Part shown: piece by piece, positions 1 to 64,000 of the stretch
Layout: each line of letters opens with the position of its first letter
Numbering within the stretch: the stretch's first letter is position 1
Source: Nocardioides houyundeii
GTDB taxonomy: Bacteria; Actinomycetota; Actinomycetes; Propionibacteriales; Nocardioidaceae
DNA: 64,000 nt
NCBI RefSeq assembly: GCF_002865585.1
Contig: NZ_CP025581.1
Span: forward strand, 1,054,001 to 1,118,000
Direction: 5' to 3'
Notes under the pieces: model-generated
Databases searched by the model: none
Told to the model about the DNA's origin: nothing
What the model saw: the letters and a program-made list of their open reading frames with translations, nothing else
Position numbers and translations under genes: made by a program

Positions 1-293
1 TCGGCATCGCCCTCGAAGAAGACGCGGTAGCCGGGGTCCAGGCGCACCAGGTCCAGCTCGGCGGCGGCCGAGGTGCCGAGCATCGCGAAGAAGTGCTCGA
101 AGACCTCGGGCATCAGGTACCACGAGGGTCCGGTGTCGAACCGGTAGCCGTCGGTCTCCCAGAGCCCGGCGCGGCCCCCCAGCTCGTCGTGCTGCTCGAG
201 CAGGTCGACGCTCCAGCCGTCGGTCGCGAGCAGGGCAGCGGTGGCGAGGCCGCTGATGCCGCCGCCGATGACCACCACGCGGCCCGCGCTCAT
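1..293 (-). CDS. crtI: Phytoene desaturase CrtI, N-terminal part, cut by window edge
   Basis: The first 97 or so residues open with the FAD-binding loop VVVIGGGISGLATAALLA, followed by LLEQHDELGGRAG and then DTGPSWYLMPEVF, the typical start of carotenoid phytoene desaturases. The enzyme removes hydrogens from phytoene to make coloured carotenes. The ATG overlaps the upstream crtB-side boundary as TCAT on the plus strand (ATGA overlap with the crtB stop), so the two are translationally coupled. The C-terminal four fifths lie outside the window, so which desaturation product it makes cannot be judged. Confidence 0.9.
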   Translation of the reverse strand, partial: MSAGRVVVIGGGISGLATAALLATDGWSVDLLEQHDELGGRAGLWETDGYRFDTGPSWYLMPEVFEHFFAMLGTSAAAELDLVRLDPGYRVFFEGDA

Positions 294-1189
294 CGGGCGC
301 TCCGCAGCAGGCTGCCGACGACCAGGCGCGCCTTGTGCGGACCGGGCACCCGCACCCGGCGCCGGCGGATCTCGACGGCCGGGGTGGCGCGCAGCCGGGC
401 GGACAGCTCGGCGAAGAGGTCGTGGGCCACCCGCACCGCCCGACGGCTGCTCGGCGGCAGGTCGGGGATCACCGCGGCCGCGGCGGCCAGGTCGAGGTCG
501 ATGTCGTCCAGGAGCGCGTCGCGCGTCCGGTCGTCGAGGTGCTCGGGGTCGAGCCCGGGGAAGTAGTGACGTCCCAGGTCCTGCTCGTCGGCGGCCAGGT
601 CCCGCAGGAAGTTCACCTTCTGGAAGGCCGCACCCAGGCGCCGGGCGCCGGGGGCGAGGGCGTCGTACGCCGTGGCGGGGTCGGGCTCGTCGACCAGGAA
701 GGCCCGCAGGCACATCAGGCCCACCACCTCGGCCGAGCCGTAGACGTAGCGCTCGAAGCTCTCCGCGTCGTGCTCGCTGCGGAACAGGTCGGTGCGCATC
801 GAGGAGAAGAACGGGTCGATCAGCTCGGGGCCGATGCCGGCGACCCGCGCCGTGCGGGCGAAGGCGTGCACCACCAGGTTGGGGCTCATGCCGCGCACCA
901 GGGCCGCGCGCAGCTCGCGTTCCAGGTCGTCCAGCGCCGCGGCCTGGTGTGCACGTGAGCCGTCCGGCCGCGGCGCGTCGACGACCTCGTCGGCCACCCG
1001 CACCAGGGCGTAGATGTTGCGCACCCGGGTGCGGACGGGCTCGGCGAGCAGCCGGCTGGCCATGCCGAAGGAGCTGGAGTAGCGCCGGATCACCAGCGCG
1101 GAGGCGGCCTCGGCGACCGCGTCGTAGAGCTCGAAGGGGTGCGGTGCCGGTCGGGACTCGGGCCCGCCCTGCGGGTCGGCCGCGCTCAT
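290..1189 (-). CDS. crtB: Phytoene synthase CrtB
   Basis: Predicted protein of 299 residues that joins two geranylgeranyl diphosphates into phytoene. It shows the squalene/phytoene synthase hallmarks: YSSSFGMAS near the start, the first aspartate-rich motif in ALVRVADEVVDAP, YVYGSAEVVGLMC in the middle, and the second Asp-rich motif in FLRDLAADEQDLGRHYFP. The length matches the family. The ATG at 1187-1189 overlaps the crtE stop by 4 bases and is much better placed than the longer upstream reading of this frame. The gene sits third in the idi-crtE-crtB-crtI operon. Confidence 0.95.
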   Translation of the reverse strand: MSAADPQGGPESRPAPHPFELYDAVAEAASALVIRRYSSSFGMASRLLAEPVRTRVRNIYALVRVADEVVDAPRPDGSRAHQAAALDDLERELRAALVRGMSPNLVVHAFARTARVAGIGPELIDPFFSSMRTDLFRSEHDAESFERYVYGSAEVVGLMCLRAFLVDEPDPATAYDALAPGARRLGAAFQKVNFLRDLAADEQDLGRHYFPGLDPEHLDDRTRDALLDDIDLDLAAAAAVIPDLPPSSRRAVRVAHDLFAELSARLRATPAVEIRRRRVRVPGPHKARLVVGSLLRSAR

Positions 1190-2166
1190 GCCGCGCCCTC
1201 GCGCAGCATGCCGGACACGTCGCCCACCCGCTCGACCAGCCCGGCCGGCAGACCCAGGGCCACCGTGTGGCGCGCCGCCGCCGCGAGGTGCTCGGCTGCC
1301 AGGTCGCTGACGAACGCGTGCGAGCCACCGGCGCGCAGCGCGGCCCGGACCCGCTCCGCGTCCTGCTCGGTGAGCCGGGGGTCGCCCAGGTGGCGTCGCA
1401 CCGTGGTCCAGGCCGGGGTGGTGCGCGCGTGCACGATCAGGGGAGTGCGCTTGCCCTCGCGGAGATCGCTCACCGCGGCCTTGCCGGTCTGCTCGGGAGT
1501 GCCGAACATGCCGACCAGGTCGTCGATGAGCTGGAACGCGACCCCGACCCGGCGGCCGATCTCGCCCAGACCGGCGACCACCTCCGGTGACGCGTCGGCC
1601 AGCACCGCACCGCACTGCAGCGGCAGCTGGAAGGAGTAGACGGCCGTCTTGTGCTCGGCCATCGTCAGGACCTCCTCCATCGTGGGCTCCTCCAGGCCGA
1701 GGGAGAGACGCACGTCCGCGAGCTCGCCGGCGGCCGAGACCCGCAGCGCGTGGTCGAAGAGGTCCAGCAGCCGGCGCACGGTCGAGGGTGGGACCGGGGC
1801 GGTGGCGACGGCACGGAGCGCGTCGGCGAGCGCGAGGTCGCCGGTCAGCACGGCACCGGTCAGGGCGTAGGAGTCGGCGCCCGAGGGGGAGGCGCCCGCC
1901 CGGGTCGCCGCGGACCGGAAGGCGCCGGAGGCGCTTGGCCGCCCCCGTCGTACGTCGTCCCCGTCGATGACGTCGTCGTGCACCAGGAAGGCGGTGTGCA
2001 GCAGCTCGACGGCCTCGGCCACCTGCGTCACGGCCTCGCCGGCCCGCCCGCCCAGCAGGTCGTGGATGGAGTGGACCAGGCGGGGTCGGAACTGCTTGCC
2101 CCCGGTCCCGGCCCGGGACAGGGCCGTCTCCAGTGCCGCATCATCGGAGTCCAGCGGAGTGCTCAT
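1186..2166 (-). CDS. crtE: Geranylgeranyl diphosphate synthase CrtE (polyprenyl synthetase)
   Basis: Predicted protein of 326 residues that builds the C20 precursor by adding isopentenyl diphosphate to allylic diphosphates. The sequence has GGKQFRPRLV near the N-terminus, the first aspartate-rich motif HDDVIDGDDVRRGRPS, and the second region QLIDDLVGMFG, where the last Asp of a canonical DDxxD is replaced by Gly, as is common in actinobacterial members. I chose the ATG at 2164-2166 (MSTPLDSDD) because it overlaps the idi stop by 4 bases. A longer in-frame extension to 2235 would run deep inside idi. Confidence 0.93.
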   Translation of the reverse strand: MSTPLDSDDAALETALSRAGTGGKQFRPRLVHSIHDLLGGRAGEAVTQVAEAVELLHTAFLVHDDVIDGDDVRRGRPSASGAFRSAATRAGASPSGADSYALTGAVLTGDLALADALRAVATAPVPPSTVRRLLDLFDHALRVSAAGELADVRLSLGLEEPTMEEVLTMAEHKTAVYSFQLPLQCGAVLADASPEVVAGLGEIGRRVGVAFQLIDDLVGMFGTPEQTGKAAVSDLREGKRTPLIVHARTTPAWTTVRRHLGDPRLTEQDAERVRAALRAGGSHAFVSDLAAEHLAAAARHTVALGLPAGLVERVGDVSGMLREGAA

Positions 2167-2720
2167 CGCCGGCCTCCGGCGAGGGTCGGCGACCAGTCGC
2201 GCGCCTCGAGCCGGGGGTGCTGCTCGACCAGCCACGGGCTCAGCGCCCAGGGTGCTGCGGCCACCGCGGCCCGCAGCTCCTCACGGGTGACCCAGCGGAA
2301 CTCCTCCGCCTCGTCGGGGTTGGGGGCGGGCGCCTGCTCGGTCTCGGCGACCCAGACCGGGCAGATCTCGTTCTCCACGGTGCCGGAGGCGTCGACCGCC
2401 CGGTAGCGGAAGTCCGGGAGCACCAGCTCCAGGTCGCGCAGGACCAGGCCCAGCTCGTGAGCCGCGTAGCGGTGCACCGCTGCCTCCGGCTCCTCGCCGG
2501 GACGCGGGTGGCCGCAGAAGGAGTTCGTCCACACCCCGGGCCAGGTTCGCTTGCCGACGGCCCGCCGAGTCAGCAGCACCCGTCCGTCCGCGTCGCGCAC
2601 GTGGCAGGAGAAGGCCAGGTGCAGCGGCGTCCGGGTGGTGTGCACCTCTGTCCGCGGCGCGGTCCCGCACGGTGCGCCGTCGTCGTCCAGGAGGACGACG
2701 AGGTCGGGGGCCAGACTCAC
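2163..2720 (-). CDS. idi: Isopentenyl-diphosphate delta-isomerase, type I
   Basis: Nudix-fold isomerase that interconverts isopentenyl and dimethylallyl diphosphate. It closely follows the E. coli enzyme throughout: WTNSFCGHPRPGE contains the catalytic Cys, FRYRAVDASGTVENEICPV contains the catalytic Glu, and WALSPWLVEQ is near the C-terminus. The GTG at 2718-2720 has a GGGAG ribosome site about 10 bases upstream and gives 185 residues, the normal length. GTG at 2727-2729 and a TTG at 2817-2819 are alternatives. It is the first gene of the carotenoid operon. Confidence 0.92.
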   Translation of the reverse strand: MSLAPDLVVLLDDDGAPCGTAPRTEVHTTRTPLHLAFSCHVRDADGRVLLTRRAVGKRTWPGVWTNSFCGHPRPGEEPEAAVHRYAAHELGLVLRDLELVLPDFRYRAVDASGTVENEICPVWVAETEQAPAPNPDEAEEFRWVTREELRAAVAAAPWALSPWLVEQHPRLEARDWSPTLAGGRR

Positions 2721-2815
2721 GACTGCCACGCTCCCAACGTCTCGTGCGTGCTGCCACGCGGTGGTCCGGCGCAGACCAAGAAACTGCCCCGGTGCACGTT
2801 GTTCGGACCCCGGCG

Positions 2816-2862
2816 CCAATCGGATTGGTCAGTTCTTGTCCATAATTGGTGAGGTGCCTCAC
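2816..2862 (-). promoter_or_regulatory. Two palindromes upstream of the carotenoid operon
   Basis: CCAATC-g-GATTGG (2816-2828) and GTGAGG-tg-CCTCAC (2849-2862) are perfect inverted repeats about 100-140 bases upstream of the idi start, in the only promoter-sized gap of the operon. They are candidate operators, for example for a MarR or light-responsive MerR-type regulator of carotenogenesis. The regulator class is a guess and no such gene lies nearby. Confidence 0.45.
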
Positions 2863-2922
2863 TTCAGGACCATAGCCAAGTGTGGCCCGGGCGGCGAGCG
2901 CGACAGTGCGGAGCGGACGGCC

Positions 2923-3897
2923 TCAGCTCGCCTTCTTCGCCGCTACCTTCTTGGCGGCCGTCTTCTTGGCTGTGGTCTTCCTCGCGGCCGCCTTCTTGGC
3001 GGGGGCCTTCTTGGCCGTGGCCTTCTTCGCCGCGGCCCCCTTCGCGGCCCCCTCCGCCGCCCCCTTGGCAGGGGCCTCGTCGGCGGGCTCGTCGGCTGGT
3101 TCGTCGGCGGTCGGCACGTCCTCGCCACGGGCCTTCTTGGCGGCGTTCACGGACTTCTGGAGCGCGGCCAGCAGGTCGACCACCTCACCGGAGCTCTTGG
3201 TGGCGGTGGCGGTGCGCTTGACCTCGCCGCCCTCGATCTTGGTCGTCACCAGGGTCTCCACCGCGGCGGCGTAGTCGTCCTCGAAGTCCTCGGGGTCGAA
3301 GTCCCCGGCGAGCGTCTCCACCAGCATCTGGGCCATCTTGACCTCGTTGGCCTTCACCTCTCCGGCGTCGATGGAGAAGTCGGGGGTGCGGATCTCGTCG
3401 GGCCACATCATGGTCTGCAGCACGATCACGTCGTCTCGCACGCGGAGCACCGCCACGGAGGTGCGCTGGCGCAGTGCGACGGTGACCACGGCCATCCGGT
3501 CGGCGTCCACCAGGGCCTGGCGCAGCAGCGCATAGGGCTTGGCCCCGGACTTCTCCGGCTCGAGGTAGTAGCTCTTCTCGAACAGCATGGGGTCGATCTG
3601 GTCGCTGGGCACGAACTTCTCCACCGCGATCTCCCGCGAGGAGGTGGAGGGCAGCTCGGCCAGGTCGTCGTCGGAGAGGATCACCATCTCGCCGTCCTCG
3701 GTCTCGTACCCCTTGGCGATGTCGGCGTACGGCACCTCCTCGCCGTCGATGGAGCAGACCCGCTGGTACTTGATGCGGCCCCCGTCCTTGGCGTGCACCT
3801 GACGGAAGGAGACGTCGTGGGACTCCGTCGCCGAGTACAGCTTGACCGGCACGTTCACCAGACCGAACGAGACCGAGCCCTTCCAGATCGCACGCAC
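2923..3897 (-). CDS. ku: Non-homologous end joining protein Ku
   Basis: Predicted protein of 324 residues. The N-terminus IWKGSVSFGLVNVPVKLYSAT and the following HDVSFRQVH and RVCSIDGEEV are diagnostic of bacterial Ku, the homodimeric ring that binds broken DNA ends and recruits LigD activities. From about residue 270 the protein turns into a Lys/Ala-rich histone-H1-like tail of AKKAPAKK-type repeats, known in actinobacterial Ku proteins and thought to aid DNA binding. The GTG at 3895-3897 follows GGAGGAG with a 6-base gap, which rules out the longer reading. It is divergent from the ligase gene. Confidence 0.96.
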   Translation of the reverse strand: MRAIWKGSVSFGLVNVPVKLYSATESHDVSFRQVHAKDGGRIKYQRVCSIDGEEVPYADIAKGYETEDGEMVILSDDDLAELPSTSSREIAVEKFVPSDQIDPMLFEKSYYLEPEKSGAKPYALLRQALVDADRMAVVTVALRQRTSVAVLRVRDDVIVLQTMMWPDEIRTPDFSIDAGEVKANEVKMAQMLVETLAGDFDPEDFEDDYAAAVETLVTTKIEGGEVKRTATATKSSGEVVDLLAALQKSVNAAKKARGEDVPTADEPADEPADEAPAKGAAEGAAKGAAAKKATAKKAPAKKAAARKTTAKKTAAKKVAAKKAS

Positions 3898-3962
3898 CTT
3901 GTTCTCCTCCGTTGGCCGATACCGGCGTCCAGTATCGCCCGAGAGAGCTCCCATCCGCGAGG

Positions 3963-4943
3963 ATGGACGCCGTGCGTCCGATGCTTGCCACCAAGACCGA
4001 CCGTGTGCCCACCGGCGAGGGCTGGATCCACGAGGTGAAGTGGGACGGCATGCGGGTGCTGGCGGAGGTCTCCGAGACCGGCGCCCGGCTGTGGAGCCGC
4101 AACGAGAACGACGTGACGGTCTCGTTCCCCGAGCTCGCCGGGATGACCGGTCCTGGTGTGCTGCTGGACGGCGAGGTCGTGGCGTTCGACGAGGGACGGC
4201 CCAGCTTCGGCGCCCTGGCGACGAGGATGCACCAGCGCAACGCCCGTCGGGCCGCCGCGCTCGCGGACAGCCGTCCGGTGACGTTCCTGGTCTTCGACGT
4301 GCTGCGCGTGGGGTCGCGAGACCTCACCGGCGAGCCCCTGTCCCGGCGCCGCGAGCTGCTGGAGGGCCTGGGACTGGGCGACGACCGGTGCCAGGTGCCG
4401 CCGGTGTACGACGACGGCCCGATGCTGATGACCGCGACCCGGGAGCAGCGGCTCGAGGGCGTGGTCAGTAAGCGGCTCGCCTCCCGCTATCACCCGGGGG
4501 TGCGGAGCCCCGACTGGCGCAAGCTCCCGCACCGGGACCGGACCTCGTGGGTGGTGGGTGGCTGGCGCCCGGAGACGGGCTCGGCCGATCGCCTGGGTGC
4601 GCTGCTCGTCGGCGAGCCCACGCCGGCCGGGCTGGTCTACCGCGGCCGGGTCGGCAGCGGCATCGCCGGGAGTGCCGGCCCGCTGCTCGCCACCCTGCTC
4701 GGGCCCTTGGCGCTCGACTCCTCGCCGTTCGTCGACGAGGTGCCGCGGGTGGACTCGGTCGGCACCAGGTGGGTCAGGCCCGAGGTGGTGGTGGACGTGG
4801 AGTCGCTGGGCTTCTCCCACCACGACCGGCTGCGCCAGCCGTCGTACCAGGGGGTGCGCAGCGACCTCAGCGTCGCCGACCTGCTCGCCGACGCTGAGGG
4901 AGACCAGGGGCAGGCAGACCGGGGGCAGGAGGAGCACCGATGA
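3963..4943 (+). CDS. ATP-dependent DNA ligase (LigC/LigD ligase-type, stand-alone)
   Basis: Predicted protein of about 326 residues. EVKWDGMR carries the adenylated lysine of motif I, LLDGEVVAFD is motif III, LVFDVLR motif IIIa, and LEGVVSKRL motif IV. A C-terminal OB-fold region follows. In mycobacteria the ligase, polymerase and phosphoesterase domains form one LigD. Here the ligase is a separate gene and no phosphoesterase domain is seen. The ATG at 3963 is used; a GTG at 3972 with AGG 9 bases upstream (giving MRPMLAT) is equally likely. The stop overlaps the polymerase start by 4 bases, so both are probably made together to seal Ku-bound breaks. Confidence 0.92.
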   Translation: MDAVRPMLATKTDRVPTGEGWIHEVKWDGMRVLAEVSETGARLWSRNENDVTVSFPELAGMTGPGVLLDGEVVAFDEGRPSFGALATRMHQRNARRAAALADSRPVTFLVFDVLRVGSRDLTGEPLSRRRELLEGLGLGDDRCQVPPVYDDGPMLMTATREQRLEGVVSKRLASRYHPGVRSPDWRKLPHRDRTSWVVGGWRPETGSADRLGALLVGEPTPAGLVYRGRVGSGIAGSAGPLLATLLGPLALDSSPFVDEVPRVDSVGTRWVRPEVVVDVESLGFSHHDRLRQPSYQGVRSDLSVADLLADAEGDQGQADRGQEEHR

Positions 4944-5842
4944 GCGAGGTCCACGTCGAGGTCGAGGGGCGAACCCTGCGGATCACCAACCTGGACAAGG
5001 TGCTCTATCCGGGCACCGGGACCACCAAGGGTGAGGTGCTCAACTACTACGCCCAGGTCGCCCCGGTGCTGCTGCCGCACCTGGCGGACCGGTGCGTGAC
5101 GAGGATCCGGTGGCCGCACGGGGTGGGCGGCGCGAGCTTCTTCGAGAAGAACGCCCCGGGCGGGACCCCGAGCTGGGTCCGGACCGCCACGGTGCCCACC
5201 ACGGGTTCCCGGTCCGGGACCGGCGACTCCGACCGACTGGTCTTCCCGATCGTGGACGACCTCGCCACCCTCACCTGGCTGGTCAACCTGGCCGCCCTGG
5301 AGCTGCACGTGCACCAGTGGACGGTCGACTCCCGCGGACGGCCCCGCAACCCCGACCGGCTGGTGATCGACCTGGACCCCGGCGAGCCGGCCGGGCTGCA
5401 CGAGTGCGCCCAGGTGGCACTGATGGTGCGGGAGCGGCTCGCCGCCCGCGGCCTCGAGTGCCGTCCGGTGACCAGCGGCAGCAAGGGCCTCCACCTGTAC
5501 GCCGCCCTGCCCGGCCGGCTGGACAGCGACGGCACGTCGGCGCTGGCGCGGGAGGTGGCCGAGGAGCTGCAGAAGGAGCAGGGTGACCTCGTCACCGCGA
5601 CCATGACCAAGTCGCGACGCGGCGGCAAGGTCTTCCTCGACTGGTCGCAGAACTCCGGCTCCAAGACCACCGTCTCGCCCTACTCCCTGCGGGGCCGACA
5701 GCGACCCACCGTCGCCACACCGCTGACCTGGGCCGAGGTGGAGGCGGGTGCCCAGGACGCCCTGGCGCTGGACCAGTTCAGTCACGAGGAGGTGCTGGCC
5801 CGGGTCGCCGACCTGGGCGACCTCTTCGGGGCCGACGACTGA
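4940..5842 (+). CDS. LigD-type polymerase/primase (PolDom), stand-alone
   Basis: Predicted protein of 300 residues matching the archaeo-eukaryotic primase-like polymerase domain of LigD, which fills gaps at broken ends and prefers ribonucleotides. It begins LRITNLDKVLYPGTGTTKGE, typical of the family. The catalytic acidic pair is in VIDLDPGEP, the TSGSKGLHLYAALPG motif follows, and FLDWSQN gives the third Asp. It is translationally coupled to the ligase. The length equals a lone PolDom, so this is a genuine separate gene and not a fragment. Confidence 0.93.
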   Translation: MSEVHVEVEGRTLRITNLDKVLYPGTGTTKGEVLNYYAQVAPVLLPHLADRCVTRIRWPHGVGGASFFEKNAPGGTPSWVRTATVPTTGSRSGTGDSDRLVFPIVDDLATLTWLVNLAALELHVHQWTVDSRGRPRNPDRLVIDLDPGEPAGLHECAQVALMVRERLAARGLECRPVTSGSKGLHLYAALPGRLDSDGTSALAREVAEELQKEQGDLVTATMTKSRRGGKVFLDWSQNSGSKTTVSPYSLRGRQRPTVATPLTWAEVEAGAQDALALDQFSHEEVLARVADLGDLFGADD

Positions 5843-5864
5843 GCAGGTCGCGGCGCCTCGCCGC

Positions 5865-6470
5865 TCAGCGCTGGCGGGGCAGACGCGGGGGGCGCGGCGG
5901 CCGCGGGCCCTGGCGGTGCAGCTCGTCGACGAGGGCGCCGAACCGGGTGGTGGTGCGGGTCCGCGCGTCCGAGACGTCCTGGTTGGTCCGGCCCATCAGC
6001 CTGACCAGCTCGACGGCCTCGCGCAGGGTGTCGAGGGAGTCGACCAGGTGGATCTTGCCCTCCGCCTCGAGGTGCCGCGCGAAGGTCATCTGGTGCCCGT
6101 CGACGTGCTCGCCGTGGGACGGGTCGCGGGGGACCACGATGGGCGTGTGCCGTGCGCTGCGGGCCTCCATGATCAGGCCGGGACCGCCGTGGGTGATGAC
6201 CACGTCGACGGTCTCCATCAGGGAGGCGACCTCCCGTCCGCCGAGCATCCGCCGGCCGGACAGCGTGCGGGGCAGCCGGGTGGAGCCGTGCTGGACGAAC
6301 CAGGGCTCGGCGCTCTCGGCGGCCAGCGCCTCGGACCAGCGCACCAGCCGGTCGAAGGGGTGGTGGTCGGTGCCCAGCAGCACGGCCACGCAGGGGCCGC
6401 CCAGGGCGCGGGGGACCCAGGGGACAAGGCGGGTGTCGACGTTGGAGGAGCGGGAGAAGCGCATGCTCAC
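5865..6470 (-). CDS. Glycosyltransferase subunit, PssE/Alg13/EpsF-like
   Basis: Predicted protein of 201 residues resembling the C-terminal, UDP-sugar binding half of GT-B glycosyltransferases: VAVLLGTDHHPFDRLV at the N-terminus, VVITHGGPGLIMEA with the family's H-G-G, and VPRDPSHGEHVDGHQ. In bacteria such PssE/EpsF proteins pair with a PssD/Alg14 membrane partner to add an early sugar to the lipid-linked repeat unit. The partner is directly upstream; the GTG at 6468-6470 overlaps its stop (GTGA). The tail is Pro/Arg rich. The sugar added is unknown. Confidence 0.85.
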   Translation of the reverse strand: MSMRFSRSSNVDTRLVPWVPRALGGPCVAVLLGTDHHPFDRLVRWSEALAAESAEPWFVQHGSTRLPRTLSGRRMLGGREVASLMETVDVVITHGGPGLIMEARSARHTPIVVPRDPSHGEHVDGHQMTFARHLEAEGKIHLVDSLDTLREAVELVRLMGRTNQDVSDARTRTTTRFGALVDELHRQGPRPPRPPRLPRQR

Positions 6471-6916
6471 CACACCTGACCGAGCAGGACCGAGCCCTTG
6501 TAGAGGCGCTGCTGCTCGGGCCACTGCACCAGGAACAGGTCGGTGACCGGGCGGCAGAGTCGAGCCGTGAGGGTGGGGGAGTCGATGCGGTCGAAGACCT
6601 CGAGATAGACGGTCTGGGCGCCGACGAGCCTGCGCATCCAGAAGAACGGCACCGCCACACCGGCTCCCGTGCTGATCACCATGTCGGGGCGGTAGTCGCG
6701 CAGCACCCGCCACGCCAGCCTGGCGTTGCGCACCAGGTTGCGCAGGTTGCGGGTCGTGGGGTGGTAGGCGTGCACCACGTCCTCGCTGGACAGCTTGGTC
6801 AGCGCGTCCTCGGTGTCGAAGGTCACCCACTGACGCTCGTGCTCGGTCCACCAGGGCTCGAGGCACATCAGCTGTGCCAGATGCCCGCCAGATGAGCAGA
6901 CCATCAGGATCTTCAC
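6467..6916 (-). CDS. Glycosyltransferase membrane partner, PssD/Alg14-like
   Basis: Predicted protein of 149 residues starting MKILMVCSSGGHLAQL, the Alg14/PssD signature (SSGGH). DMVISTGAGVAVPFFWM and the VYLEVFDRIDSPTLTARL stretch follow the family pattern. Alg14-type proteins anchor the catalytic Alg13-type partner at the membrane and supply part of the active site. The next gene encodes that partner with a 4-base overlap, so the pair forms one split enzyme at the edge of the exopolysaccharide locus. Confidence 0.88.
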   Translation of the reverse strand: MKILMVCSSGGHLAQLMCLEPWWTEHERQWVTFDTEDALTKLSSEDVVHAYHPTTRNLRNLVRNARLAWRVLRDYRPDMVISTGAGVAVPFFWMRRLVGAQTVYLEVFDRIDSPTLTARLCRPVTDLFLVQWPEQQRLYKGSVLLGQVW

Positions 6917-7008
6917 ATGTCTCCCGCACCGATACCGGAGCCCGCCGAGCAGGCTGCCGTCGATCGGACGGCTCGCTCACGGTAGGTAGCGGTGGGAACT
7001 CGTTCATC

Positions 7009-7039
7009 CCCAATACTGGGCATTCCTACCGAAGGGTAG
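7009..7039 (-). promoter_or_regulatory. CCCAAT-type motif and short hairpin upstream of the PssD/PssE pair
   Basis: CCCAATACTGGG (7009-7020) resembles the CCCCAAT/ATTGGGG elements in the other promoters of the exopolysaccharide locus. CTACC-gaag-GGTAG (7026-7039) follows at once. Both lie 93-123 bases before the pssD-like start, between it and the end of the regulator gene. This is the weakest member of the motif set. Confidence 0.35.
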
Positions 7040-7062
7040 TAAAACTTGCCCAGTTCGTGGGG

Positions 7063-7737
7063 TCAGTGCGCGACGGGTGCGACCCAGCCGGCGTGGTGCG
7101 CCAGACCGACGGCGCCGATCTGCGAGGTGACTTCGAGCTTGGAGAGGATCGACTTCACCTGGGTGCGGACGGTGGCCTCGGAGACGACGCTGGTCTCGGC
7201 GATCTGCCGCACCTGGCGGCCGTCCATCAGCTGGCCCAGGACCTCCGCCTCCCGGGCGGTCAGGCGGTTGAGCCGGTCCAGCAGCTCGCTGACCTGGGCC
7301 CGCTCCTCCTGCCAGTGCCGGACCAGCTCTTCCCGGGCCTCGACCGTCATCACCGGTCGGCCCTCGCCGATCAGGCGGATGGTGGAGAGGATCTCGTTGA
7401 GCGGGGAGGTCTTGACCATGACCTTGCGTGCGCCCAGACGCAGGCACTGGCCCCAGCGGGCGCGGTCGCTGCTGCCGGTGAGCACCACGACGGCGGTGCC
7501 GGCGCGAGCCACCGGCTCGATGAGGCGACTGCCGTCCGCGTTGCCCAGGTCCAGGTCGAGCAGCAGGACGTGCGGCTGGTGCCGCATGACGGCCGGCAGC
7601 AGAGTGGTCGCGGAGTGCAGGTCGGCGGGCAGCGGGACGCGGCGGACTTCGTGCCCCTTCAGCTCCAGCGCGATCTGCAGCGACTCCGCGAAGAGGGTGT
7701 GGTCCTCGATGACGCACACCCGCGACGAACCCCTCAT
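7063..7737 (-). CDS. LuxR/NarL-family response regulator, intact receiver
   Basis: Predicted protein of 224 residues with an N-terminal receiver and C-terminal LuxR helix-turn-helix. The acidic pair (VIEDHTLF), phospho-acceptor Asp (LLLDLDLGNADG), conserved Thr (VVLTGSS) and Lys (VMVKTSP) are all visible. The DNA-binding part has LTAREAEVLGQLMDG and SEATVRTQVKSILSKL. No histidine kinase is in the window. The ATG at 7735-7737 has GGAGG 8 bases upstream. It shares the unusual ARWG turn and overall layout with the regulator at 22530, so the two are probably paralogues flanking the exopolysaccharide locus and acting on its promoters. Confidence 0.88.
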   Translation of the reverse strand: MRGSSRVCVIEDHTLFAESLQIALELKGHEVRRVPLPADLHSATTLLPAVMRHQPHVLLLDLDLGNADGSRLIEPVARAGTAVVVLTGSSDRARWGQCLRLGARKVMVKTSPLNEILSTIRLIGEGRPVMTVEAREELVRHWQEERAQVSELLDRLNRLTAREAEVLGQLMDGRQVRQIAETSVVSEATVRTQVKSILSKLEVTSQIGAVGLAHHAGWVAPVAH

Positions 7738-8194
7738 GCCCCTGACCTCCACTGCGTCGGTGTGCTCGAAACATGGGGGTGTGGTCACCCCCAGGACCTC
7801 GAGCCGAGCTGTGCCTTGGTGCTGAGCACAACTACTCGCCACAACCCGATGCTGGGAGAGTAGTTGCTAGGGGCGAGCCCCGTCACCAGGTCCCAGGAAA
7901 TCGAGGTCCGCCAGAGGTCCCTCAGCGTGGTTGAGTCATCAATTGTGGGGATTAACACCCTGTGGCCCTTTTGGCTTGGTGGGAAACGACGCACCATGTC
8001 CCTCAGGTTCGCCGGGATCCTGGGGAGGACGGCGGACCCGGCAGGGCGACGCCGCAGGCTGAGCGGCGTCGCCCCCACGCTGACATGACACCATCCACCG
8101 CACTGAGTCCATCGCCACTGAGTCCACCGGGCACGAACCACCCAGAGGCCCGGACAGCACGGCCCGCACACGGCACTGATAGGGGTTGCGACGA
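7738..8194. promoter_or_regulatory. Divergent control region between regulator and wzz-like gene
   Basis: A 457-base gap with no convincing gene. It contains a 9-bp inverted repeat CAACTACTC/GAGTAGTTG (7829-7837 and 7858-7866), the locus motif TCATCAATTGTGGGGA (7936-7951), a perfect 12-bp stem hairpin (GGGCGACGCCGC at 8044-8055 pairing with 8063-8074), and the 11-bp direct repeat CACTGAGTCCA at 8101-8111 and 8116-8126. The hairpin has no T run, so it is not a standard terminator. It may lie in a long 5' leader of the plus-strand operon. Confidence 0.5.
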
Positions 8195-9637
8195 GTGAGT
8201 GCGCTCTTCGAGGTGCCCCCGACTCGCGACCAGCCGTGGGCGCGCTCGCTGCGGGCGCGGCTGCGGTCGGGACTCGCGGTCTCCCTGCTGGTCTGCCTGG
8301 GCACCACGGTGGCCGGCGGCTGGTACGGCGCCCGCCAGGGGGCCGTCGACGAGGCCACGTCGGTGGTGCTGATCAGCCCGCTGGCCGGCAACCCCTTCAG
8401 CCCCGACGGCGCCGGGAGCGACCTGGTCAACCTGGAGACCGAGGCACAGCTCGTCCGCTCCGACACGGTGGCCGACGACGTCATCACCGACCTGGGTCTG
8501 GACCTGACGCCCGCCGAGCTGCTGGACGGCATCACCGTCGAGGTGCCGCCCAACACCCAGATCCTGCGCATCACCGCCGCCTCGGAGTCCGCGGACGACG
8601 CCCTGGCTCGGTCCCAGGCCGTCGCCGAGTCCTACCTGGAGTTCCGCCAGTCGCGTGCCCGGGCCGCCTCCAGCATCCTCGCCGACCAGGTCGCCGAGCA
8701 GGTGGCCGAGGGACAGGCCGACCTGACGAAGAAGACCAGGCAGCTCGGGGGCCAGGACCCCGCCTCCGCCAACGCAGTGCTGCTGCGCCAGCAGGTCATC
8801 GACGGGACCACGCAGCTGGGCGAGCTGCGCGCCCAGCTGGCTGCCCTGCAGGCGACCCGCGCCGACCCGGGCGAGGTGGTCACGCCGGCCGCCCTGCCCA
8901 AGCCGGGGCCGCTGGGCACGCGCGAGCTGATGGCAGGACTCGGGCTGCTGCTGGGGATCGCCGGCTGCCTGGCCTATGCCGCGGTGCGGGCCCGCCGTGA
9001 CCCCCGGGTCCGGGCGGTCACCGACCTGGTCGACGTCGGCGTCCCGGTGCTGGGCGAGGTGGTCGCCGACGGCGACGGGGACGACCTGGCCACCGCCGGA
9101 CTGCGGGCGGCGATCCTGGCCGCCCTGCCGCAGCGCCCCCTCACCCTGGCGGTGGTCGGAGCCGACGAGGAGGTGCGCGTGGCCGAGGGACTGGGCCGCA
9201 GCATCGCCCGGGCTCGGCACGAGGTGCTGCTGGTCGACCTGGTCGGCCGGCACGGCGACCGGGAAGGGCTCTCCGACCTGGTGCTGGACCGCGCCGCCGT
9301 CGACGACGTGACCCTGCCGGTCACCGCGCACCTGTCCAAGGTCGCCCCCGGCCGCTCGCCCGAGCGGCTGGCCGACCTGCTCGGCTCGCCCGACATGTCG
9401 GTGACCATGGAGGACCTGGGCAAGCGGTGCGACGTGGTGCTGCTCGACGCCGGATCCTCCTCCGAGGCGGTCTCCCACGCGGTGGTGCGCCACACCCACG
9501 GGGTGCTGCTCGAGGTCCTGGCGGGCCAGACCACCCTGGACGACATCAGCGCGGCCCGCTCCGTGGTCTGGGGCGCCGGGGGCCAGGTCATCGGCCTGGT
9601 GCTGGTCCACGGATCGGGCAAGCGCTCCCATGACTGA
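8195..9637 (+). CDS. Wzz-type chain-length protein with degenerate BY-kinase domain
   Basis: Predicted protein of 480 residues. A first membrane helix (SGLAVSLLVCLGTTVAGGWY), an external segment with a coiled-coil part near 150-210, and a second helix (ELMAGLGLLLGIAGCLAYAA) give the Wzz topology. The cytosolic C-terminal half resembles capsular tyrosine kinases, but the place of the Walker A loop reads VVGADEEVRVAEGLGRS, without GK[ST], and no Tyr cluster ends the protein. LLVDLVGRHGD and VVLLDAGSS keep the Walker A'/B-like strands. It probably regulates polymer length without kinase activity. The GTG at 8195 follows AGGGG. It overlaps the next gene by 8 bases. Confidence 0.82.
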   Translation: MSALFEVPPTRDQPWARSLRARLRSGLAVSLLVCLGTTVAGGWYGARQGAVDEATSVVLISPLAGNPFSPDGAGSDLVNLETEAQLVRSDTVADDVITDLGLDLTPAELLDGITVEVPPNTQILRITAASESADDALARSQAVAESYLEFRQSRARAASSILADQVAEQVAEGQADLTKKTRQLGGQDPASANAVLLRQQVIDGTTQLGELRAQLAALQATRADPGEVVTPAALPKPGPLGTRELMAGLGLLLGIAGCLAYAAVRARRDPRVRAVTDLVDVGVPVLGEVVADGDGDDLATAGLRAAILAALPQRPLTLAVVGADEEVRVAEGLGRSIARARHEVLLVDLVGRHGDREGLSDLVLDRAAVDDVTLPVTAHLSKVAPGRSPERLADLLGSPDMSVTMEDLGKRCDVVLLDAGSSSEAVSHAVVRHTHGVLLEVLAGQTTLDDISAARSVVWGAGGQVIGLVLVHGSGKRSHD

Positions 9638-12092
9638 GACCCCGGCTGAGGTGGACGCCGAGATCGGTGCCGGCAGCGGTCCCGGCAGCGGGGACTCTGC
9701 CGCGCGCCACCTGCGCCAGGTGGCGCGCGGCGCGGGGCTGAGCCTGGTGGGCTCGGTCGTCTCGGCGGTGACCACGTTCGGCCTGGTGCTGATCGTCGCC
9801 CGCGTCTTCGACAGCCACGTGTCGGGCGTCTTCTTCGCAGCGAGCGCGGTCTTCCTCATCCTGGCCGGCCTGACCGGTCTCGGGGTGGAGGCCGGACTGG
9901 CCCGCTTCGCCCAGCGGCTCGAGCACGACGGTGAGGCCGGCGCGCTCCCGGCACTGATGCGCAGCGCGCGCAACGCGGTCATCGGGACCTCGATCGGCAC
10001 CGCCGTCGTCCTCGCTCTGGCGGCGGACCCCCTGGGCCGGCTCTTCGGCTGGGGGGCGGCCGGTCCCGACCTGCTGCTGCTGGTCGCCGTGGCGCTGCCG
10101 TGCGCGGTCCTGGCCGAGTACGCCCAGGCCGGGACCCGCGCCTTCGGGCGGATGCACGAGACCGTCGTGGTGGATCGCATCGGCCGCTCGCTGGCCCAGG
10201 TGCTGGCGGTCCTGCTGGCGGGGCTGGCCGACGCCGACGCGGTCGGGCTGCTGGCGGCGTGGCTCGCCTGGTACCCCGTCTCGGCGGTGTGGTCGCTGGT
10301 CGCCCTGCGCCGGTTCGTCGCCGACCGGCTCCCGGCCGACCTGGCGCCGCTGCCGGCACCGACGGCGCAGTTCTGGTCGTTCACCTGGCCCCGCGCGCTC
10401 TCGGTCTTCGCCCGGCTGGGCATCCAGAAGATCGACATCGTGCTGGTGGCGGCGCTGCTGAGCCCGGTCGACGCCGCGCTGTACGCCGCCGCGACCCGTT
10501 TCGTGGCACTGGGGCAGATCGCCACCACGGCGATCACCCAGGTCCTGCAGCCACGGTTCACCACGCTGCTGCTGGAGGGCTCCCACCGCAACCTCACCGT
10601 GGTCCACCAGACCGCCACGGCCTGGAACGTGCTGCTGTCCTGGCCGCTCTACCTGGTGGTCGGCTGCGCACCGTCGGCGTACCTGGCGCTCTTCGGCGCC
10701 GACTACGACGCGTCGCAGGCGCGCTGGGTGGTGGTGGTGATGACGGCGGTGATGCTCGTCTCGGTCGTGACCGGGCCGGTCGACACGCTGCTGGTGATGG
10801 GCGGTCGCAGCGCGACCAGCATGATCAACACCGTGGTGGCGCTGGTCGTCGACCTGACGCTCTGCTTCGCGCTGATCCCGGCCTGGGGGATCACCGGCGC
10901 CGCGGTGGCCTGGGGGAGCGCCGTGCTCGTCAAGGCTGCGCTGGCCCTGTTCTACGTCCGTCGCGACCTGGGCGTGGCGAGCGGCGCCCCGGTGGTCTTC
11001 CTGGCCTGTGGTCTGTGCCTGCTCACCGTGGCCTTCCCGGTCCTGCTGCTCACCCCGCTCGGGGTGCCCTGGCCGGCGTCCGCCGCGGTGGCAGTCCTCA
11101 GCTACTCGGTCGGCGTCGCGCTGCTGCGTCGCCAGCTCCAGCTCGACGTCCTGGGCCGCACCGTGGCACGCAAGCAAGGAGACGAACTCATGGGGGTCAG
11201 GAAGTACACCTCGACACTGCGCCGCAGTGCCCCGGACTGGCTGGTGCGCACGCTGCGGTGCGTCGCGTTCGCCTGGGGATGGCTCACCGCCGACTTCAGG
11301 ATGCAGCCCGACATCGTCGTGGTCGGCGCCCAGCGCTGCGGCACCACCACGCTGTTCCGGATGCTGGAGTCGCACCCGCACCTGGTGCGTCCCACCCAGG
11401 ACAAGGGCACGGGCTACTTCGACGACAACTTCGCCAAGGGGTCGCGGTGGTACCGCGCGCACTTCCCGCTGAAGCTGACCGGGCGACTGCTCGCCGGTCC
11501 CGAGGCCATGGCGTTCGAGTGCAGCGGCTACTACCTCTTCCACCCGCTGGCCGCCGAGCGGCTGGCCGCAGCCCTGCCCCGGGCCCAGGTGGTCGTGCTG
11601 GTGCGCGACCCCGTGGAGCGGGCCATGTCGGCGCACCGCCACGAGCTGGCCCGTGGCTTCGAGGAGCTCCCGCTGGACGAGGCGCTCTCCGTGGAGGGCG
11701 AGCGTCTCGACGGCGAGGTCGACCGTCTGGTGGGCGATCCCGGCTACCGCAGCTACACCCACCGGCACCACGCCTACCTCGCCCGGGGCGAGTACGGCCG
11801 CCAGATCAGCCGGTTCGTGGAGACGATGGGAGCCGAGCGGGTGCACGTGGTGGACGCCGACGCGTTCTTCGACGACCCCGCCCGGGAGTACGCCAAGCTC
11901 CAGCGCGGCCTGGGCATCCCGGTCTACCTGCCGGAGCGGGTCGAGCGCTGGAACGCCCGTCCCGGGGGACCGCGTCTGCCCCGGCAGCGGCGCGAGTCCC
12001 TGCTCCAGCGCTTCGAGGACTCCGACGCCGAGCTCGAGGCGTTCCTCGGGGGTCCGCCGGCCTGGCGCCGGCAGGACCAGGAGAGCTCCTAG
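9630..12092 (+). CDS. Wzx-like polysaccharide flippase fused to a sulfotransferase domain
   Basis: A single open frame of 820 codons. Residues about 30-510 have the many hydrophobic helices of MOP-superfamily flippases, which move lipid-linked repeat units across the membrane. Residues about 521-820 form a PAPS-dependent sulfotransferase: DIVVVGAQRCGTTTLFRML is the 5'-phosphosulfate loop and VVVLVRDPVERAMSAHRHE the 3'-phosphate site. The join contains an in-frame ATG at 11190 preceded by AAGGAG 8 bases upstream, so a separate sulfotransferase may also be made. The domain would face the cytosol if the flippase ends inside. It suggests a sulfated polymer. I know of no standard family with this fusion. 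Confidence 0.85.
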   Translation: MTETPAEVDAEIGAGSGPGSGDSAARHLRQVARGAGLSLVGSVVSAVTTFGLVLIVARVFDSHVSGVFFAASAVFLILAGLTGLGVEAGLARFAQRLEHDGEAGALPALMRSARNAVIGTSIGTAVVLALAADPLGRLFGWGAAGPDLLLLVAVALPCAVLAEYAQAGTRAFGRMHETVVVDRIGRSLAQVLAVLLAGLADADAVGLLAAWLAWYPVSAVWSLVALRRFVADRLPADLAPLPAPTAQFWSFTWPRALSVFARLGIQKIDIVLVAALLSPVDAALYAAATRFVALGQIATTAITQVLQPRFTTLLLEGSHRNLTVVHQTATAWNVLLSWPLYLVVGCAPSAYLALFGADYDASQARWVVVVMTAVMLVSVVTGPVDTLLVMGGRSATSMINTVVALVVDLTLCFALIPAWGITGAAVAWGSAVLVKAALALFYVRRDLGVASGAPVVFLACGLCLLTVAFPVLLLTPLGVPWPASAAVAVLSYSVGVALLRRQLQLDVLGRTVARKQGDELMGVRKYTSTLRRSAPDWLVRTLRCVAFAWGWLTADFRMQPDIVVVGAQRCGTTTLFRMLESHPHLVRPTQDKGTGYFDDNFAKGSRWYRAHFPLKLTGRLLAGPEAMAFECSGYYLFHPLAAERLAAALPRAQVVVLVRDPVERAMSAHRHELARGFEELPLDEALSVEGERLDGEVDRLVGDPGYRSYTHRHHAYLARGEYGRQISRFVETMGAERVHVVDADAFFDDPAREYAKLQRGLGIPVYLPERVERWNARPGGPRLPRQRRESLLQRFEDSDAELEAFLGGPPAWRRQDQESS
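11176..11192 (+). promoter_or_regulatory. Internal ribosome site and in-frame ATG at the flippase/sulfotransferase join
   Basis: AAGGAG (11176-11181), 8 bases, then ATG (11190-11192), in the same frame as the long gene and exactly at the domain border. Translation from here would give a 300-residue stand-alone sulfotransferase. Confidence 0.6.
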
Positions 12093-12099
12093 GGCGCGG

Positions 12100-13359
12100 T
12101 CAGCCCACCCAGCGCTCGAGGGTGGTGAGGGACGCCTCGGTCCGCTCCAGGATCAGCTCGCCGCCGGCCGCCCCGGACATCTCCAGGTAGCGGGCGGTGA
12201 CACCCACCAGGTACGCCGCGGCGACGGCGTACTGCGGGGTCCGCGGGGCGGGCTCGCCGCCTGCCCCGACCAGGGCGGCCCGCATCACCTCCGGGGTGCC
12301 GCCCCGGGCCAGCGTCGCGGCGTTGACCGCGTGGTGCAGCCGGTCCATCCCGCGCGGTACGCCGGTCTCGAAGCGCTCCCAGTCCCACACCAGGCTGGTG
12401 CCGCGCGGGCCGGGGGCCATGTTCCACGGCGTCCAGTCGCCGTGCCAGGCGCCCACCGGGACCGGAGCCCCGAAGCCGTCGGCGAGCGAGTCCAGCGCCG
12501 ACTCGAAACGCTGCACGGCTCGCGCGTCCGACGACCGCGCCGCGCGGCGGCGGCAGGTGTCCCACCAGGGCAGCTGCGGCATCTCGGTGGCCGGCTCCTC
12601 GAACGCGTCGGCGAGCTCGGCCATCGCCTCCACCGGAGCGCCGCCCCGGGCTCGAAGCGCGGCGGCGGGACCGACGGCGAGGTGCTCCTGGACCAGCACC
12701 ACCAGGTCGCGCCACTCGCCGACGTGCAGCAGCGCGGGCACCCTCAGGCTCCGGAAGCCCTTGCCGCCCAGCGTCGCCAGGGCGGCGGCCTCGGCACAGA
12801 CGTCGGAGCGGGAGGTGGGGGAGACCCCGAGCTTGGCGAACCCCACCGATCGACCGTCCGGCCCGAAGAGCTGGAGCACCGGCTTGCGGTTGACCCGCGC
12901 GGGACCGATGCCGAGGCTGAAGCTGACCCGCCCCACCCCGAGCACCTCGCCGAGGTGGTCTGCCAGCGACGGCGTCGCGGCCGAAGCGGTCGGGTGGACG
13001 CGGATCCGGTCCATCAGCAGCCCGGCGCCTCCCAGCCGCAGCGCGGTCGCCCCGGAGATCCGGGCCGCGATCTCGGTGGAGCGCGCGGCGCTGCTGAAGC
13101 GCAGCACCGAGCGCGAGGCCGGTGCTGCCGCGACCGGAAGCAGCAGACGCGGACCGTGCGCGCCTCCCAGCACCGCCAGCTCGGCCACGGCTCGGGGGTC
13201 GGGCTGCCGGGCCCTGACCCGCGAGACCTCGGCGCCGGGCCACAGCAGCTCGACGGTGCGCAGCAACGCGGTCATCGACTCGTGCTCACCGGCTCCCTCC
13301 CGGGGGGCGCCCGACTGAGCGGTCGCAGCGGTCGGAGCGGTCGGGTCGTGTGGGGTCAC
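12100..13359 (-). CDS. APH-like kinase (aminoglycoside phosphotransferase fold)
   Basis: About 419 residues. The C-terminal half carries the kinase-like signature: WHGDWTPWNM near residue 302 (HGDxxxxN, catalytic Asp) and LVWDWERFETG near 325 (metal-binding Asp). The N-terminal half is unlike antibiotic kinases and has RKPVLQLFGPDGRSVGFAKLG, a possible nucleotide-lobe strand with Lys. The substrate is unknown; a sugar or lipid precursor of the nearby polymer is an inference from context. The start is uncertain: GTG at 13359 has no clear ribosome site, and ATG at 13275 (MTALLRTVE) would drop a Pro/Ala-rich leader. It follows the hydrolase gene by about 40 bases on the same strand, probably as an operon. 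Confidence 0.72.
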   Translation of the reverse strand: MTPHDPTAPTAATAQSGAPREGAGEHESMTALLRTVELLWPGAEVSRVRARQPDPRAVAELAVLGGAHGPRLLLPVAAAPASRSVLRFSSAARSTEIAARISGATALRLGGAGLLMDRIRVHPTASAATPSLADHLGEVLGVGRVSFSLGIGPARVNRKPVLQLFGPDGRSVGFAKLGVSPTSRSDVCAEAAALATLGGKGFRSLRVPALLHVGEWRDLVVLVQEHLAVGPAAALRARGGAPVEAMAELADAFEEPATEMPQLPWWDTCRRRAARSSDARAVQRFESALDSLADGFGAPVPVGAWHGDWTPWNMAPGPRGTSLVWDWERFETGVPRGMDRLHHAVNAATLARGGTPEVMRAALVGAGGEPAPRTPQYAVAAAYLVGVTARYLEMSGAAGGELILERTEASLTTLERWVG

Positions 13360-13398
13360 CGGGTCATTGTGTCGGCCCGGAGCGGCTGCCGGGGCCAA

Positions 13399-14940
13399 TC
13401 ACCGCCTGGGGAGGACGGGCGCCTGCTGCTGGGCGGCGGCGAAGGCCGCGATCTTGGCCTGGCTGGCCACCGGGAAGCTGTTGCCACCGCTGTTGAGCGC
13501 GGTGTTGAAGTAGGCCATCGCCACGCCCCCGGTCGCCGTCATCTCGGCGTGCGTCCGCGGGATCCAGTCCGGGTCGAGGGCGAAGGACTCATCGGTCTGG
13601 CCCGTCTCGGCCAGCGCCCAGGTGGTGTTGTTGGCCTTGGCCCAGCTGCCGAGCTTGTCGAAGTAGTCGCTCTTGATCCGGTCGGGCTTGGTCAGCTTGC
13701 TGCCGTCGCTGCGGGTGGTCAGGTGGAAGTTGTAGACGTCGAAGCCGGCCACGTCGATCTTCACGTTGCGGGGCCAGATGTTGTCCAGCTGGTACTCCGC
13801 CGGACCGTAGAGCTGGTTCCACCCGGTGGTGATCACCGTGTAGGCGACGTTCGGCGCGGCACTGCGTACCAGCGGTGCCAGACGCTCCTGCATGGCACGC
13901 CAGGCGAGGATGTTGCCGTCCTTCTCCGGCTCGTGGTGGAAAGCGACCCACACCGGGCCGTCGAGCGCTGCGAGCTTGTGCGCCAGGTCCAGGGCCCAGG
14001 CGTCGCCCTTGCCGGCGGCCATGTCCTCCCAAGACATCGGCATCTTGAAGCTGATCCACGGCAGCCGGCCCGCGGCGATGTCGCTCTTGGAGACCGCCAC
14101 CGCCTTGTCGACCTGGCTGCCTTGGAAGTAGGTGCGGCGGACGCCGAGCCGGGCGCCGGTGGCGGCCTCCATCGGTGCAGGGTCGGTGTTGGAGCCGTAG
14201 GCAGCTCCCATGTAGGAGCCGCAGGAGGGCAGGCCCCGGGTGCTGAAGGTGCAGCCGTTGCTCAAGATCCCGGCCGTGTCATCGGGAACGGCCGTGGGGG
14301 TCGCGGTCGGGGTCGGCTTCGGGGTCGGCTTGGGCGTCGGGACGGACCCGGCCCGGCGCCGGATCTTGACGTCGTCCAGCAGGATGCGGTCCTTGCGGGA
14401 CTGCCGGGCGCGGACCTCGACGGTGAGCACGGAGGTCTCGGAGCTGCGCACGATGTCGACCGAGGCGCGCTTCCAGACCGGGCCCACCTTGATCCGGTCG
14501 CCCTCGGTGCTCAGGGTGCGGCCGGTGGCCGGCTCCACCTCCTTCACGACGAGACGGGCCGGAACCACCCCGCGGGGGGAGCGCAGCCAGGCGCTCACGA
14601 CGTGCTCGCTGCCGACCAGGCGGCGGGCGGAGGCGGTGGCGCGAGCCATCACGCTCCCCGGGCGGCGGGCGTGCAGTCGCACCGCGGCGGAGGAGCCGCG
14701 TCCGTTCTTGACCTGGGTCAGCCTCGTCCGGCGGCTGGTGCTCCAGCCCTTGGTCCCGAACTCGAAGGTCTGGTTGTAGACCGTGTCCGCGCCCTCGGCC
14801 GGCGCGGCGGCGCTGACGAGGGGAGCCGCCGCGGTCTCGGAGCTGGCCAGTGACGGCGACGCGAGCAGCAGACCGGTGGGCAGGACGAGCATCAGGCCCG
14901 TGAAAAGGGCGCGCTCGTACACCGAATGTGGTTTCGTCAC
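13399..14940 (-). CDS. Secreted glycoside hydrolase, GH26-like, with N-terminal binding domain
   Basis: Predicted protein of 513 residues with a signal peptide (ALFTGLMLVLPTGLLLASPSLA), a beta-sandwich-like region (about 50-190, ending LLDDVKIRRR), a PTPKPTPKPTPTATPT linker, and a TIM-barrel catalytic part. VWVAFHHEPEKDGN near residue 333 and TTWALAETGQT near 445 supply plausible acid/base and nucleophile glutamates in the clan-A pattern. Such enzymes in exopolysaccharide loci often trim or release polymer. The GTG at 14940 is the only sensible start upstream of the signal peptide. The exact GH family is inferred from motifs only. Confidence 0.78.
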   Translation of the reverse strand: MTKPHSVYERALFTGLMLVLPTGLLLASPSLASSETAAAPLVSAAAPAEGADTVYNQTFEFGTKGWSTSRRTRLTQVKNGRGSSAAVRLHARRPGSVMARATASARRLVGSEHVVSAWLRSPRGVVPARLVVKEVEPATGRTLSTEGDRIKVGPVWKRASVDIVRSSETSVLTVEVRARQSRKDRILLDDVKIRRRAGSVPTPKPTPKPTPTATPTAVPDDTAGILSNGCTFSTRGLPSCGSYMGAAYGSNTDPAPMEAATGARLGVRRTYFQGSQVDKAVAVSKSDIAAGRLPWISFKMPMSWEDMAAGKGDAWALDLAHKLAALDGPVWVAFHHEPEKDGNILAWRAMQERLAPLVRSAAPNVAYTVITTGWNQLYGPAEYQLDNIWPRNVKIDVAGFDVYNFHLTTRSDGSKLTKPDRIKSDYFDKLGSWAKANNTTWALAETGQTDESFALDPDWIPRTHAEMTATGGVAMAYFNTALNSGGNSFPVASQAKIAAFAAAQQQAPVLPRR

Positions 14941-15040
14941 TGGGATCCGAACCTTCGTCGAGGGCGGGGCGGCGTTGGTGAGAGGCCACCGCCGACGAGC
15001 CGAGGGTGTGAGAAGAGAGACACCTCGGCCTGAAGGAAAA

Positions 15041-15091
15041 GTACCCCAATATGCGGTACCGCGTCCGGCGAATGTCCCCTAATTGGGGTAC
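15041..15091 (-). promoter_or_regulatory. Paired GTACCCCAAT operator upstream of the hydrolase operon
   Basis: GTACCCCAAT (15041-15050) and its exact reverse complement ATTGGGGTAC (15082-15091) are separated by 31 bases. The second copy sits inside CCCCTAATTGGGG (15077-15089). The pair lies 100-150 bases before the hydrolase start in a gap of about 305 bases (14941-15245) that holds no gene. It matches the motif found at the other promoters of the locus. Confidence 0.6.
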
Positions 15092-15245
15092 GTACTTAGG
15101 GCTATTGAAATGGCCCGCAACTGCCCCTCAGGACAGCCGAAAAACGTGTCCACGCAGGTCAGCGCCGTGCTAAATGGCAGACCGGAGGACCGAGCCCACG
15201 CGGTCCGTCGATCAGTCGTCTTCGGTCGCTGTCAAGTCCGAGGCG

Positions 15246-16178
15246 TCAGATGCCTCGGCCGTTCCGGTGCGCGAGGTCCATCAGCCGCTCGGCGGAGACG
15301 ACCCGCAGCGCCACGGCGGCCGCCAGCCAGGCCCGCAGCTCCCGGGGCCGGGTGCGCATGGTCTGCATGATGGCGGCGCGCGCCCCCGGGCTGCGCATCG
15401 CGGCGAGGGCGAACGCGCGCTGGCCCTGGAGACGCCCCAGGGCCTGGGGGTCGGCGTGGAACTCCGGGTGCTTGGCCAGCCAGTAGTCCGTGGCCGCGAC
15501 GATCGTGGGCCACCGTTGGGAGAACATCGACTGCCCCCACTGCACCCGCACCAGGGGCTGCTCCACGACGGCGAACGAGCCGTGGCGGGCCGCCCGGATG
15601 ATCCAGTCGTAGTCCTCCCCGTGGCTGCCGGGGATCTCCTCGTCGACCAGGCCGATCGCGCCCAGCAGCGCCTCGCGGCGCACCACCACCGTGGAGGGGT
15701 GTGCCGCCATCACCCGGTGCCGCACCAGGTTGGCCAGGGTGAGCTCGTCGCGGGTCGCGACCCGGGAGGTCTGGGAGTCGCGATAGACGACCACGATGCC
15801 GGTCACCGAGGTCGGGGCGCCCGTCCGCTCCAGCTCGTGCACCTGCGCGGTGATCTTGGTGGGGAGCCACTCGTCGTCGTCGTCGCAGAAGCTGACCAGC
15901 GGGGCGCTGCCGGCCAGCACGCCGCTGTTGCGGGCGCCTGCCAGCCCGGGTGCGCGCGGGTTGTCCAGCGCGGTGACCGGACGCCGTACGTCGTCGCGGG
16001 TCACCGAGGGGTCGACGGGGCACTGGTCGAAGACCACCCAGGTGCGCACCACCCCGGCGTAGTCCTGGGCCGCGATGGCCGCCAGGGCACGGGCCAGGAG
16101 GTCGGGCCGGTTGCGGGTCGCCACCACGACGTCGACGTCGGGCAGGGTCGCCTCGTGCCCCGGGTGCAGCGGACTCAC
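15246..16178 (-). CDS. Family 2 glycosyltransferase
   Basis: Predicted protein of 310 residues with a GT-A fold start: VDVVVATRNRPDLLARAL, then ARNSGVLAGSAPLVSFCDDDDEW, where the DDD run is the metal/UDP-sugar site, and GSHGEDYDWIIRAARHG, the ED acceptor motif. No membrane helix is apparent, so it should work at the inner face of the membrane on the lipid-linked unit. The GTG at 16176-16178 overlaps the stop of the polymerase gene (GTGA), so the two are co-translated. The donor sugar is unknown. Confidence 0.88.
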   Translation of the reverse strand: MSPLHPGHEATLPDVDVVVATRNRPDLLARALAAIAAQDYAGVVRTWVVFDQCPVDPSVTRDDVRRPVTALDNPRAPGLAGARNSGVLAGSAPLVSFCDDDDEWLPTKITAQVHELERTGAPTSVTGIVVVYRDSQTSRVATRDELTLANLVRHRVMAAHPSTVVVRREALLGAIGLVDEEIPGSHGEDYDWIIRAARHGSFAVVEQPLVRVQWGQSMFSQRWPTIVAATDYWLAKHPEFHADPQALGRLQGQRAFALAAMRSPGARAAIMQTMRTRPRELRAWLAAAVALRVVSAERLMDLAHRNGRGI

Positions 16179-18391
16179 CGCTTCCTCCGAGGACGTGGCG
16201 GCACCAGGGTGGTCAGCACCGCGCCGACCAGCAGCCCCAGCGCGGCTCCGGACATCGTCGGCACCTCGAAGCCGCGCGGGGCCGAGGTCGGTGGGCTCTG
16301 GCGGACGACCTCACCCACCTCGCCGCGGTCGCGGCCCAGGTCGGTGATGGCGCCGAGCAGCCTGACGCGGGTCCCGGACGCGGACGCACTGGTGTCCTCA
16401 AGGGTCCGCAGCTGCTCGCGCAGCTTGGCGACCAGGTCCTCGCGACGCTGGTCGAGGTAGTCGCGGCGGGCCTGGAAGTAGGCCTCGGTGATCGCGGGCA
16501 CCAGCGCCGGGATCTCATCGACGTCCGGCCAGGTCAGGTGGAGCACCAGGACGCTGGAGTTCGGCTCGGCGGTGACTGCCAGTCCCTCGCGGAGCTTGGA
16601 CGGGGTGGTGTCCACCACGACGGCTGCGCTCTCCAAGGTGGTCTCCGACATCAGCAGTGCCGCCTCGGTGTCGACGGTGATCTCCTTCGTCTCGGTCTCG
16701 CGGGCGAGCTCGGCGTCCTCCTCCTGGTCGACCTCGGCGTCGAGGTAGACCGGGGCGGGGGTGATGGCCATGAAGACCTTGGACACGTGCCGGGGCGTCG
16801 CCGCCAGCACGGCGACGGTCAGCCCGAGCGCGGCGCCCACGATGGTGCCCACCAGGATCGCAGCCATCCCGCGTCGCAGCTCCTGCGTCAGTCGGCGGCC
16901 GGTGGTCAGCGCCCGCGGCAGGCCGCGTCCGGACTGCTCGCGCTGCTCCCGCGCGACCAGTCCGATCGCGATCATCAGGATCACCATCGGCAGCCCGAGC
17001 GTGTCGTAGATGGGTAGCTGGAGGAGGAAGAAGGCGCCCACGAAGGTGCAGACGGCCTCGTTGATGGAGCGGCAGCGTGCGGACCGGGCGAGCGCGAGCA
17101 CCACGAACGAGACGAAGAAGACCAGACCGGGCCACCCCTGGGAGAACAGCACCGTCCACAGCTGTCCCTGGGTGCCGAGCGGCGGCACGCCGCAGCCGGG
17201 GCAGTCCGGGGTGGCGGCACCGGCGATGGAGGCGAAGCTGCCCTGGACGTCGCGGGTGCTGCCGAATCCCAGCACGGGGGATCCCTCGGTGACCGACTCG
17301 GTGGTGAGCACCAGGAGCTCGCCGCGACGGTCGTTGCTGTGCTGGTGGTCGAGCCGGTCGCCGACCAGGGCGCCCAGGGGGGTGGCCAGCACGACCACGG
17401 CCGCCAGCGACCCGAGCCCGAGGAAGCCGGCGAGCAGCGCCGGTCGCCCCTTGGTGGCCGCGAGGACGGCCAGGCCGAGCGCCCCCAGCGCCAGGGACCC
17501 CCACAGCCCGCGGTTGAGCGAGTAGAGGATGGGCGGCACGGCGGCGACCAGCACCAGCAGGGCGACCAGGTCGCCGCGGACCCGGGACAGGCCGCGCTTG
17601 CCCGCCAGCCAGGCCCCCACGAAGACCAGGGACAGCGCCATCACGCTGCCCCAGGTGTTGGTGTAGGCGAACGGCGCCTTGGGCCGGGCGCCGGTGCTTC
17701 CCAGCACCGCCTGCAGGTCTGCGACCTGGACGTGGACCAGGGACTGCACGAAGCCGTTGCTCCGCAGCCCTGCCGGCAGCACCATCTCGAAGGGGGTGCG
17801 CAGCTCCAGGGTGGGCATCGCCAGCGCCACCAGGCCACCCACCGTGCTGACCGCGAACATCCAGGCCACGCACGCGTGGACCAGCCGGTCGGGGACCTCC
17901 CGGCGCGGCATCGTGGTGATCCACACCACGAAGACGGTGCACGCGACGTACCAGGACAGGCGGAAGCCGAAGATGACCAGGCGCGAGGCGCCTCCTCCGG
18001 GCACGGCGCCCGGGGCGTCGACCCAGAGCATGGTCACGCCCAGGACGACCCAGGCCAGGAAGAGCAGCCACCACCCGAACCCGCGGGGCAGGTGGACCTC
18101 CGGTCGCCGGGAGAGCTGGACGACCATCACGAGGGCCACCAGCAGGGGCACCGCCTCGCCCAGGCCCAGCACCCACCACAGCGGCCAGCCGACCAGCATC
18201 GCGACCAGCGGCCAGCCGGGCCCGAACCGGTCGCGGTGGCGCGACCGCGGGGTCGCCGGGCCGGGCTGCCCGGGCTGCCCGGGCCGGTCGTACGCCGTCG
18301 GGGCGGCCGCTGAGTGCCCCGTCGGGGCCGCGGCGGGAGGCGCTCCGGGAGGCGCTCCGGGAGGCGACGCGACTCCCCCCAGCTGCGCCAT
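16175..18391 (-). CDS. Wzy-like polysaccharide polymerase fused to a Wzz-like domain
   Basis: Predicted protein of 738 residues. A Pro/Ala/Gly-rich leader (1-55) is followed by about 10-12 hydrophobic helices to about residue 490 with the O-antigen ligase/polymerase pattern (SLNRGLWGSLALGALGLAVLAA, then VLGFGSTRDVQGSF and GTQGQLWTVLFSQGWPGLV). From about 507 (MAAILVGTIVGAALGLTVAV) to the final helix near 713 (SGAALGLLVGAVLTTLVPP) it has the two-helix plus external coiled-coil layout of a Wzz chain-length regulator. Polymerase and length control are thus one polypeptide. The ATG lies next to a CCCCCAAT motif. It is coupled to the GT2 gene downstream. Confidence 0.83.
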   Translation of the reverse strand: MAQLGGVASPPGAPPGAPPAAAPTGHSAAAPTAYDRPGQPGQPGPATPRSRHRDRFGPGWPLVAMLVGWPLWWVLGLGEAVPLLVALVMVVQLSRRPEVHLPRGFGWWLLFLAWVVLGVTMLWVDAPGAVPGGGASRLVIFGFRLSWYVACTVFVVWITTMPRREVPDRLVHACVAWMFAVSTVGGLVALAMPTLELRTPFEMVLPAGLRSNGFVQSLVHVQVADLQAVLGSTGARPKAPFAYTNTWGSVMALSLVFVGAWLAGKRGLSRVRGDLVALLVLVAAVPPILYSLNRGLWGSLALGALGLAVLAATKGRPALLAGFLGLGSLAAVVVLATPLGALVGDRLDHQHSNDRRGELLVLTTESVTEGSPVLGFGSTRDVQGSFASIAGAATPDCPGCGVPPLGTQGQLWTVLFSQGWPGLVFFVSFVVLALARSARCRSINEAVCTFVGAFFLLQLPIYDTLGLPMVILMIAIGLVAREQREQSGRGLPRALTTGRRLTQELRRGMAAILVGTIVGAALGLTVAVLAATPRHVSKVFMAITPAPVYLDAEVDQEEDAELARETETKEITVDTEAALLMSETTLESAAVVVDTTPSKLREGLAVTAEPNSSVLVLHLTWPDVDEIPALVPAITEAYFQARRDYLDQRREDLVAKLREQLRTLEDTSASASGTRVRLLGAITDLGRDRGEVGEVVRQSPPTSAPRGFEVPTMSGAALGLLVGAVLTTLVPPRPRRKR
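18335..18370 (-). repeat. 12-bp tandem repeat in the polymerase leader
   Basis: Three copies of a GGGAGGCGCTCC-type unit, the third degenerate, coding for GAPPGAPP on the minus strand in the disordered N-terminal segment of the polymerase. Confidence 0.6.
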
Positions 18392-18493
18392 GCCCCCAAT
18401 GATGTCCTGAGGTGGCGGACAAGCGTCATCAATTGAGGGGAAATAAGGGGTGCGGGCTGCTGAGGACGGTCATTTCGGCCCTAGATTCCCCTC
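18392..18493. promoter_or_regulatory. Divergent promoter region with two locus motifs
   Basis: Between the polymerase (minus) and the PKD protein (plus). CCCCCAATGATG (18393-18404, read on the minus strand as CATCATTGGGGG) and TCATCAATTGAGGGGA (18426-18441) face each other. The latter matches 15 of 16 bases of the motif at 7936-7951. GAGGGGAA (18435-18442) is also inverted as TTCCCCTC at 18486-18493. This fits a two-way control region bound by a dimeric regulator. Confidence 0.6.
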
Positions 18494-18584
18494 TGACCAC
18501 CGACTCGGGGGGACGGTCGTGGATGCGTCGCGTGCTGCGACGGATCGTGTCGTTGCTGTTGCATGTCAGACCTTGGGCGGGAAA

Positions 18585-21500
18585 TTGAACATCAGAGTTG
18601 GCCGACGTCTCGCGATCCTCGGCATCGCCGCAGTGACCGGTCTCATCGGGCTTCCGCCGGCGACAGCGGTGGTCCAGCCCGGCGGACAGCTGGTCGGTGA
18701 CGTCGCCGCCTCCCGGACGCCGCACGTGCTGGACGGCGAGGTCTTCTCCGTCGCCCAGGTCGCTGGCCGGATGGTGCTCGGCGGCAACTTCACCAAGGCC
18801 CGCAACGACGGTGCCACCGCCGAGCTGGCACGGCAGAACCTGCTCGCCTTCGACGCGACCACCGGACAGCTCAGCACCTCGTTCGTGCCGCAGCCCGACG
18901 GGGTCGTCAACGTGGTCATCCCCGCGCCCGACGGGGAGTCGGTCTTCGTCGGCGGCAAGTTCACCTCCATCGGTGGCCAGGCGCGCAAGAACCTGGCGCA
19001 GGTGCGGATCTCCGACGGCGCGGTGCTGCCCTTCGACGCGGGCAAGATCTCCGGTCAGGTCAAGGACCTGCGGCTCGCCAACGGGCGGCTCTGGCTGGCG
19101 GGACAGTTCACCCACGTGGCGGGCCACAACCAGGTGGCGCTGGCCACGGTGGACGCCCGCAGCGGCGCGTTCCTGCCGTTCATGAACCTGACCGTGGGCG
19201 GGATCCACAGCGGGGGCAACACCCAGGTGATCAAGATCGACGTCACCTCGGCGGGGGACCGGCTGGTGGCCGTGGGCAACTTCGACACCCTCCAGGGCGT
19301 CGTCCGGCACCAGCTCTTCCAGCTCGACATCAGCGGTGACGCGGCCCGCGAGACCACCTTCAACACGCGGTTCTTCAACTCCGCGTGCGCGACCGGCTTC
19401 GACACCTACATGCGCGACGTCGACTACTCCCCGGACGGGCGCTTCTTCGTGGTCAGCACCACCGGCGGCTACGGCGGACCGGAGTCGGCGTGCGACATGA
19501 CCGCCCGCTTCGAGACCTACGCGACCGGCCCCACGGCCCCGCCCTCCTGGGTCAACTACACCGGCGGGGACACGACGTACGGGGTGGAGATCACCGACTC
19601 GGTGGTGTACGTCGGCGGCCACTTCCGCTGGCAGAACAACCCCAACGGCAAGGACGCCGGCGCCGCAGGGTCCGTGGCTCGGGCCGGGATCGCGGCCCTC
19701 GACCCCTCGAACGGCCTGCCCTACTCCTGGAACCCGGGGCGCACCCGGGGGATCGGGGTCTTCGACTTCCTGGTGACCCCCACGGGCCTGTGGGTGACCT
19801 CGGACACCGACCGGATCGGCTCCGGTGCCACCCAGTACAAGGGCCGGGTGGCCCGCCTGCCCGCCGGCGGCACGACGTTCCCGGCGATCCGCTCCGGCGA
19901 GCTGCCGAACGACGTCTACACGGTGGGGAGCACCGCGGTCACCGCGCGCAGCTATCGCGGCGGTGTGGCAGGAGCAGCGCGGGCGGTCCCCGGGCTCTCG
20001 GCCAGCACCGTCAACGGCGCCTTCATGATCAACGGCTGGCTCTACGTCGCCCAGTCCGACGGCAAGCTGACCCGCCGCACCTTCGACGGCACCACCTTCG
20101 GGCCGGCGGTGCAGGTCAACACCGGTGACCAGATCCGGGCCGACACGACCTGGAGCGACGACATCCGCAACACCACGGGGATGTTCTACGAGAACGGCCG
20201 CATCTACTTCACCCGCAGCGGCACCAACGAGCTCCGGTACCGCTACTTCACTCCGGAGAGCGGCGTCGTGGGGGGCAAGCGGATGGTGGCCTCGGGCAAC
20301 GTCACGGGCCTCAGCTTCTCCTCCGTCCGGGGGATGTTCTTCGCCGACGGCAAGCTCTACTGGTCGGACACCGCGGGCGCGCTGCGCAGCATCGACTGGC
20401 GGGACAACGGTCCCGCCGGCGCCCCGGTGGCCGGCACGGCCGCGCTGGTCTCCGGCCCGACGGTGGACCGGGTGAGCTGGAGCGGTCGCGAGCTGTTCCT
20501 CTTCCAGGACAGCCAGGGTCGAGGTGCCGCGATGGCCCCGGAGGCCTCGTTCACCAACGCGTGCACCAGCCTGCGGTGCGACTTCGACGGCACCTCCACC
20601 GTCACCCCCGGTGGGTCGGTGACCTCGTGGGCCTGGGACTTCGGCGACGGCAGCACCGGCACCGGGGCGACGCCGTCCCACGCCTACGCCGCAGCCGGCT
20701 CCTACACCGTCCGGCTGACGGTCACCAGCAGTCGCGGCGACACCTCGACCACCACCAAGAGCATCCAGGTGACCCGGGTCAACCAGCGGCCGACGGCAGT
20801 GTTCACCGTGTCCTGCCAGGGGATGGCCTGCAGCTTCGACGGCGGCGGCTCGAGCGACCCCGACGGGGCTCTCACCCACGCGTGGAACTTCGGTGACGGC
20901 GCCTACGGCTCCGGCGCCACGCCCACCCACGTGTATGCCAGCGAGGGCACCCGGCCCGTCACCTTGACCGTGACGGACACCGACGGGGTCGCCGTGTCGG
21001 TGACCCACGACGTGACGGCGACGCTGCAGCGGGTGGACTTCGTGGGCGCAGCTGCCGCGAACGCGAACGCCGGGAAGCACCGCGTGACCGTCCCGGCCGC
21101 GGTGCGCGAGGGCGACCTGCTGGTGCTCCACCTGGCGCTGAACACCGACGTCCCGATCACCGACCCGGCCGGCTGGAGCCTGCTGGAGAGCCACACCGAC
21201 GGGGGCCTGGTCGCACGCTCGTACTCCAAGCGGGCGGCGGCGAGCGATGCGGACAGCACGGTCCTGGTCGCGCTCGGCGCGGCCGCCAAGGGCGACCTGT
21301 CGGTCGTCGCCTATCGCGGTACGGGCGGACGCAGGGCCGTCGTGGCCGACCACAAGGGCGTCATCGACACCACCCGCGGCGACCAGCACGTCTCGCCCCG
21401 GGTGACCGTGCCGACCGGTGGCGGCTGGGTGTCGACCTACTGGGCGCTGAAGACCTCCGTGGAGGCCTCCTGGAGCGGCATCGGCGGTCAGGTGGCCAGG

Positions 21501-21656
21501 GCGAGCTCTTCCGGTGGCGGGGGTGGGCGAGTAGTCGCTACGGTGTCTGACTCCGGCGGTCCGGTCTCGGCAGGTCCGGCGGGTGGGCTGACCGGCTCGA
21601 CGACCGTCGAGCTGGCACGGTCGATCATGTTCTCGACTGTCATCGGTCTGGAGTGA
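18585..21656 (+). CDS. Large secreted surface protein: beta-propeller-like region, two PKD domains and a C-terminal beta domain
   Basis: Predicted protein of 1023 residues from the TTG at 18585, which gives the signal peptide NIRVGRRLAILGIAAVTGLIGLPPATA. A GTG at 18519 after GGGGGG is a longer alternative. The first 600 or so residues hold repeated VxxGGxFT-type blades (MVLGGNFTKA, VFVGGKFTSIGG, LWLAGQFTHVAG, VVYVGGHFRWQ). Two PKD domains follow (SWAWDFGDGSTGTG and HAWNFGDGAYGSG), each with an adjacent Cys pair, then a beta-sandwich-like C-terminus. It is exported and may bind or scaffold the polymer. No catalytic motif was seen and no sorting signal is visible. Confidence 0.8.
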   Translation: MNIRVGRRLAILGIAAVTGLIGLPPATAVVQPGGQLVGDVAASRTPHVLDGEVFSVAQVAGRMVLGGNFTKARNDGATAELARQNLLAFDATTGQLSTSFVPQPDGVVNVVIPAPDGESVFVGGKFTSIGGQARKNLAQVRISDGAVLPFDAGKISGQVKDLRLANGRLWLAGQFTHVAGHNQVALATVDARSGAFLPFMNLTVGGIHSGGNTQVIKIDVTSAGDRLVAVGNFDTLQGVVRHQLFQLDISGDAARETTFNTRFFNSACATGFDTYMRDVDYSPDGRFFVVSTTGGYGGPESACDMTARFETYATGPTAPPSWVNYTGGDTTYGVEITDSVVYVGGHFRWQNNPNGKDAGAAGSVARAGIAALDPSNGLPYSWNPGRTRGIGVFDFLVTPTGLWVTSDTDRIGSGATQYKGRVARLPAGGTTFPAIRSGELPNDVYTVGSTAVTARSYRGGVAGAARAVPGLSASTVNGAFMINGWLYVAQSDGKLTRRTFDGTTFGPAVQVNTGDQIRADTTWSDDIRNTTGMFYENGRIYFTRSGTNELRYRYFTPESGVVGGKRMVASGNVTGLSFSSVRGMFFADGKLYWSDTAGALRSIDWRDNGPAGAPVAGTAALVSGPTVDRVSWSGRELFLFQDSQGRGAAMAPEASFTNACTSLRCDFDGTSTVTPGGSVTSWAWDFGDGSTGTGATPSHAYAAAGSYTVRLTVTSSRGDTSTTTKSIQVTRVNQRPTAVFTVSCQGMACSFDGGGSSDPDGALTHAWNFGDGAYGSGATPTHVYASEGTRPVTLTVTDTDGVAVSVTHDVTATLQRVDFVGAAAANANAGKHRVTVPAAVREGDLLVLHLALNTDVPITDPAGWSLLESHTDGGLVARSYSKRAAASDADSTVLVALGAAAKGDLSVVAYRGTGGRRAVVADHKGVIDTTRGDQHVSPRVTVPTGGGWVSTYWALKTSVEASWSGIGGQVARASSSGGGGGRVVATVSDSGGPVSAGPAGGLTGSTTVELARSIMFSTVIGLE

Positions 21657-21673
21657 GTCGAGGGAGGAGACGG

Positions 21674-22504
21674 ATGGCAGACGCATCGGGGCGACTGTCG
21701 AGCAGGGCGGCCACAACCGTCGGCGCCTTCATTCTGCTCGTCCTGAGCCCCGTGCTGAGCGGCTGCACCGCAGCCGGTGAGACCGCATCGGCGGGTGCCC
21801 TGCCCGGCCCTCGCGGGGAGCTCGTGCTGGAGTTCGACGAGGGCCTCTCACCTGAGGGCGCCACCCTGACCGCTCCGCAGAACTCGGGCACCGCCAAGCT
21901 CAGAGTCAAGGTGAGGACCGTGGGCAAGGGCCGACTGGAGAAGGTGGCGGGTCGTTCCGGGTACGCCGCCCGTACCCCGGCCTTCTCGCCCAAGGGCCCG
22001 GTGGCGGCCGCGGCGATCATGGTCCGACCGCGCAGCGAGGACACCCTGGCACCGGGAGACCGTGCCCTCCGGTGGGGCGCCGACGTGCAGCTGGACGCCA
22101 AGGGCGGGACCTCGGCGACCGACGACGGGGCGAACGTGATCCAGCGCGGCCTGTACCGCGACGCCTCACAGGTCAAGCTCCAGCTGGACCAGGGCGTTCC
22201 CTCCTGCCGGGTGAAGGGCAGCGAGGGCGCGGCCGTGGTCCGGGCCGGTCGGCCGCTCGTCCCGGGAGTGTGGACGCGCGTGCACTGCCAGCTGCGGCAC
22301 GGCCGGCTCACCCTCTCGATGAGCGCACCCGGGCAGGCACGACCGGAGTCCTGGCACACCGCCGCGCCCGTCGGCACGGTGTCGTTCCGCAGGTCGGTGC
22401 CGGTGGGTATCGCTGCCAAGGTCGACGGGCGGGGTCGGATCGAGGCCGCCCAGAGCGACCAGTTCAACGGCGCGCTGGACAACATCTTCTGGGACGTCTC
22501 GTGA
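21674..22504 (+). CDS. Putative lipoprotein, LamG/polysaccharide-lyase-like fold
   Basis: Predicted protein of 276 residues with a lipoprotein signal: a hydrophobic stretch AFILLVLSPVLSGC ending in the lipobox L-S-G-C. The mature part has ADVQLDAKGGTSATDDGANV, VWTRVHCQLRHGRLTLSM and GALDNIFWDVS, which resembles concanavalin-like sandwiches that bind or cut sugar polymers. The assignment of the fold is by pattern only. The ATG at 21674 follows GGAGGAG at good spacing and is preferred over a GTG at 21653. It lies 17 bases after the PKD gene, in one operon with it and the following regulator. Confidence 0.7.
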   Translation: MADASGRLSSRAATTVGAFILLVLSPVLSGCTAAGETASAGALPGPRGELVLEFDEGLSPEGATLTAPQNSGTAKLRVKVRTVGKGRLEKVAGRSGYAARTPAFSPKGPVAAAAIMVRPRSEDTLAPGDRALRWGADVQLDAKGGTSATDDGANVIQRGLYRDASQVKLQLDQGVPSCRVKGSEGAAVVRAGRPLVPGVWTRVHCQLRHGRLTLSMSAPGQARPESWHTAAPVGTVSFRRSVPVGIAAKVDGRGRIEAAQSDQFNGALDNIFWDVS

Positions 22505-22529
22505 ACACCGACCGCGGACCAGGCGCGAG

Positions 22530-23219
22530 ATGAACGCGGAGCGGGCGGCCCCCAAGGTCATCGTCATCGCCGAGGGACACCTCGTGGGCGAGGCCATCGA
22601 GGTGGCGCTGTCCGCTCGCTCCTTCGAGATCGAGAGCATCCATTGCCCCCGCAGCCGCCAGGAGCTGATGGAGGTGCGCCGGGAGATCTCGCGCTTCCGT
22701 GCCGGGGTCGGTCTGGTGGTCGCAGAGATCGACGACCTGGCTCAGTGGCGGGACGCCCTGGCGCTGGTGGAGTCCATCCGGATGCGCTGGCTGATCGTCA
22801 CCGGCTCGCGCGATCCCGCCCGGTGGGGGGCGCTGATCGCCGCCGGGTGCCAGGGCATCGTGCCGATGTCGGCCGGGCTCGACGTGCTGACCCAGGCGCT
22901 GCTCGCGGTCTCCCGAGGAGGCCTCGGCATGTCCCCGACGGCCCGGGAGCAGGTGCTGGCCGAGTGGGAGCGGCTGGGCAGCTCCAAGCGCTCGCTGATC
23001 CTGCGGATCTCGGCGCTCTCACCGCGGGAGTGGGAGGTGCTGGAGAAGCTCAAGGAAGGGCTCTCCATCAAGACCATCGCCGAGAGCGGCGGGGTCAGCG
23101 AGGGCACGGTGCGCAGCCAGGTCCGGGCCATCCGCCAGAAGCTCAACGTCAAGTCCCAGCTGGCTGCCGTGGCGGCGTACCAGCAGGCCACGGAGCTCAA
23201 CCTGACGCACACGGGCTAG
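22530..23219 (+). CDS. LuxR-family regulator with degenerate receiver
   Basis: Predicted protein of 229 residues, collinear with the regulator at 7063 (RDPARWGALIAAG against SDRARWGQCLRLG). The receiver has lost its chemistry: the acidic pair is replaced (VIVIAEGHLVGEA), the phospho-acceptor position reads Glu (VVAEIDDLA), and the conserved Lys position is Met (IVPMSAG). The helix-turn-helix part is intact (LSPREWEVLEKLKEG, SEGTVRSQVRAIRQKLNVKS). It probably acts without phosphorylation, or as a partner of its paralogue. It is the last gene of the PKD-lipoprotein operon and ends with a 4-base convergent overlap with the protease gene. Confidence 0.85.
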   Translation: MNAERAAPKVIVIAEGHLVGEAIEVALSARSFEIESIHCPRSRQELMEVRREISRFRAGVGLVVAEIDDLAQWRDALALVESIRMRWLIVTGSRDPARWGALIAAGCQGIVPMSAGLDVLTQALLAVSRGGLGMSPTAREQVLAEWERLGSSKRSLILRISALSPREWEVLEKLKEGLSIKTIAESGGVSEGTVRSQVRAIRQKLNVKSQLAAVAAYQQATELNLTHTG

Positions 23220-24340
23220 CTGGGCGGGTCGGGCAGGCACCCGCGGCCCGATCCCACGGCACGCAGGCCGGCGAGATCGCCCGCTCCCAGCCGGTGGTTC
23301 TCCGAGGTGGCGACGCTGTGCATGAGCTGGTTCGGCCCGGTCGCGTGCCCGAGCCCCACGACGTGCAGCAGCTCGTGCAGCATCACCTGCCCCCAGGTCG
23401 GGGTCCCGGTCAGGCGGAACCCCGGACGCAGGCGTGCCTCGGAGTCCAGCACCATGCGACCGCGCACCAGCTGGTGGTCCACGTCCGCGCTGCCCGGAGG
23501 CAACGGCACCGCGCTGGCGCCTCCGTAGCCGGCGACGTTGCCGGCCAGGCGCACGTCCTGCGCCTCGGTGGACCAGCTGATGTCGAGCTGCTCGCCCACA
23601 GTGCCCTGGTAGGCGAAGGTCAGTCCGGTGCGACTCGCCACGCCCGCGAGAGCGGTCGTCACGTCCAGCAGGGCACCGGGATAGGCACCCGTCTCGTCGT
23701 ACCCCCAGCCGATGGGTGTGCACGGGTCCCACCTCGCGCTCGAGGCGCCCAGCAGGTAGCTCCAGTCGCTGGATGAGCCCGGCGCCGGCTGGGTCGGGTC
23801 CGTGGGGTCGTAGCCGGTCTGGGGGTCCACGGTGGGGGTCTCGACCACCGGGGTCTCGCCTGTGCCGGAGGCTGCCACGACGCTGACCCGCAGTCTGCGG
23901 GTGGCGACCCGCAGCCGTGGGGCGGAGACCTGGACCCGGAGCAGGAGGGTGGTGCCCACGTCGCCCGCGAAGGCCCGCAGCCGGAAAAGCCCGGCCCGGG
24001 TCGACCGCTTGCGGGCGAGCTCCTGCCAGCCGCCGGGTCCGCGCAGGGCGAGCCGGACCGTGCGCGACCGGGGGGCGCTGCGGATCTGCCCGGAGATGAC
24101 GATGGTCCCGCCGGTGCCCACCTGCGCTGGCGCGCGGAGCTCGATGCCGGGACCGGCCCGAGGGGATGGGACCCGCATGCCGTCGGAGACCAGCTCGACC
24201 TCGCCCCGGGAGCCGCGGGGGTGGGCCGGCTGGTCCGGTGCGGAGCCCAGGGTGGCGCCCGTCGCCGCGAGGACGAGAGCCAGCGCGGTCACCAGGAACG
24301 GGGCGGTCCGCCCGGTCCGGGCCGGCGAGCGGGACGACAT
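23216..24340 (-). CDS. Secreted metzincin-like zinc metalloprotease
   Basis: Predicted protein of 374 residues: a signal peptide (FLVTALALVLAATGATLG), an Ig-like beta domain (about 65-155), a Pro/Thr linker, and a C-terminal protease domain with HELLHVVGLGHATGPNQLMH. The three zinc histidines, the catalytic Glu and a following Met-turn (LMHS) fit matrixin-like peptidases. The domain begins near RWDPCTPIGW, a start often seen in this group in actinobacteria. ATG 24340 follows AAGGAG by 7 bases. The target is unknown; it sits between the exopolysaccharide and pilus loci, so either surface structure could be processed. Confidence 0.85.
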   Translation of the reverse strand: MSSRSPARTGRTAPFLVTALALVLAATGATLGSAPDQPAHPRGSRGEVELVSDGMRVPSPRAGPGIELRAPAQVGTGGTIVISGQIRSAPRSRTVRLALRGPGGWQELARKRSTRAGLFRLRAFAGDVGTTLLLRVQVSAPRLRVATRRLRVSVVAASGTGETPVVETPTVDPQTGYDPTDPTQPAPGSSSDWSYLLGASSARWDPCTPIGWGYDETGAYPGALLDVTTALAGVASRTGLTFAYQGTVGEQLDISWSTEAQDVRLAGNVAGYGGASAVPLPPGSADVDHQLVRGRMVLDSEARLRPGFRLTGTPTWGQVMLHELLHVVGLGHATGPNQLMHSVATSENHRLGAGDLAGLRAVGSGRGCLPDPPS

Positions 24341-24697
24341 CGCCGGGCTCCTTCGCTGCAGGTGGCGGGACGAGCCCGTGTGCGACCAAGGTAGGCCACA
24401 TCGCGGCCCCCCGCAGCCGGTCGCGGACTCACGCCGTCCGGTCCCGGTCCCGGGTCGATCACCGTCGAGCAGGGGACGACCGGCTCGACGGGGCCGCCGG
24501 ACGGCTCATCGATGCCGCCGGACGGCTCATCAATATCGGGGTTCTTTCCGGCGTTCGCAGCCGTTGACCCGCCGTTCCAAGCGTGAACCAGCCGGAGGCC
24601 GCCGCCGTTGTCCACAGGCGAGGTGGACGCCCCCGATGGCGGTGCTCGCGTCCCACTAGCGTTTCGGCGTCGAAGTGCCGACTCGGGAGGACCGCTC
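24341..24697. promoter_or_regulatory. Divergent gap with a 21-bp tandem repeat before the tad operon
   Basis: No gene is supported in this gap of about 357 bases. It contains two adjacent 21-bp units, GCCGCCGGACGGCTCATCGAT at 24493-24513 and 24514-24534 (one mismatch, G to A), the kind of array that could bind a regulator of the pilus operon. A TAGCGT hexamer at 24657-24662 is a possible -10 for tadA, but no matching -35 is evident. Confidence 0.4.
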
Positions 24698-26029
24698 ATG
24701 GTGGGGACGTCTGCGGCATCGAAGCGGGGCCACGTGCCGGGCGCTCTGGTGGCCCCGCACGACGTCATCGAGCTGCTCGACGGTCAGCTCCGGCTCGCGG
24801 TCCGGCAGGAGGGAGTCGATCCCCAGCGGGACGTCGAGGTGGTGCGTGGGCTCGCGGAACGGCTGGTCCGTGAGCACGACGAGCGGTCCCTGACGGGAGT
24901 GGTGGCGCCGGTCGCCGAGCCCGACGCCCTGGTGGGCGAGCTGGTGGCGCGGGTGGCCGGGTTCGGTCCGCTGCAGCAGTTCCTCGACGACCCGGACGTG
25001 GAGGAGATCTGGATCAACGACCCGAGCCGGGTGTTCGTGGCCAGGCACGGGCGACACGAGCTCACCAACCTCGTGCTGACGCGGACCCAGGTCACCGAGC
25101 TGGTCGAGCGCATGCTCAAGTCGAGCGGGCGCCGGATCGACCTCAGCATGCCGTTCGTGGACGCCATGCTGCCGCAGGGGCATCGGTTGCACGTGGTGCT
25201 GGAGGGCATCAGCCGAGGGTTCACCGCGGTCAACATCCGCAAGTTCCGGCTGGAGGCGGCACGGCTGGGGGAGCTCGTCGAGCTGGGCAGCCTGACCCCG
25301 TCGGCCGCAGCGTTCCTCGAGGCCTCGGTGCGCGCGGGTCTCAACGTGCTGGTGGCAGGCGGGACCCAGGCAGGCAAGACCACCCTGCTCAACTGCCTGG
25401 CCGCCGCCATCCCAGGTGGGGAGCGGGTGATCACGGCCGAGGAGGTCTTCGAGCTCAGGTTCCCCCACCCGGACTGGGTGCCGATGCAGACCCGGCAGGC
25501 CGGGCTGGAGGGCACCGGTGAGATCCGGCTCCGGGACCTGGTCAAGGAGGCGCTGCGGATGCGGCCCTCGCGGGTGATCGTGGGGGAGGTGCGGGCGGCC
25601 GAGTGCCTGGACCTGCTGCTCGCCCTCAACTCCGGCCTGCCCGGGATGTGCACGCTGCACGCCAACTCTGCTCGCGAGGCGCTGGTCAAGATGTGCACCT
25701 TGCCGCTGCTGGCCGGGGAGAACATCTCGGGACGGTTCGTCGTACCGACGGTGGCCAGCTCTGTCGACCTCGTGGTGCACCTGGGAATCGACGTGCGTGG
25801 GGTGCGCCGGGTCAACGAGATCGTGGCCGTGCCCGGCCGGGTGGAGAACGACGTCATCGAGATCGAGCCGGTCTTCGAGCGCCGGGGCGGCGAGCTGCGG
25901 TGGACCGGTGGGATGCCGCACCGGATCGAGCGGTTCGAGCGCATCGGCGTCGACGTCCACGAGATCCTGCAGGGCGCCACCCGAACGACCCGGTCGTCCC
26001 GGGTCGCCAGCCCGTCCGGAGCCCTGTGA
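24698..26029 (+). CDS. tadA: Tad pilus secretion ATPase TadA/CpaF
   Basis: Predicted protein of 443 residues, a hexameric ATPase that powers Flp/Tad pilus assembly. FGPLQQFLDDPDVEEIWIND is the typical N-domain signature, VLVAGGTQAGKTTLLNC the Walker A loop (about residue 222), VITAEEVFEL the Asp-box region, SRVIVGEVRAAE the Walker B, and GMCTLHANSAREAL the His-box. The ATG at 24698 lies 7 bases after GGGAGG. The gene opens a tightly packed operon in which almost every gene overlaps the next. Confidence 0.94.
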   Translation: MVGTSAASKRGHVPGALVAPHDVIELLDGQLRLAVRQEGVDPQRDVEVVRGLAERLVREHDERSLTGVVAPVAEPDALVGELVARVAGFGPLQQFLDDPDVEEIWINDPSRVFVARHGRHELTNLVLTRTQVTELVERMLKSSGRRIDLSMPFVDAMLPQGHRLHVVLEGISRGFTAVNIRKFRLEAARLGELVELGSLTPSAAAFLEASVRAGLNVLVAGGTQAGKTTLLNCLAAAIPGGERVITAEEVFELRFPHPDWVPMQTRQAGLEGTGEIRLRDLVKEALRMRPSRVIVGEVRAAECLDLLLALNSGLPGMCTLHANSAREALVKMCTLPLLAGENISGRFVVPTVASSVDLVVHLGIDVRGVRRVNEIVAVPGRVENDVIEIEPVFERRGGELRWTGGMPHRIERFERIGVDVHEILQGATRTTRSSRVASPSGAL

Positions 26030-26883
26030 TGGGCGCGTTGCTGGGACTCGGGTTCGGGGTCGGGGCGATGCTGATCTGGTCCGCGTTCTTCCTGCCTCGC
26101 CGCCCCCGGGCCCGAGTCCGGGGTGCCGGCCGGCTGGAGCAGCTGCTCGCCCGAGCCGGGATGGGTCAGACCTCGGTCGCGAGCCTGCTGACCCTGTGCC
26201 TGGTCCTTTCCTTCTGCGTGCTGGTGCTCGTCCAGATCCTCTCCCGTGCGCTGCCCGTCGCGGTGGCCTTCGCCGCGATGGCGGCGTACCTGCCGCTGGC
26301 CGTGCTCGCCGGCCGTGGCCGCCGTCGCCAGCGCGAGTTCGCCGAGGTCTGGCCGGAGGCGGTGGACAACCTGGCCTCGGCGGTGCGGGCTGGGCTCTCC
26401 CTCCCCGACGGGCTGGCAGCCCTGGCGACGTCGGGGCCCGAGCCGCTGCGCGAGACCTTCGCGCAGTTCGCCCTGGACTACCAGGTGACGGGACGGTTCG
26501 GCGAGTCCCTGGACCGGCTCAAGGAGCGCCTGGCAGACCCGGTGGGGGACCGGATGGTGGAGGGGTTGCGCATCGCGCGCGAGGTCGGTGGGGGAGACCT
26601 CGGGCGTCTGCTGCGCAACCTCTCCACCTACCTCCGCGAGGAGGCCCGGACCCGTTCCGAGCTAGAGGCCCGGCAGGCCTGGACCGTCAACGGTGCCCGT
26701 CTCGCGGTCGCGGCCCCCTGGGTGGTCCTGCTGATGATGTCCGCCCAGACCGAGCTGATCGGCCGTTATGCGACTCCGTCCGGTGCGCTGGTGCTGGCCA
26801 TCGGCGCCGGGCTCTGCTGCGGCGCCTACGCCGTGATGATGCGGATCGGTCGGCTGCCCGTGGAGCGGCGGATCCTGTCATGA
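26029..26883 (+). CDS. tadB: Tad pilus inner-membrane protein TadB
   Basis: Predicted protein of 284 residues of the type II secretion F family. It has an N-terminal helix, a hydrophobic pair around 50-90, the cytosolic T2SSF part with WPEAVDNLASAVRAGLSLPD and REVGGGDLGRLLRNLSTYLR, and two C-terminal helices. With TadC it forms the membrane platform above the ATPase. Its ATG overlaps the tadA stop (TGATG). Confidence 0.92.
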   Translation: MGALLGLGFGVGAMLIWSAFFLPRRPRARVRGAGRLEQLLARAGMGQTSVASLLTLCLVLSFCVLVLVQILSRALPVAVAFAAMAAYLPLAVLAGRGRRRQREFAEVWPEAVDNLASAVRAGLSLPDGLAALATSGPEPLRETFAQFALDYQVTGRFGESLDRLKERLADPVGDRMVEGLRIAREVGGGDLGRLLRNLSTYLREEARTRSELEARQAWTVNGARLAVAAPWVVLLMMSAQTELIGRYATPSGALVLAIGAGLCCGAYAVMMRIGRLPVERRILS

Positions 26884-27821
26884 GCCCGACCTTCACGGGT
26901 GCCCTCCTGGGCCTGCTGGCCGCCGGTGGCCTGCTGCTCGCGGCCTCCCGGATCACCTCTATCCGTCGTGCCCAGCTCTCCGTGCGGGTCTTGCCCTACG
27001 TCCGCGACCTGCCGCAGGCGGGACCTGCTGCGACCCTGCGCCCCGCCCCGTCCTCGCCGATGTCGGTGGCTGGCGGGGTCTTCGGTCCGAGCCTGCGACG
27101 GGCGGCGACGCTGGTCGAGCGCGTGCTGGGCGGCGCCCCGTCCGTACGGCGGCGGCTGGAGCGGGCCGACCTGGACAAGACGGTGCACGAGTTCCGGATC
27201 TCCCAGGTCATGTGGGGCGTGATGGCCTTCGCGGCCGTCGCGGCGTGGCAGGTGCTGCGGGCGCTCTCCGGCCCGTCGAGCCCGGTGCTCGCCCTGCTCA
27301 CCTGTCTGCTCGCCGGTGCCGCAGGCGTGCTGGCGCGGGATCAGTGGCTGAGCCACCAGGCCACGTCCCGGGAGCGGGAGATCCTCGCGGAGTTCCCGAT
27401 CATCGCCGAGCTGCTGGCCCTCGCCGTGGCCTCGGGGGAGAGCCCGGTGTCCGCGCTGGACCGGGTCGTGAAGCGCAGCACCGGTGCGCTCTCCGGCGAC
27501 CTGGCCCGGGTGCTCGCGGGGATCCGGACCGGGGAGCCGGTGGCGCTGGCGTTCCACGGCCTGTCGGTGCGCACCGGCCTGCCGATCGTCGCCCGGTTCG
27601 CCGACGGTGTGGCGGTCGCGATCGACCGGGGCACCCCGCTGGCCGACGTGCTGCATGCCCAGGCGGCCGACGTACGCGAAGCGGGGCGCCGCGAGCTGAT
27701 CGAGAGCGCGGCGCGCCGTGAGGTCTTCATGCTCGTGCCGGTGGTCTTCCTGGTGCTCCCGGTGACCGTGCTCTTCGCCTTCTACCCGGGCCTGGTCGGG
27801 CTGCGGCTGACCACCCCGTGA
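26880..27821 (+). CDS. tadC: Tad pilus inner-membrane protein TadC
   Basis: Predicted protein of 313 residues, second F-family platform protein. FPIIAELLALAVASGESPVSALD and GTPLADVLHAQAADVREAGRRELIE match the TadC pattern, with hydrophobic helices at the start, near 110-150 and at the C-terminus (FMLVPVVFLVLPVTVLFAFYP). It overlaps tadB by 4 bases. Confidence 0.9.
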   Translation: MSPTFTGALLGLLAAGGLLLAASRITSIRRAQLSVRVLPYVRDLPQAGPAATLRPAPSSPMSVAGGVFGPSLRRAATLVERVLGGAPSVRRRLERADLDKTVHEFRISQVMWGVMAFAAVAAWQVLRALSGPSSPVLALLTCLLAGAAGVLARDQWLSHQATSREREILAEFPIIAELLALAVASGESPVSALDRVVKRSTGALSGDLARVLAGIRTGEPVALAFHGLSVRTGLPIVARFADGVAVAIDRGTPLADVLHAQAADVREAGRRELIESAARREVFMLVPVVFLVLPVTVLFAFYPGLVGLRLTTP

Positions 27822-27914
27822 AGAGGCGGTCCGTGACGACCCACGACTGCAGACCCCTGATGCCGGACCGACTCGCACACAGACCACGACAGCACGACCA
27901 ACGGGAGAAGACAC

Positions 27915-28109
27915 ATGGACCAGATGACCCTGCTGATGCTGCGCCTGACGGCGTCCCTGCGCGACCGAGTCCGTGACGAGCGTGGCGATGTGCCCGGCTG
28001 GGTGCTCATCGTGGTGATGACCGCCGGGATCGTCACCGTCATCGGCTCCCTCGCCAAGACCGAGCTGCAGGAGATGCTGCGTACCGCACTGACGAGTGTC
28101 AAGGGCTGA
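27915..28109 (+). CDS. Small Flp-type pilin-like membrane protein
   Basis: Predicted protein of 64 residues with a charged N-terminal third and one hydrophobic helix, GWVLIVVMTAGIVTVIGSLA, preceded by DERGDVPG. The position between tadC and tadE, the size and the layout fit an Flp pilin or related pilus subunit, although the classic Gly-x-x-x-x-Glu-Tyr cleavage motif is not clear here. A GGGAGA ribosome site precedes the ATG. The preceding gap of 93 bases may allow separate, higher expression. Confidence 0.7.
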   Translation: MDQMTLLMLRLTASLRDRVRDERGDVPGWVLIVVMTAGIVTVIGSLAKTELQEMLRTALTSVKG

Positions 28110-28110
28110 C

Positions 28111-28557
28111 GTGCCTGCCCGGACGCCGGGCCACCGGGGTGAGCAGGGTGCGGCGGTCGTCGACTTCGTGCTGGTCCTGGTGATCCTGCTCCCGCTGTTC
28201 CTCGGCATCCTCCAGCTCGCCCTAGTGCTCCACGTGCGCAACACCATGGCGTCGGCGGCCGCGGAGGGCGCACGGTACGCCGCGACCTGGCAGTCGAGCC
28301 CGGAGGACGGGATCGCGAAGGCCAGGGCGCAGATCGAGGGGGTCGTCTCGCAGGACTTCGCGGCCGACCCCACCATCGAGGTGGTGGACATCGACGGTGC
28401 CCCGGCATACCGGATGACGATCGACGTCACCGTGCCGACCTTGGGCCTGGGCGGACCCGGGGTGTCGTTCCAGGTGAGCGGGAACGCGATCATCGAGCCC
28501 GACCCCGACGGCGGCGCCCGAGCCGTCGGCACAGCCGAGCTGGCGGGTGCGGGGTGA
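28111..28557 (+). CDS. tadE: TadE-like pilus assembly protein
   Basis: Predicted protein of about 148 residues with the TadE signature: a short positive N-terminus with EQGAAVVDFVLVLVILLPLF, where GAAxVDF and the following helix form the pseudopilin-like signal, then a soluble domain. The GTG at 28111 follows AAGGG at 5 bases; a GTG at 28096 overlapping the pilin gene is an alternative. TadE-type minor pseudopilins sit in the membrane and support pilus assembly. Confidence 0.85.
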   Translation: MPARTPGHRGEQGAAVVDFVLVLVILLPLFLGILQLALVLHVRNTMASAAAEGARYAATWQSSPEDGIAKARAQIEGVVSQDFAADPTIEVVDIDGAPAYRMTIDVTVPTLGLGGPGVSFQVSGNAIIEPDPDGGARAVGTAELAGAG

Positions 28558-29000
28558 CGCCGCGGCGCCGGGACGAGTCGGGAAGCGCCCTGGTGGAGTT
28601 CGTGTGGCTGGGGATCCTGCTGCTCGTGCCGCTGGTGTGGATCATCGTGTCGGTCTTCGAGGTCCAGAGGGGGGCCTTCGCGGTCAGCGCCGCGGCGCGT
28701 GCCGCGGGACGGGCCTATGCCCTCGCCCCGGACGACGAGGCGGGGATGGCCCGTGCCAGGACCGTGGCGCGACAGACCCTGGACGACCAGGGAGCCGACG
28801 ACATGCCGCTGCGGGTGCGCGTCACCTGCACCACCGGCAGGGGCCACTGCCACGACGGGACCTCCCTGATCACCGTCGAGATCTCCTCGGGGATCGACCT
28901 GCCGCTGTTCCCCGAGGCGCTCAAGGACGGCCAGACGAGCTTCGCGCTGGACGCCCGGCACACGGTCCCGGTCGGGCAGTACATCCAGGCCGGCCCCTGA
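28554..29000 (+). CDS. Second TadE/TadG-like pseudopilin
   Basis: Predicted protein of 148 residues starting MTPRRRDESGSALVEFVWLG, again the G-x-A-x-V-E-F pseudopilin motif followed by one membrane helix (LGILLLVPLVWIIVSVFEVQ). The outer part has a Cys pair (VTCTTGRGHCHDG) that could form a disulfide. GTGA overlap with tadE and a one-base overlap with the next gene place it firmly in the operon. Confidence 0.82.
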   Translation: MTPRRRDESGSALVEFVWLGILLLVPLVWIIVSVFEVQRGAFAVSAAARAAGRAYALAPDDEAGMARARTVARQTLDDQGADDMPLRVRVTCTTGRGHCHDGTSLITVEISSGIDLPLFPEALKDGQTSFALDARHTVPVGQYIQAGP

Positions 29001-29467
29001 TGACCAGGACGTCGTGGACGTTGTGGATGCCGCGCCCGAGAGGGGAGACCGGACAGGTCTCGCTGCTCATCATCGGGTTCTTCCTGGTGCTGCTGCTGGC
29101 GGTGGCCACCGTCGTGGACGCCTCGGCGGCGTTCCTGCAACGCCAGTCCCTGGACTCGCTGGCTGACGGTGCCGCGCTCCGCGGGGCCGACCTCGGGTCG
29201 GTCGGGACCTACCAGGGCGGCGTACCCGAGGAGCGGCTCGAGCAGGTCGGCAGCCAGGTCCACGAGGCCGTCAGCGCCTACCTCGTCGCGGTGGGGGCGG
29301 ACCAGCGCTATCCCGGACTGCGGCACGAGGTGCTGGTGGACCGCGACGCAGGCGTGGTCCGGGTGACCTTGCGCGCCCCGCTGGAGCTGCCGCTGCGCGT
29401 GCCGGGGGTCGACAAGCACGCCACCATCGGTGCCACCGGAAGCGCCGCAGTGACGGTGCAGCGGTGA
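29000..29467 (+). CDS. TadG-like pilus-associated protein (DUF-type Flp pilus assembly)
   Basis: Predicted protein of 155 residues with ETGQVSLLIIGFFLVLLLAVATVVDASAAF split over one membrane helix, then SLADGAALRGADLG, the usual sequence after the helix in TadG N-terminal domains. No von Willebrand domain is present, so it is a short form. It is the last gene of the operon. No TadZ-like ATPase or prepilin peptidase is found in this cluster. Confidence 0.8.
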   Translation: MTRTSWTLWMPRPRGETGQVSLLIIGFFLVLLLAVATVVDASAAFLQRQSLDSLADGAALRGADLGSVGTYQGGVPEERLEQVGSQVHEAVSAYLVAVGADQRYPGLRHEVLVDRDAGVVRVTLRAPLELPLRVPGVDKHATIGATGSAAVTVQR

Positions 29468-29588
29468 GGGTGCAGCGCTGAGGGTTCACAGCGCTCGGGA
29501 CGTGCGCTTCAGGGCAGTATTGTGGCGTACGACACAGCAGCCGCCCCCGATCGGACACTCTCCACCCGACCTCACGCTGGGACATCTC

Positions 29589-30170
29589 ATGCGCTCTCTC
29601 GCCACCGTGCTCCTCACGCTCGTGCTGCCACTCGGCGCCGCGACTGTCGCGGGCGCGACCCCTGCGGTCGCTACGCCGGCCGGAGTCAGCACCGCCGGCA
29701 GTAGTACCGGCAGTAGTACCGGCAGTAGTACCGGCAGCAGTACCGGCACGACCCCGAACCCGGCGGCCCGCGCCGCGGCGCTCCTGGGTGCGCGCACGGC
29801 CAAGGGGGGCGCCTACTCGCGCGCGGCCCACGGGGCGACCAACCGCCAGCGATCGTCGCGGGACCTGCGGACCCTGCGGCGCAACAAGTGCCTGACGGGC
29901 TTCGCCAACCGGCACGCCAACAGGATGGCCGCGCAGAAGCGGATGTACCACCAGGAGCTCGCCCCCATCATGGGCACGTGCGACCTGCGGGGCGCCGGGG
30001 AGAACGTCGCCTACGGCTATGCCTCGGGCCGGGCAGTGGTCAACCAGGGCTGGATGAACTCAGCCGGGCACCGGGAGAACATCCTGCGACCCGAGTTCCG
30101 GCTGATGGCCGTGGGGGCCGCAAAGGGCCCGGACGGGTCCTGGTACGTCGCCCAGGTCTTCGGCCGCTGA
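29589..30170 (+). CDS. Secreted CAP-domain (SCP/PR1-like) protein
   Basis: Predicted protein of 193 residues from ATG 29589: a signal peptide (TVLLTLVLPLGAATVAGA), a low-complexity STGSSTGSS segment, then a CAP domain with ANRHANRMAAQKRMYHQEL, GAGENVAYG and MNSAGHRENIL, the conserved signature stretches of the family. Bacterial CAP proteins are extracellular and mostly of unknown role. A longer reading from 29502 lacks a signal peptide at its start and is rejected. Confidence 0.87.
   Translation: MRSLATVLLTLVLPLGAATVAGATPAVATPAGVSTAGSSTGSSTGSSTGSSTGTTPNPAARAAALLGARTAKGGAYSRAAHGATNRQRSSRDLRTLRRNKCLTGFANRHANRMAAQKRMYHQELAPIMGTCDLRGAGENVAYGYASGRAVVNQGWMNSAGHRENILRPEFRLMAVGAAKGPDGSWYVAQVFGR
29697..29744 (+). 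repeat. Four 12-bp repeats GGCAGTAGTACC in the CAP gene
   Basis: Four contiguous 12-bp units (the last reads GGCAGCAGTACC) encode GSST repeats between the signal peptide and the CAP domain. Copy number could change by slippage without shifting the frame. Confidence 0.8.
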
Positions 30171-30201
30171 TACCGGACGCCACACCCCGATGACCCAGGC
30201 T

Positions 30202-30231
30202 TCGACAGGGTCACCGGGGGCGCCGTAGTGT
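30202..30231 (+). promoter_or_regulatory. Probable promoter of a leaderless prfB transcript
   Basis: TCGACA (30202-30207), 18 bases, then TAGTGT (30226-30231). The GTG start lies 7 bases beyond the -10, where transcription would begin, and no Shine-Dalgarno sequence is present, as expected for a leaderless actinobacterial mRNA. Confidence 0.6.
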
Positions 30232-30238
30232 TGCCGCC

Positions 30239-31357
30239 GTGGCAGGCCCAGATTTCGACGCGCAGATCAAGCAGCTCCAGGCGACCATGCACACCATCGA
30301 GCAGGTGCTCGACCTGGACAAGATGCGTCGGGAGATCGCCGACCTCGGGGACCAGGTGGCGGCCCCCGACCTGTGGGACGACCAGGCGAACGCCACCCGG
30401 GTGACCGGCCGTCTGTCGACGCTCCAGGGCACCGTGGACCGGTTCATGGCACTCTCGGACCGCATCGACGACCTGGAGATCATGCTCGAGCTCAGCCAGG
30501 AGGAGGGCGACGCGGAGTCGCTCGCCGACGCCGAGAAGGAGCTGGGCAGGATCCAGAAGGCCGTGGAGTCGCTGGAGATCCGCACCCTGCTCTCCGGTGA
30601 GTACGACGAGCGAGAGGCCCTGGTCTCCATCCGCTCCGGTGCCGGGGGAGTGGACGCCGCGGACTTCGCCGAGATGCTGATGCGGATGTACACCCGCTGG
30701 GCCGAGCAGCACAACTACCCCGTGGAGGTCTTCGAGACCTCCTACGCCGAGGAGGCCGGGCTCAAGTCCGCCACCTTCGCCATCCACGCGCCGTACGCCT
30801 ACGGCAACCTCTCCGTCGAGGCCGGCACCCACCGCCTGGTGCGGATCAGCCCCTTCGACAACCAGGGCCGCCGCCAGACCAGCTTCGCCGCCGTCGAGGT
30901 GGTCCCGGTGCTGGAGCAGACCGACGAGATCGAGATCCCCGACGAGGAGATCCGCGTCGACGTCTACCGTTCCGGCGGCCCGGGCGGCCAGTCAGTCAAC
31001 ACCACCGACTCCGCGGTGCGACTGACCCACCTGCCCACGGGCACCGTCGTCTCCTGCCAGAACGAGAAGAGCCAGCTGCAGAACAAGGCCAGCGCCATGG
31101 TGGTGCTCAAGGCCAAGCTGCTGGCCCGCAAGAAGGCCGAGGAGAAGGCGCACCTGGACGAGATGCGCGGCGACGTGCAGGCCAGCTGGGGCGACCAGAT
31201 GCGCAACTACGTGCTCAACCCCTACCAGATCGTCAAGGACCTGCGGACCGGCTACGAGGTCGGCAACCCGAGCGCGGTCTTCGACGGCGACCTCGACGGC
31301 TTCCTCGAGGCCGGCATCCGCTGGCGCCGCGGCACCGACCAGGACGAGGCCAGCTAG
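30239..31357 (+). CDS. prfB: Peptide chain release factor 2
   Basis: Predicted protein of 372 residues that releases peptides at UGA and [22 protein letters not shown] holds the SPF stop-codon reading tripeptide (about residue 203) and [14 protein letters not shown] the GGQ catalytic loop (about 246). The frame runs straight through, without the programmed UGA frameshift of many RF2 genes. It starts a conserved actinobacterial block with ftsE, ftsX and smpB. Confidence 0.97.
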
Positions 31358-31378
31358 TCCGCACCAGCTAGTCCGCAC
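31351..31378 (+). repeat. 14-bp perfect tandem duplication over the prfB stop
   Basis: CAGCTAGTCCGCAC occurs at 31351-31364 and again at 31365-31378. The first copy contains the prfB TAG. The rest of the gap to ftsE (31379-31662) shows no gene. Confidence 0.8.
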
Positions 31379-31662
31379 CAGGACGTGGTACGGAGCCATC
31401 CCCGTGTGCTCCGCACGACGTCCGGCGCAGTCAGCTAGCGCCTGCGCAGGTCGGGCTCGACCAGGGCCGGCGGGCCGTAGCCCCGGTCCGCCTTGAGATT
31501 TGACTACGCTGGCTCCTGCCATCCGCTGGGCGGACCGCGGTGCCCTGCGGGGTCCGCGCAGAGCCGGCATCAACGGCGGCGATGTGGGCCTCGCAACACC
31601 CAGCGGGACCCTTTCGGCGGGGCGGCGGCAGGGACTGGTCCCCTCGCGTACCCTCGGTCCAC

Positions 31663-32352
31663 GTGATTCGATTCGAGAAGGTCACCAAGGCCTATCCCGG
31701 ACACGCCCATCCCGCTCTCGACCAGGTCTCGGTCGATATCGAGAAGGGCGAGTTCGTCTTCCTGGTGGGATCGTCGGGCTCCGGCAAGTCGACGTTCCTG
31801 CGCCTGGTGCTCCGCGAGTACCGGCCGAGCTCGGGTCGCGTCTACGTGGCTGGCAAGGAGATCAACCGCCTCGCGAGCTGGAAGGTGCCGCGGCTGCGCC
31901 GGGACATCGGCACCGTGTTCCAGGACTTCCGGCTGCTGCCCAACAAGACCGTGACCGAGAACGTCGCCTTCGCCCTGCAGGTGATCGGCCGCTCGCGTGC
32001 CGACATCAAGGACCTGGTGCCGGAGACGCTCGAGCTGGTCGGCCTCGACGGCAAGGGCGACCGGATGCCTGATGAGCTCTCCGGCGGCGAGCAGCAGCGC
32101 GTCGCCGTGGCCCGCGCGTTCGTCAACCGGCCGATGATCCTCATCGCCGACGAGCCCACCGGCAACCTGGACCCCACCACGTCGGTGGGCATCATGAAGC
32201 TGCTGGACCGGATCAACCGGACCGGTACCACCGTGGTGATGGCGACCCACGATGCCGGCATCGTGGACCAGATGCGCAAGCGTGTCATCGAGCTCGAGCA
32301 CGGCCGCGTGATCCGCGACCAGGCCCAGGGCGTCTACGGCGCCCAGAACTGA
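31663..32352 (+). CDS. ftsE: Cell division ATP-binding protein FtsE
   Basis: Predicted protein of 229 residues, an ABC ATPase that with FtsX activates septal peptidoglycan hydrolases. [13 protein letters not shown] starts the domain; [20 protein letters not shown] is Walker [18 protein letters not shown] the ABC signature, [14 protein letters not shown]alker B, and [10 protein letters not shown] the H-loop. The GTG at 31663 sits 8 bases after TACCCT, so the mRNA may be leaderless. Confidence 0.96.
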
Positions 32353-32371
32353 CGAGAGGTACTCCCACACC

Positions 32372-33283
32372 ATGCAGCTGCGGTACGTCTTCTCCGAGCT
32401 CGGACAGGGGCTGCGACGCAACCTGTCCATGCACCTCGCCGTCATCCTGACCCTGTTCGTCTCCCTCACCCTGGTCGGTCTCGGCGTGCTGTTGAACCAG
32501 CAGGCCAACAAGGCCGCCGACCACTGGGGCAGCCAGCTGCAGATCACCGTGTGGCTGTGCAAGGCCAAGGACTCCAACGCCGCCTGCACCGGCGAGGTGA
32601 CCGGCGCGCAGCGCGACGCCATCGTCAAGGTCGTCGAGGAGAACCCCGAGGTGGCCGACTACCACCTGGAGTCCAAGGAGGAGGCGTTCGGCAAGGTCAA
32701 GGAGCTCCTCGGTCCTGAGCGCTTCGAGGGTCCCAACCCGGCCGCGACGGCCGACGACATGCCCGAGTCGGTCTGGATCGAGCTCAACGACCCCGAGCAG
32801 TACGACGGCATCATGTCCGCGGTGCGCGGGCTGGACGGGGTCTCCGGCATCCGGGACATGCGCGAGACCCTCGCGCCGATCTACGGCTCGATCAACGCCC
32901 TGAAGTGGGGCGCGCTGGGCACCGCCGCATTCCTGGTGCTGGCCGCGCTGCTGCTGGTGGGCAACACGATCCGGCTCGCAGCCTTCGCCCGCCGCAAGGA
33001 GATCGGGATCATGCGGCTGGTCGGAGCCTCCACGCTCTACATCGCGCTGCCGTTCCTGCTGGAGGCCCTGGTGACCGCGCTCGCGGGGGTGGTGCTCGCC
33101 TCCGGCGCTCTGGCGGCGTTCATGTGGTTCGGCATCCACGAGCGCGCGGGCGACGACCTGAAGTTCATGCCCTGGATCGGCACGGGCGAGTACGGCATCG
33201 CCGTGCTGGCCGTCGCGGTCCTCGGACCGATCCTCACCGTGCTGCCGACACTCGTGCTGACCCGCAAATACCTCAAAGTCTGA
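32372..33283 (+). CDS. ftsX: Cell division permease-like protein FtsX
   Basis: Predicted protein of 303 residues with one N-terminal helix (MHLAVILTLFVSLTLVGLGV), an extracellular domain containing a Cys pair (VWLCKAKDSNAACTGE), and three C-terminal helices including RKEIGIMRLVGAS, the FtsX signature. It transmits FtsE ATP hydrolysis to outside hydrolases; the next gene encodes a fitting partner. Confidence 0.95.
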   Translation: MQLRYVFSELGQGLRRNLSMHLAVILTLFVSLTLVGLGVLLNQQANKAADHWGSQLQITVWLCKAKDSNAACTGEVTGAQRDAIVKVVEENPEVADYHLESKEEAFGKVKELLGPERFEGPNPAATADDMPESVWIELNDPEQYDGIMSAVRGLDGVSGIRDMRETLAPIYGSINALKWGALGTAAFLVLAALLLVGNTIRLAAFARRKEIGIMRLVGASTLYIALPFLLEALVTALAGVVLASGALAAFMWFGIHERAGDDLKFMPWIGTGEYGIAVLAVAVLGPILTVLPTLVLTRKYLKV

Positions 33284-33337
33284 CCTCGCTCCGATACGGT
33301 CGACGGGTTCACTTCCCCGAACACCTAAGGCAGCCTG

Positions 33338-34621
33338 GTGCGTCACTTCCCCCGTACCGCGCGCCGACGGATGGTGTCAGCCGCGTTGGCCGCCACCATG
33401 GCCGTCGGTGTGTCCACCATCCCCTCGGCGTACGCCGACGACCTCAAGGACAAGCAGCGCAAGGTCCAGAAGGACATCAAGTCCGCCCAGTCCGACCTGC
33501 ACGCCTCCAGCCGCAGCATGCAGCGCGCCACTGCCAAGCTCGCGGCGGCACGGGACCAGCTGGCTGGTGCCCAGGTGGCGCTCGCGGCCGCTGAGGGCAA
33601 GGCGGCGGACGCCGCGGTGCGCGACGCGCAGATGCAGGTCGAGCTCGACGAGGCCACGGCTGCCCTGGAGCAGGCGCAGACGGACCTCGCGCTGGGCCGT
33701 GGCCTGATGAACGAGCAGCAGGAGCAGGTCACCGCCACGGTCACCGACTTCTACCAGCAGGGAGACCCCCAGCTCCTGGCGTTCGCCTCGCTGCTGGACT
33801 CCCAGACACCGGCCGACCTCACCAGGCAGAACGAGCTGCGCGACGGCATCGTGGACCGTGAGGCCCGGGTCTACCAGGAGCTGCAGGCGGCGAAGGTGCT
33901 GCTGAAGATGCGCGAGCAGCAGGTCGAGGACGCGAAGGAGGCGGTGGCGCTCAAGCGCCAGGCAGCGGCCGACCACCTCGTCGTGATGCAGAGCCTGGAG
34001 GCAGAGGCCGCAGCGGCGAAGGCGTCCGTCGTCTCCCTCGTGGGGGCGCGTGCCACCGCTCAGCGTGCGGCGGTGCGCGCCAAGCGGGCCGACGAGGCTG
34101 CCTTGGCGGACCTGGAGCAGGAGGAGGCGAAGATCAGCGACATGCTGCGTCGTCGTGCTCTCGCTGCGCTCCGGGCTCAGCGTGCCAAGCAGCGCGACCA
34201 GGGCCCGGCGTCGCCGGGCAACTCCGGCGGCTTCCTCGATTCCCCGGTCGGCGGGACCCTCTCCTCGCCGTACGGCTACCGGACCCACCCGATCTACGGC
34301 TACTGGGGACTGCATGACGGCCAGGACTGGGCAGCCGGCTGCGGGCAGCCGCTGTACGCCGGAGCCGACGGCCGCGTGGTCTCCTCCTACTCCAGCACCG
34401 TCTACGGCCGCCGCCTGGTGATCGACCACGGAGCGGTCTCCGGGGTCGGTTTAGCCACGATCTACAACCACGCCACCAGCTACACCGTCGGGGTCGGTGC
34501 CAGGGTGACCCGCGGCCAGGTCATCGGGTACGTCGGTGACTCCGGCTGGTCCACCGGCTGCCACCTGCACTTCACGGTGATGGCGAACGGCAGCACCGTC
34601 GACCCGCGCAACTGGCTGTGA
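33338..34621 (+). CDS. Secreted M23 peptidase with coiled coil (EnvC/RipC-type)
   Basis: Predicted protein of 427 residues: a signal peptide (VSAALAATMAVGVSTIPSAYA), a long coiled coil (about 28-285) and a LytM/M23 domain. GYWGLHDGQDW (His and Asp near 324-328) and GCHLHFTVMANG (HLH near 408) are the zinc motifs, so the peptidase should be active. The position after ftsEX and the coiled coil indicate an FtsX-controlled cell-wall hydrolase in division. The GTG at 33338 follows AAGG. Confidence 0.92.
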   Translation: MRHFPRTARRRMVSAALAATMAVGVSTIPSAYADDLKDKQRKVQKDIKSAQSDLHASSRSMQRATAKLAAARDQLAGAQVALAAAEGKAADAAVRDAQMQVELDEATAALEQAQTDLALGRGLMNEQQEQVTATVTDFYQQGDPQLLAFASLLDSQTPADLTRQNELRDGIVDREARVYQELQAAKVLLKMREQQVEDAKEAVALKRQAAADHLVVMQSLEAEAAAAKASVVSLVGARATAQRAAVRAKRADEAALADLEQEEAKISDMLRRRALAALRAQRAKQRDQGPASPGNSGGFLDSPVGGTLSSPYGYRTHPIYGYWGLHDGQDWAAGCGQPLYAGADGRVVSSYSSTVYGRRLVIDHGAVSGVGLATIYNHATSYTVGVGARVTRGQVIGYVGDSGWSTGCHLHFTVMANGSTVDPRNWL

Positions 34622-34697
34622 GGTCCGCGGCTGTTGCTCCTGGGCCGCGGTAGCCGCCCGCCGCCAATCCCCTGGACGCGCTTGAGAGGATGTCCCC

Positions 34698-35177
34698 ATG
34701 GCCAAGGAGCAGGGCACCAAGCCGATCGCGCAGAACAAGAAGGCGCGTCACGACTACCACATCGACGACACGTGGGAGGCGGGCATCGTCCTGGTCGGCA
34801 CCGAGGTCAAGTCCCTGCGGCAGGGTCGAGCCTCCCTGGTCGACGGCTTCGCCGAGGTCGACGGGGGAGAGGTGTGGCTCCACCAGGTCCACATCCCCGA
34901 GTACACCCAGGGCACCTGGACCAACCACGCCTCGCGCCGCAAGCGCAAGCTGCTGCTGAATCGCGCCGAGATCGCCAAGATCGAGCGCAAGGTCTCCGAC
35001 TCCGGCTACACGCTGGTCCCGCTGCAGCTGTACTTCAAGGACGGGCGCGCCAAGGTCGAGATCGCCCTGGCCAAGGGCAAGAAGGCCTACGACAAGCGGC
35101 ACTCCCTCGCGGAGCGCCAGGCGAACCGTGAGAAGGAGCAGGCAGTCCAGCGTCGGCTCAAGGGGTTCAAGGACTGA
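34698..35177 (+). CDS. smpB: SsrA-binding protein SmpB
   Basis: Predicted protein of 159 residues that delivers tmRNA to stalled ribosomes. [20 protein letters not shown] and [15 protein letters not shown] are the family signatures, and the C-terminus [15 protein letters not shown] is the Lys/Arg-rich tail that mimics a tRNA in the decoding centre. GAGAGGA lies 7 bases before the ATG. Its RNA partner ssrA is 2.5 kb downstream. Confidence 0.96.
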
Positions 35178-35178
35178 C

Positions 35179-36108
35179 GTGGCGCACGAGGCTCCAGCTG
35201 CTCCCACCCCGCCGGCCACGGGCGCGGTGCTCGTCGCCGAGGCCGCGCAGGTGCGGGACTGGAGCCGCCGTCAAGGGCTGCCGGGGCTGTTCGACGTCCA
35301 CACGCACTTCCTGCCGCCGCGGGTGATCGAGAAGGTCCGGGCGCAGTTCGACAGTGCCGGTCCGCTGATCGGGCGGCCGTGGCCGCTGCGCTACCGGGAC
35401 ACCGAGGAGGCGCTGGTCGAGGTGCTGCGCTCCTTCGGGCTGCGGCACTTCACCGCGCTGCCCTACGCCCACAAGCCCGACATGGCGGAGTTCCTCAACG
35501 ACTGGGCAGCGGGCTTCGCCAGCCGCACCCCGGAAGCACTGCACTGCGCCACGTTCTTCCCCGAGCCGGAAGCGGCCGACTACGTGCGCAGGCGCCTCGA
35601 GTCCGGCGCGGAGGTCTTCAAGGTCCACGTGCAGGTGGGCGCCTTCCATGTCACGGACCCGCTGCTGGACCGGGCGTGGGGCGTGCTGGCCGAGGCTGGG
35701 ACGCCGGTGGTCCTGCACGCGGGCTCCGGTCCCATCGCCACGCCGTACACGGGACCGGGGCCGGTGGCCGAGCTGCTGGGGCGGCACCCACGCCTGGCGC
35801 TGGTCATCGCTCACATGGGCGCCCCGGAGTACGCCGAGTTCCTGGCGCTCGCGGAGTCGTACGAGCGGGTCCGACTCGACACCACCATGGCGTTCACCGA
35901 CTTCTTCGCCGGCATGGGCGGGGTGTATCCGCCAGACCTGCTGCCGCGGCTGGCGGACCTGGGGGACAAGGTGCTGCTCGGCTCCGACTTCCCGAACATC
36001 CCCTACCCCTACCTGCACCAGCTCGAGTCGCTGGAGCGGCTCGACCTCGGGCACGACTGGTTGCGTGCGGTCTGCTGGGAGAACGGCGCAGCACTGTTCC
36101 AGCGCTGA
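35179..36108 (+). CDS. Amidohydrolase-family metal-dependent hydrolase
   Basis: Predicted protein of 309 residues, TIM-barrel amidohydrolase_2 type. LFDVHTHFLPP is the first metal motif, VVLHAGS the barrel His, and LLGSDFPNIPYP the final catalytic Asp. Such proteins include decarboxylases and lactonases; the substrate cannot be read from the sequence. The GTG at 35179 is 1 base past the smpB stop and is preceded by AAGGAC. Confidence 0.85.
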   Translation: MAHEAPAAPTPPATGAVLVAEAAQVRDWSRRQGLPGLFDVHTHFLPPRVIEKVRAQFDSAGPLIGRPWPLRYRDTEEALVEVLRSFGLRHFTALPYAHKPDMAEFLNDWAAGFASRTPEALHCATFFPEPEAADYVRRRLESGAEVFKVHVQVGAFHVTDPLLDRAWGVLAEAGTPVVLHAGSGPIATPYTGPGPVAELLGRHPRLALVIAHMGAPEYAEFLALAESYERVRLDTTMAFTDFFAGMGGVYPPDLLPRLADLGDKVLLGSDFPNIPYPYLHQLESLERLDLGHDWLRAVCWENGAALFQR

Positions 36109-36126
36109 CTAAGGCCAGGCCGGCTC

Positions 36127-37413
36127 CTATCGGCGCCGGGCATAGCGGATATCCCCGTTGGGGAGGCGTTCGTGCAGGTACCGGTCATCGTGGATGCGGT
36201 GATGATGGTGGCTGCACAGCAGCACGCCGTCGGCCAGGTCGGTGGCACCACCGGCGCTCCAGGGCGTGAGGTGGTGGGCCTCGCACCAGGTGGCGGGGAT
36301 GTCGCAGTCCGCCGCTCGGCAGGTCTGGTCGCGCACCGCCAGGGCCCGGCGTTGCGCGGGGCTGAAGAGTCGCGCACTACGGCCGAGGTCGAGTGGCTCC
36401 GAGGCGGTGCCCAGGACGGCGGGCACCAGCTTCGCGGTGCAGGCGAGCCGCCGGGCCTCTCCGGCGCTGATCCGCTCGCCGTTCTGCAGGGTGGCGGTCC
36501 CGAGGCCCTCCAGCAGGGCGGTCAGGTCCATGGTGAGGACCAGCGTGGTGGCGTCGCCACCGTGCAGCGGGAGCCGGCTCGGGTCGAGCCCCTCCAGCAG
36601 CGCGCAGAACGCCCGGCCGAGCCTCGTGGGGTACGGCACCTTCTCGCCGAGCAGGCTGGACGCGCCTGTGCCGGATGCTCCGGTGTTGGACGACCCCGTG
36701 CCTCGCTGGCGCGGGGAGGTGAAGGCCTCGAGCGTGCTCTGGAGTCGGGTGGCGACGGACACCGGGACGCGAGCCTTGACCAGGGCAGTGCCGTCGCCGA
36801 GGTCGCGGATCGACATCGTGCATCCGGTGCGGGCTCTGCGCTCCTGGTCCAGGAGCTTCTTGCGCTCGGTGTCCTCGAAGAGGTCCGGCGCCACGACCTC
36901 GAGGATCTTGGCGCCCAGACGCCGTAGCTCCGTGGGGCCGAAGTGGCGTGCCTCGGCGATCAGGTGGGATTCGGCCTGCTGCCGGATCGCCGGGGTGACG
37001 CCGCTGGCGGGGTCGGTGGGGAGGTCGTCCAGGGCGCGAGCGATGGCGTGCCCCTGGTCCGGGTTGACCCGGCCCTCGTCCAGCGCTCCGCCGAGGGCGT
37101 GCCACCGGTGCTCGATGGCGTTGGCCAGGCACTGGGTGCGCCGATGGGTGGCTCGATGGCCGCGGGTGCGCGCGGTGAGCCAGGCTGCGATGTCGCGGTG
37201 TCCCTCGGAGTCGGCGACGTCGGCAGACGCAGCGGTGACCCGGAGCTGGAGGGCGTGCAGCCGGGTCGTCGCCTGATCCAGGGCGAGGAGTGCCTGTCGT
37301 TTCTGGGCCACGGTCATGAAGAGCGGGTCCACACCGGCGACCTCCCGCAGCGCCGCCACGATCGCGTTGGTGCACGCCAGCACGGGGTGTTCAGTTGAGG
37401 ACGAAGGGTCCAT
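36127..37413 (-). CDS. HNH endonuclease, DUF222/13E12-repeat family
   Basis: Predicted protein of 428 residues with a DUF222 helical N-terminal region and a C-terminal HNH nuclease: CRAADCDIPATWCEAHHLTPW and GVLLCSHHHHRIHD provide the Cys-x-x-Cys-type and His residues. Several mycobacterial members of this family are controlled by LexA, and an SOS box is present upstream here. The ATG at 37413 has AGGAG 7 bases upstream. The role in DNA damage is unknown; a homing or mobile origin is possible because such genes are often multicopy. Confidence 0.88.
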   Translation of the reverse strand: MDPSSSTEHPVLACTNAIVAALREVAGVDPLFMTVAQKRQALLALDQATTRLHALQLRVTAASADVADSEGHRDIAAWLTARTRGHRATHRRTQCLANAIEHRWHALGGALDEGRVNPDQGHAIARALDDLPTDPASGVTPAIRQQAESHLIAEARHFGPTELRRLGAKILEVVAPDLFEDTERKKLLDQERRARTGCTMSIRDLGDGTALVKARVPVSVATRLQSTLEAFTSPRQRGTGSSNTGASGTGASSLLGEKVPYPTRLGRAFCALLEGLDPSRLPLHGGDATTLVLTMDLTALLEGLGTATLQNGERISAGEARRLACTAKLVPAVLGTASEPLDLGRSARLFSPAQRRALAVRDQTCRAADCDIPATWCEAHHLTPWSAGGATDLADGVLLCSHHHHRIHDDRYLHERLPNGDIRYARRR

Positions 37414-37549
37414 GGACCGGCTCCTGGCATGAGGACGACAGTGAATCCGTCGACAGCAACGGCGAGGAGCCGCGCATCATCGAGGGCCTATCCATGCCAG
37501 GAGACCGTGGTCACCCCGTCCGGCACCGGCAGCCCGGTGCACTGATTCG

Positions 37550-37565
37550 ATCGTACATCTGTTCG
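37550..37565 (-). promoter_or_regulatory. LexA (SOS) box upstream of the HNH gene
   Basis: TCGTACATCTGTTCGA matches the actinobacterial SOS consensus TCGAAC-N4-GTTCGA at 11 of 12 fixed positions. It lies about 137 bases before the HNH start. The gap 37414-37660 otherwise holds only the ssrA promoter region, with a possible -10, TAGACT, at 37637-37642. Confidence 0.65.
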
Positions 37566-37660
37566 AATAGATGCGCAAGGGTTCCCGTGGCACGCCCGCG
37601 GTGGAATACCGGTCGTGCTTTGCCGGTTGGGCACCGTAGACTGCACGACACAACTCAAGA

Positions 37661-38030
37661 GGGGCTGATCGGTTTCGACTTGGGACGTTAGTTCCAGGAG
37701 AAGCGGGTCGAGAAGCCAGCGCCATCTCGTAAACGATCGCTGGAAAACACAGTTGCCAACTCTAATCGCAACGACTTCGCTCTCGCTGCCTGAGCAGTGA
37801 TCGAAGGGTCTGACCGGGCATCCGTCTCCGTCCCGGATCCAGGCCTCATCTAGGGGACTTGCTGATCGCTTCCTGTCAGGAGGGGTGATCGGGACTTTTT
37901 CCTGACTGGGCCTGTCGGCGACGTGTCTGTGCGAGCGCCGGGGCCGAGAAAAGCGACAACACTGACTGCACCCGGAGAAGACCTGGATCGGCGCTCGAGG
38001 ACCGGGGTTCGATTCCCCGCAGCTCCACCA
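37661..38030 (+). ncRNA. ssrA: tmRNA (transfer-messenger RNA)
   Basis: The 5' end GGGGCTGATCGGTTTCGAC and the 3' end GGTTCGATTCCCCGCAGCTCCACCA form the tRNA-like domain: GGGGCTG pairs with CAGCTCC, and the T-arm GGTTCGATTCC is standard. The CCA is encoded. The tag frame begins at GCC 37755 and ends at TGA 37793, giving ANSNRNDFALAA, which ends in the proteolysis signal ALAA. With SmpB it rescues stalled ribosomes. The 3' end is directly abutted by the mobile island. Confidence 0.96.
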
Positions 38031-38031
38031 C

Positions 38032-38094
38032 GAGGGCTTTCCCGAAATGGACCCGAACCGTTTCCCGAAATGGGACACGGTTCGGGAGGCCCTC
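38032..38094. repeat. Imperfect palindrome at the island's left end
   Basis: The left terminal repeat is followed by CCGAACCGT (38053-38061) facing ACGGTTCGG (38077-38085), and by TTCGGGAGGCCCTC (38081-38094), a near copy of the right end. TTTCCCGAAATGG recurs at 38038-38050 and 38061-38073. The nested repeats look like multiple transposase binding sites. Confidence 0.55.
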
Positions 38095-38116
38095 ACCAGC
38101 CCCCTCTAGCTACAGA

Positions 38117-38150
38117 AGGGCCCCACCACGTTCGTGGTGGGGGCCCTTTT
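38117..38150. terminator. Strong intrinsic terminator inside the left end
   Basis: GGGCCCCACCACG-TT-CGTGGTGGGGGCCC followed by TTTT (with a leading AA on the other side). It would stop the rightward ssrA transcript and possibly the leftward transposase transcript. Confidence 0.85.
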
Positions 38151-38170
38151 GGCTCCTCAGGCGGGTGTTC

Positions 38171-40117
38171 TCATGCGGCGGTTCGCTCGAGGTGCTCGAA
38201 GACCTCGTCGCCGCGGAGCACGAGGCTCTCGATGAGTTCTCCGTCGACGGGGTGGTTCATCAGCGGACTGGCGAACTGCTCGCCTGATTCGCGGCCGTGC
38301 TTCTCCAGGATGCGGATGTTGTGGCAGGCGGCTGCTGCAGCGACGGCAAGCGTCACGAGTGGCAGGCCGACGACCTGGACGAACCCTCGTCGGACGTCCT
38401 CGGTGCCGCGGTTCTTGATGTTGCCGAAGACGGCCTCGACGGCGGAGCGCAGGGCGTAGATGAGTCCCCACTCCTTGCTGCCCCAGTACTCCTCCTGCAG
38501 GTACTTCATGGGCGTGCCGGACTCGATCTGGATAGTCTGCTGGGTGCAGCACCGCGGAAGATCCTGGTCGACCTCGGCCTCAGGGGGGTGCGGTACGACG
38601 GGTGCCCCCGCCTGTCGGGCCAATCCCACGGTGCCCGGGCGGAGAGGGCATCCGACGGTGCCGGCGACGGCAGGACACTGCCACCGGGTGATTCCCAACT
38701 TGGGATCGTGCTCACCTGCTGCCGTCTTGCCCGGCGAAGCCAAGGGGCCCTTGACCATGCGCAACGCGAACTTCTCTCGTTCCGCGATCTGCTGCCTGAA
38801 CTCGGTCTGCTTCTCGGGTTCGTCAGACGGCACCAGCGTCTCCAGGTGAGCGCCCATCCTGGGGCAGTGGGGGCGGCCGTCGATCACCTTGGACCCGTAC
38901 TGGTCCATGACGCCGGGCTTGTCGGCACGCAGATCGAGAACCTGGTGGATCCGCCGTCGCCACAGCTCCATGGCCCATCGGTCGAATCGCTTGTAGCCGT
39001 AGTGTCGGTCGCCGATGAGCCGGACGAAGGGTGCGCGTGCCCGGATCTGGTCGATGAGGCGCAGGGAGACGTCGACGACGTCCTCGTTCGCCGGGGTGAG
39101 CTCGAGCGCCTGGATCAGGACGGGGAGCGCCTGCTTGCCTGCCGGGTCGTTGGTGTTGACGATGACGTGGGCCTTGTAACCGTAGATGCCGACCTGCGCG
39201 CCGCTCTTGGCCGTCTTCCCACCCCATGCGGCGTCGGGACAGAGCCACGGTGCAGGATCCTGCCGCTCCTTGTGCTCTCCCTTGACCTCGGTTGCGTCCG
39301 GTGTTCCATCGGGGTCCGGGTCCTCCACGTCGCCCGGGGTCGCGTTGTCCTGTGCTTCCGCGGCGCGGGAAGAGTCGTGCGGCGGCACGTCAGCGGTGTC
39401 TTCGTCGGCGAGGGGCCGGTCTTGGCCGCCTCCCAGGTGTCGAGAGCTGTGAGGAGCCTTGGACCATGCCCAGATGCTGGTGTCGTCGATGGCGTAGGTG
39501 CCGTGCTCGATGTTGATGAGGTGCGTCCCCTTGAGCAGGCGGGTGACGAAATCGGTGACCACTGCGTGGCGTTCGGCCTGCCGGGTCTGCAGAATCGCCC
39601 GCTGGTCTGCGTGGGGGAGTTGCCGCTCGGCGTCGGTGAGGCAGTCGGTCGTGTAGGAGAGGTTCCTCCCGAGGCCTTCGGTCATTGTGTAGAGCTGCTT
39701 GCGGGTGAGCTCTCGGACCTTCTTCTTGTCCTTGTAGACGACGATCCCGAACTCGATTCGGGTGGGGAGAGGGAGCGACTGGGCGACGACGTACATCTGC
39801 TCGATGGTGGCCTGTCCGGTGGTGAAGACGGCGGTGAGTTGGAGGGCGTAGTAGAGGGCGCCGTCCAGTCCCGCCTTCTTGCGGCCGCGGTTGGAGCTGC
39901 GGCAGTGGCGGTCCAGGACCTCTCCGACTCCGGTCGTTTTCACGAGCCAGTGGTGGCGTCGGAAGGCGGCGTCGAGCTGGGCCAGGAGGTTCGGGTGGAG
40001 ACGAACGATGGCGGAGATATTGGGCTCCTTGATGTCATGCGTCGTGAGGAGAGACGCGAAGTCCGGGTCGATTCCCTCTGCGGTGTTCGAGTTCTTCGTG
40101 GGCGTGGAGCTGGACAT
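38171..40117 (-). CDS. DDE transposase, IS4/IS1182-like
   Basis: About 648 residues from ATG 40117. A catalytic triad can be placed: TYAIDDTSIWAW (Asp near 211), VRLIGDRHYGYKRF (Asp near 369) and SAVEAVFGNIKNRG (Glu near 561), the last followed by the LAVAAAAACHNIRIL helix typical of these transposases. A Cys-containing stretch near TRWQCPAVAGTVGCPLRPG may bind metal. It reads towards the left terminal repeat, 77 bases past its stop. An N-terminal extension in frame is not supported. The family is inferred from motif spacing; it appears intact, so the island may still move. Confidence 0.8.
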   Translation of the reverse strand: MSSSTPTKNSNTAEGIDPDFASLLTTHDIKEPNISAIVRLHPNLLAQLDAAFRRHHWLVKTTGVGEVLDRHCRSSNRGRKKAGLDGALYYALQLTAVFTTGQATIEQMYVVAQSLPLPTRIEFGIVVYKDKKKVRELTRKQLYTMTEGLGRNLSYTTDCLTDAERQLPHADQRAILQTRQAERHAVVTDFVTRLLKGTHLINIEHGTYAIDDTSIWAWSKAPHSSRHLGGGQDRPLADEDTADVPPHDSSRAAEAQDNATPGDVEDPDPDGTPDATEVKGEHKERQDPAPWLCPDAAWGGKTAKSGAQVGIYGYKAHVIVNTNDPAGKQALPVLIQALELTPANEDVVDVSLRLIDQIRARAPFVRLIGDRHYGYKRFDRWAMELWRRRIHQVLDLRADKPGVMDQYGSKVIDGRPHCPRMGAHLETLVPSDEPEKQTEFRQQIAEREKFALRMVKGPLASPGKTAAGEHDPKLGITRWQCPAVAGTVGCPLRPGTVGLARQAGAPVVPHPPEAEVDQDLPRCCTQQTIQIESGTPMKYLQEEYWGSKEWGLIYALRSAVEAVFGNIKNRGTEDVRRGFVQVVGLPLVTLAVAAAAACHNIRILEKHGRESGEQFASPLMNHPVDGELIESLVLRGDEVFEHLERTAA

Positions 40118-40248
40118 GGGAGTGGGTCCTGTCGTCGTGGGTTGAATGACGACCGGGACCGTGAGGACCCGTTGAACCGGGGCAATCGCGACACCGGCTG
40201 GGCCGCCGGCGAGACGGGTGAGGTCCGTCACGCCGGCGGCCCCCGGTG

Positions 40249-42312
40249 TCAGCGCATACCTCGCACGTCCCCTTCGGCAGGCAGGTGCTCCATGAGTTCG
40301 ACGAGAGAGCGAGCCGTGGTCAGGCCGGCTGCCTGCAGCAGCACGTGCAGGGGAGTGGTGCGCTGCAGGTGGGTGGCCAGCCACGTGGAGCGCAGCCGTG
40401 CCTGAGCCAGGTCCGGGACCTCCTTGCTCAGGACGGCTCGGGAGAAGACGGCGGCGGCGACGTTGGCGCGCTCGGCATCGCGACCGAGCAGCAGGCGCCC
40501 ACGCTTGGCGCCTTTGATGCCGATGCGTACCAGGTCCTCGTACTCGCGCAGGACCCAGACCTTTCGGTGATGCCGGTTCTCGGTGTTGTCCTTCGTCCTG
40601 CGGAGGTTGGTCACGTGGACCTCGATGCCCGTGTCGGGGCCGTGGTCGATCACGTCGTCGCCTTCGAGCCGCTTGAGGTCGGTCGAGTCGATGCCAGCGC
40701 CGGCCCCGAGTCCGACGAGCAGACACATCTGGCGCACCAGGAGGTCGCTGGGCTGGACGCGGGCCACCCGCCGGATCACCGCCATCTCCGCCAGGGAGTA
40801 CGGCGGGGCGACAGTGCGGTGAGCCAGCGGAGGCCCCTTGACCGGAGCCTCGTCGGGATGGATCTGGTCGGCCATGGCCATCAGCCGCGAGCGACGGGTC
40901 TGACGGGTGGCCCGGCCGGCGTCGACGAGCACCTCGGTGTCGTAGCGGCTTACGTTCGTCCGGGTGAGTACCGAGGGCTGAAGCGGGAGTTCGACGGTGC
41001 GGACCCAGTGGAAGAAGTACGCCAGGTGCGTCACGTGCTTTCGCATGCTGTCGTCACCACGCACCGAGGAAGCGGCCAGCGTGGTCTCGACTGCGCTCTT
41101 GAGGTGGTCCCACTGCGACCGGACCGGCTCGAGCGGGATGTACTCCTCGCGGATGAATGTCTGCATGGACTCCGGCAGGGATGCTGCCCTGGCTTGACGG
41201 TCAGCGTTGGCTGCGGCCAGTGCGAGCCGCATCTGGCGCGCTGACGGCTTCCGGCGGCGGGGAGCAGGAGCAGCGGGCTCGTTGAGGGTCTCGGGGTGGT
41301 GGTTCTCTCGTGCCGGGGACTGTGGGCTGATGGACACGTTGGACGGACCTCCGGGTGCTGGGTGGACGAGTGCGTCGGCCTCGGTTGTCGCCTCGAGGTC
41401 GTCGTCACCGTGCCTGCGTGACGCCGTGGTGCAGTCGCCGAGAAGGACTGCTTCGTCGCTACGAGGCCCAGCCATGGGTCCCGTCCCTTCACGCAAGATC
41501 TCGCGGTAGAGCGCGTCGTCGACCGTCGGCAACAACGGCGCTGCTTCGGTGGCGGTGCGACGAGTCGCGCCGATGCCGCGGAGCGTCTCGGCCAGGGACT
41601 CCCGCATGGGGTGGCTCAGGGCGTGCACGTGCTGCGTCCGCCGTACCTGGGACTTGCTCAGATCGACAGCCAGTCCCGTGGCGACGGCGCGCGCGTGCGC
41701 CCACTCGGAGGCGCTGACGTCCTCCGGGCTACACAGGGACGCAGCGAGAACTGCGTCCTGCTTGGCGGCGGAGAGGAGGAGCGACCACGTCTCGTCGGAG
41801 TACACCAGCACGGCGGCATCGGGCGACGTGGGCTTGTCCGAGGTGCGCGACTGACGGTCTTCGGTGCCTAAGACCTGGACGCTGCTCGCTGCTTCGGCCG
41901 AGGAGGATCCGGCGTTCAGGCTGGCCCGGGTCTTCAGTACCCGCCGTACCCGAGCCCGGACGTTGCCCAGAGCGCCGTCCCCCAGGCTGGTGGGGTTGGC
42001 GCGCAGGAACCGTTGGAGGGAGTCCTCGGACAGCCCCTCGTCCAGGTCGTTGACCAGGGGCATAGCCCAAGCGAGGAGCTCAAGGACGGCGCTTGCGATG
42101 CGACGTGCCTCGGTGACGCCGGCAGCTGGTGCAGCTGAGATCCAGGGCTCGAGCTCGGCGCGGTGCCCATTCCAGACAGCCGCCGCACGCTCGCTTCGGG
42201 GGTTGTAGTCATCTGCCCAGGTGCTGAGGTCGCCGGCGGCGCGGCCATGCCAATCCTGTGTGGTGGTGCCGGTAGTAGGGACGATGTTCTGGGTCTTCTT
42301 CGGCTTGCTCAT
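40249..42312 (-). CDS. Tyrosine-recombinase-like protein without catalytic residues
   Basis: About 687 residues from ATG 42312. The last 320 or so residues follow the integrase layout: a SAM-like helical domain (MQTFIREEYIPLEPV onward), then a catalytic-type domain with LLVGLGAGAGIDSTDLKRLE where box I normally carries Arg, and LRSTWLATHL then LLQAAGLTT where HxxR and LGH-T-Y would be. Box I Arg, the LGH His and the Tyr nucleophile are all absent. The N-terminal half is unrecognised. It lies 131 bases upstream of the transposase start on the same strand and may be an accessory DNA-binding subunit. Confidence 0.6.
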   Translation of the reverse strand: MSKPKKTQNIVPTTGTTTQDWHGRAAGDLSTWADDYNPRSERAAAVWNGHRAELEPWISAAPAAGVTEARRIASAVLELLAWAMPLVNDLDEGLSEDSLQRFLRANPTSLGDGALGNVRARVRRVLKTRASLNAGSSSAEAASSVQVLGTEDRQSRTSDKPTSPDAAVLVYSDETWSLLLSAAKQDAVLAASLCSPEDVSASEWAHARAVATGLAVDLSKSQVRRTQHVHALSHPMRESLAETLRGIGATRRTATEAAPLLPTVDDALYREILREGTGPMAGPRSDEAVLLGDCTTASRRHGDDDLEATTEADALVHPAPGGPSNVSISPQSPARENHHPETLNEPAAPAPRRRKPSARQMRLALAAANADRQARAASLPESMQTFIREEYIPLEPVRSQWDHLKSAVETTLAASSVRGDDSMRKHVTHLAYFFHWVRTVELPLQPSVLTRTNVSRYDTEVLVDAGRATRQTRRSRLMAMADQIHPDEAPVKGPPLAHRTVAPPYSLAEMAVIRRVARVQPSDLLVRQMCLLVGLGAGAGIDSTDLKRLEGDDVIDHGPDTGIEVHVTNLRRTKDNTENRHHRKVWVLREYEDLVRIGIKGAKRGRLLLGRDAERANVAAAVFSRAVLSKEVPDLAQARLRSTWLATHLQRTTPLHVLLQAAGLTTARSLVELMEHLPAEGDVRGMR

Positions 42313-42508
42313 GCGGCGGACCGTCCCGAGTTGCCCCGAGGGTGCCAATCACTGCCGCCCGCGTTCTCTCGTGGGGGAGAAGACAGATTCGGCTGCCGCT
42401 GTGAGCTGCAAGGCAGCCCCAACTGGTGACCCCGGGTCACAAACGATTCAGACCCCCGCAGACGTCGGGGCAAACGGCCCGACGCTGCGGTGAGCCAGCT
42501 GGAGCCAC

Positions 42509-42916
42509 ATGATGAAGAACCAGCCGTCACAGCTCGTCCCCGCGAGCGTGACCAACACCGGCACTGACAGGGCCGGCGTCCGGACGTTCGCCGCCGAGGT
42601 GGTGCTGATCCGCAACTGGGTGGAGACGATCCGCCGCTGCGCGACCGTCACCGCCCACGGCACGCTCGGAGGTCAACTCCCCGAGTGCGAGGAGCTCTTG
42701 GAGCTCCTCGAGGCCAATGAGGCAGCCATCCTCTCCGACATCCCTGACGGAGCCGCCCTGCTCGACAGGCTGGCGGGCTGGGAAGCCAGCTTGTTGCACG
42801 CCGCCGGACATGTCCCGCCTTCTGACTGCCTGATCTGCCAACGCGCCAAGGCGATTCCCGACTCCATGCCCGCCGAGTACGCGTGGGCCATGCGGGTGAT
42901 CGACGAAGCAGCCTGA
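42509..42916 (+). CDS. Hypothetical protein, helical, 135 residues
   Basis: Not recognised. It contains ECEELLELLEANEAAILSD, an acidic helical stretch, and a Cys pair in SDCLICQRAK that could bind metal. GGAG precedes the ATG closely. It is divergent from the recombinase-like gene and followed by a long hairpin. Confidence 0.6.
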   Translation: MMKNQPSQLVPASVTNTGTDRAGVRTFAAEVVLIRNWVETIRRCATVTAHGTLGGQLPECEELLELLEANEAAILSDIPDGAALLDRLAGWEASLLHAAGHVPPSDCLICQRAKAIPDSMPAEYAWAMRVIDEAA

Positions 42917-42924
42917 GATAGACG

Positions 42925-42963
42925 CGAGGGGTCGGAGAACCAGACTGGTTCTCCGACCCCTCG
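42925..42963 (+). terminator. Perfect 18-bp hairpin after the hypothetical gene
   Basis: CGAGGGGTCGGAGAACCA (42925-42942) pairs exactly with 42946-42963 around the loop GAC. No T tract follows, so it may be a terminator or a protein-binding palindrome. It separates the transposition genes from the restriction operon. Confidence 0.6.
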
Positions 42964-43127
42964 ACGCGTGCGGCTGGCCCCGAGTGGGAGTGACTGCGCT
43001 TCCGAGGCCATTGACGGACGGTGATGCTCGCCGCCGGGCACGCAGTCAGATCCGGTTCGGCAGGCACCTTGAGAACTCAACAGAGCACGCAGCCGCGTGA
43101 AGCCACGAGCGAGCTGGCCAGGCGACC

Positions 43128-43143
43128 ATGAGGAGGTGATATT
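43128..43143 (+). promoter_or_regulatory. Strong ribosome site with a three-codon minigene before hsdM
   Basis: ATGAGGAGGTGA encodes Met-Arg-Arg-stop and also forms an AGGAGGTGA Shine-Dalgarno sequence. The next in-frame codon of the hsdM frame at a proper distance is ATT (43141-43143); the first ATG of that frame is at 43189. Confidence 0.4.
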
Positions 43144-43188
43144 ACGTCGTCTGTCCGCTTGGTCGTGGCTTCGGCTGTCGACACAAGG

Positions 43189-45218
<2,030 letters not shown>

Positions 45219-45222
<4 letters not shown>

Positions 45223-46436
45223 CGCGCCGCCGCATCGTGCTCGCCGACGCTTTGGCTGCGCTCATTGACCACCGTGGGAAGACCCCGAAGAAACTCGGTG
45301 GCGATTGGACGACTGACGGCCATCGCGTGGTGTCCGCACTCAACATCAAGGGAAGCCGCGTCGACGACAACGACCACCACTACATCTCGAACGAGATGTA
45401 CGAACGGTGGATGAAGGTGCCGTTAGCGGCGGGGGACGTGCTCTTGACCTCGGAAGCACCAACGGGGGAAGTCGCATACCTGTCAGAGCAGCAGGATTGG
45501 GCGATCGGTCAGCGACTCTTCGGTCTCCGCGGCAAACCCGATCTCCTTCACGGGCGTTACCTGTTCTACGCGCTGAGGGGCGGAGACGCCCGTCATCAGA
45601 TGCTGTCGCGAGCCACTGGGACCACGGTCGCCGGGATCAGACAGTCCGAGTTGGTCAAGATCGAACTGGACCTTCCTCCCGTCGAGGAGCAACGTGCGAT
45701 CGCCGCCACCCTCGGCGCCCTCGACGACAAGATCGAGTCCAACCGCCGCGCGGCAACCCTTGAACTCGCGCTCGCTGCGACGGTGCTTGCCAGCGGAACC
45801 GAAGCGATCCGCGTCGGCGACATCGCCGGCGTCGATAAGGGTCTTTCGTACAAGGGCTCGGGCCTCGATGACGGCTCAGCGACGGATGCAATCCCGATGG
45901 TCAACCTTGCGAACTTCACCACGTCGGGAGCGCTCAAGCCAGACGGCCTGAAGTACTACACCGGCGACTTCAAGCCGAAGCATCGCCTCGCGGCGTGGGA
46001 CCTCGTCGTGGCCAATACGGACCTCACCCAGAGTCGGGAGATCCTCGGGCGAGGTTTCCTCGTCCCAACGACACTGCAAGGGGCTCTGCACACGCACCAC
46101 ACTTCGGTTCTTCGGTTCCGTGAGCGTTCGGAACTCGCGCCCTTTCTGTGGGCCGAGCTGCAATCACCCGAGTTCCGCGACCGTGCGAAGGGGTTTGCGA
46201 CCGGAACGACCGTGACCGCACTGCCCGGAGAAGCACTGCTGGACTTCGACTTCTCAGTCCCCTCCGATCCAGAGCCAGCGCTGGCCGCGGCGCGTGGACT
46301 GATTGAGCATTCCTGGCAACTCGCGAGCGAGTCAGCCGCGCTCACCACAACACGCGACGCACTGTCGCCCGAGTTGCTCTCTGGTCGCATTCGCGTGCCA
46401 GAGGCCGCCGCCGTCGTACAAGATGGCACCGGGTAA
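45219..46436 (+). CDS. hsdS: Type I restriction-modification specificity subunit HsdS
   Basis: Predicted protein of 405 residues with two target-recognition halves. The conserved spacer LPPVEEQRAIAATLGALDDK near residue 150-170 and the matching end of the second half (FDFSVPSDPEPALAAARGL) are standard. The second half begins at IRVGDIAGVDKGLSYKG. The start is the TTG at 45219, overlapping the hsdM stop; a GTG at 45237 is an alternative. The DNA sequence recognised cannot be predicted. Confidence 0.92.
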
Positions 46437-46448
46437 AGGGAGGCAGTC

Positions 46449-48140
46449 GTGGGCAAGTCGGACTATCCGGTCAGGGAGCTCGTTGCCAAGATCGAGCGCG
46501 GGGAACTGCAGCTGCCGGAGATGCAGCGCAAGTACGTGTGGACGGCCACCAAGGTGCGTGACCTGCTGGACTCGCTGTATCGAGAGTATCCGTCCGGGGT
46601 AATCCTCACTTGGCAGCCGGCGGCGAAGGTCGAGACCCGGGCGTTCGCGGTGGACACCAGCACCGATGCCGTTGCCGCGCCCCTCCTGCTGCTCGACGGA
46701 CAGCAGCGCCTCACCTCGCTGTCCGCGGTACTACGCGGTGAGCCGGTCACGGTGAAGAACCGCAAGCGCCCTGTCGAGATCCTGTTCAACCTCGACCACC
46801 CTGATGAGCTCACCTTCATCACCGAGGTGGCCGAGGACAACGACAGCCACGAGGACGCCGACGACGCGGACGACGCGGACTCCGATCTGATCACACGGGT
46901 GAACCGCCGGGCGTTCGTCGTAGCCAGCAACCAAGTTGCCGCCTTGCCCAATTGGGTCAAGGTGACAGACGTGTTCAAGAAGTCTGACTCCGAGCTGCTC
47001 AAAGCGGCTGGAGTCACGGGCTTCGACGATCCCAACTACGAGCGCTACTCGGCACGCCTCCAGCAGTTGCGGTCAATCGCTGACTACTCCTACCGCGTCG
47101 ACATCCTAGAGCCATCGAAGTCTTACGAGGAGGTCACTGAGATCTTTGTGCGCGTCAACTCGCTCGGAGCCAAGTTGCGCAGCTCTGACCTTGCGCTGGC
47201 CCAGATCACCGCCAAGTGGAACGGGTCCCTCGCACTGTTCAACGCTTACCAAGCGGACGTCACTAAGCGCGGCTTCGACCTCGACCTCGGCGTCCACCTG
47301 AAGAACCTCATCGCGATCATCACCGGACAGTCCCGTTTTCTCACAGTCTCGTCGATGACCCAACAGACCCTCGAGGTCGGATGGAAGCGAACCAAGCGGG
47401 CCATGGACTTCGCGGTCAACTTCGCCCAACAGAACATCGGCGTTGACAGTCCCACCCTGCTGTCGTCGCCGTTCCTCATGATCGCCACCGCTTACTGGGG
47501 CGCGCAGATGGACTACAAGATCTCGGACGCAGACGCCGCCGCGTTCAGGAAGTGGTTCCTCCTGGCCAACGCTAAGGGTCGCTACTCCCGAGGTTCCACT
47601 GAGACGTTGCTTGATCAGGACCTTGCTGCGCTTCGATCGGATGACAAGGTGGGTGGACTCAACCAACGACTGATCCAGCAGGTCGGACGACTCGACTTCA
47701 CCGCTGCCGACTTGGCTGGCCGTACATCCCGCAGCGGCGCCTTCAAGACGATGTTCCTTGCATTCCGCGCCGACAGCGCGAAGGACTGGGCGACGAATCT
47801 ACTCATCAGTCCGAAGCTTGCTGGACAAGCCGACAAGATTGAGTTCCACCACGTCTTCCCGAAAGCATTCATGAAGAAGGCGCGGCCCGACATCGACGGC
47901 CGCGAGGTCGACGACATCGCCAATCTCGCCTTTATCAGCTCCAGGACCAACAAGGACATCAGCGCCAAAGCACCGGCCGACTACGCGCCTCACTACTCCA
48001 AGGAGCTTCTCGCGAAGCAGTTGGTCGTCTTTGACGACACCAACGCGGTGCCTGAGGCATTCGAGAAGTTCGTCATTCAGCGCCGCGAGCTGATCGCTGC
48101 GCGCCTCAACGAGTACCTTGACGTTGCGGAGAGCCAGTGA
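46449..48140 (+). CDS. DUF262/DUF1524 (GmrSD-type) protein within the type I operon
   Basis: Predicted protein of 563 residues. The N-terminal ParB-like DUF262 domain shows LQLPEMQRKYVW and LLLLDGQQRLTSLSAV (near 82), the nucleotide-binding DGQQR motif. The C-terminal part has EFHHVFPKAFMKK and DDIANLAFISSRTNKDIS, an HNH-type nuclease (HH near 466, N and following residues). GmrSD relatives attack modified phage DNA using NTP. It lies between hsdS and hsdR with a GGGAGG site, and GTGA overlap to hsdR, so it belongs to the restriction operon. Confidence 0.88.
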   Translation: MGKSDYPVRELVAKIERGELQLPEMQRKYVWTATKVRDLLDSLYREYPSGVILTWQPAAKVETRAFAVDTSTDAVAAPLLLLDGQQRLTSLSAVLRGEPVTVKNRKRPVEILFNLDHPDELTFITEVAEDNDSHEDADDADDADSDLITRVNRRAFVVASNQVAALPNWVKVTDVFKKSDSELLKAAGVTGFDDPNYERYSARLQQLRSIADYSYRVDILEPSKSYEEVTEIFVRVNSLGAKLRSSDLALAQITAKWNGSLALFNAYQADVTKRGFDLDLGVHLKNLIAIITGQSRFLTVSSMTQQTLEVGWKRTKRAMDFAVNFAQQNIGVDSPTLLSSPFLMIATAYWGAQMDYKISDADAAAFRKWFLLANAKGRYSRGSTETLLDQDLAALRSDDKVGGLNQRLIQQVGRLDFTAADLAGRTSRSGAFKTMFLAFRADSAKDWATNLLISPKLAGQADKIEFHHVFPKAFMKKARPDIDGREVDDIANLAFISSRTNKDISAKAPADYAPHYSKELLAKQLVVFDDTNAVPEAFEKFVIQRRELIAARLNEYLDVAESQ

Positions 48141-51100
48141 TCGGTCTAGACGAGTCTGTGATCGAGCAAGCCGCGCTCGACTACCTCCGCGAGATCGGCT
48201 ACGCGATCGAGTTCGGCCCGAACATTGGCCCCGGGGGGCCCGCGGAGGAGCGCGCCTCGTGGGACGAGGTGTATCTGTTCGACCGGCTTCAAGCGGCGGG
48301 CCAACGACTCAACCCTGATCGCGCCGACCTGGTTGACGAGGCGATCAAACGCCTGCGTCGCGCGGAGTCCCAGTCCGAGCTCACCGAGAACCTTCGCGTC
48401 CACCAGCTCCTCATAGATGGGGTGCCAGTTGAGCACCGAGGCTCTGACGGCCAGGTGCGAACGGCCTACGTCCGGCTCATCGACTTCGACGCCCCTGACA
48501 ACAACGACTGGCTGGCCGTCAACCAAGCCGCGATCACGGGGAACCGCAATCGTCGCCCCGACGTGCTTATCTACCTGAACGGCATACCGGTCGCGCTACT
48601 CGAGCTGAAGAACTCCGCCGACGAGCACGCGACGTTGCGCACTGCCTGGAACCAGGTGCAGACCTACCGAACCGACATCCCGACGGTTTTCACGGCCAAC
48701 GCCGTCACCGTCATCTCAGACGGCACGTCCGCGGCGATGAGCTCGTTCACCGGCGCCTTCGAGCACTACGCACCGTGGAAGACCATCGACGGCCGTGACG
48801 TCGTCACGAACAAGCCCGCCCTTGAAGTCCTCCTCAAAGGCGTCTTCAACCCGACGCGGTTCCTCGATCTGCTGAAGAACTTCGTCGTCTTCTCCGACGA
48901 GGCCCACGGCATGGTGAAGCGCGTCGCGAAGTACCACCAGTACTGGGCAGTCAACGCAGCCGTCGAGTCGACAGTCGAGGCGGCCGGCCCAGCCGGCGAT
49001 CGCCGCGGCGGCGTCGTCTGGCACACGCAGGGCTCGGGCAAGAGCATCGAGATGCTCCTGTACGCCGCCAAGGTGATGCGAGACCCCCGGATGGGCAATC
49101 CGACCCTGGTCCTTCTTACCGACCGCAACGACCTGGATGACCAGCTCTTCGGTGAAGTCTTCGCGCCCGCAACGATCCTTCCCGAGAAGCCTGTCCAGGC
49201 CGACTCCCGCGCCCACCTCCGCACGCTGCTGCAACGTGTCTCGGGCGGCATCGTCTTCACGACGCTCCACAAGTTCGCACCCCTCGCCGGCGAGGATGTC
49301 AACCCGGTCCTCACCGACCGTCGCAATGTCGTCGTTATTGCCGATGAGGCGCACCGGTCGCAGTACGGCTTCAACGAGACCCTCGCCTCCGATGGAAACT
49401 TGAAGGCCGGTCTCGCCAAGCACATGAGAGACGCACTCCCCGGCGCCACATTCTTGGGGTTCACTGGCACCCCGATCGAGTCCGGGGACAAGTCGACTCG
49501 CTCGGTGTTCGGGAACTACATCGACGTGTACGACCTGACCCGCGCGGTCGAGGACGGCGCCACAGTGAAGATCTACTACGAGTCCCGTCTGGCCAAGGTC
49601 GCCCTCTCAGAGGCCGACATGACGGCGCTTGATGAGCTCGCCGAGGAGATCACCAGCGAGGTCGACGAAGACCAGGCCCTCAAGACGAAGTCGAAGTGGG
49701 CCCGCCTCGAGGCCGTCGTGGGCGCCGATGAACGCCTGGACCTGATCGCAGCCGACGTAGTCCAGCACTGGGAGAAGCGTCGGGAAGCGATGCTGGGCAA
49801 GGCGATGATCGTGGCGATGTCGCGCCGCATCGCCGTGCGGCTCTACGAAAAGATCGTCGCTCTCCGCCCCGACTGGCACTCCGACGACCCAGCAGCCGGA
49901 CGCATCAAGGTCGTGATGACCGGGTCCGCGGCAGATCCGCCCGCGTTCCAGCCCCACATCCACTCCAAGGACGTCCGACGAGACCTCAAGTCTCGGGCGA
50001 AGAACCCGGACGACGCGCTAGAACTGGTCATCGTCCGCGACATGTGGCTCACCGGCTTCGACGCCCCTTCGATGCACACGATGTATGTGGACAAGACCAT
50101 GCAGGGAGCCGGCCTGATGCAGGCCATCGCCCGCGTCAACCGCACCTTCCGTGACAAGGAGGGCGGCTTGGTCGTCGACTACATCGGCGTCTTCTCAAAC
50201 CTCCAGAAGGCACTGGTCGAGTACTCGCCCTCCGACCGGGATCAGGCTGGCGTCCCGATCGAAGAGATCGTCGATGCCATGCTCGAGAAGCACGACGTCG
50301 TCCGAGGACTGCTCCACGGATGTCCGTACGACTCCTCGCCGGACCTCACGGCCGGACAGCGGCTTGCTGAACACGCCATGGTGCTCGACTTCGTCATGGC
50401 CGACCCGGACCGGCAAAAGCGCTTCCTAGATCAGGTCCTGGCGCTCGCCAAGACCTACGCCCTCGCCGGAGCACGGGAAGAAGCCGCGGTCATCCGCAAT
50501 GACGTACGCCTCTTCACCGACGTCCGCGCTGCGATCCTCAAGATCCTCAACCCCGACTCCGGACGCGGCGGTTCCGGCGCCGTGGAAATCGACACCGCCA
50601 TCGGACAACTGGTCAACGAGGCGGTCACCGCCGACGAGGTCATCGACATCTACAAGCTCGCCGGAGTGGAGACCCCGGAGATCTCAATCCTTTCCGACGA
50701 GTTCCTGGACTCTCTGGCGCACAAGGACAAACCCAACCTCCAGCTCGGTCTCCTACGTCGGATCCTCAACGATCGGATCAAGACCGTCTCCCGATCGAAC
50801 CTGGTGCAGTCACGGAAGTTCTCTGAACAGCTCGAAGAAGCAATCAACAAGTACACCAACCGGTCTCTCTCGACCGCGGAGATCATCGCCGAACTTGTCA
50901 AGCTCGCCAAAGAGATGCGTGACCAGGCCAGCCGCCACGATGAGCTCGGCCTGTCCGTCGCGGAAGCCGCCTTCTACGACGCGATCGTTCAGAACCAGGC
51001 GGCCGTCCTCGAGCTGGGCGACGACAAGCTCAAGAAGATCTCCGTAGACCTCGTCTGGTCAGTGCGCAACTCGGCCACCATCGACTGGCAGCACAAGGAT

Positions 51101-51229
51101 TCCGTCAAGGCAAGCATGAGGTCGAAGATTCGCCGCCTCCTCGCGATCAACGGTTACCCGCCCGACCTAGAGGAAAGGGCAATAGAGCTCGTCCTCGAGC
51201 AGGCTGAACTACACGCCGTGAGCGTGTGA
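48137..51229 (+). CDS. hsdR: Type I restriction endonuclease subunit HsdR
   Basis: Predicted protein of 1030 residues, the translocating nuclease subunit. NRRPDVLIYLNGIPVALLEL followed by KN gives the PD-ExK nuclease motif (near 140-157). WHTQGSGKSIEMLLYA is Walker A (near 297), VVVIADEAHRSQYG the DEAH box (near 402), and FLGFTGTPIESGD motif III. A long helical C-terminus that binds HsdM completes a normal length. The system should cut unmodified DNA at a distance from its site. Confidence 0.95.
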   Translation: MIGLDESVIEQAALDYLREIGYAIEFGPNIGPGGPAEERASWDEVYLFDRLQAAGQRLNPDRADLVDEAIKRLRRAESQSELTENLRVHQLLIDGVPVEHRGSDGQVRTAYVRLIDFDAPDNNDWLAVNQAAITGNRNRRPDVLIYLNGIPVALLELKNSADEHATLRTAWNQVQTYRTDIPTVFTANAVTVISDGTSAAMSSFTGAFEHYAPWKTIDGRDVVTNKPALEVLLKGVFNPTRFLDLLKNFVVFSDEAHGMVKRVAKYHQYWAVNAAVESTVEAAGPAGDRRGGVVWHTQGSGKSIEMLLYAAKVMRDPRMGNPTLVLLTDRNDLDDQLFGEVFAPATILPEKPVQADSRAHLRTLLQRVSGGIVFTTLHKFAPLAGEDVNPVLTDRRNVVVIADEAHRSQYGFNETLASDGNLKAGLAKHMRDALPGATFLGFTGTPIESGDKSTRSVFGNYIDVYDLTRAVEDGATVKIYYESRLAKVALSEADMTALDELAEEITSEVDEDQALKTKSKWARLEAVVGADERLDLIAADVVQHWEKRREAMLGKAMIVAMSRRIAVRLYEKIVALRPDWHSDDPAAGRIKVVMTGSAADPPAFQPHIHSKDVRRDLKSRAKNPDDALELVIVRDMWLTGFDAPSMHTMYVDKTMQGAGLMQAIARVNRTFRDKEGGLVVDYIGVFSNLQKALVEYSPSDRDQAGVPIEEIVDAMLEKHDVVRGLLHGCPYDSSPDLTAGQRLAEHAMVLDFVMADPDRQKRFLDQVLALAKTYALAGAREEAAVIRNDVRLFTDVRAAILKILNPDSGRGGSGAVEIDTAIGQLVNEAVTADEVIDIYKLAGVETPEISILSDEFLDSLAHKDKPNLQLGLLRRILNDRIKTVSRSNLVQSRKFSEQLEEAINKYTNRSLSTAEIIAELVKLAKEMRDQASRHDELGLSVAEAAFYDAIVQNQAAVLELGDDKLKKISVDLVWSVRNSATIDWQHKDSVKASMRSKIRRLLAINGYPPDLEERAIELVLEQAELHAVSV

Positions 51230-51396
51230 CGGTCCGGTCGTAGCCAACGCTTTCGGGTCCACAGGCTGGCTGTCAGACGGCTCACTCGATCGAAGATTCG
51301 CACCGTGAAGCCGTCCCACCTCTCGACACTGAGCTCTCGATGCACCGAATGGCCCTGTGACTCGGCCATGTTTCCCTAGGATTCGAGGAAACGGGG

Positions 51397-52332
51397 ATGG
51401 GAGCTGCCGCTGTGGCCATGAAGAAGATGAAGAAGACAGTCGCCTTTTACGAAGTCCGCGACGAGAATGACCAGCCAATGGCGGGGGAGGACTGGCAGCG
51501 GCATCTTCAAGACCTACTGCGTCGCCAGCACATCGAGGGCGTCGCCTCTGTGCGGCATGCGATCGAAGGGCTCCGGCACTATGGCCAGGCATACGCGCAT
51601 GAGAGTGAGCTCAGCCTGGTCATCGCGCGCGAGAGGGATGAGCCGCCTTCCTCGTTGGATGAGGCATCGGGCGAGATAATCGATGAGTCCACGCAGGTCA
51701 ATCGACCGTGGGTAGAGATCGGGGTCGCCTCGTTCGTTGCAGGTACCAACATCTTCGGATACGTCCTTGGGGGTATGTCCGCTCCCCGCGCAGGGGCTGT
51801 CGCGCAGTGGATCAACGTGGACGGGCGAATGTTCGGCGAGCCTGTCTCGGTGCGCCCGTATACGTCAGAAGCGCTCGTCAACTTCCTTCAAGATGGATCC
51901 TCTGAGGCCCGGATGGTGAGTGTCCAGCTTGATGCGGGTCAGATCTACGGTGAGCAGGTCGAGGGCGCAGGTCTTTTTTCTGCAACGCAGCAAATTGGCC
52001 GAGAACTGGATCTCGGACCCGAAGTCGACGTAGAGGTCATCTTGCGGATTCGCGGACGCTCGGACGGTGCCACGGAGACCACCCGACGCACTTTGGCAGA
52101 TCTGGGTCGTGGCCTCCTAGGCCGACGTGTTCGGGGAGCGCAGGCGGAGGTCGTCGACTTCGACCCGGATTCGTTGATGGAACGGGAGATGGTGGACCTC
52201 GTCAAGCACCGTATGGCGACCAAGGAGGACGTCTCGGTCATGGATGCCGAGGGCGAAGGTCGTCAGGTCCGCATACCGTCTGCTATCAACGCGATCAGCC
52301 GCGCGGCCAGCCGTCTCCAGATCAGCGGATAG
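51397..52332 (+). CDS. Uncharacterised island protein, 311 residues
   Basis: Not firmly recognised. It begins MKKMKKTVAFYEVRDENDQP after a short Ala leader and ends with a Lys/Arg-poor helical stretch (ATKEDVSVMDAEGEGRQVRI). The opening strand and layout recall DUF6731-like proteins, but I cannot confirm this. GAGGA lies 7 bases before ATG 51397. No membrane helix is evident. It is followed 54 bases later by a membrane protein, and the two may work as a sensor and membrane partner; that is inference from their place next to a restriction system. Confidence 0.65.
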   Translation: MGAAAVAMKKMKKTVAFYEVRDENDQPMAGEDWQRHLQDLLRRQHIEGVASVRHAIEGLRHYGQAYAHESELSLVIARERDEPPSSLDEASGEIIDESTQVNRPWVEIGVASFVAGTNIFGYVLGGMSAPRAGAVAQWINVDGRMFGEPVSVRPYTSEALVNFLQDGSSEARMVSVQLDAGQIYGEQVEGAGLFSATQQIGRELDLGPEVDVEVILRIRGRSDGATETTRRTLADLGRGLLGRRVRGAQAEVVDFDPDSLMEREMVDLVKHRMATKEDVSVMDAEGEGRQVRIPSAINAISRAASRLQISG

Positions 52333-52386
52333 TGCGGGTGTCGGTGCTCGCGTCTAGCCTCTCCGTCCTGACATGAGGGGGCAGTT

Positions 52387-52980
52387 ATGAACAGCAGCGC
52401 ACCTACACCCGACGAGCGCACGGTGGTAGCCAAGATCATCGACTGGTGGCTGGGTCGGGTTTGGCCGGATTGGGCAATCGTCGCACTTGTCGTTCTCGTG
52501 CATCTTGCGCTGTATAGATGGGGCCCGTGGGTTGACTGGGCCATCCGAGACATACCAACCGAACAGCGGCGCTTCATCTATGTCGGTCTAGCTACCGTGG
52601 CCGCTCTCGTGGCTGGTAGCAACAACACGGCTGTGGGCTCGTATGTTTCCTCGGCGGGCGATGTCATGAAAGACATCAGAATCAGTCACGGCAGGTCGAT
52701 GCGCAAGAGTCTTAGAAGCAACGGGATCTGGTTGTGGCTAGTTGCTGTTGTGTCTCTGGTCTGCATCGCCTTGGATCCGATGCAAGCCGCCCACCCTGGG
52801 CGCACGCGCGGCGCTGCGTGGGTTGCCGAGGCGGCGCTCTTGCTCATCATCGTCAAGTACGGACGGCTTGTCATGATGCAGGACGTCCTACTCGCCGCAA
52901 ACGATCTATCGCGTCAGCGTGAGGTCGTGAAGCAGCGTGCCCGAGAACCGCGACAGTTCAAGCGACCAGTTGTGAAGTGA
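52387..52980 (+). CDS. Uncharacterised membrane protein with about four helices
   Basis: Predicted protein of 197 residues. Hydrophobic segments lie near 30-48 (WAIVALVVLVHLALYRW), 66-85 (YVGLATVAALVAGSNNT), 115-135 (IWLWLVAVVSLVCIALDP) and 145-165 (WVAEAALLLIIVKYG), with a basic C-terminal tail. AGGGGGC precedes the ATG. No family is recognised. Small multi-helix proteins in defence islands are often membrane-disrupting effectors, but nothing in the sequence proves that here. Confidence 0.65.
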   Translation: MNSSAPTPDERTVVAKIIDWWLGRVWPDWAIVALVVLVHLALYRWGPWVDWAIRDIPTEQRRFIYVGLATVAALVAGSNNTAVGSYVSSAGDVMKDIRISHGRSMRKSLRSNGIWLWLVAVVSLVCIALDPMQAAHPGRTRGAAWVAEAALLLIIVKYGRLVMMQDVLLAANDLSRQREVVKQRAREPRQFKRPVVK

Positions 52981-53046
52981 GCGTGGAAGTGAGTTCCGGA
53001 TGCGCCCCGAAGACGTTTCGTGAAAGACACAACAAGGGAGTCGCCC

Positions 53047-53715
53047 GTGGCATTGGCCAGTAACAAACTCATCGCGACTATCGACGCGGCCGTGGCGGTA
53101 TCAGCCAGCGAGGTCGAGAAGTTCGTGGAGGCCGCGCGGCGCCGCCTTCCGGACATGCCTGACAGCGACCTGATCATCGCTTTGGAACGTTCCTACACAG
53201 GTCTCGTTGCTACGACTGGCGCTGCCGCTGGCGGTGTTGCTGCTGCCCCGGGGGTCGGCCTCGCTAGTGGAGCGCTCGCCGCGGCTGCGGACGCCAGTGC
53301 GTTCACAACAGCGACAGCTGTGTACGTACTCGGGGTCGCTTCTGTCCATGGCATTGCCGTCGAGGAGATCGAGCGTAGGAAGGCATTGATCCTGACGGTG
53401 TTGGTTGGGCCCGGCGGTGTGGGTGTCGTTGAGAGAATTGCCGGACGCACAGGCGCCCATTGGGGTCGCCGAGTTACACAAGCCGTTCCGCTTACGACAA
53501 TCCGCCAGATCAATCGAGTCCTTGGACGCAACGTCGTCACCAAGTACGGGACCAAGCAAGGCATCCTGGTGATCGGCAAGATGGCGCCGTTCGGCTTCGG
53601 CGCTGCCATTGGGGCTGGTGGCAACGTGGCGCTAGCTCGTATGGCGGTCCGCTCCACCCGTTCGGCCTTTGGCCCGCTCCCCTCGGCTGCGGATGAGGCG
53701 TCAGCATCCAAGTGA
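53047..53715 (+). CDS. Gly/Ala-rich hypothetical protein, EcsC-like region possible
   Basis: Predicted protein of 222 residues from GTG 53047, which follows AAGGGAG by 6 bases. It has a helical N-terminus (EVEKFVEAARRRLPDM), amphipathic Gly/Ala-rich stretches (GAAAGGVAAAPGVGLASGAL), and a C-terminal KMAPFGFGAAIGAGGNVALA motif seen in many uncharacterised actinobacterial proteins. It is the last gene before the island's right end, so it could be cargo. Confidence 0.6.
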   Translation: MALASNKLIATIDAAVAVSASEVEKFVEAARRRLPDMPDSDLIIALERSYTGLVATTGAAAGGVAAAPGVGLASGALAAAADASAFTTATAVYVLGVASVHGIAVEEIERRKALILTVLVGPGGVGVVERIAGRTGAHWGRRVTQAVPLTTIRQINRVLGRNVVTKYGTKQGILVIGKMAPFGFGAAIGAGGNVALARMAVRSTRSAFGPLPSAADEASASK

Positions 53716-54117
53716 CCCGAGATCGTGTGCAAACTCCGCAGGTGCCGTGTGCAGCGCCTAGGACTAGTTGCACTGGATGTCCTGAGTCGCTCCTGAACGG
53801 CGATTTCGGGGAAGCCCTCACCACGACCAAGAGGTCTTCGCAGAAATCAGCGGAGATCTTCGCAGCATCACCGGTCCCGGCGGCGCAGCCGCCGAGAGCC
53901 AGCCCTCTTGAACGAGAGCCGTCCCGACGCCCGTCGGGACGGCTCTCGTGCTGTGCCCAGGGCACCCCGCAGTACCCGGGCATTCTGGCCCGTGTCAGTG
54001 CCCCGGCACCGCCCCTACAGTGAAGAGGGCAATGAGGCTCGGGCCAGGGCGTCTGCTTCGCCGTACGGCGTCCGCGCCACGTTGGCGCGGAACCGGCGCA
54101 CCGGCAAAGGAGAGGCC
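53716..54117. other. Gene-free gap containing the island right end
   Basis: No gene is supported. It holds the right terminal repeat (53803-53819), the ACCAC copy (53820-53824), a CGGCGGC-gca-GCCGCCG hairpin near 53879-53895, and a strong hairpin at 53912-53949. TACAGT at 54015-54020 is a possible -10 for the next gene. Sequence after 53820 is probably the original downstream flank of ssrA. Confidence 0.5.
53912..53949. terminator. Perfect 18-bp hairpin, probable old ssrA terminator
   Basis: ACGAGAGCCGTCCCGACG (53912-53929), loop CC, then the exact complement (53932-53949). The following bases GCTGTG contain no T run. If the island is removed it would lie about 90 bases after ssrA, where a terminator is expected. 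Confidence 0.6.
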
Positions 54118-55176
54118 ATGACAGCCGAACGGACCCCCCAGGATCCCCAGCCGCAGGACTCGTTGGCGATCGATCCCAAGCGCTCCATGACCCGGGCGGT
54201 CGCCTGGGTCCTCGGGGTGCTGTTCCTCCAGTTCGCGTTCATCTTCAGCTATGTCGCGGCCTTCCACGACCCGAAGCCGCACGTGCTCAAGGTGCAGGTG
54301 GTGGTGCCCCAGGGCGCCGAGGCCCAGGGGGAGCAGCTCGTCGACCAGCTCAACCGGCTCGACGACGACCCCCTGGACGCCTCGCTGGCCGAGTCGGAGG
54401 ACGAGGCTCGCGCGGGCGTCCGCAAGGGGGATGACGTCGCGGCCCTGGTGCTGCGCCCGGAGCAGAGCAGCGACCTGCTGCTCGTTGCCTCCGGAGGCGG
54501 AGTCTCGGACGAGGAGGCGGCCAGCCAGGTGCTCACCAAGGTGGTGGCCGAGCAGCAGCGGACCGTGGAGAAGGACGACCTGGTCCCGTTGCAGAGCGGT
54601 GACGCCCGCGGCCTCACCGGCTTCTACCTCGTGGTCGGCTGGGCGGTCGGCTCCTACCTGTTCCCGACCGTGGTGGCCCTGGCGCGCGGTGACCGACCGC
54701 GGTCGCTGCGCACCGCGGCGCTCCGGCTCGCCGCACTGGTCCCGTACGCCCTGGCATCGGGATTCGGCGGCGCCCTGATCGTCGGCCCGCTGCTGGACGC
54801 CCAGACCGGGCACTTCTGGCAGCTGGGCCTGCTCGGGGCCGCGGTGTCGTTCTCGATCGCCTCCGTGGCGATCGCGCTCGAGGCGCTCTTCGGGGTGATC
54901 GGGATCGGGCTGACGCTGCTGCTGATCGTGATCATCGGCAACCCGAGCGCAGGCGGGGCGTTCCAGGTCGGCGTGCTGCCCACCTTCTGGCGGGTCGTCG
55001 GAGACTGGATCCCCACCGGTGCCGGGGTGGACGGGGTGCGCCAGATCGTCTACTTCGGGTCCGACTCACTGACCCAGCCGCTGCTGGTGCTGGCGGCGTA
55101 CGCCGTGGTCGGCATCGTGCTCACCCTGCTCATCGCCGGTCGTGGACGGCGTCCGGAGCTGCTCATGAGCGCCTGA
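54118..55176 (+). CDS. YhgE/ABC-2-like membrane protein
   Basis: Predicted protein of 352 residues: one helix near 25-50 (AVAWVLGVLFLQFAFIFSYV), an extracellular domain of about 120 residues (VLKVQVVVPQGAEAQGEQLV onward), then five to six helices. This is the DUF3533/YhgE-Pip arrangement related to ABC-2 permeases and to phage infection proteins. No ATPase partner is adjacent. AAGGAG lies 6 bases before the ATG. The function is not known. Confidence 0.75.
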   Translation: MTAERTPQDPQPQDSLAIDPKRSMTRAVAWVLGVLFLQFAFIFSYVAAFHDPKPHVLKVQVVVPQGAEAQGEQLVDQLNRLDDDPLDASLAESEDEARAGVRKGDDVAALVLRPEQSSDLLLVASGGGVSDEEAASQVLTKVVAEQQRTVEKDDLVPLQSGDARGLTGFYLVVGWAVGSYLFPTVVALARGDRPRSLRTAALRLAALVPYALASGFGGALIVGPLLDAQTGHFWQLGLLGAAVSFSIASVAIALEALFGVIGIGLTLLLIVIIGNPSAGGAFQVGVLPTFWRVVGDWIPTGAGVDGVRQIVYFGSDSLTQPLLVLAAYAVVGIVLTLLIAGRGRRPELLMSA

Positions 55177-55296
55177 CTCGGCGAGCCTTCGATCCCCGAG
55201 GCCCAGTCGCGTCTCTTCTCCGGAAATCGCGCGTCCGCGTCGCTCGCGCGCGGCTAGGGTGAGCCGTTCTGACCAGATGCAGGCGGAAGGCGATCC

Positions 55297-56505
55297 ATGG
55301 GACTCATTCAGGCAGCGACCGGCGCACTCGGGGGAACCCTGGCTGACCAGTGGAAGGACTTCTACACGGTCCCCGCTGGCCTGGCCCCCACCGCCGCGCT
55401 CTTCGCGGCCGCGGCCAGCGGGACCAATGCCGGACGCGGCTCGAACACCAAGGGCTCCGACGGCGTCATCACCAACGGCAGCAAGATCCTCGTGCCCGAG
55501 GGTTACGGCCTGGTCCTGATGCAGGACGGCGCGATCACCGGCTTCGCCGCCGAGCCCGGGGCCTACGAATGGGACTCCGAGGCCCAGGACTCCCAGTCGA
55601 TCTTCGCCGGCGACGGCCTGGGTCCGCTGGTCACCACCTCGTGGGAGCGCTTCAAGTTCGGTGGCCGCCCCAGCTCCCAGCAGCGCGCCTACTTCGTCGC
55701 GCTCAAGGAGCTGCCGAACAACCGGTTCGGCACCCAGTCGGAGATCTACTGGGACGACGCCTACATGAACGCCCAGGTCGGCGCGGTCACCCGCGGCACC
55801 TACACGATGCGCATCACCGACCCGATCCTCTTCATCAAGGCGTTCGTGCCGGCCACCTACCTGGAGCCCGGCCGGGTCTTCGACTTCACCGACGTGGAGA
55901 ACGACGCCGCCTCCCAGCTCTTCAACGAGGTCGTCGGCTCCTTGGCGCCGGCGTTCTCGATGTACACGAACGACCCGTCCAAGGGCAACCGGATCACCAA
56001 GATCCAGCAGGACTCCGTCGGGTTCGCCCAGAGCCTGTCGGCCGCTGTCGAACAGAACTACGGGTGGAGCACCGGCCGCGGGCTGGAGATCGTCTCGGTC
56101 GCGATCGTCTCCATCGAGTACGACGAGTCCACCCGTGAGCTGCTGCGCAACGTGCAGCGTGCCGACGCGCTCTCCGGTGCCCGTGGCAACTCCAACCTGC
56201 AGGCCTCCGTCGCTGCCGGCTTCGAGTCGGCCGGCGAGAACTCCGGCCCCGGCGGCCTGATCGGGATGGGCATGGCGGCCAGCGGTGCCGGTATCGGCGG
56301 CCTGCAGCAGCCGGTGCCCGGCGTGGGCGCCCAGTCAACGCCTGCCCAGCCTGCCCAGCCCGCCCCGGCGGCTCCCGCGGCCCAGCCCGCCGCCTCCGCC
56401 GAGGACCCGATGGCGACGCTGACCAAGGCCAAGCAGATGCTCGACGCCGGTCTGATCACCCAGGCTGACTACGACGCCGCGAAGGCGAAGGCACTCGGCC
56501 TGTGA
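55297..56505 (+). CDS. SPFH-domain protein with C-terminal SHOCT-like motif
   Basis: Predicted protein of 402 residues resembling virion-core/YdjI-type SPFH proteins: NGSKILVPEGYGLVLMQDG starts the domain, RGTYTMRITDPILFIKAFVP lies in the middle, and a coiled helical part follows (DESTRELLRNVQRADALSG). A Gly- then Pro/Ala/Gln-rich linker leads to TKAKQMLDAGLITQADYDAA, a SHOCT-type end. It has no N-terminal membrane helix. It overlaps the zinc-ribbon gene by 4 bases, so the two form a membrane-associated complex by inference. Confidence 0.82.
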   Translation: MGLIQAATGALGGTLADQWKDFYTVPAGLAPTAALFAAAASGTNAGRGSNTKGSDGVITNGSKILVPEGYGLVLMQDGAITGFAAEPGAYEWDSEAQDSQSIFAGDGLGPLVTTSWERFKFGGRPSSQQRAYFVALKELPNNRFGTQSEIYWDDAYMNAQVGAVTRGTYTMRITDPILFIKAFVPATYLEPGRVFDFTDVENDAASQLFNEVVGSLAPAFSMYTNDPSKGNRITKIQQDSVGFAQSLSAAVEQNYGWSTGRGLEIVSVAIVSIEYDESTRELLRNVQRADALSGARGNSNLQASVAAGFESAGENSGPGGLIGMGMAASGAGIGGLQQPVPGVGAQSTPAQPAQPAPAAPAAQPAASAEDPMATLTKAKQMLDAGLITQADYDAAKAKALGL

Positions 56506-57716
56506 GCACCGAGGCGTCTGTGGGTGCGGACCCGGAGGAGCCGGTGGTCCCTGCTGACCCGGTGATCGAGACCGCCAACGAGCAGCTGGAGGACGGCGTC
56601 AACCGCTGTCCCGCGTGCGGGTCCACCGAGATCCAGCTGCGGGTCTCGACGTCGATGCTGATCTGTCTGTTCTGCCGTCACGAGTGGGCGGAGGAGAAGG
56701 TCGAGCCGCTGGTCTCCGCCGATCAGGCGCTGCGCGACCTCACCGGCACGACGGTGGCCACGGGTGCCTCCGACATCACCGCGGACGCCGACATGCTCAC
56801 CATGAAGTGCTCCGGCTGTGGGGCCGAGGTTGTCGTGAACACCTCCGAGTCCACGTCGTCGCGGTGCCACTGGTGCCGGCACGTGCTCAGCGTCAACGAG
56901 CAGCTGCCCAACGGGGCGGTGCCGGACGCCGTGCTGCCGTTCAGCATCACTCGCGACCAGGCGGTGGAGCGCATCAAGGAGTTCGCCGGCAAGCGGAGGA
57001 TGTTCGCGCTTCGCCGGTTCACCCGGGAGTTCACCCCCGAGAACGTGGTCGGCGTCTACCTGCCCTACATGGTGGTCGACAGCAACGCCAGCGCTGACGT
57101 GCAAGGTGTCGGCGAGGTGCAGACCCGGCGGTACACCCGTGGCACCGGCGACAACAAGAAGACCGTCTACGACGCGGACGTCTACCGCGTCGACCGGCAC
57201 GTCGACTTCACGGCCGACGACCTGACCCTGGAGTCCTCGAGCGAGCGCGCCAACATGAGCGCGTTCGTCAACACCAACAACGTGATCAACACGATCCTCC
57301 CGTTCGACACCAAGAACGCTGTGCAGTGGAACGCCAGCTACCTGGTCGGCTACACCTCCGAGCGCCGAGACACCGACGTGTCGGAGCTGGTGCCCGTGCT
57401 GGAGCAACAGCTGCTCTCGATCGCCCGGTCCGAGGTGCGCGACTCGGTGAGCAGGTACGACCGTGGGGTGCGCTGGGAGACGGAGAACGTCGTGGTGCAC
57501 GGGACGAGGTGGCTCTCGATGTACCTCCCGGTGTGGCTCTACTCCTACTACCACGAGGCAGGGGAACGCTCGATGGTCCACTACATCGCCGTCAACGGAC
57601 GTACCGGCGAGACCATGGGCAGCGTTCCGGTCTCGCACTGGCGACTCAGCGTGGCGGCCCTGACCACCGGCACGGTGCTCGAGTCCGTCGCCGTCGCGAT
57701 CCTGGCGGCGTCGTGA
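56502..57716 (+). CDS. Double zinc-ribbon membrane-linked protein, partner of the SPFH protein
   Basis: Predicted protein of 404 residues with two Cys4 zinc ribbons: CPACGSTEI with CLFCRHEW (about 36-60) and CSGCGAEV with CHWCRHVL (about 103-128). A large beta-rich domain follows (FTPENVVGVYLPYMVVDSN) and a C-terminal hydrophobic stretch (AALTTGTVLESVAVAILAAS). TFIIB-like ribbon proteins of this kind are frequently next to SPFH genes in actinobacteria; the role is unknown. Both ends overlap neighbours (GTGA), marking a three-gene operon. Confidence 0.78.
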   Translation: MSTEASVGADPEEPVVPADPVIETANEQLEDGVNRCPACGSTEIQLRVSTSMLICLFCRHEWAEEKVEPLVSADQALRDLTGTTVATGASDITADADMLTMKCSGCGAEVVVNTSESTSSRCHWCRHVLSVNEQLPNGAVPDAVLPFSITRDQAVERIKEFAGKRRMFALRRFTREFTPENVVGVYLPYMVVDSNASADVQGVGEVQTRRYTRGTGDNKKTVYDADVYRVDRHVDFTADDLTLESSSERANMSAFVNTNNVINTILPFDTKNAVQWNASYLVGYTSERRDTDVSELVPVLEQQLLSIARSEVRDSVSRYDRGVRWETENVVVHGTRWLSMYLPVWLYSYYHEAGERSMVHYIAVNGRTGETMGSVPVSHWRLSVAALTTGTVLESVAVAILAAS

Positions 57717-58018
57717 ACGCCCTCGTGCTGGAGCTGGCGTACCCCGTCATCAGGACCCTGGAGACATCGTCTGACTCCGGAGGCTTGATGGCGCTGCTGC
57801 TCCTCGGGCCCGCCGGGGCCGCCGGGGTCTACTGGGGCCTGTTCCGCTACTACCGAAACACCGACAAGTCGCATGGCTTCGAGAAGGAGACCCTCATCGA
57901 GGCGCAGCCCGTGACCGGGGACGAACGCAAGGTGGACACGGTGCGCGGGACCACCCGGACCAAGATCCCGGGCGACAACGTCTCCGACCACCGCGAGCGC
58001 GTGCAGCGCTCAGGCTGA
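57713..58018 (+). CDS. Small single-pass membrane protein of the SPFH operon
   Basis: Predicted protein of 101 residues from GTG 57713. One central hydrophobic helix (LMALLLLGPAGAAGVYWGLF) is followed by a charged cytosolic tail. It overlaps the preceding gene by 4 bases. No family recognised; it may anchor the SPFH/zinc-ribbon pair. Confidence 0.7.
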   Translation: MNALVLELAYPVIRTLETSSDSGGLMALLLLGPAGAAGVYWGLFRYYRNTDKSHGFEKETLIEAQPVTGDERKVDTVRGTTRTKIPGDNVSDHRERVQRSG

Positions 58019-58075
58019 CCCCACGGCCGCTGCGCTAGCGTGTCGGCTCCCAACCGCCCTGGACCCGGAGGTCCC

Positions 58076-58585
58076 ATGAAGAAGTCCGCCAGCTTCGTCG
58101 CAGCCCTGCTCGCCCTCGCCACGGTGTCGCTCGGGTCCTCCGCCCACGCCGCGAGCGGCAGCATCAAGGACAAGTCAGGCGACGCGCCGGCGAGGTTCGA
58201 CGTGACCCGGCTCAAGGTCTCGCACACCTCGACGGAGGTGGTCATCACCGTCAAGGTCCGGTCGCTGGGCAAGCGGGACACCCAGTTCCTCGCCTACAAC
58301 GTCTACGGCGCGACGACCTCGTTCGCCGGCACCAGCCGTCGCGCGGCCAAGGGCGGCGTCAAGGACCAGTGGTACGAGCGCCGGAGCAACGGCATGGTGG
58401 TGCCCGCGGCCTGCACCCCGGCGACGACCTGGAACCTCAAGCGCGGAACCATCCGTACCACGATCTCCCGGGCGTGCGTGCCCGAGGTAGGGACGCTCAA
58501 GATCAAGACGTCCTTGGGCTCGGGCAAGGCGAACTCGTCCAAGCAGTCCGACCTGACCAAGAAGCTCACGGTCGCCCAGGACTGA
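58076..58585 (+). CDS. Secreted hypothetical protein, beta-rich
   Basis: Predicted protein of 169 residues with a signal peptide (SFVAALLALATVSLGSSAHA) cleaved before ASGSIKDKSGDAPA. The mature part has alternating strands (VVITVKVRSLG, LAYNVYGATT) and two Cys (AACTPATT, RACVPEV) that may pair. GGAGG precedes the ATG. Function unknown. Confidence 0.75.
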   Translation: MKKSASFVAALLALATVSLGSSAHAASGSIKDKSGDAPARFDVTRLKVSHTSTEVVITVKVRSLGKRDTQFLAYNVYGATTSFAGTSRRAAKGGVKDQWYERRSNGMVVPAACTPATTWNLKRGTIRTTISRACVPEVGTLKIKTSLGSGKANSSKQSDLTKKLTVAQD

Positions 58586-58601
58586 CCCGCTCACGAGGGG
58601 C

Positions 58602-59579
58602 TCAGGGCTGGAGGAACGGCCCGGAGCTGCTCGTGGGCAGGGAGACCCGGCCCGTGGTGGTGCCGACCCGGCGACAGGCGCCGCGCGGCACGGGGCACGA
58701 GGTCAGCACCTCCTGCTTGCCGGCGGTGGTCTGGATCAGCACCTCGTGACCGGCGCCCCAGCCCAGGAACCGGTACGCCTCGTCGCTGCGGCGGGCCGGG
58801 GCAGGGACCCGGCGCACCACCTTGCCGTCGGCCATGGCGCGGACCGTGCCCTCGCGCCCCACGACGTACTCGCCGTCGGCAGAGAGTGCGACCGGCTCGA
58901 ACCTCGCTCGCCAATCCGGCTTGCCCGGGGTGGAGAGGCTGGTCGGGCCCACCTTCCACGGGTGCTTCACGCTGCCCACGAAGACGGTGTCGTGTCCGAG
59001 GTCGACCATGCCCACCGGGATGCGCAGCAGGCGGGTCACCGCACCGGTCGACTCGGCGATGGTGCGCAGCCCCCCGCGGCCGCCGACGTAGACGACTCCG
59101 TCGCCGGCGTCCATGACGGTCCCGCGGATGTAGGAGTAGAAGGTGTTGAGCACCACCCGCCCCTGCAGGTCGAAGATCTTGATGCGGAACTCGTCGCCCT
59201 GGTCGGTCGACGCGGAGATGACCCGGCGCCCGTCGTCGGAGAGCAGCTCGGTGACGTAGAGCTCGGAGTTGTTCCGCTTGCCGATCACCCGCACGCGCCC
59301 GTCGGGACGGACCAACCGGAAGGTGTAGTCAGAGGCCACGACCCAGCCTCGGGCAGCGGTTCCCAGCAGCACCGGCCACCGGCCCGCGGTGGCCGGGAGC
59401 TCCACCCGCGCGTCGTCCTCCAGGCGGAGCTCGGTGCCGACCAGGCTCACCGCGCGCGGCACGGCCTCGCCCCGGGAGGCGGCTGGCGGGGGAGCCGAGG
59501 TGGCTGAGGAGACGGGCAGCATGGCCGCGAGCGCGGTGAGCGCGAGCACGGCCCCGGACAGGCGCGGGTGTCTGGTCAT
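58602..59579 (-). CDS. Secreted beta-propeller-like protein
   Basis: Predicted protein of 325 residues with a signal peptide (AVLALTALAAMLPVSSATSA) and repeated short strands with DGR turns (RPDGRVRVIG, SDDGRRVISAS, LSADGEYVVG), as in WD40-like/TolB-type propellers. It has a late Cys pair (TSCPVPRGACR). No catalytic motif seen. It converges on the preceding gene with a 16-base gap. Confidence 0.75.
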   Translation of the reverse strand: MTRHPRLSGAVLALTALAAMLPVSSATSAPPPAASRGEAVPRAVSLVGTELRLEDDARVELPATAGRWPVLLGTAARGWVVASDYTFRLVRPDGRVRVIGKRNNSELYVTELLSDDGRRVISASTDQGDEFRIKIFDLQGRVVLNTFYSYIRGTVMDAGDGVVYVGGRGGLRTIAESTGAVTRLLRIPVGMVDLGHDTVFVGSVKHPWKVGPTSLSTPGKPDWRARFEPVALSADGEYVVGREGTVRAMADGKVVRRVPAPARRSDEAYRFLGWGAGHEVLIQTTAGKQEVLTSCPVPRGACRRVGTTTGRVSLPTSSSGPFLQP

Positions 59580-59666
59580 GGCCTCAGTGTGGGGGAGATC
59601 CGCGCCGCGCGGCCCCCAGGCTCGCGGAGCGCCGGATGGCGGGGGAGTGCAGGTAGCCTCCAGAGC

Positions 59667-60695
59667 GTGGGCGCGGTGTCAGCGATGGACGACTTCCAGC
59701 GGCGACACCGAGTGGTGGGTTTCCCGCTCGCTGTCGTCTACAAGTACTTCGACGACCAGTGCCCCTACCTGGCGGCCGCGCTGACCTACTACGCCTTCGT
59801 CGCGATCTTCCCCCTGATGCTGCTGGGCTCCTCGATCCTGGGCCTGGTGCTGCGCGGGGAGCCGCAGTGGCAGGAAGCGATCCTGGACTCGGCGCTGGCG
59901 CAGTTCCCGATCATCGGCGACGAGCTGGGCCGGCCGGAGGGGTTGCAGGGCTCCTTCACCGGAGTCGCGATCGGCGCGCTCACGGCCCTCTACGGCAGTC
60001 TCGGCCTGGGGCAGGCGCTGCAGAACGCCCAGCACGTGGTGTGGGGAGTGCCCCGCAACAGCCGGCCGAACCCGATCTACGCCCGGGTCAAGACGCTGTT
60101 CCTGCTCCTCACCGCAGGGCTCTCGCTGATCACCGTGTCGGTCCTGGCGACAGTGGCCAGCACGACCGACGTGCTGAGCGAGACGCTGCACAGCTGGATC
60201 AGGCTCTCCCTGCCGCTGGTCACGATCGTGGTGGTGGGCGCCTTCCTCACCGTGCTGTTCAGGTTCGCGGCCACCGGCCAGCACTCCTACACGCGCGCCG
60301 CTCCGGGAGGCTTCGCCCTGGCGATCATGTGGCAGGGGCTGCAGATCGTGGGAGCCCGGTACGTGGAGAACGTGCTGGTCGACGCCAGCTCCATGGCCAA
60401 GACCTTCGGCCTGGTCCTGGGACTCATCGGGTTCCTGTGGATCGGGGCGGTGATGGCCGTGCTGGCGATGGAGATCAACGTGGTGCTCGCCCGGCACCTG
60501 TGGCCACGCGCCCTGCTCACGCCCTTCACCGACAACGTGCAGCTCACCGACGCCGACCGTCGCGCCTACGCCTCCTACGCCAGGATGCAGCGGCACAAGG
60601 GATTCGAGCACGTGGCCGTCTGGTGGGAGGAGCGCTCCCGACCCGACGAGGCCCCGACTCCGGTGTCAGACGAGGACGACGCGTCCTCGCGGTGA
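59667..60695 (+). CDS. YihY/BrkB-family inner-membrane protein
   Basis: Predicted protein of 342 residues with about six helices: PYLAAALTYYAFVAIFPLML is the family's first signature, GALTALYGSLGLGQALQNAQ the second, and GLIGFLWIGAVMAVLAMEIN the last. The function of YihY proteins is unsettled (once thought to be RNase BN). The GTG at 59667 lies 7 bases after TAGCCT, suggesting a leaderless transcript; ATG 59685 is the alternative. Confidence 0.88.
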   Translation: MGAVSAMDDFQRRHRVVGFPLAVVYKYFDDQCPYLAAALTYYAFVAIFPLMLLGSSILGLVLRGEPQWQEAILDSALAQFPIIGDELGRPEGLQGSFTGVAIGALTALYGSLGLGQALQNAQHVVWGVPRNSRPNPIYARVKTLFLLLTAGLSLITVSVLATVASTTDVLSETLHSWIRLSLPLVTIVVVGAFLTVLFRFAATGQHSYTRAAPGGFALAIMWQGLQIVGARYVENVLVDASSMAKTFGLVLGLIGFLWIGAVMAVLAMEINVVLARHLWPRALLTPFTDNVQLTDADRRAYASYARMQRHKGFEHVAVWWEERSRPDEAPTPVSDEDDASSR

Positions 60696-60699
60696 CGTC

Positions 60700-61155
60700 T
60701 CAGCTCCGCGTGCGCCCCGGCTCCAGCTGCTCCAGCAGCTGGTCGAGCAGCCGGCGCAGAGCGTGGCCGTCGGCCTCGCTCATCCCCATCCCGGCCACCA
60801 GTCGGGTCGGTACGTCGGCCACCCGGTCCCGCAGCGCCCGGCCCGCAGCGGTCACCGAGACCAGCACCCGACGCTCGTCGACCACGTCGCGGGTCCGGGT
60901 CACCAACCCCATCGTCTCCATCCGCTTGAGCAGGGGAGTGAGGGTGCCGGAGTCGAGGTGGAGTCGCGCCCCCAGGTCTCCCACCGTCAGCGGGCCGTCG
61001 GCGTCCCAGAGGCCGAGCAGGCAGAGGTACTGCGGGTAGGTCAGCCCTACCTCGGCCAACAGCTCGGTGTAGCGCCGGGTCACCGCTCGCGACGCGGCGT
61101 ACAGGGGGAGGCAGAGCTGGCGGTCCAGCTCCAGCTGGGGGTAGTCGGGGTCCAC
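60700..61155 (-). CDS. ohrR: OhrR-type MarR regulator
   Basis: Predicted protein of 151 residues. The N-terminal RQLCLPLYAASRAVTRRY carries the peroxide-sensing Cys of OhrR (about residue 15), and LTVGDLGARLHLDSGTLTPL is the recognition helix region, followed by the wing (RTRDVVDERRVLVSVT). It represses the divergent ohr gene until oxidised by organic peroxides. The GTG at 61155 lies 6 bases from TATTCT, so the message is probably leaderless. Confidence 0.92.
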   Translation of the reverse strand: MDPDYPQLELDRQLCLPLYAASRAVTRRYTELLAEVGLTYPQYLCLLGLWDADGPLTVGDLGARLHLDSGTLTPLLKRMETMGLVTRTRDVVDERRVLVSVTAAGRALRDRVADVPTRLVAGMGMSEADGHALRRLLDQLLEQLEPGRTRS

Positions 61156-61161
61156 AGCCCG

Positions 61162-61200
61162 AGAATACCTCTTGCCCTAATCAATTGCGCACAATACAGT
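61162..61200. promoter_or_regulatory. Divergent ohrR/ohr promoters with operator
   Basis: For ohr: TTGCCC (61172-61177), 17 bases, TACAGT (61195-61200), with the ATG 7 bases on. For ohrR: TATTCT on the minus strand (61167-61162). The core TAATCAATTGCGCACAATA between them contains the palindrome CAATTG and is the likely OhrR operator, lying in the ohr spacer. Confidence 0.65.
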
Positions 61201-61207
61201 TTCTGGC

Positions 61208-61624
61208 ATGAAGACTCTCTACACTGCCAGCGCCGTCGCCACCGGAGACGGCCGAAACGGTCACATCGAGTCCACCGACGGCATTCTCGTCGCCGACGTA
61301 CGCACTCCCAAGGAGATGGGCGGGGCGGGCGGCGCCACCAACCCCGAGCAGCTCTTCGCCGCCGGCTATGCCGCGTGCTTCCACTCCGCGCTGCGGCTGG
61401 TCGGCCAGAAGGCGGGCGCCGACGTGTCCGAGTCCGAGGTCGTCGCCGACGTCTCCATCGGTGACAACGGCAACGGCGGCTTCCAGCTCGCCGTCGGGCT
61501 CGAGGTGACGCTGCCCCAGGTCTCGCGCGAGGAGGCCGAGAAGCTGGTCGAGCAGGCGCACCAGGTCTGCCCCTACTCCAACGCCACCAGGGGCAACATC
61601 GAGGTCACCCTCACCGTGGCCTGA
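61208..61624 (+). CDS. ohr: Organic hydroperoxide resistance protein Ohr (OsmC family)
   Basis: Predicted protein of 138 residues that reduces organic hydroperoxides with a Cys pair: AACFHSALRL (near 57) and VCPYSNATRGNIEV (near 120), both canonical. TNPEQLFAAGYAACF is the family signature. The start lies directly at the predicted transcription start. It is controlled by the divergent OhrR. Confidence 0.95.
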   Translation: MKTLYTASAVATGDGRNGHIESTDGILVADVRTPKEMGGAGGATNPEQLFAAGYAACFHSALRLVGQKAGADVSESEVVADVSIGDNGNGGFQLAVGLEVTLPQVSREEAEKLVEQAHQVCPYSNATRGNIEVTLTVA

Positions 61625-61774
61625 CCGGGCCGGTGAGATCGGCGTCACATGACTGTTCGCCCGGCGTCCGCTCGGAAACATCCTCGTGACCGTTCATGGT
61701 GCGCGGCGGTAACCGTGGACTTCTAGCCTCCCCGAACACACGCTGCTCCGCAGCGGGCGATCTCGGAGGTTCAA

Positions 61775-63361
61775 TTGACACAGACACGGCGTGGATTCCT
61801 GCGCAACGTCGGCATTGCCGGCGGCGCAGGCGTCATGTTCAACACCATGGGAGCCCTCGGGCTCAGTCCTGCGGCGAGCGCGGAGACGCCGCCGTTCACC
61901 CCTCTGGACAGGAGCGGGCTGCATCGGCACGGCAGGAAGAAGGTCATCGTCATGGGCGGCGGGATCGCCGGCCTGACCACCGCCTACGAGCTGCTCAAGG
62001 GCGGCTACTCGGTCACCGTCCTGGAGGGCCGGAACCGGCCCGGCGGCCGCAACTGGACGGTGCGCGGTGGGGACACCCACACCGACCTGAACGGCCGTAC
62101 CCAGCGGGCCAGGTTCTCCCGCGACCAGTACATGAACGCGGGCCCGGGACGCATCCCGCAGATGCACGTCACGCTCGACTACTGCCGGGAGCTGCGCGTC
62201 CCGATCGAGGTGTTCACCAACCAGAACGCCGACGCCTTCCTCTACCGGGAGAACGTGCCCGGCGCGCTCAACGGGGTGCCGGTGCGGCAACGGGCGGTCA
62301 AGGCGGACGCCTACGGCTACACCGCCGAGCTGCTGGCCAAGGCCACCGACCAGGGCGCCCTCGACGCCGAGCTGACGGCCGAGGACAAGGAGGCACTGAT
62401 CTCCTACCTGCGCAGCTTCGGGGCGATCAACTCCGCCAACGAGTACGTCGGTGGCGGACGCCGCGGCTACGACCCGGAGCCGGGCGCGCACCTGGAGGCC
62501 GGAACCCCGCTCCCGCAGTACGACATCTCCGACCTGTTCCGCTCCACGCTGGGGAACTACTTCTCCTTCGAGATGGGCTTCGACCAGGCGATGATGATGT
62601 ACCAGCCGGTGGGCGGCATGGACCGCATCGCCTACGCGCTCGCCGGGGCGGTGGGGGCACGCAACGTCCGCTACAACTCCGAGATCGTGGAGTACCGCAA
62701 CACCACCGACGGGGTCGAGGTCCTCTACCGGGCCCCCGAAGGGGTCCGCAAGGTCAGTGGCGACTTCGCGGTCAACACCATGCCGCCCCACATCGCCGCT
62801 CGGGTCGCCAGCAACCTGCCGACCGAGATCGTCACCGCGCTGGGCTCGGTCAGCAAGACGAACGCCGGAAAGCTCGGCATCGAGTACGGCCGGCGGTGGT
62901 GGGAGGAGGACTTCCGCATCTACGGCGGGATCACCAACGCCAACACCAACATCGCCAACGTCTGGCACCCCTCCTACGGCTACCAGGGGGCTCGCGGCAC
63001 CATGATCGGGTACTACAACACCGGCGCCAACGCGAACTTCTACGGCGCCCTCACCCCCGAGCAGCGCTTCCGCGAGGCGGTGACCCAGGGCAAGAAGATC
63101 TTCGGCGACGTGTACGGCGAGAAGGTGAACAGCCACTTCAGCCAGGACTGGGCGTCGGCGAAGTTCTCCGAGGCCGCCTGGGTCGGCTGGCCCTCCGCCG
63201 CGGGCGGACAGACCGGTGCCGGCTACCAGAGCCTGCTCGGACCTACCGGCAACATCTACTTCGCCGGCGACCACCTCAGCCACGCCATCGCCTGGCAGCA
63301 CGGTGCGATGACCTCGGCACGGGCAACCGTCGCGCAGATCCACGAGAGGGTGATGGTCTGA
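61775..63361 (+). CDS. Tat-exported flavin amine oxidase
   Basis: Predicted protein of 528 residues. TRRGFLRNVGIAGGAGV is a twin-arginine signal. KKVIVMGGGIAGLTTAYELL is the FAD dinucleotide fold (near 60), GRNRPGGRNWTVRG the GG motif, and GNIYFAGDHLSHAIAWQHGA the C-terminal FAD site. It is of the monoamine or L-amino acid oxidase type and would make peroxide and an imine outside the membrane. The TTG at 61775 follows GGAGG. The next gene, a RidA-like protein, overlaps by one base and may handle the reactive imine product. Confidence 0.9.
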   Translation: MTQTRRGFLRNVGIAGGAGVMFNTMGALGLSPAASAETPPFTPLDRSGLHRHGRKKVIVMGGGIAGLTTAYELLKGGYSVTVLEGRNRPGGRNWTVRGGDTHTDLNGRTQRARFSRDQYMNAGPGRIPQMHVTLDYCRELRVPIEVFTNQNADAFLYRENVPGALNGVPVRQRAVKADAYGYTAELLAKATDQGALDAELTAEDKEALISYLRSFGAINSANEYVGGGRRGYDPEPGAHLEAGTPLPQYDISDLFRSTLGNYFSFEMGFDQAMMMYQPVGGMDRIAYALAGAVGARNVRYNSEIVEYRNTTDGVEVLYRAPEGVRKVSGDFAVNTMPPHIAARVASNLPTEIVTALGSVSKTNAGKLGIEYGRRWWEEDFRIYGGITNANTNIANVWHPSYGYQGARGTMIGYYNTGANANFYGALTPEQRFREAVTQGKKIFGDVYGEKVNSHFSQDWASAKFSEAAWVGWPSAAGGQTGAGYQSLLGPTGNIYFAGDHLSHAIAWQHGAMTSARATVAQIHERVMV

Positions 63362-64000
63362 TGACCGACAGGATCCAGACGAGCAGGACGAGCCGGGCCC
63401 GACACCGCACGAGGACCGCCGTGGTGGTCGCGGTGACGGCTGCGGTGGTGGCCCCGGCGGCCGCGGTCGCCGGCGGCACGATGCTGCGGGAGCCCCGGCC
63501 CGGGACCACCGTGTCGGCGCTGCCGACCGGGCAGGACAACCCCTCCATCGCCGACGGGGTCGCCATCGGCAAGGACACCGCGATCTACAAGACCAGCGGG
63601 CTGGGGCCGGGGGCGCTGAACACCGCTGCGCCGGCCGGCACGGAGCAGCGCTACGTCGACCCGGTCGACCTCGTCGGCGGCGTGCTGCCGCCCGGCGTGA
63701 CGATCACCGAGGCCCAGGGCCTCAACGTGCTGCGCCGGATCGGGGAGAACCTGGCCCGGGTCGGCCTGAGCTACGACGACGTGATCACGATGCGGGTCTT
63801 CCTCCAGAACCCGGCGGGGGAGGAGAAGATGGACTTCGCCGGCTGGAACCGTGCCTACCGGCAGTTCTTCGCCAACACCAGCCTGTCGACCGGCCAGCCG
63901 GTCGCCGTGCCGCTGGGCACGGCGCCGCCCGCGCCCCCGATGGTGGCCAACCCGGCCCGGCCGTCGCGCTTCGCCCTGGAGATCGAGAACCTGCCGGTCA
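63361..64000 (+). CDS. Secreted RidA/YjgF-like protein, cut by window end
   Basis: At least 213 residues. A basic N-terminus and hydrophobic helix (TAVVVAVTAAVVAPAAAVAGG) form a signal or anchor. The rest has GQDNPSIADGVAIGKDTAIYK, NVLRRIGENLARVGLSYDDV, and VITMRVFLQNPAGEE, the RidA pattern. RidA enzymes hydrolyse imines and enamines released by flavin or PLP enzymes. Export of such a protein right after a Tat-exported amine oxidase is unusual and suggests a shared extracytoplasmic pathway. Start ATG 63361 overlaps the oxidase stop. Confidence 0.85.
   Translation, partial: MTDRIQTSRTSRARHRTRTAVVVAVTAAVVAPAAAVAGGTMLREPRPGTTVSALPTGQDNPSIADGVAIGKDTAIYKTSGLGPGALNTAAPAGTEQRYVDPVDLVGGVLPPGVTITEAQGLNVLRRIGENLARVGLSYDDVITMRVFLQNPAGEEKMDFAGWNRAYRQFFANTSLSTGQPVAVPLGTAPPAPPMVANPARPSRFALEIENLPV

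Follow-up and report, generated by a model that had tools for sequence, protein, structure and literature searches.

The window, the whole stretch of 64,000 nucleotides of Nocardioides houyundeii DNA that we analysed, carries a 15.8-kb island at 38032-53819 whose 17-bp inverted ends match imperfectly and whose 5-bp duplication, ACCAC, is perfect. This island is a complete transposon at the 3′ end of the tmRNA gene. Its features, and those that adjoin it, are as follows.

37661..38030, + strand: tmRNA gene (ssrA), the insertion target, located by ARAGORN
38027..38031, no strand: left copy of ACCAC, starting at the discriminator base past the last acceptor pair
38032..38048, + strand: left terminal inverted repeat
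38032..38094, + strand: long hairpin of the left end (z -6.1)
38060..38071, + strand: repeat of the subterminal 12-nt site at 38037-38048, shifted by 23 and agreeing at 11/12
38113..38151, + strand: GC-rich hairpin followed by TTTT, a candidate terminator for the tmRNA transcript, carried by the element
38171..40117, - strand: DDE transposase, 648 aa, with D211, D370 and E561
40249..42312, - strand: p2, with a C-terminal tyrosine-recombinase fold lacking the catalytic residues
42509..42916, + strand: 135-aa ORF with no assigned function
43159..45222, + strand: cargo, HsdM type I methyltransferase
45219..46436, + strand: cargo, HsdS specificity subunit (Methylase_S)
46449..48140, + strand: cargo, GmrSD_N/DUF262 protein, best PADLOC match HEC-05
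48137..51229, + strand: cargo, HsdR restriction subunit
51397..52332, + strand: cargo ORF, 311 aa, no assigned function
52387..52980, + strand: cargo ORF, 197 aa, no assigned function
53020..53715, + strand: cargo ORF, 231 aa, matching the PADLOC defence candidate PDC-S29
53803..53819, - strand: right terminal inverted repeat, 16/17 against the left repeat
53820..53824, no strand: right copy of ACCAC
53831..53870, + strand: solo left end resembling that of a sister lineage (GAGGTCTTCGCAGAA..., with a 22-bp repeat period)
53900..53949, + strand: terminator-like hairpin found by eye, present 3′ of tmRNA in several relatives

The left terminal inverted repeat, GAGGGCTTTCCCGAAAT (38032-38048, + strand), recurs with one mismatch at 53803-53819 on the - strand, and ACCAC stands outside each end (38027-38031 and 53820-53824). 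A sequence-only reading of this DNA had picked out these ends and flanks, and the two ends proved to be the sole matches to GAGGGCTTTCCCGAAAT at three or fewer mismatches in the 64-kb window (shuffle mean 0.06), with one further match at two or fewer mismatches in the whole 3.84-Mb genome. A near copy at 38081-38094, raised at that time as a caveat, was rejected as a rival right end because it is the inner arm of the left end's own hairpin. The right end has no direct repeat of a tRNA/tmRNA 3′ end, and only the 5-bp duplication is present, which reaches 8 bp with adjacent chance matches. Within the left end, the 12-nt repeat at 38037-38048 and 38060-38071 is likely a protein-binding repeat, and the hairpin at 38113-38151 is possibly an element-borne terminator behind the tmRNA. 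A terminator scan of the left end made no call for this hairpin, though it is strong, the consensus scanner needing five T residues.

ARAGORN confirmed that the island adjoins the tmRNA gene, and its prediction is still intact with the island inserted. The earlier reading had also proposed a comparison with relatives lacking the island. In four such relatives, which have neither the transposase nor p2 nearby, the tmRNA 3′ end joins the island's right-flank sequence, as expected. However, the predicted pre-insertion string (CAGCTCC, a single ACCAC, then GACCAAGAGG) has an exact match in none of the four, and the empty-site support is therefore at the level of homologous flanks. The solo left end at 53831-53870 is probably a relic of an earlier insertion into the same tmRNA. 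No transposase or p2 lies within about 20 kb of the solo ends of G434, G461, G447, G463 and G446.

Domain and PADLOC matches agree with the restriction content originally recognised, namely HsdM, HsdS, GmrSD_N (DUF262) and HsdR. Of the three genes first listed as unknown, the one at 53020-53715 matches PDC-S29. A Pfam scan of the island's 10 ORFs found no TnsA, TnsB-type (rve), TnsC or TniQ domains. By eye, the N. ferulae element has, in the same place as the ORF at 42509..42916, an ORF of equal length with a similar start. Across family elements, the cargo consists chiefly of restriction and other defence genes.

The DDE transposase had been correctly recognised, but its listed ORF (38171-40726) is over-long, and the start common to its relatives gives 38171-40117. 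The protein scores 36.2 bits against Pfam PF01609 (DDE_Tnp_1), above the gathering score of 23, and D211, D370 and E561, which we take by motif to be the DDE triad, are invariant in a 23-row alignment. Its best NCBIfam match is the IS1182 model NF033551, at 43 bits far below the curated cut-off of 270, and the best Foldseek matches, to the Tn5 and ISCth4 transposases, are weak (E 0.07 or worse). A conserved -AA C-terminus, seen in 22 of 29 proteins, was dropped as a family mark.

The recombinase-like protein of the sequence-only reading is p2 (40249-42312). It has no Pfam match; by structure comparison, its C-terminal part has the fold of the tyrosine recombinase superfamily (core-binding and catalytic domains), the structural alignment test (VIA-align) covering residues 399-688. 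Among 28 aligned rows, the Arg-I column, located via alignment to a solved Xer chain, holds Arg in one, the HxxR His and the GH His each occur in none, no Tyr is conserved, and the HxxR Arg is invariant. Positions other than Arg-I are those that we take, by motif, to be the catalytic ones. The p2 gene lies immediately upstream of the transposase gene in 39 of 43 loci and is split in some elements, giving three genes instead of two. The p2 search returned no match for L091, L096, L099, L103 and L107; the match for L103 came from another search, and L091 and L107 have almost no upstream sequence to search. The transposase of L099 is short (165 aa).

Relatives of the transposase/p2 pair are present across Actinomycetota. 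A search for like ends elsewhere, suggested by the earlier reading, delimited 11 other elements with inverted ends, which brings the complete elements that have a perfect 5-bp duplication to 12, that of the window included. Their targets are tmRNA, tRNA-Ser, tRNA-Gly or tRNA-Leu genes. The search left the offset free, and in 12 of 12 elements the duplication comprises the five nucleotides that follow the last acceptor pair, counted from the discriminator base. In the elements of Janibacter indicus and Marihabitans asiaticum, it was deduced from the acceptor register and then found at the distal end. As a control for the end search, 250 pseudo-ends under stricter criteria yielded one match. Ends nearly identical to those of the island enclose different cargo in the elements of N. 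ferulae and G575. The initial preference for transposition with a 5-bp duplication over tyrosine-integrase insertion is backed by these homologous elements and by the empty sites.

In 23 of the 43 distinct transposase loci, a tRNA/tmRNA 3′ end is found within 300 bp, always on the expected strand. Under a simple density model this count has a probability of 4e-51, the loci being partly non-independent. Seven further loci have an end-like sequence at a more distant tRNA/tmRNA, with a verified distal end in L151 (G474) only. For L088, L089, L149, L150 and L152, the link between end and transposase is presumed, because transposase-less solo ends also adjoin tmRNA genes, and the tRNA of L090 is a 3′ half that was spotted by eye. 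No tRNA was found in the sequence around the other 13 (L092, L098, L103, L105, L107, L108, L109, L146 twice, L147, L148, L159 and L161). Left out of the 43 were the duplicates L144 (its contig as long as that of N. ferulae L100) and L163 (at the position of L088), the second ORF where a single gene was in pieces (L089, L092, L098, L108, L151 and L152), a second transposase fragment in L093, and L106, L110 and L111 (less than 300 bp downstream). Target specificity for tRNA/tmRNA 3′ ends is shown by comparison of these loci, and the tmRNA position is no accident, a point that the sequence-only reading did not make, but one case of the family's fixed register and orientation. The control set comprised 30 loci matching the IS1182 model, many of them weakly and several as fragments of a single gene. 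A tRNA occurs in the 1.5-kb flanks of one of them, in L221, where it stops about 115 bp short of the match, and the flanks of none contain a match to p2 or to the family transposase.

The search for distal ends succeeded in 12 of 29 loci and failed in the other 17; many of these are covered by just 8-17 kb of sequence, and in others the ends may have diverged. The distal end of L097 passes the looser end rules and fails the stricter ones. Low-scoring distal-end matches for L089, L112 and L113 were put down to chance, the true end of L112 lying elsewhere. A subterminal repeat matching at 9-12 of 12 nt with a shift of 22-23 is present in 22 of 29 ends (shuffle-tested) and absent from seven (L089, L094, L095, L113, L157, L158 and L160), with L113 showing no recognisable end.

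Mapped onto the transposase tree (27 of 28 rows; L095, cut out of frame and read with X at its stops, dropped out), target identity requires 10 changes versus 14.8 when shuffled, with 0 of 200 shuffles as low. Taken singly, only two targets cluster, tmRNA (as low in 2 of 500 shuffles) and Ser (in 0 of 500). Gly targets do not (91 of 500), and Leu and Met targets are too few. Near-copies contribute to the clustering.

We consider it probable that the island is a member of an apparently undescribed, non-Tn7 family of target-specific DDE elements whose transposase is guided to tRNA acceptor ends by a dead integrase; our searches of the open-access literature, judged by titles and abstract openings, found no description of a transposase/p2 transposon family. 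The DDE (RNase H-type) transposase would cut and join the inverted ends to leave the 5-bp duplications seen in 12 elements. By comparison of the loci, insertion occurs at the tRNA/tmRNA 3′ end with the discriminator nucleotide as the first duplicated base. Because the duplication starts at this base, the target gene is restored and remains intact. The transposase-proximal end, mostly with two repeats 22-23 bp apart, points toward the target gene. We propose that p2 is the target selector, with TnsF of Tn6022 as precedent, and that its most likely action is to bind the T-arm/acceptor portion of the tRNA gene and bring the transposase there. Separate lineages have been re-aimed at different tRNAs, and the element hauls defence systems as cargo together with a hairpin that may act as a terminator behind the tmRNA. 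The balance is about even on a wider reading, that of a distinct class of homing transposon. It would have arisen when a DDE transposase of the IS1182-like kind took over a tyrosine integrase aimed at tRNA genes, which lost its chemistry and kept its aim. In this reading p2 is a natural, modular address reader of the acceptor/T-arm end for DDE integration, several times re-aimed at different tRNAs and tmRNA, and independent of Tn7 and CRISPR.

It is possible, but in our judgment doubtful, that the DDE transposase finds the tRNA/tmRNA 3′ end itself and that p2 is an accessory for end binding, regulation or synapsis. In general, some DDE elements are site-specific although they have no separate selector, and p2 could be the protein required to bind the 22-23-bp repeats of the tRNA-proximal end. 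However, the IS1182-model loci, which have no p2 match in their flanks, show no tRNA preference (1 of 30), although they are distant from the family transposase, and p2 is inherited together with the transposase in 39 of 43 loci, very divergent members included. Moreover, tRNA 3′ ends are the classical targets of tyrosine integrases, to which p2 is related.

An ordinary integrative island, with p2 as an active tyrosine integrase at the tmRNA 3′ end and the transposase as a passenger, is very improbable. Such 3′ ends are typical integrase sites and the C-terminus of p2 has the matching fold, but 12 elements have inverted ends with 5-bp duplications and it is the DDE triad that is invariant. Integrase-type insertion was rejected because the right end has no tRNA-derived att repeat beyond the 5 bp and the catalytic residues of p2 are gone. 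We likewise give little credence to untargeted insertion, with copies at tRNA ends in excess because they are harmless there and others were purged. The 13 of 43 loci without a tRNA in the surrounding sequence would fit this account, but all 12 complete elements share one nucleotide register and the 23 near loci one orientation. Fixed register speaks against purging alone, because selection would permit many intergenic positions. Finally, that an IS sits beside a separate restriction island, with ends matching by chance, was rejected as almost certainly wrong: the repeats are short (17 bp), but the window and genome match counts (0.06 chance matches expected in the window) and homologous complete elements such as those of N. 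ferulae and G575, with nearly the same ends round other cargo, speak against it.

The preferred reading, a dead integrase that guides a DDE transposase, has its nearest parallel in the Tn7-like transposon Tn6022, whose TnsF is an inactivated tyrosine-recombinase-derived target selector for one conserved host site, comM, acting with TnsABC and TniQ (PMC10293859). Tn6022/TnsF and Tsy both resemble the present case in having a selector derived from a tyrosine recombinase, the Tn7-like one with target-site duplications (PMC10293859). Unlike Tn6022, the island has no TnsA, TnsB, TnsC or TniQ in its ten ORFs, uses a DDE_Tnp_1 transposase and targets tRNA/tmRNA 3′ ends. Tn7-like transposons in general share the 5-bp duplication (12 elements here) and orientation-specific insertion at the end of a conserved host gene, but not the DDE_Tnp_1 transposase free of rve, TnsA, TnsC and TniQ partners. 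Some Tn7-like transposons and CASTs home next to tRNA genes and carry defence-rich cargo, whereas the island inserts inside the tRNA/tmRNA 3′ end, with duplication from the discriminator base and a different transposase and partner.

The IS1182 family is linked to the island by the 43-bit best NCBIfam match, and its transposases belong to the same Pfam family, DDE_Tnp_1; the island differs in the long extra regions of its transposase, its partner p2 and its cargo, and 1 of 30 in the IS1182 sample was near a tRNA. Islands inserted by tyrosine integrases share the kind of target and an integrase fold, but p2 has lost its catalytic residues, the transposase is a DDE enzyme, and 5-bp duplications replace att repeats. 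Structure matches give p2 the same fold as YopR, SroF and MrpR, which are DNA-binding phage regulators, not known to have recombinase activity, and are not themselves partners of a transposon.

Islands at tRNA ends are usually put down to tyrosine integrases, and some, defence islands included, may be mis-explained, because this actinobacterial family uses the same sites by DDE transposition. If the reading is correct, it would provide a second, Tn7-independent dead tyrosine recombinase as a transposon target selector, which suggests that such co-option is recurrent, and a compact two- or three-gene system for placing as much as about 20 kb at a site that is precise, conserved and apparently harmless. 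Through the register rule, by which the duplication starts from the discriminator nucleotide, the claim can be tested directly. No relative was found among 72 pattern stretches from IMG/VR or among the INPHARED phages, and PLSDB gave one weak match, in Streptomyces clavuligerus.

The sequence-only reading had proposed 17-bp inverted ends, ACCAC flanks, a neighboring tmRNA and a set of enclosed genes, all of which were borne out when we re-examined the window. The ends give just two matches at three or fewer mismatches in the window versus a mean of 0.06 in shuffles, and the N. houyundeii genome is a single 3.84-Mb contig. That reading had also predicted an empty site with one ACCAC, and the island's flanks joined in this way align to tmRNA-downstream sequence in seven relatives, with no transposase or p2 within ~20 kb in four of them (genomes G434, G461, G447 and G463). 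Two genes of the element are central:

38171–40117, minus strand: transposase, Pfam DDE_Tnp_1 score exceeding the gathering score
40249–42312, minus strand: p2, the partner gene, whose window copy has no Pfam match

Transposase residues D211, D370 and E561 are invariant across a 23-row alignment, and its predicted model (mean pLDDT 75.3) has the Tn5 and ISCth4 transposases as top, weak Foldseek matches. With 43 bits against an NCBI IS1182 cut-off of 270, the family falls outside IS1182 by that cut-off. The closest named relatives of both proteins are Nocardioides proteins. Sources that give a product name label the transposase "transposase" or "hypothetical protein" and p2 "hypothetical protein".

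Among 396 Actinomycetota genomes, 14 gave a match to the window transposase, N. houyundeii included. Profile A1 matched 19 of 196 genus genomes and, in an overlapping phylum set, 19 of 396; a search of genome contigs gave 14 loci. Dropping duplicates and loci with <300 bp downstream left 43 distinct transposase loci. At 23 of these a tmRNA or tRNA gene lies 75 to 277 bp beyond the transposase stop, always on the opposite strand and with its 3′ end meeting the element, for which the chance is 4e-51 under a simple density model (52 genes per 4 Mb) whose assumption of independent loci is violated by near-copies. At seven further loci, end-like sequence adjoins a tmRNA, with the transposase 1.2 to 8.2 kb away (L088, L089, L149, L150, L151 and L152), or, by eye, a tRNA-Met 3′ half (L090). 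The distal end was verified in one of the seven, L151 of G474; in the other six we only infer the link to the transposase, because solo ends occur without a transposase too. The sequence examined at the remaining 13 loci holds no tRNA or tmRNA. Family members with p2 matches at L146, L147, L148, L159 and L161 have no tRNA in ~20 kb downstream (3.5 kb for the second L146 member), and possible readings are another target or decayed copies. As a control, a tRNA lies within the 1.5-kb flanks of one of 30 IS1182-model loci in the window's genus, and none of the 30 gives a p2 or family-transposase match; this set, with 5 of 59 genomes above the cut-off, includes many weak matches and some fragments of one gene.

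Comparison shows that target choice follows lineage, with 10 changes on a quick transposase tree versus 14.8 when shuffled (0 of 200 shuffles as low); tmRNA and Ser targets cluster on their own, and Gly targets do not. Two genomes, G281 and G323, each hold two members at different RNA genes: tRNA-Met and tRNA-Gly (L094/L162), and the tRNA-Met half and tmRNA (L090/L091).

Twelve elements are complete, having two ends and a 5-bp duplication that matches perfectly, and eight carry restriction or other defense matches among the selected ORFs scanned.

Complete elements: RNA gene, duplication, length and defense cargo
Window: tmRNA, ACCAC, 15.8 kb; type I restriction and GmrSD
N. ferulae: tmRNA, ACCAC, 14.4 kb; HsdM and HsdR
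G523: tRNA-Ser(cga), GCCAA, 6.5 kb; none in scanned ORFs
G502: tRNA-Ser(cga), GCCAG, 6.5 kb; counted without a cargo scan, transposase near-identical to that of G523
G005: tRNA-Leu(cag), ACACA, 5.9 kb; none in scanned ORFs
G504: tRNA-Ser(cga), GCCAG, 11.7 kb; type IIG/ISP enzyme and TIR protein
G270: tRNA-Ser(gga), GCCAC, 7.4 kb; doubtful match (Schlafen AlbA_2)
G259: tRNA-Ser(gga), GCCAC, 6.6 kb; EcoRI-type methylase, GmrSD/HNH restriction enzyme and Abi_2
G575: tmRNA, ACTGA, 20.8 kb; 581-aa ORF with first 40 residues identical to N. ferulae HsdM, STAND protein (SIR2 match sub-threshold, no PADLOC match) and AbiH
G474: tmRNA, ACACC, 16.8 kb; HsdM
Janibacter indicus: tRNA-Gly(ccc), TCAGC, 16.5 kb; 1597-aa type ISP enzyme
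Marihabitans asiaticum: tRNA-Gly(ccc), TCACC, 15.0 kb; PLD/SNF2 protein (top PADLOC match C3a139, less sure)

When the first seven tRNA bases were paired to the 3′ strand, the duplication proved to be the 5 nt directly past the last acceptor pair, from the discriminator base on, in all 12 elements; for J. indicus and M. asiaticum it was predicted from this register before the distal end was examined. In the close pair G523/G502 the final duplication base differs between genomes and agrees on both sides within each. Pseudo-ends gave one match among 250 (10 for each of 25 loci), a control on the rules behind the window, N. ferulae, G523, G502, G005, G504 and G270 elements only, the other five having been found by searches without it. 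Distal ends were sought and not found at 17 of the 29 loci in the register test; the program pairing at L094 (6/7) is offset by 2 nt, and L113 has no recognizable end. Past the G270 right end (17612) lies another GGGGTCT end, in a region (L093:17429–18151) that a second transposase fragment overlaps; this is perhaps a tandem insertion at one tRNA-Ser.

A 12-nt site is repeated 22 to 23 bp inward at 22 of the 29 tRNA-proximal ends (9–12 of 12 identical; ≤14 of 500 shuffles reach the same), the exceptions being L089, L094, L095, L113, L157, L158 and L160. The window's right end has, by eye, a single copy, and this unequal copy number could explain the fixed orientation. The left end of the window's element folds into a long hairpin; behind it lies another hairpin, GC-rich and with TTTT, which may terminate the tmRNA transcript even though a terminator scanner did not list it.

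Residues 399–688 of the p2 model adopt a tyrosine-recombinase fold, and PF00589 matches 2 of 28 aligned members. In the relative at L111, the Arg of GARASDL sits on that of GLRVSEL in an archaeal Xer-type chain, which we take to be the first catalytic Arg. This column holds Arg in only one of 28 rows, the HxxR and GH histidines are missing from every row, and the alignment has no conserved Tyr. By sequence, p2 is a dead recombinase. It lies immediately upstream of the transposase at 39 of 43 loci (39 of the 41 with sequence there). Two ORFs match the p2 profile in each of L088, L089, L092, L098, L102, L104, L105, L108 and L112, where separate genes may encode the N- and C-terminal parts of p2 (a reading that at L098 and L104 draws on the profile matches).

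Sequence comparison shows the boundaries, duplications, register and orientation of the elements, along with the invariant DDE residues, the loss of p2 catalytic residues and p2 co-inheritance. We infer that p2 would recognize the tRNA gene and recruit the DDE transposase to it. The grounds are p2's tyrosine-recombinase kinship, its steady association with the transposase, the absence of a tRNA preference at IS1182 loci, which are distant and lack p2, and the precedent of TnsF, an inactivated tyrosine recombinase described as directing a Tn7-like transposon to comM (PMC10293859). The family is not one of the integrase islands; it resembles Tn7/Tn6022 in strategy but differs from Tn7-like transposons in that its scanned ORFs lack any Tns/TniQ domain. 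The best explanation, which we hold to be reasonably probable, with confidence slightly reduced because the more distant tRNA links are less certain, is a target-specific DDE transposon family in which a dead integrase delivers the transposase to tRNA/tmRNA ends. Our searches of open-access papers brought up no description of it.

The shared tmRNA-downstream sequence starts with GRGGTCTTCGCAGAA and its 22-bp repeat, which form the left end in a sister lineage represented by a complete element in G474; the ssrA end thus seems to have been targeted repeatedly. In G575, a window-type element immediately precedes a sister-lineage relic. Solo left ends of the sister lineage or similar lie behind the tmRNA in several genomes of the window's genus (53831–53870; L210–L214) with no transposase nearby, possibly as a domesticated tmRNA trailer. 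In G002 (L052:7738–13142), two 117-bp direct repeats (95%) that start at the tmRNA 3′ end enclose a 5.3-kb segment, which by eye contains a GmrSD-like gene and one for an OLD-like ATPase besides a short ORF resembling hsdM; it may be a cargo-only element without a transposase. Upstream of the window tmRNA, an ORF (36127–37413, minus strand) has, by eye, an HNH-like C-terminus and is of a kind frequently repeated in actinobacteria. Finally, 22 of 29 family transposases end in Ala-Ala (window 38171–38179; proteins P0023–P0051), as do the ssrA tag and some ClpX-recognized tails, and this may link transposase turnover to ClpXP.
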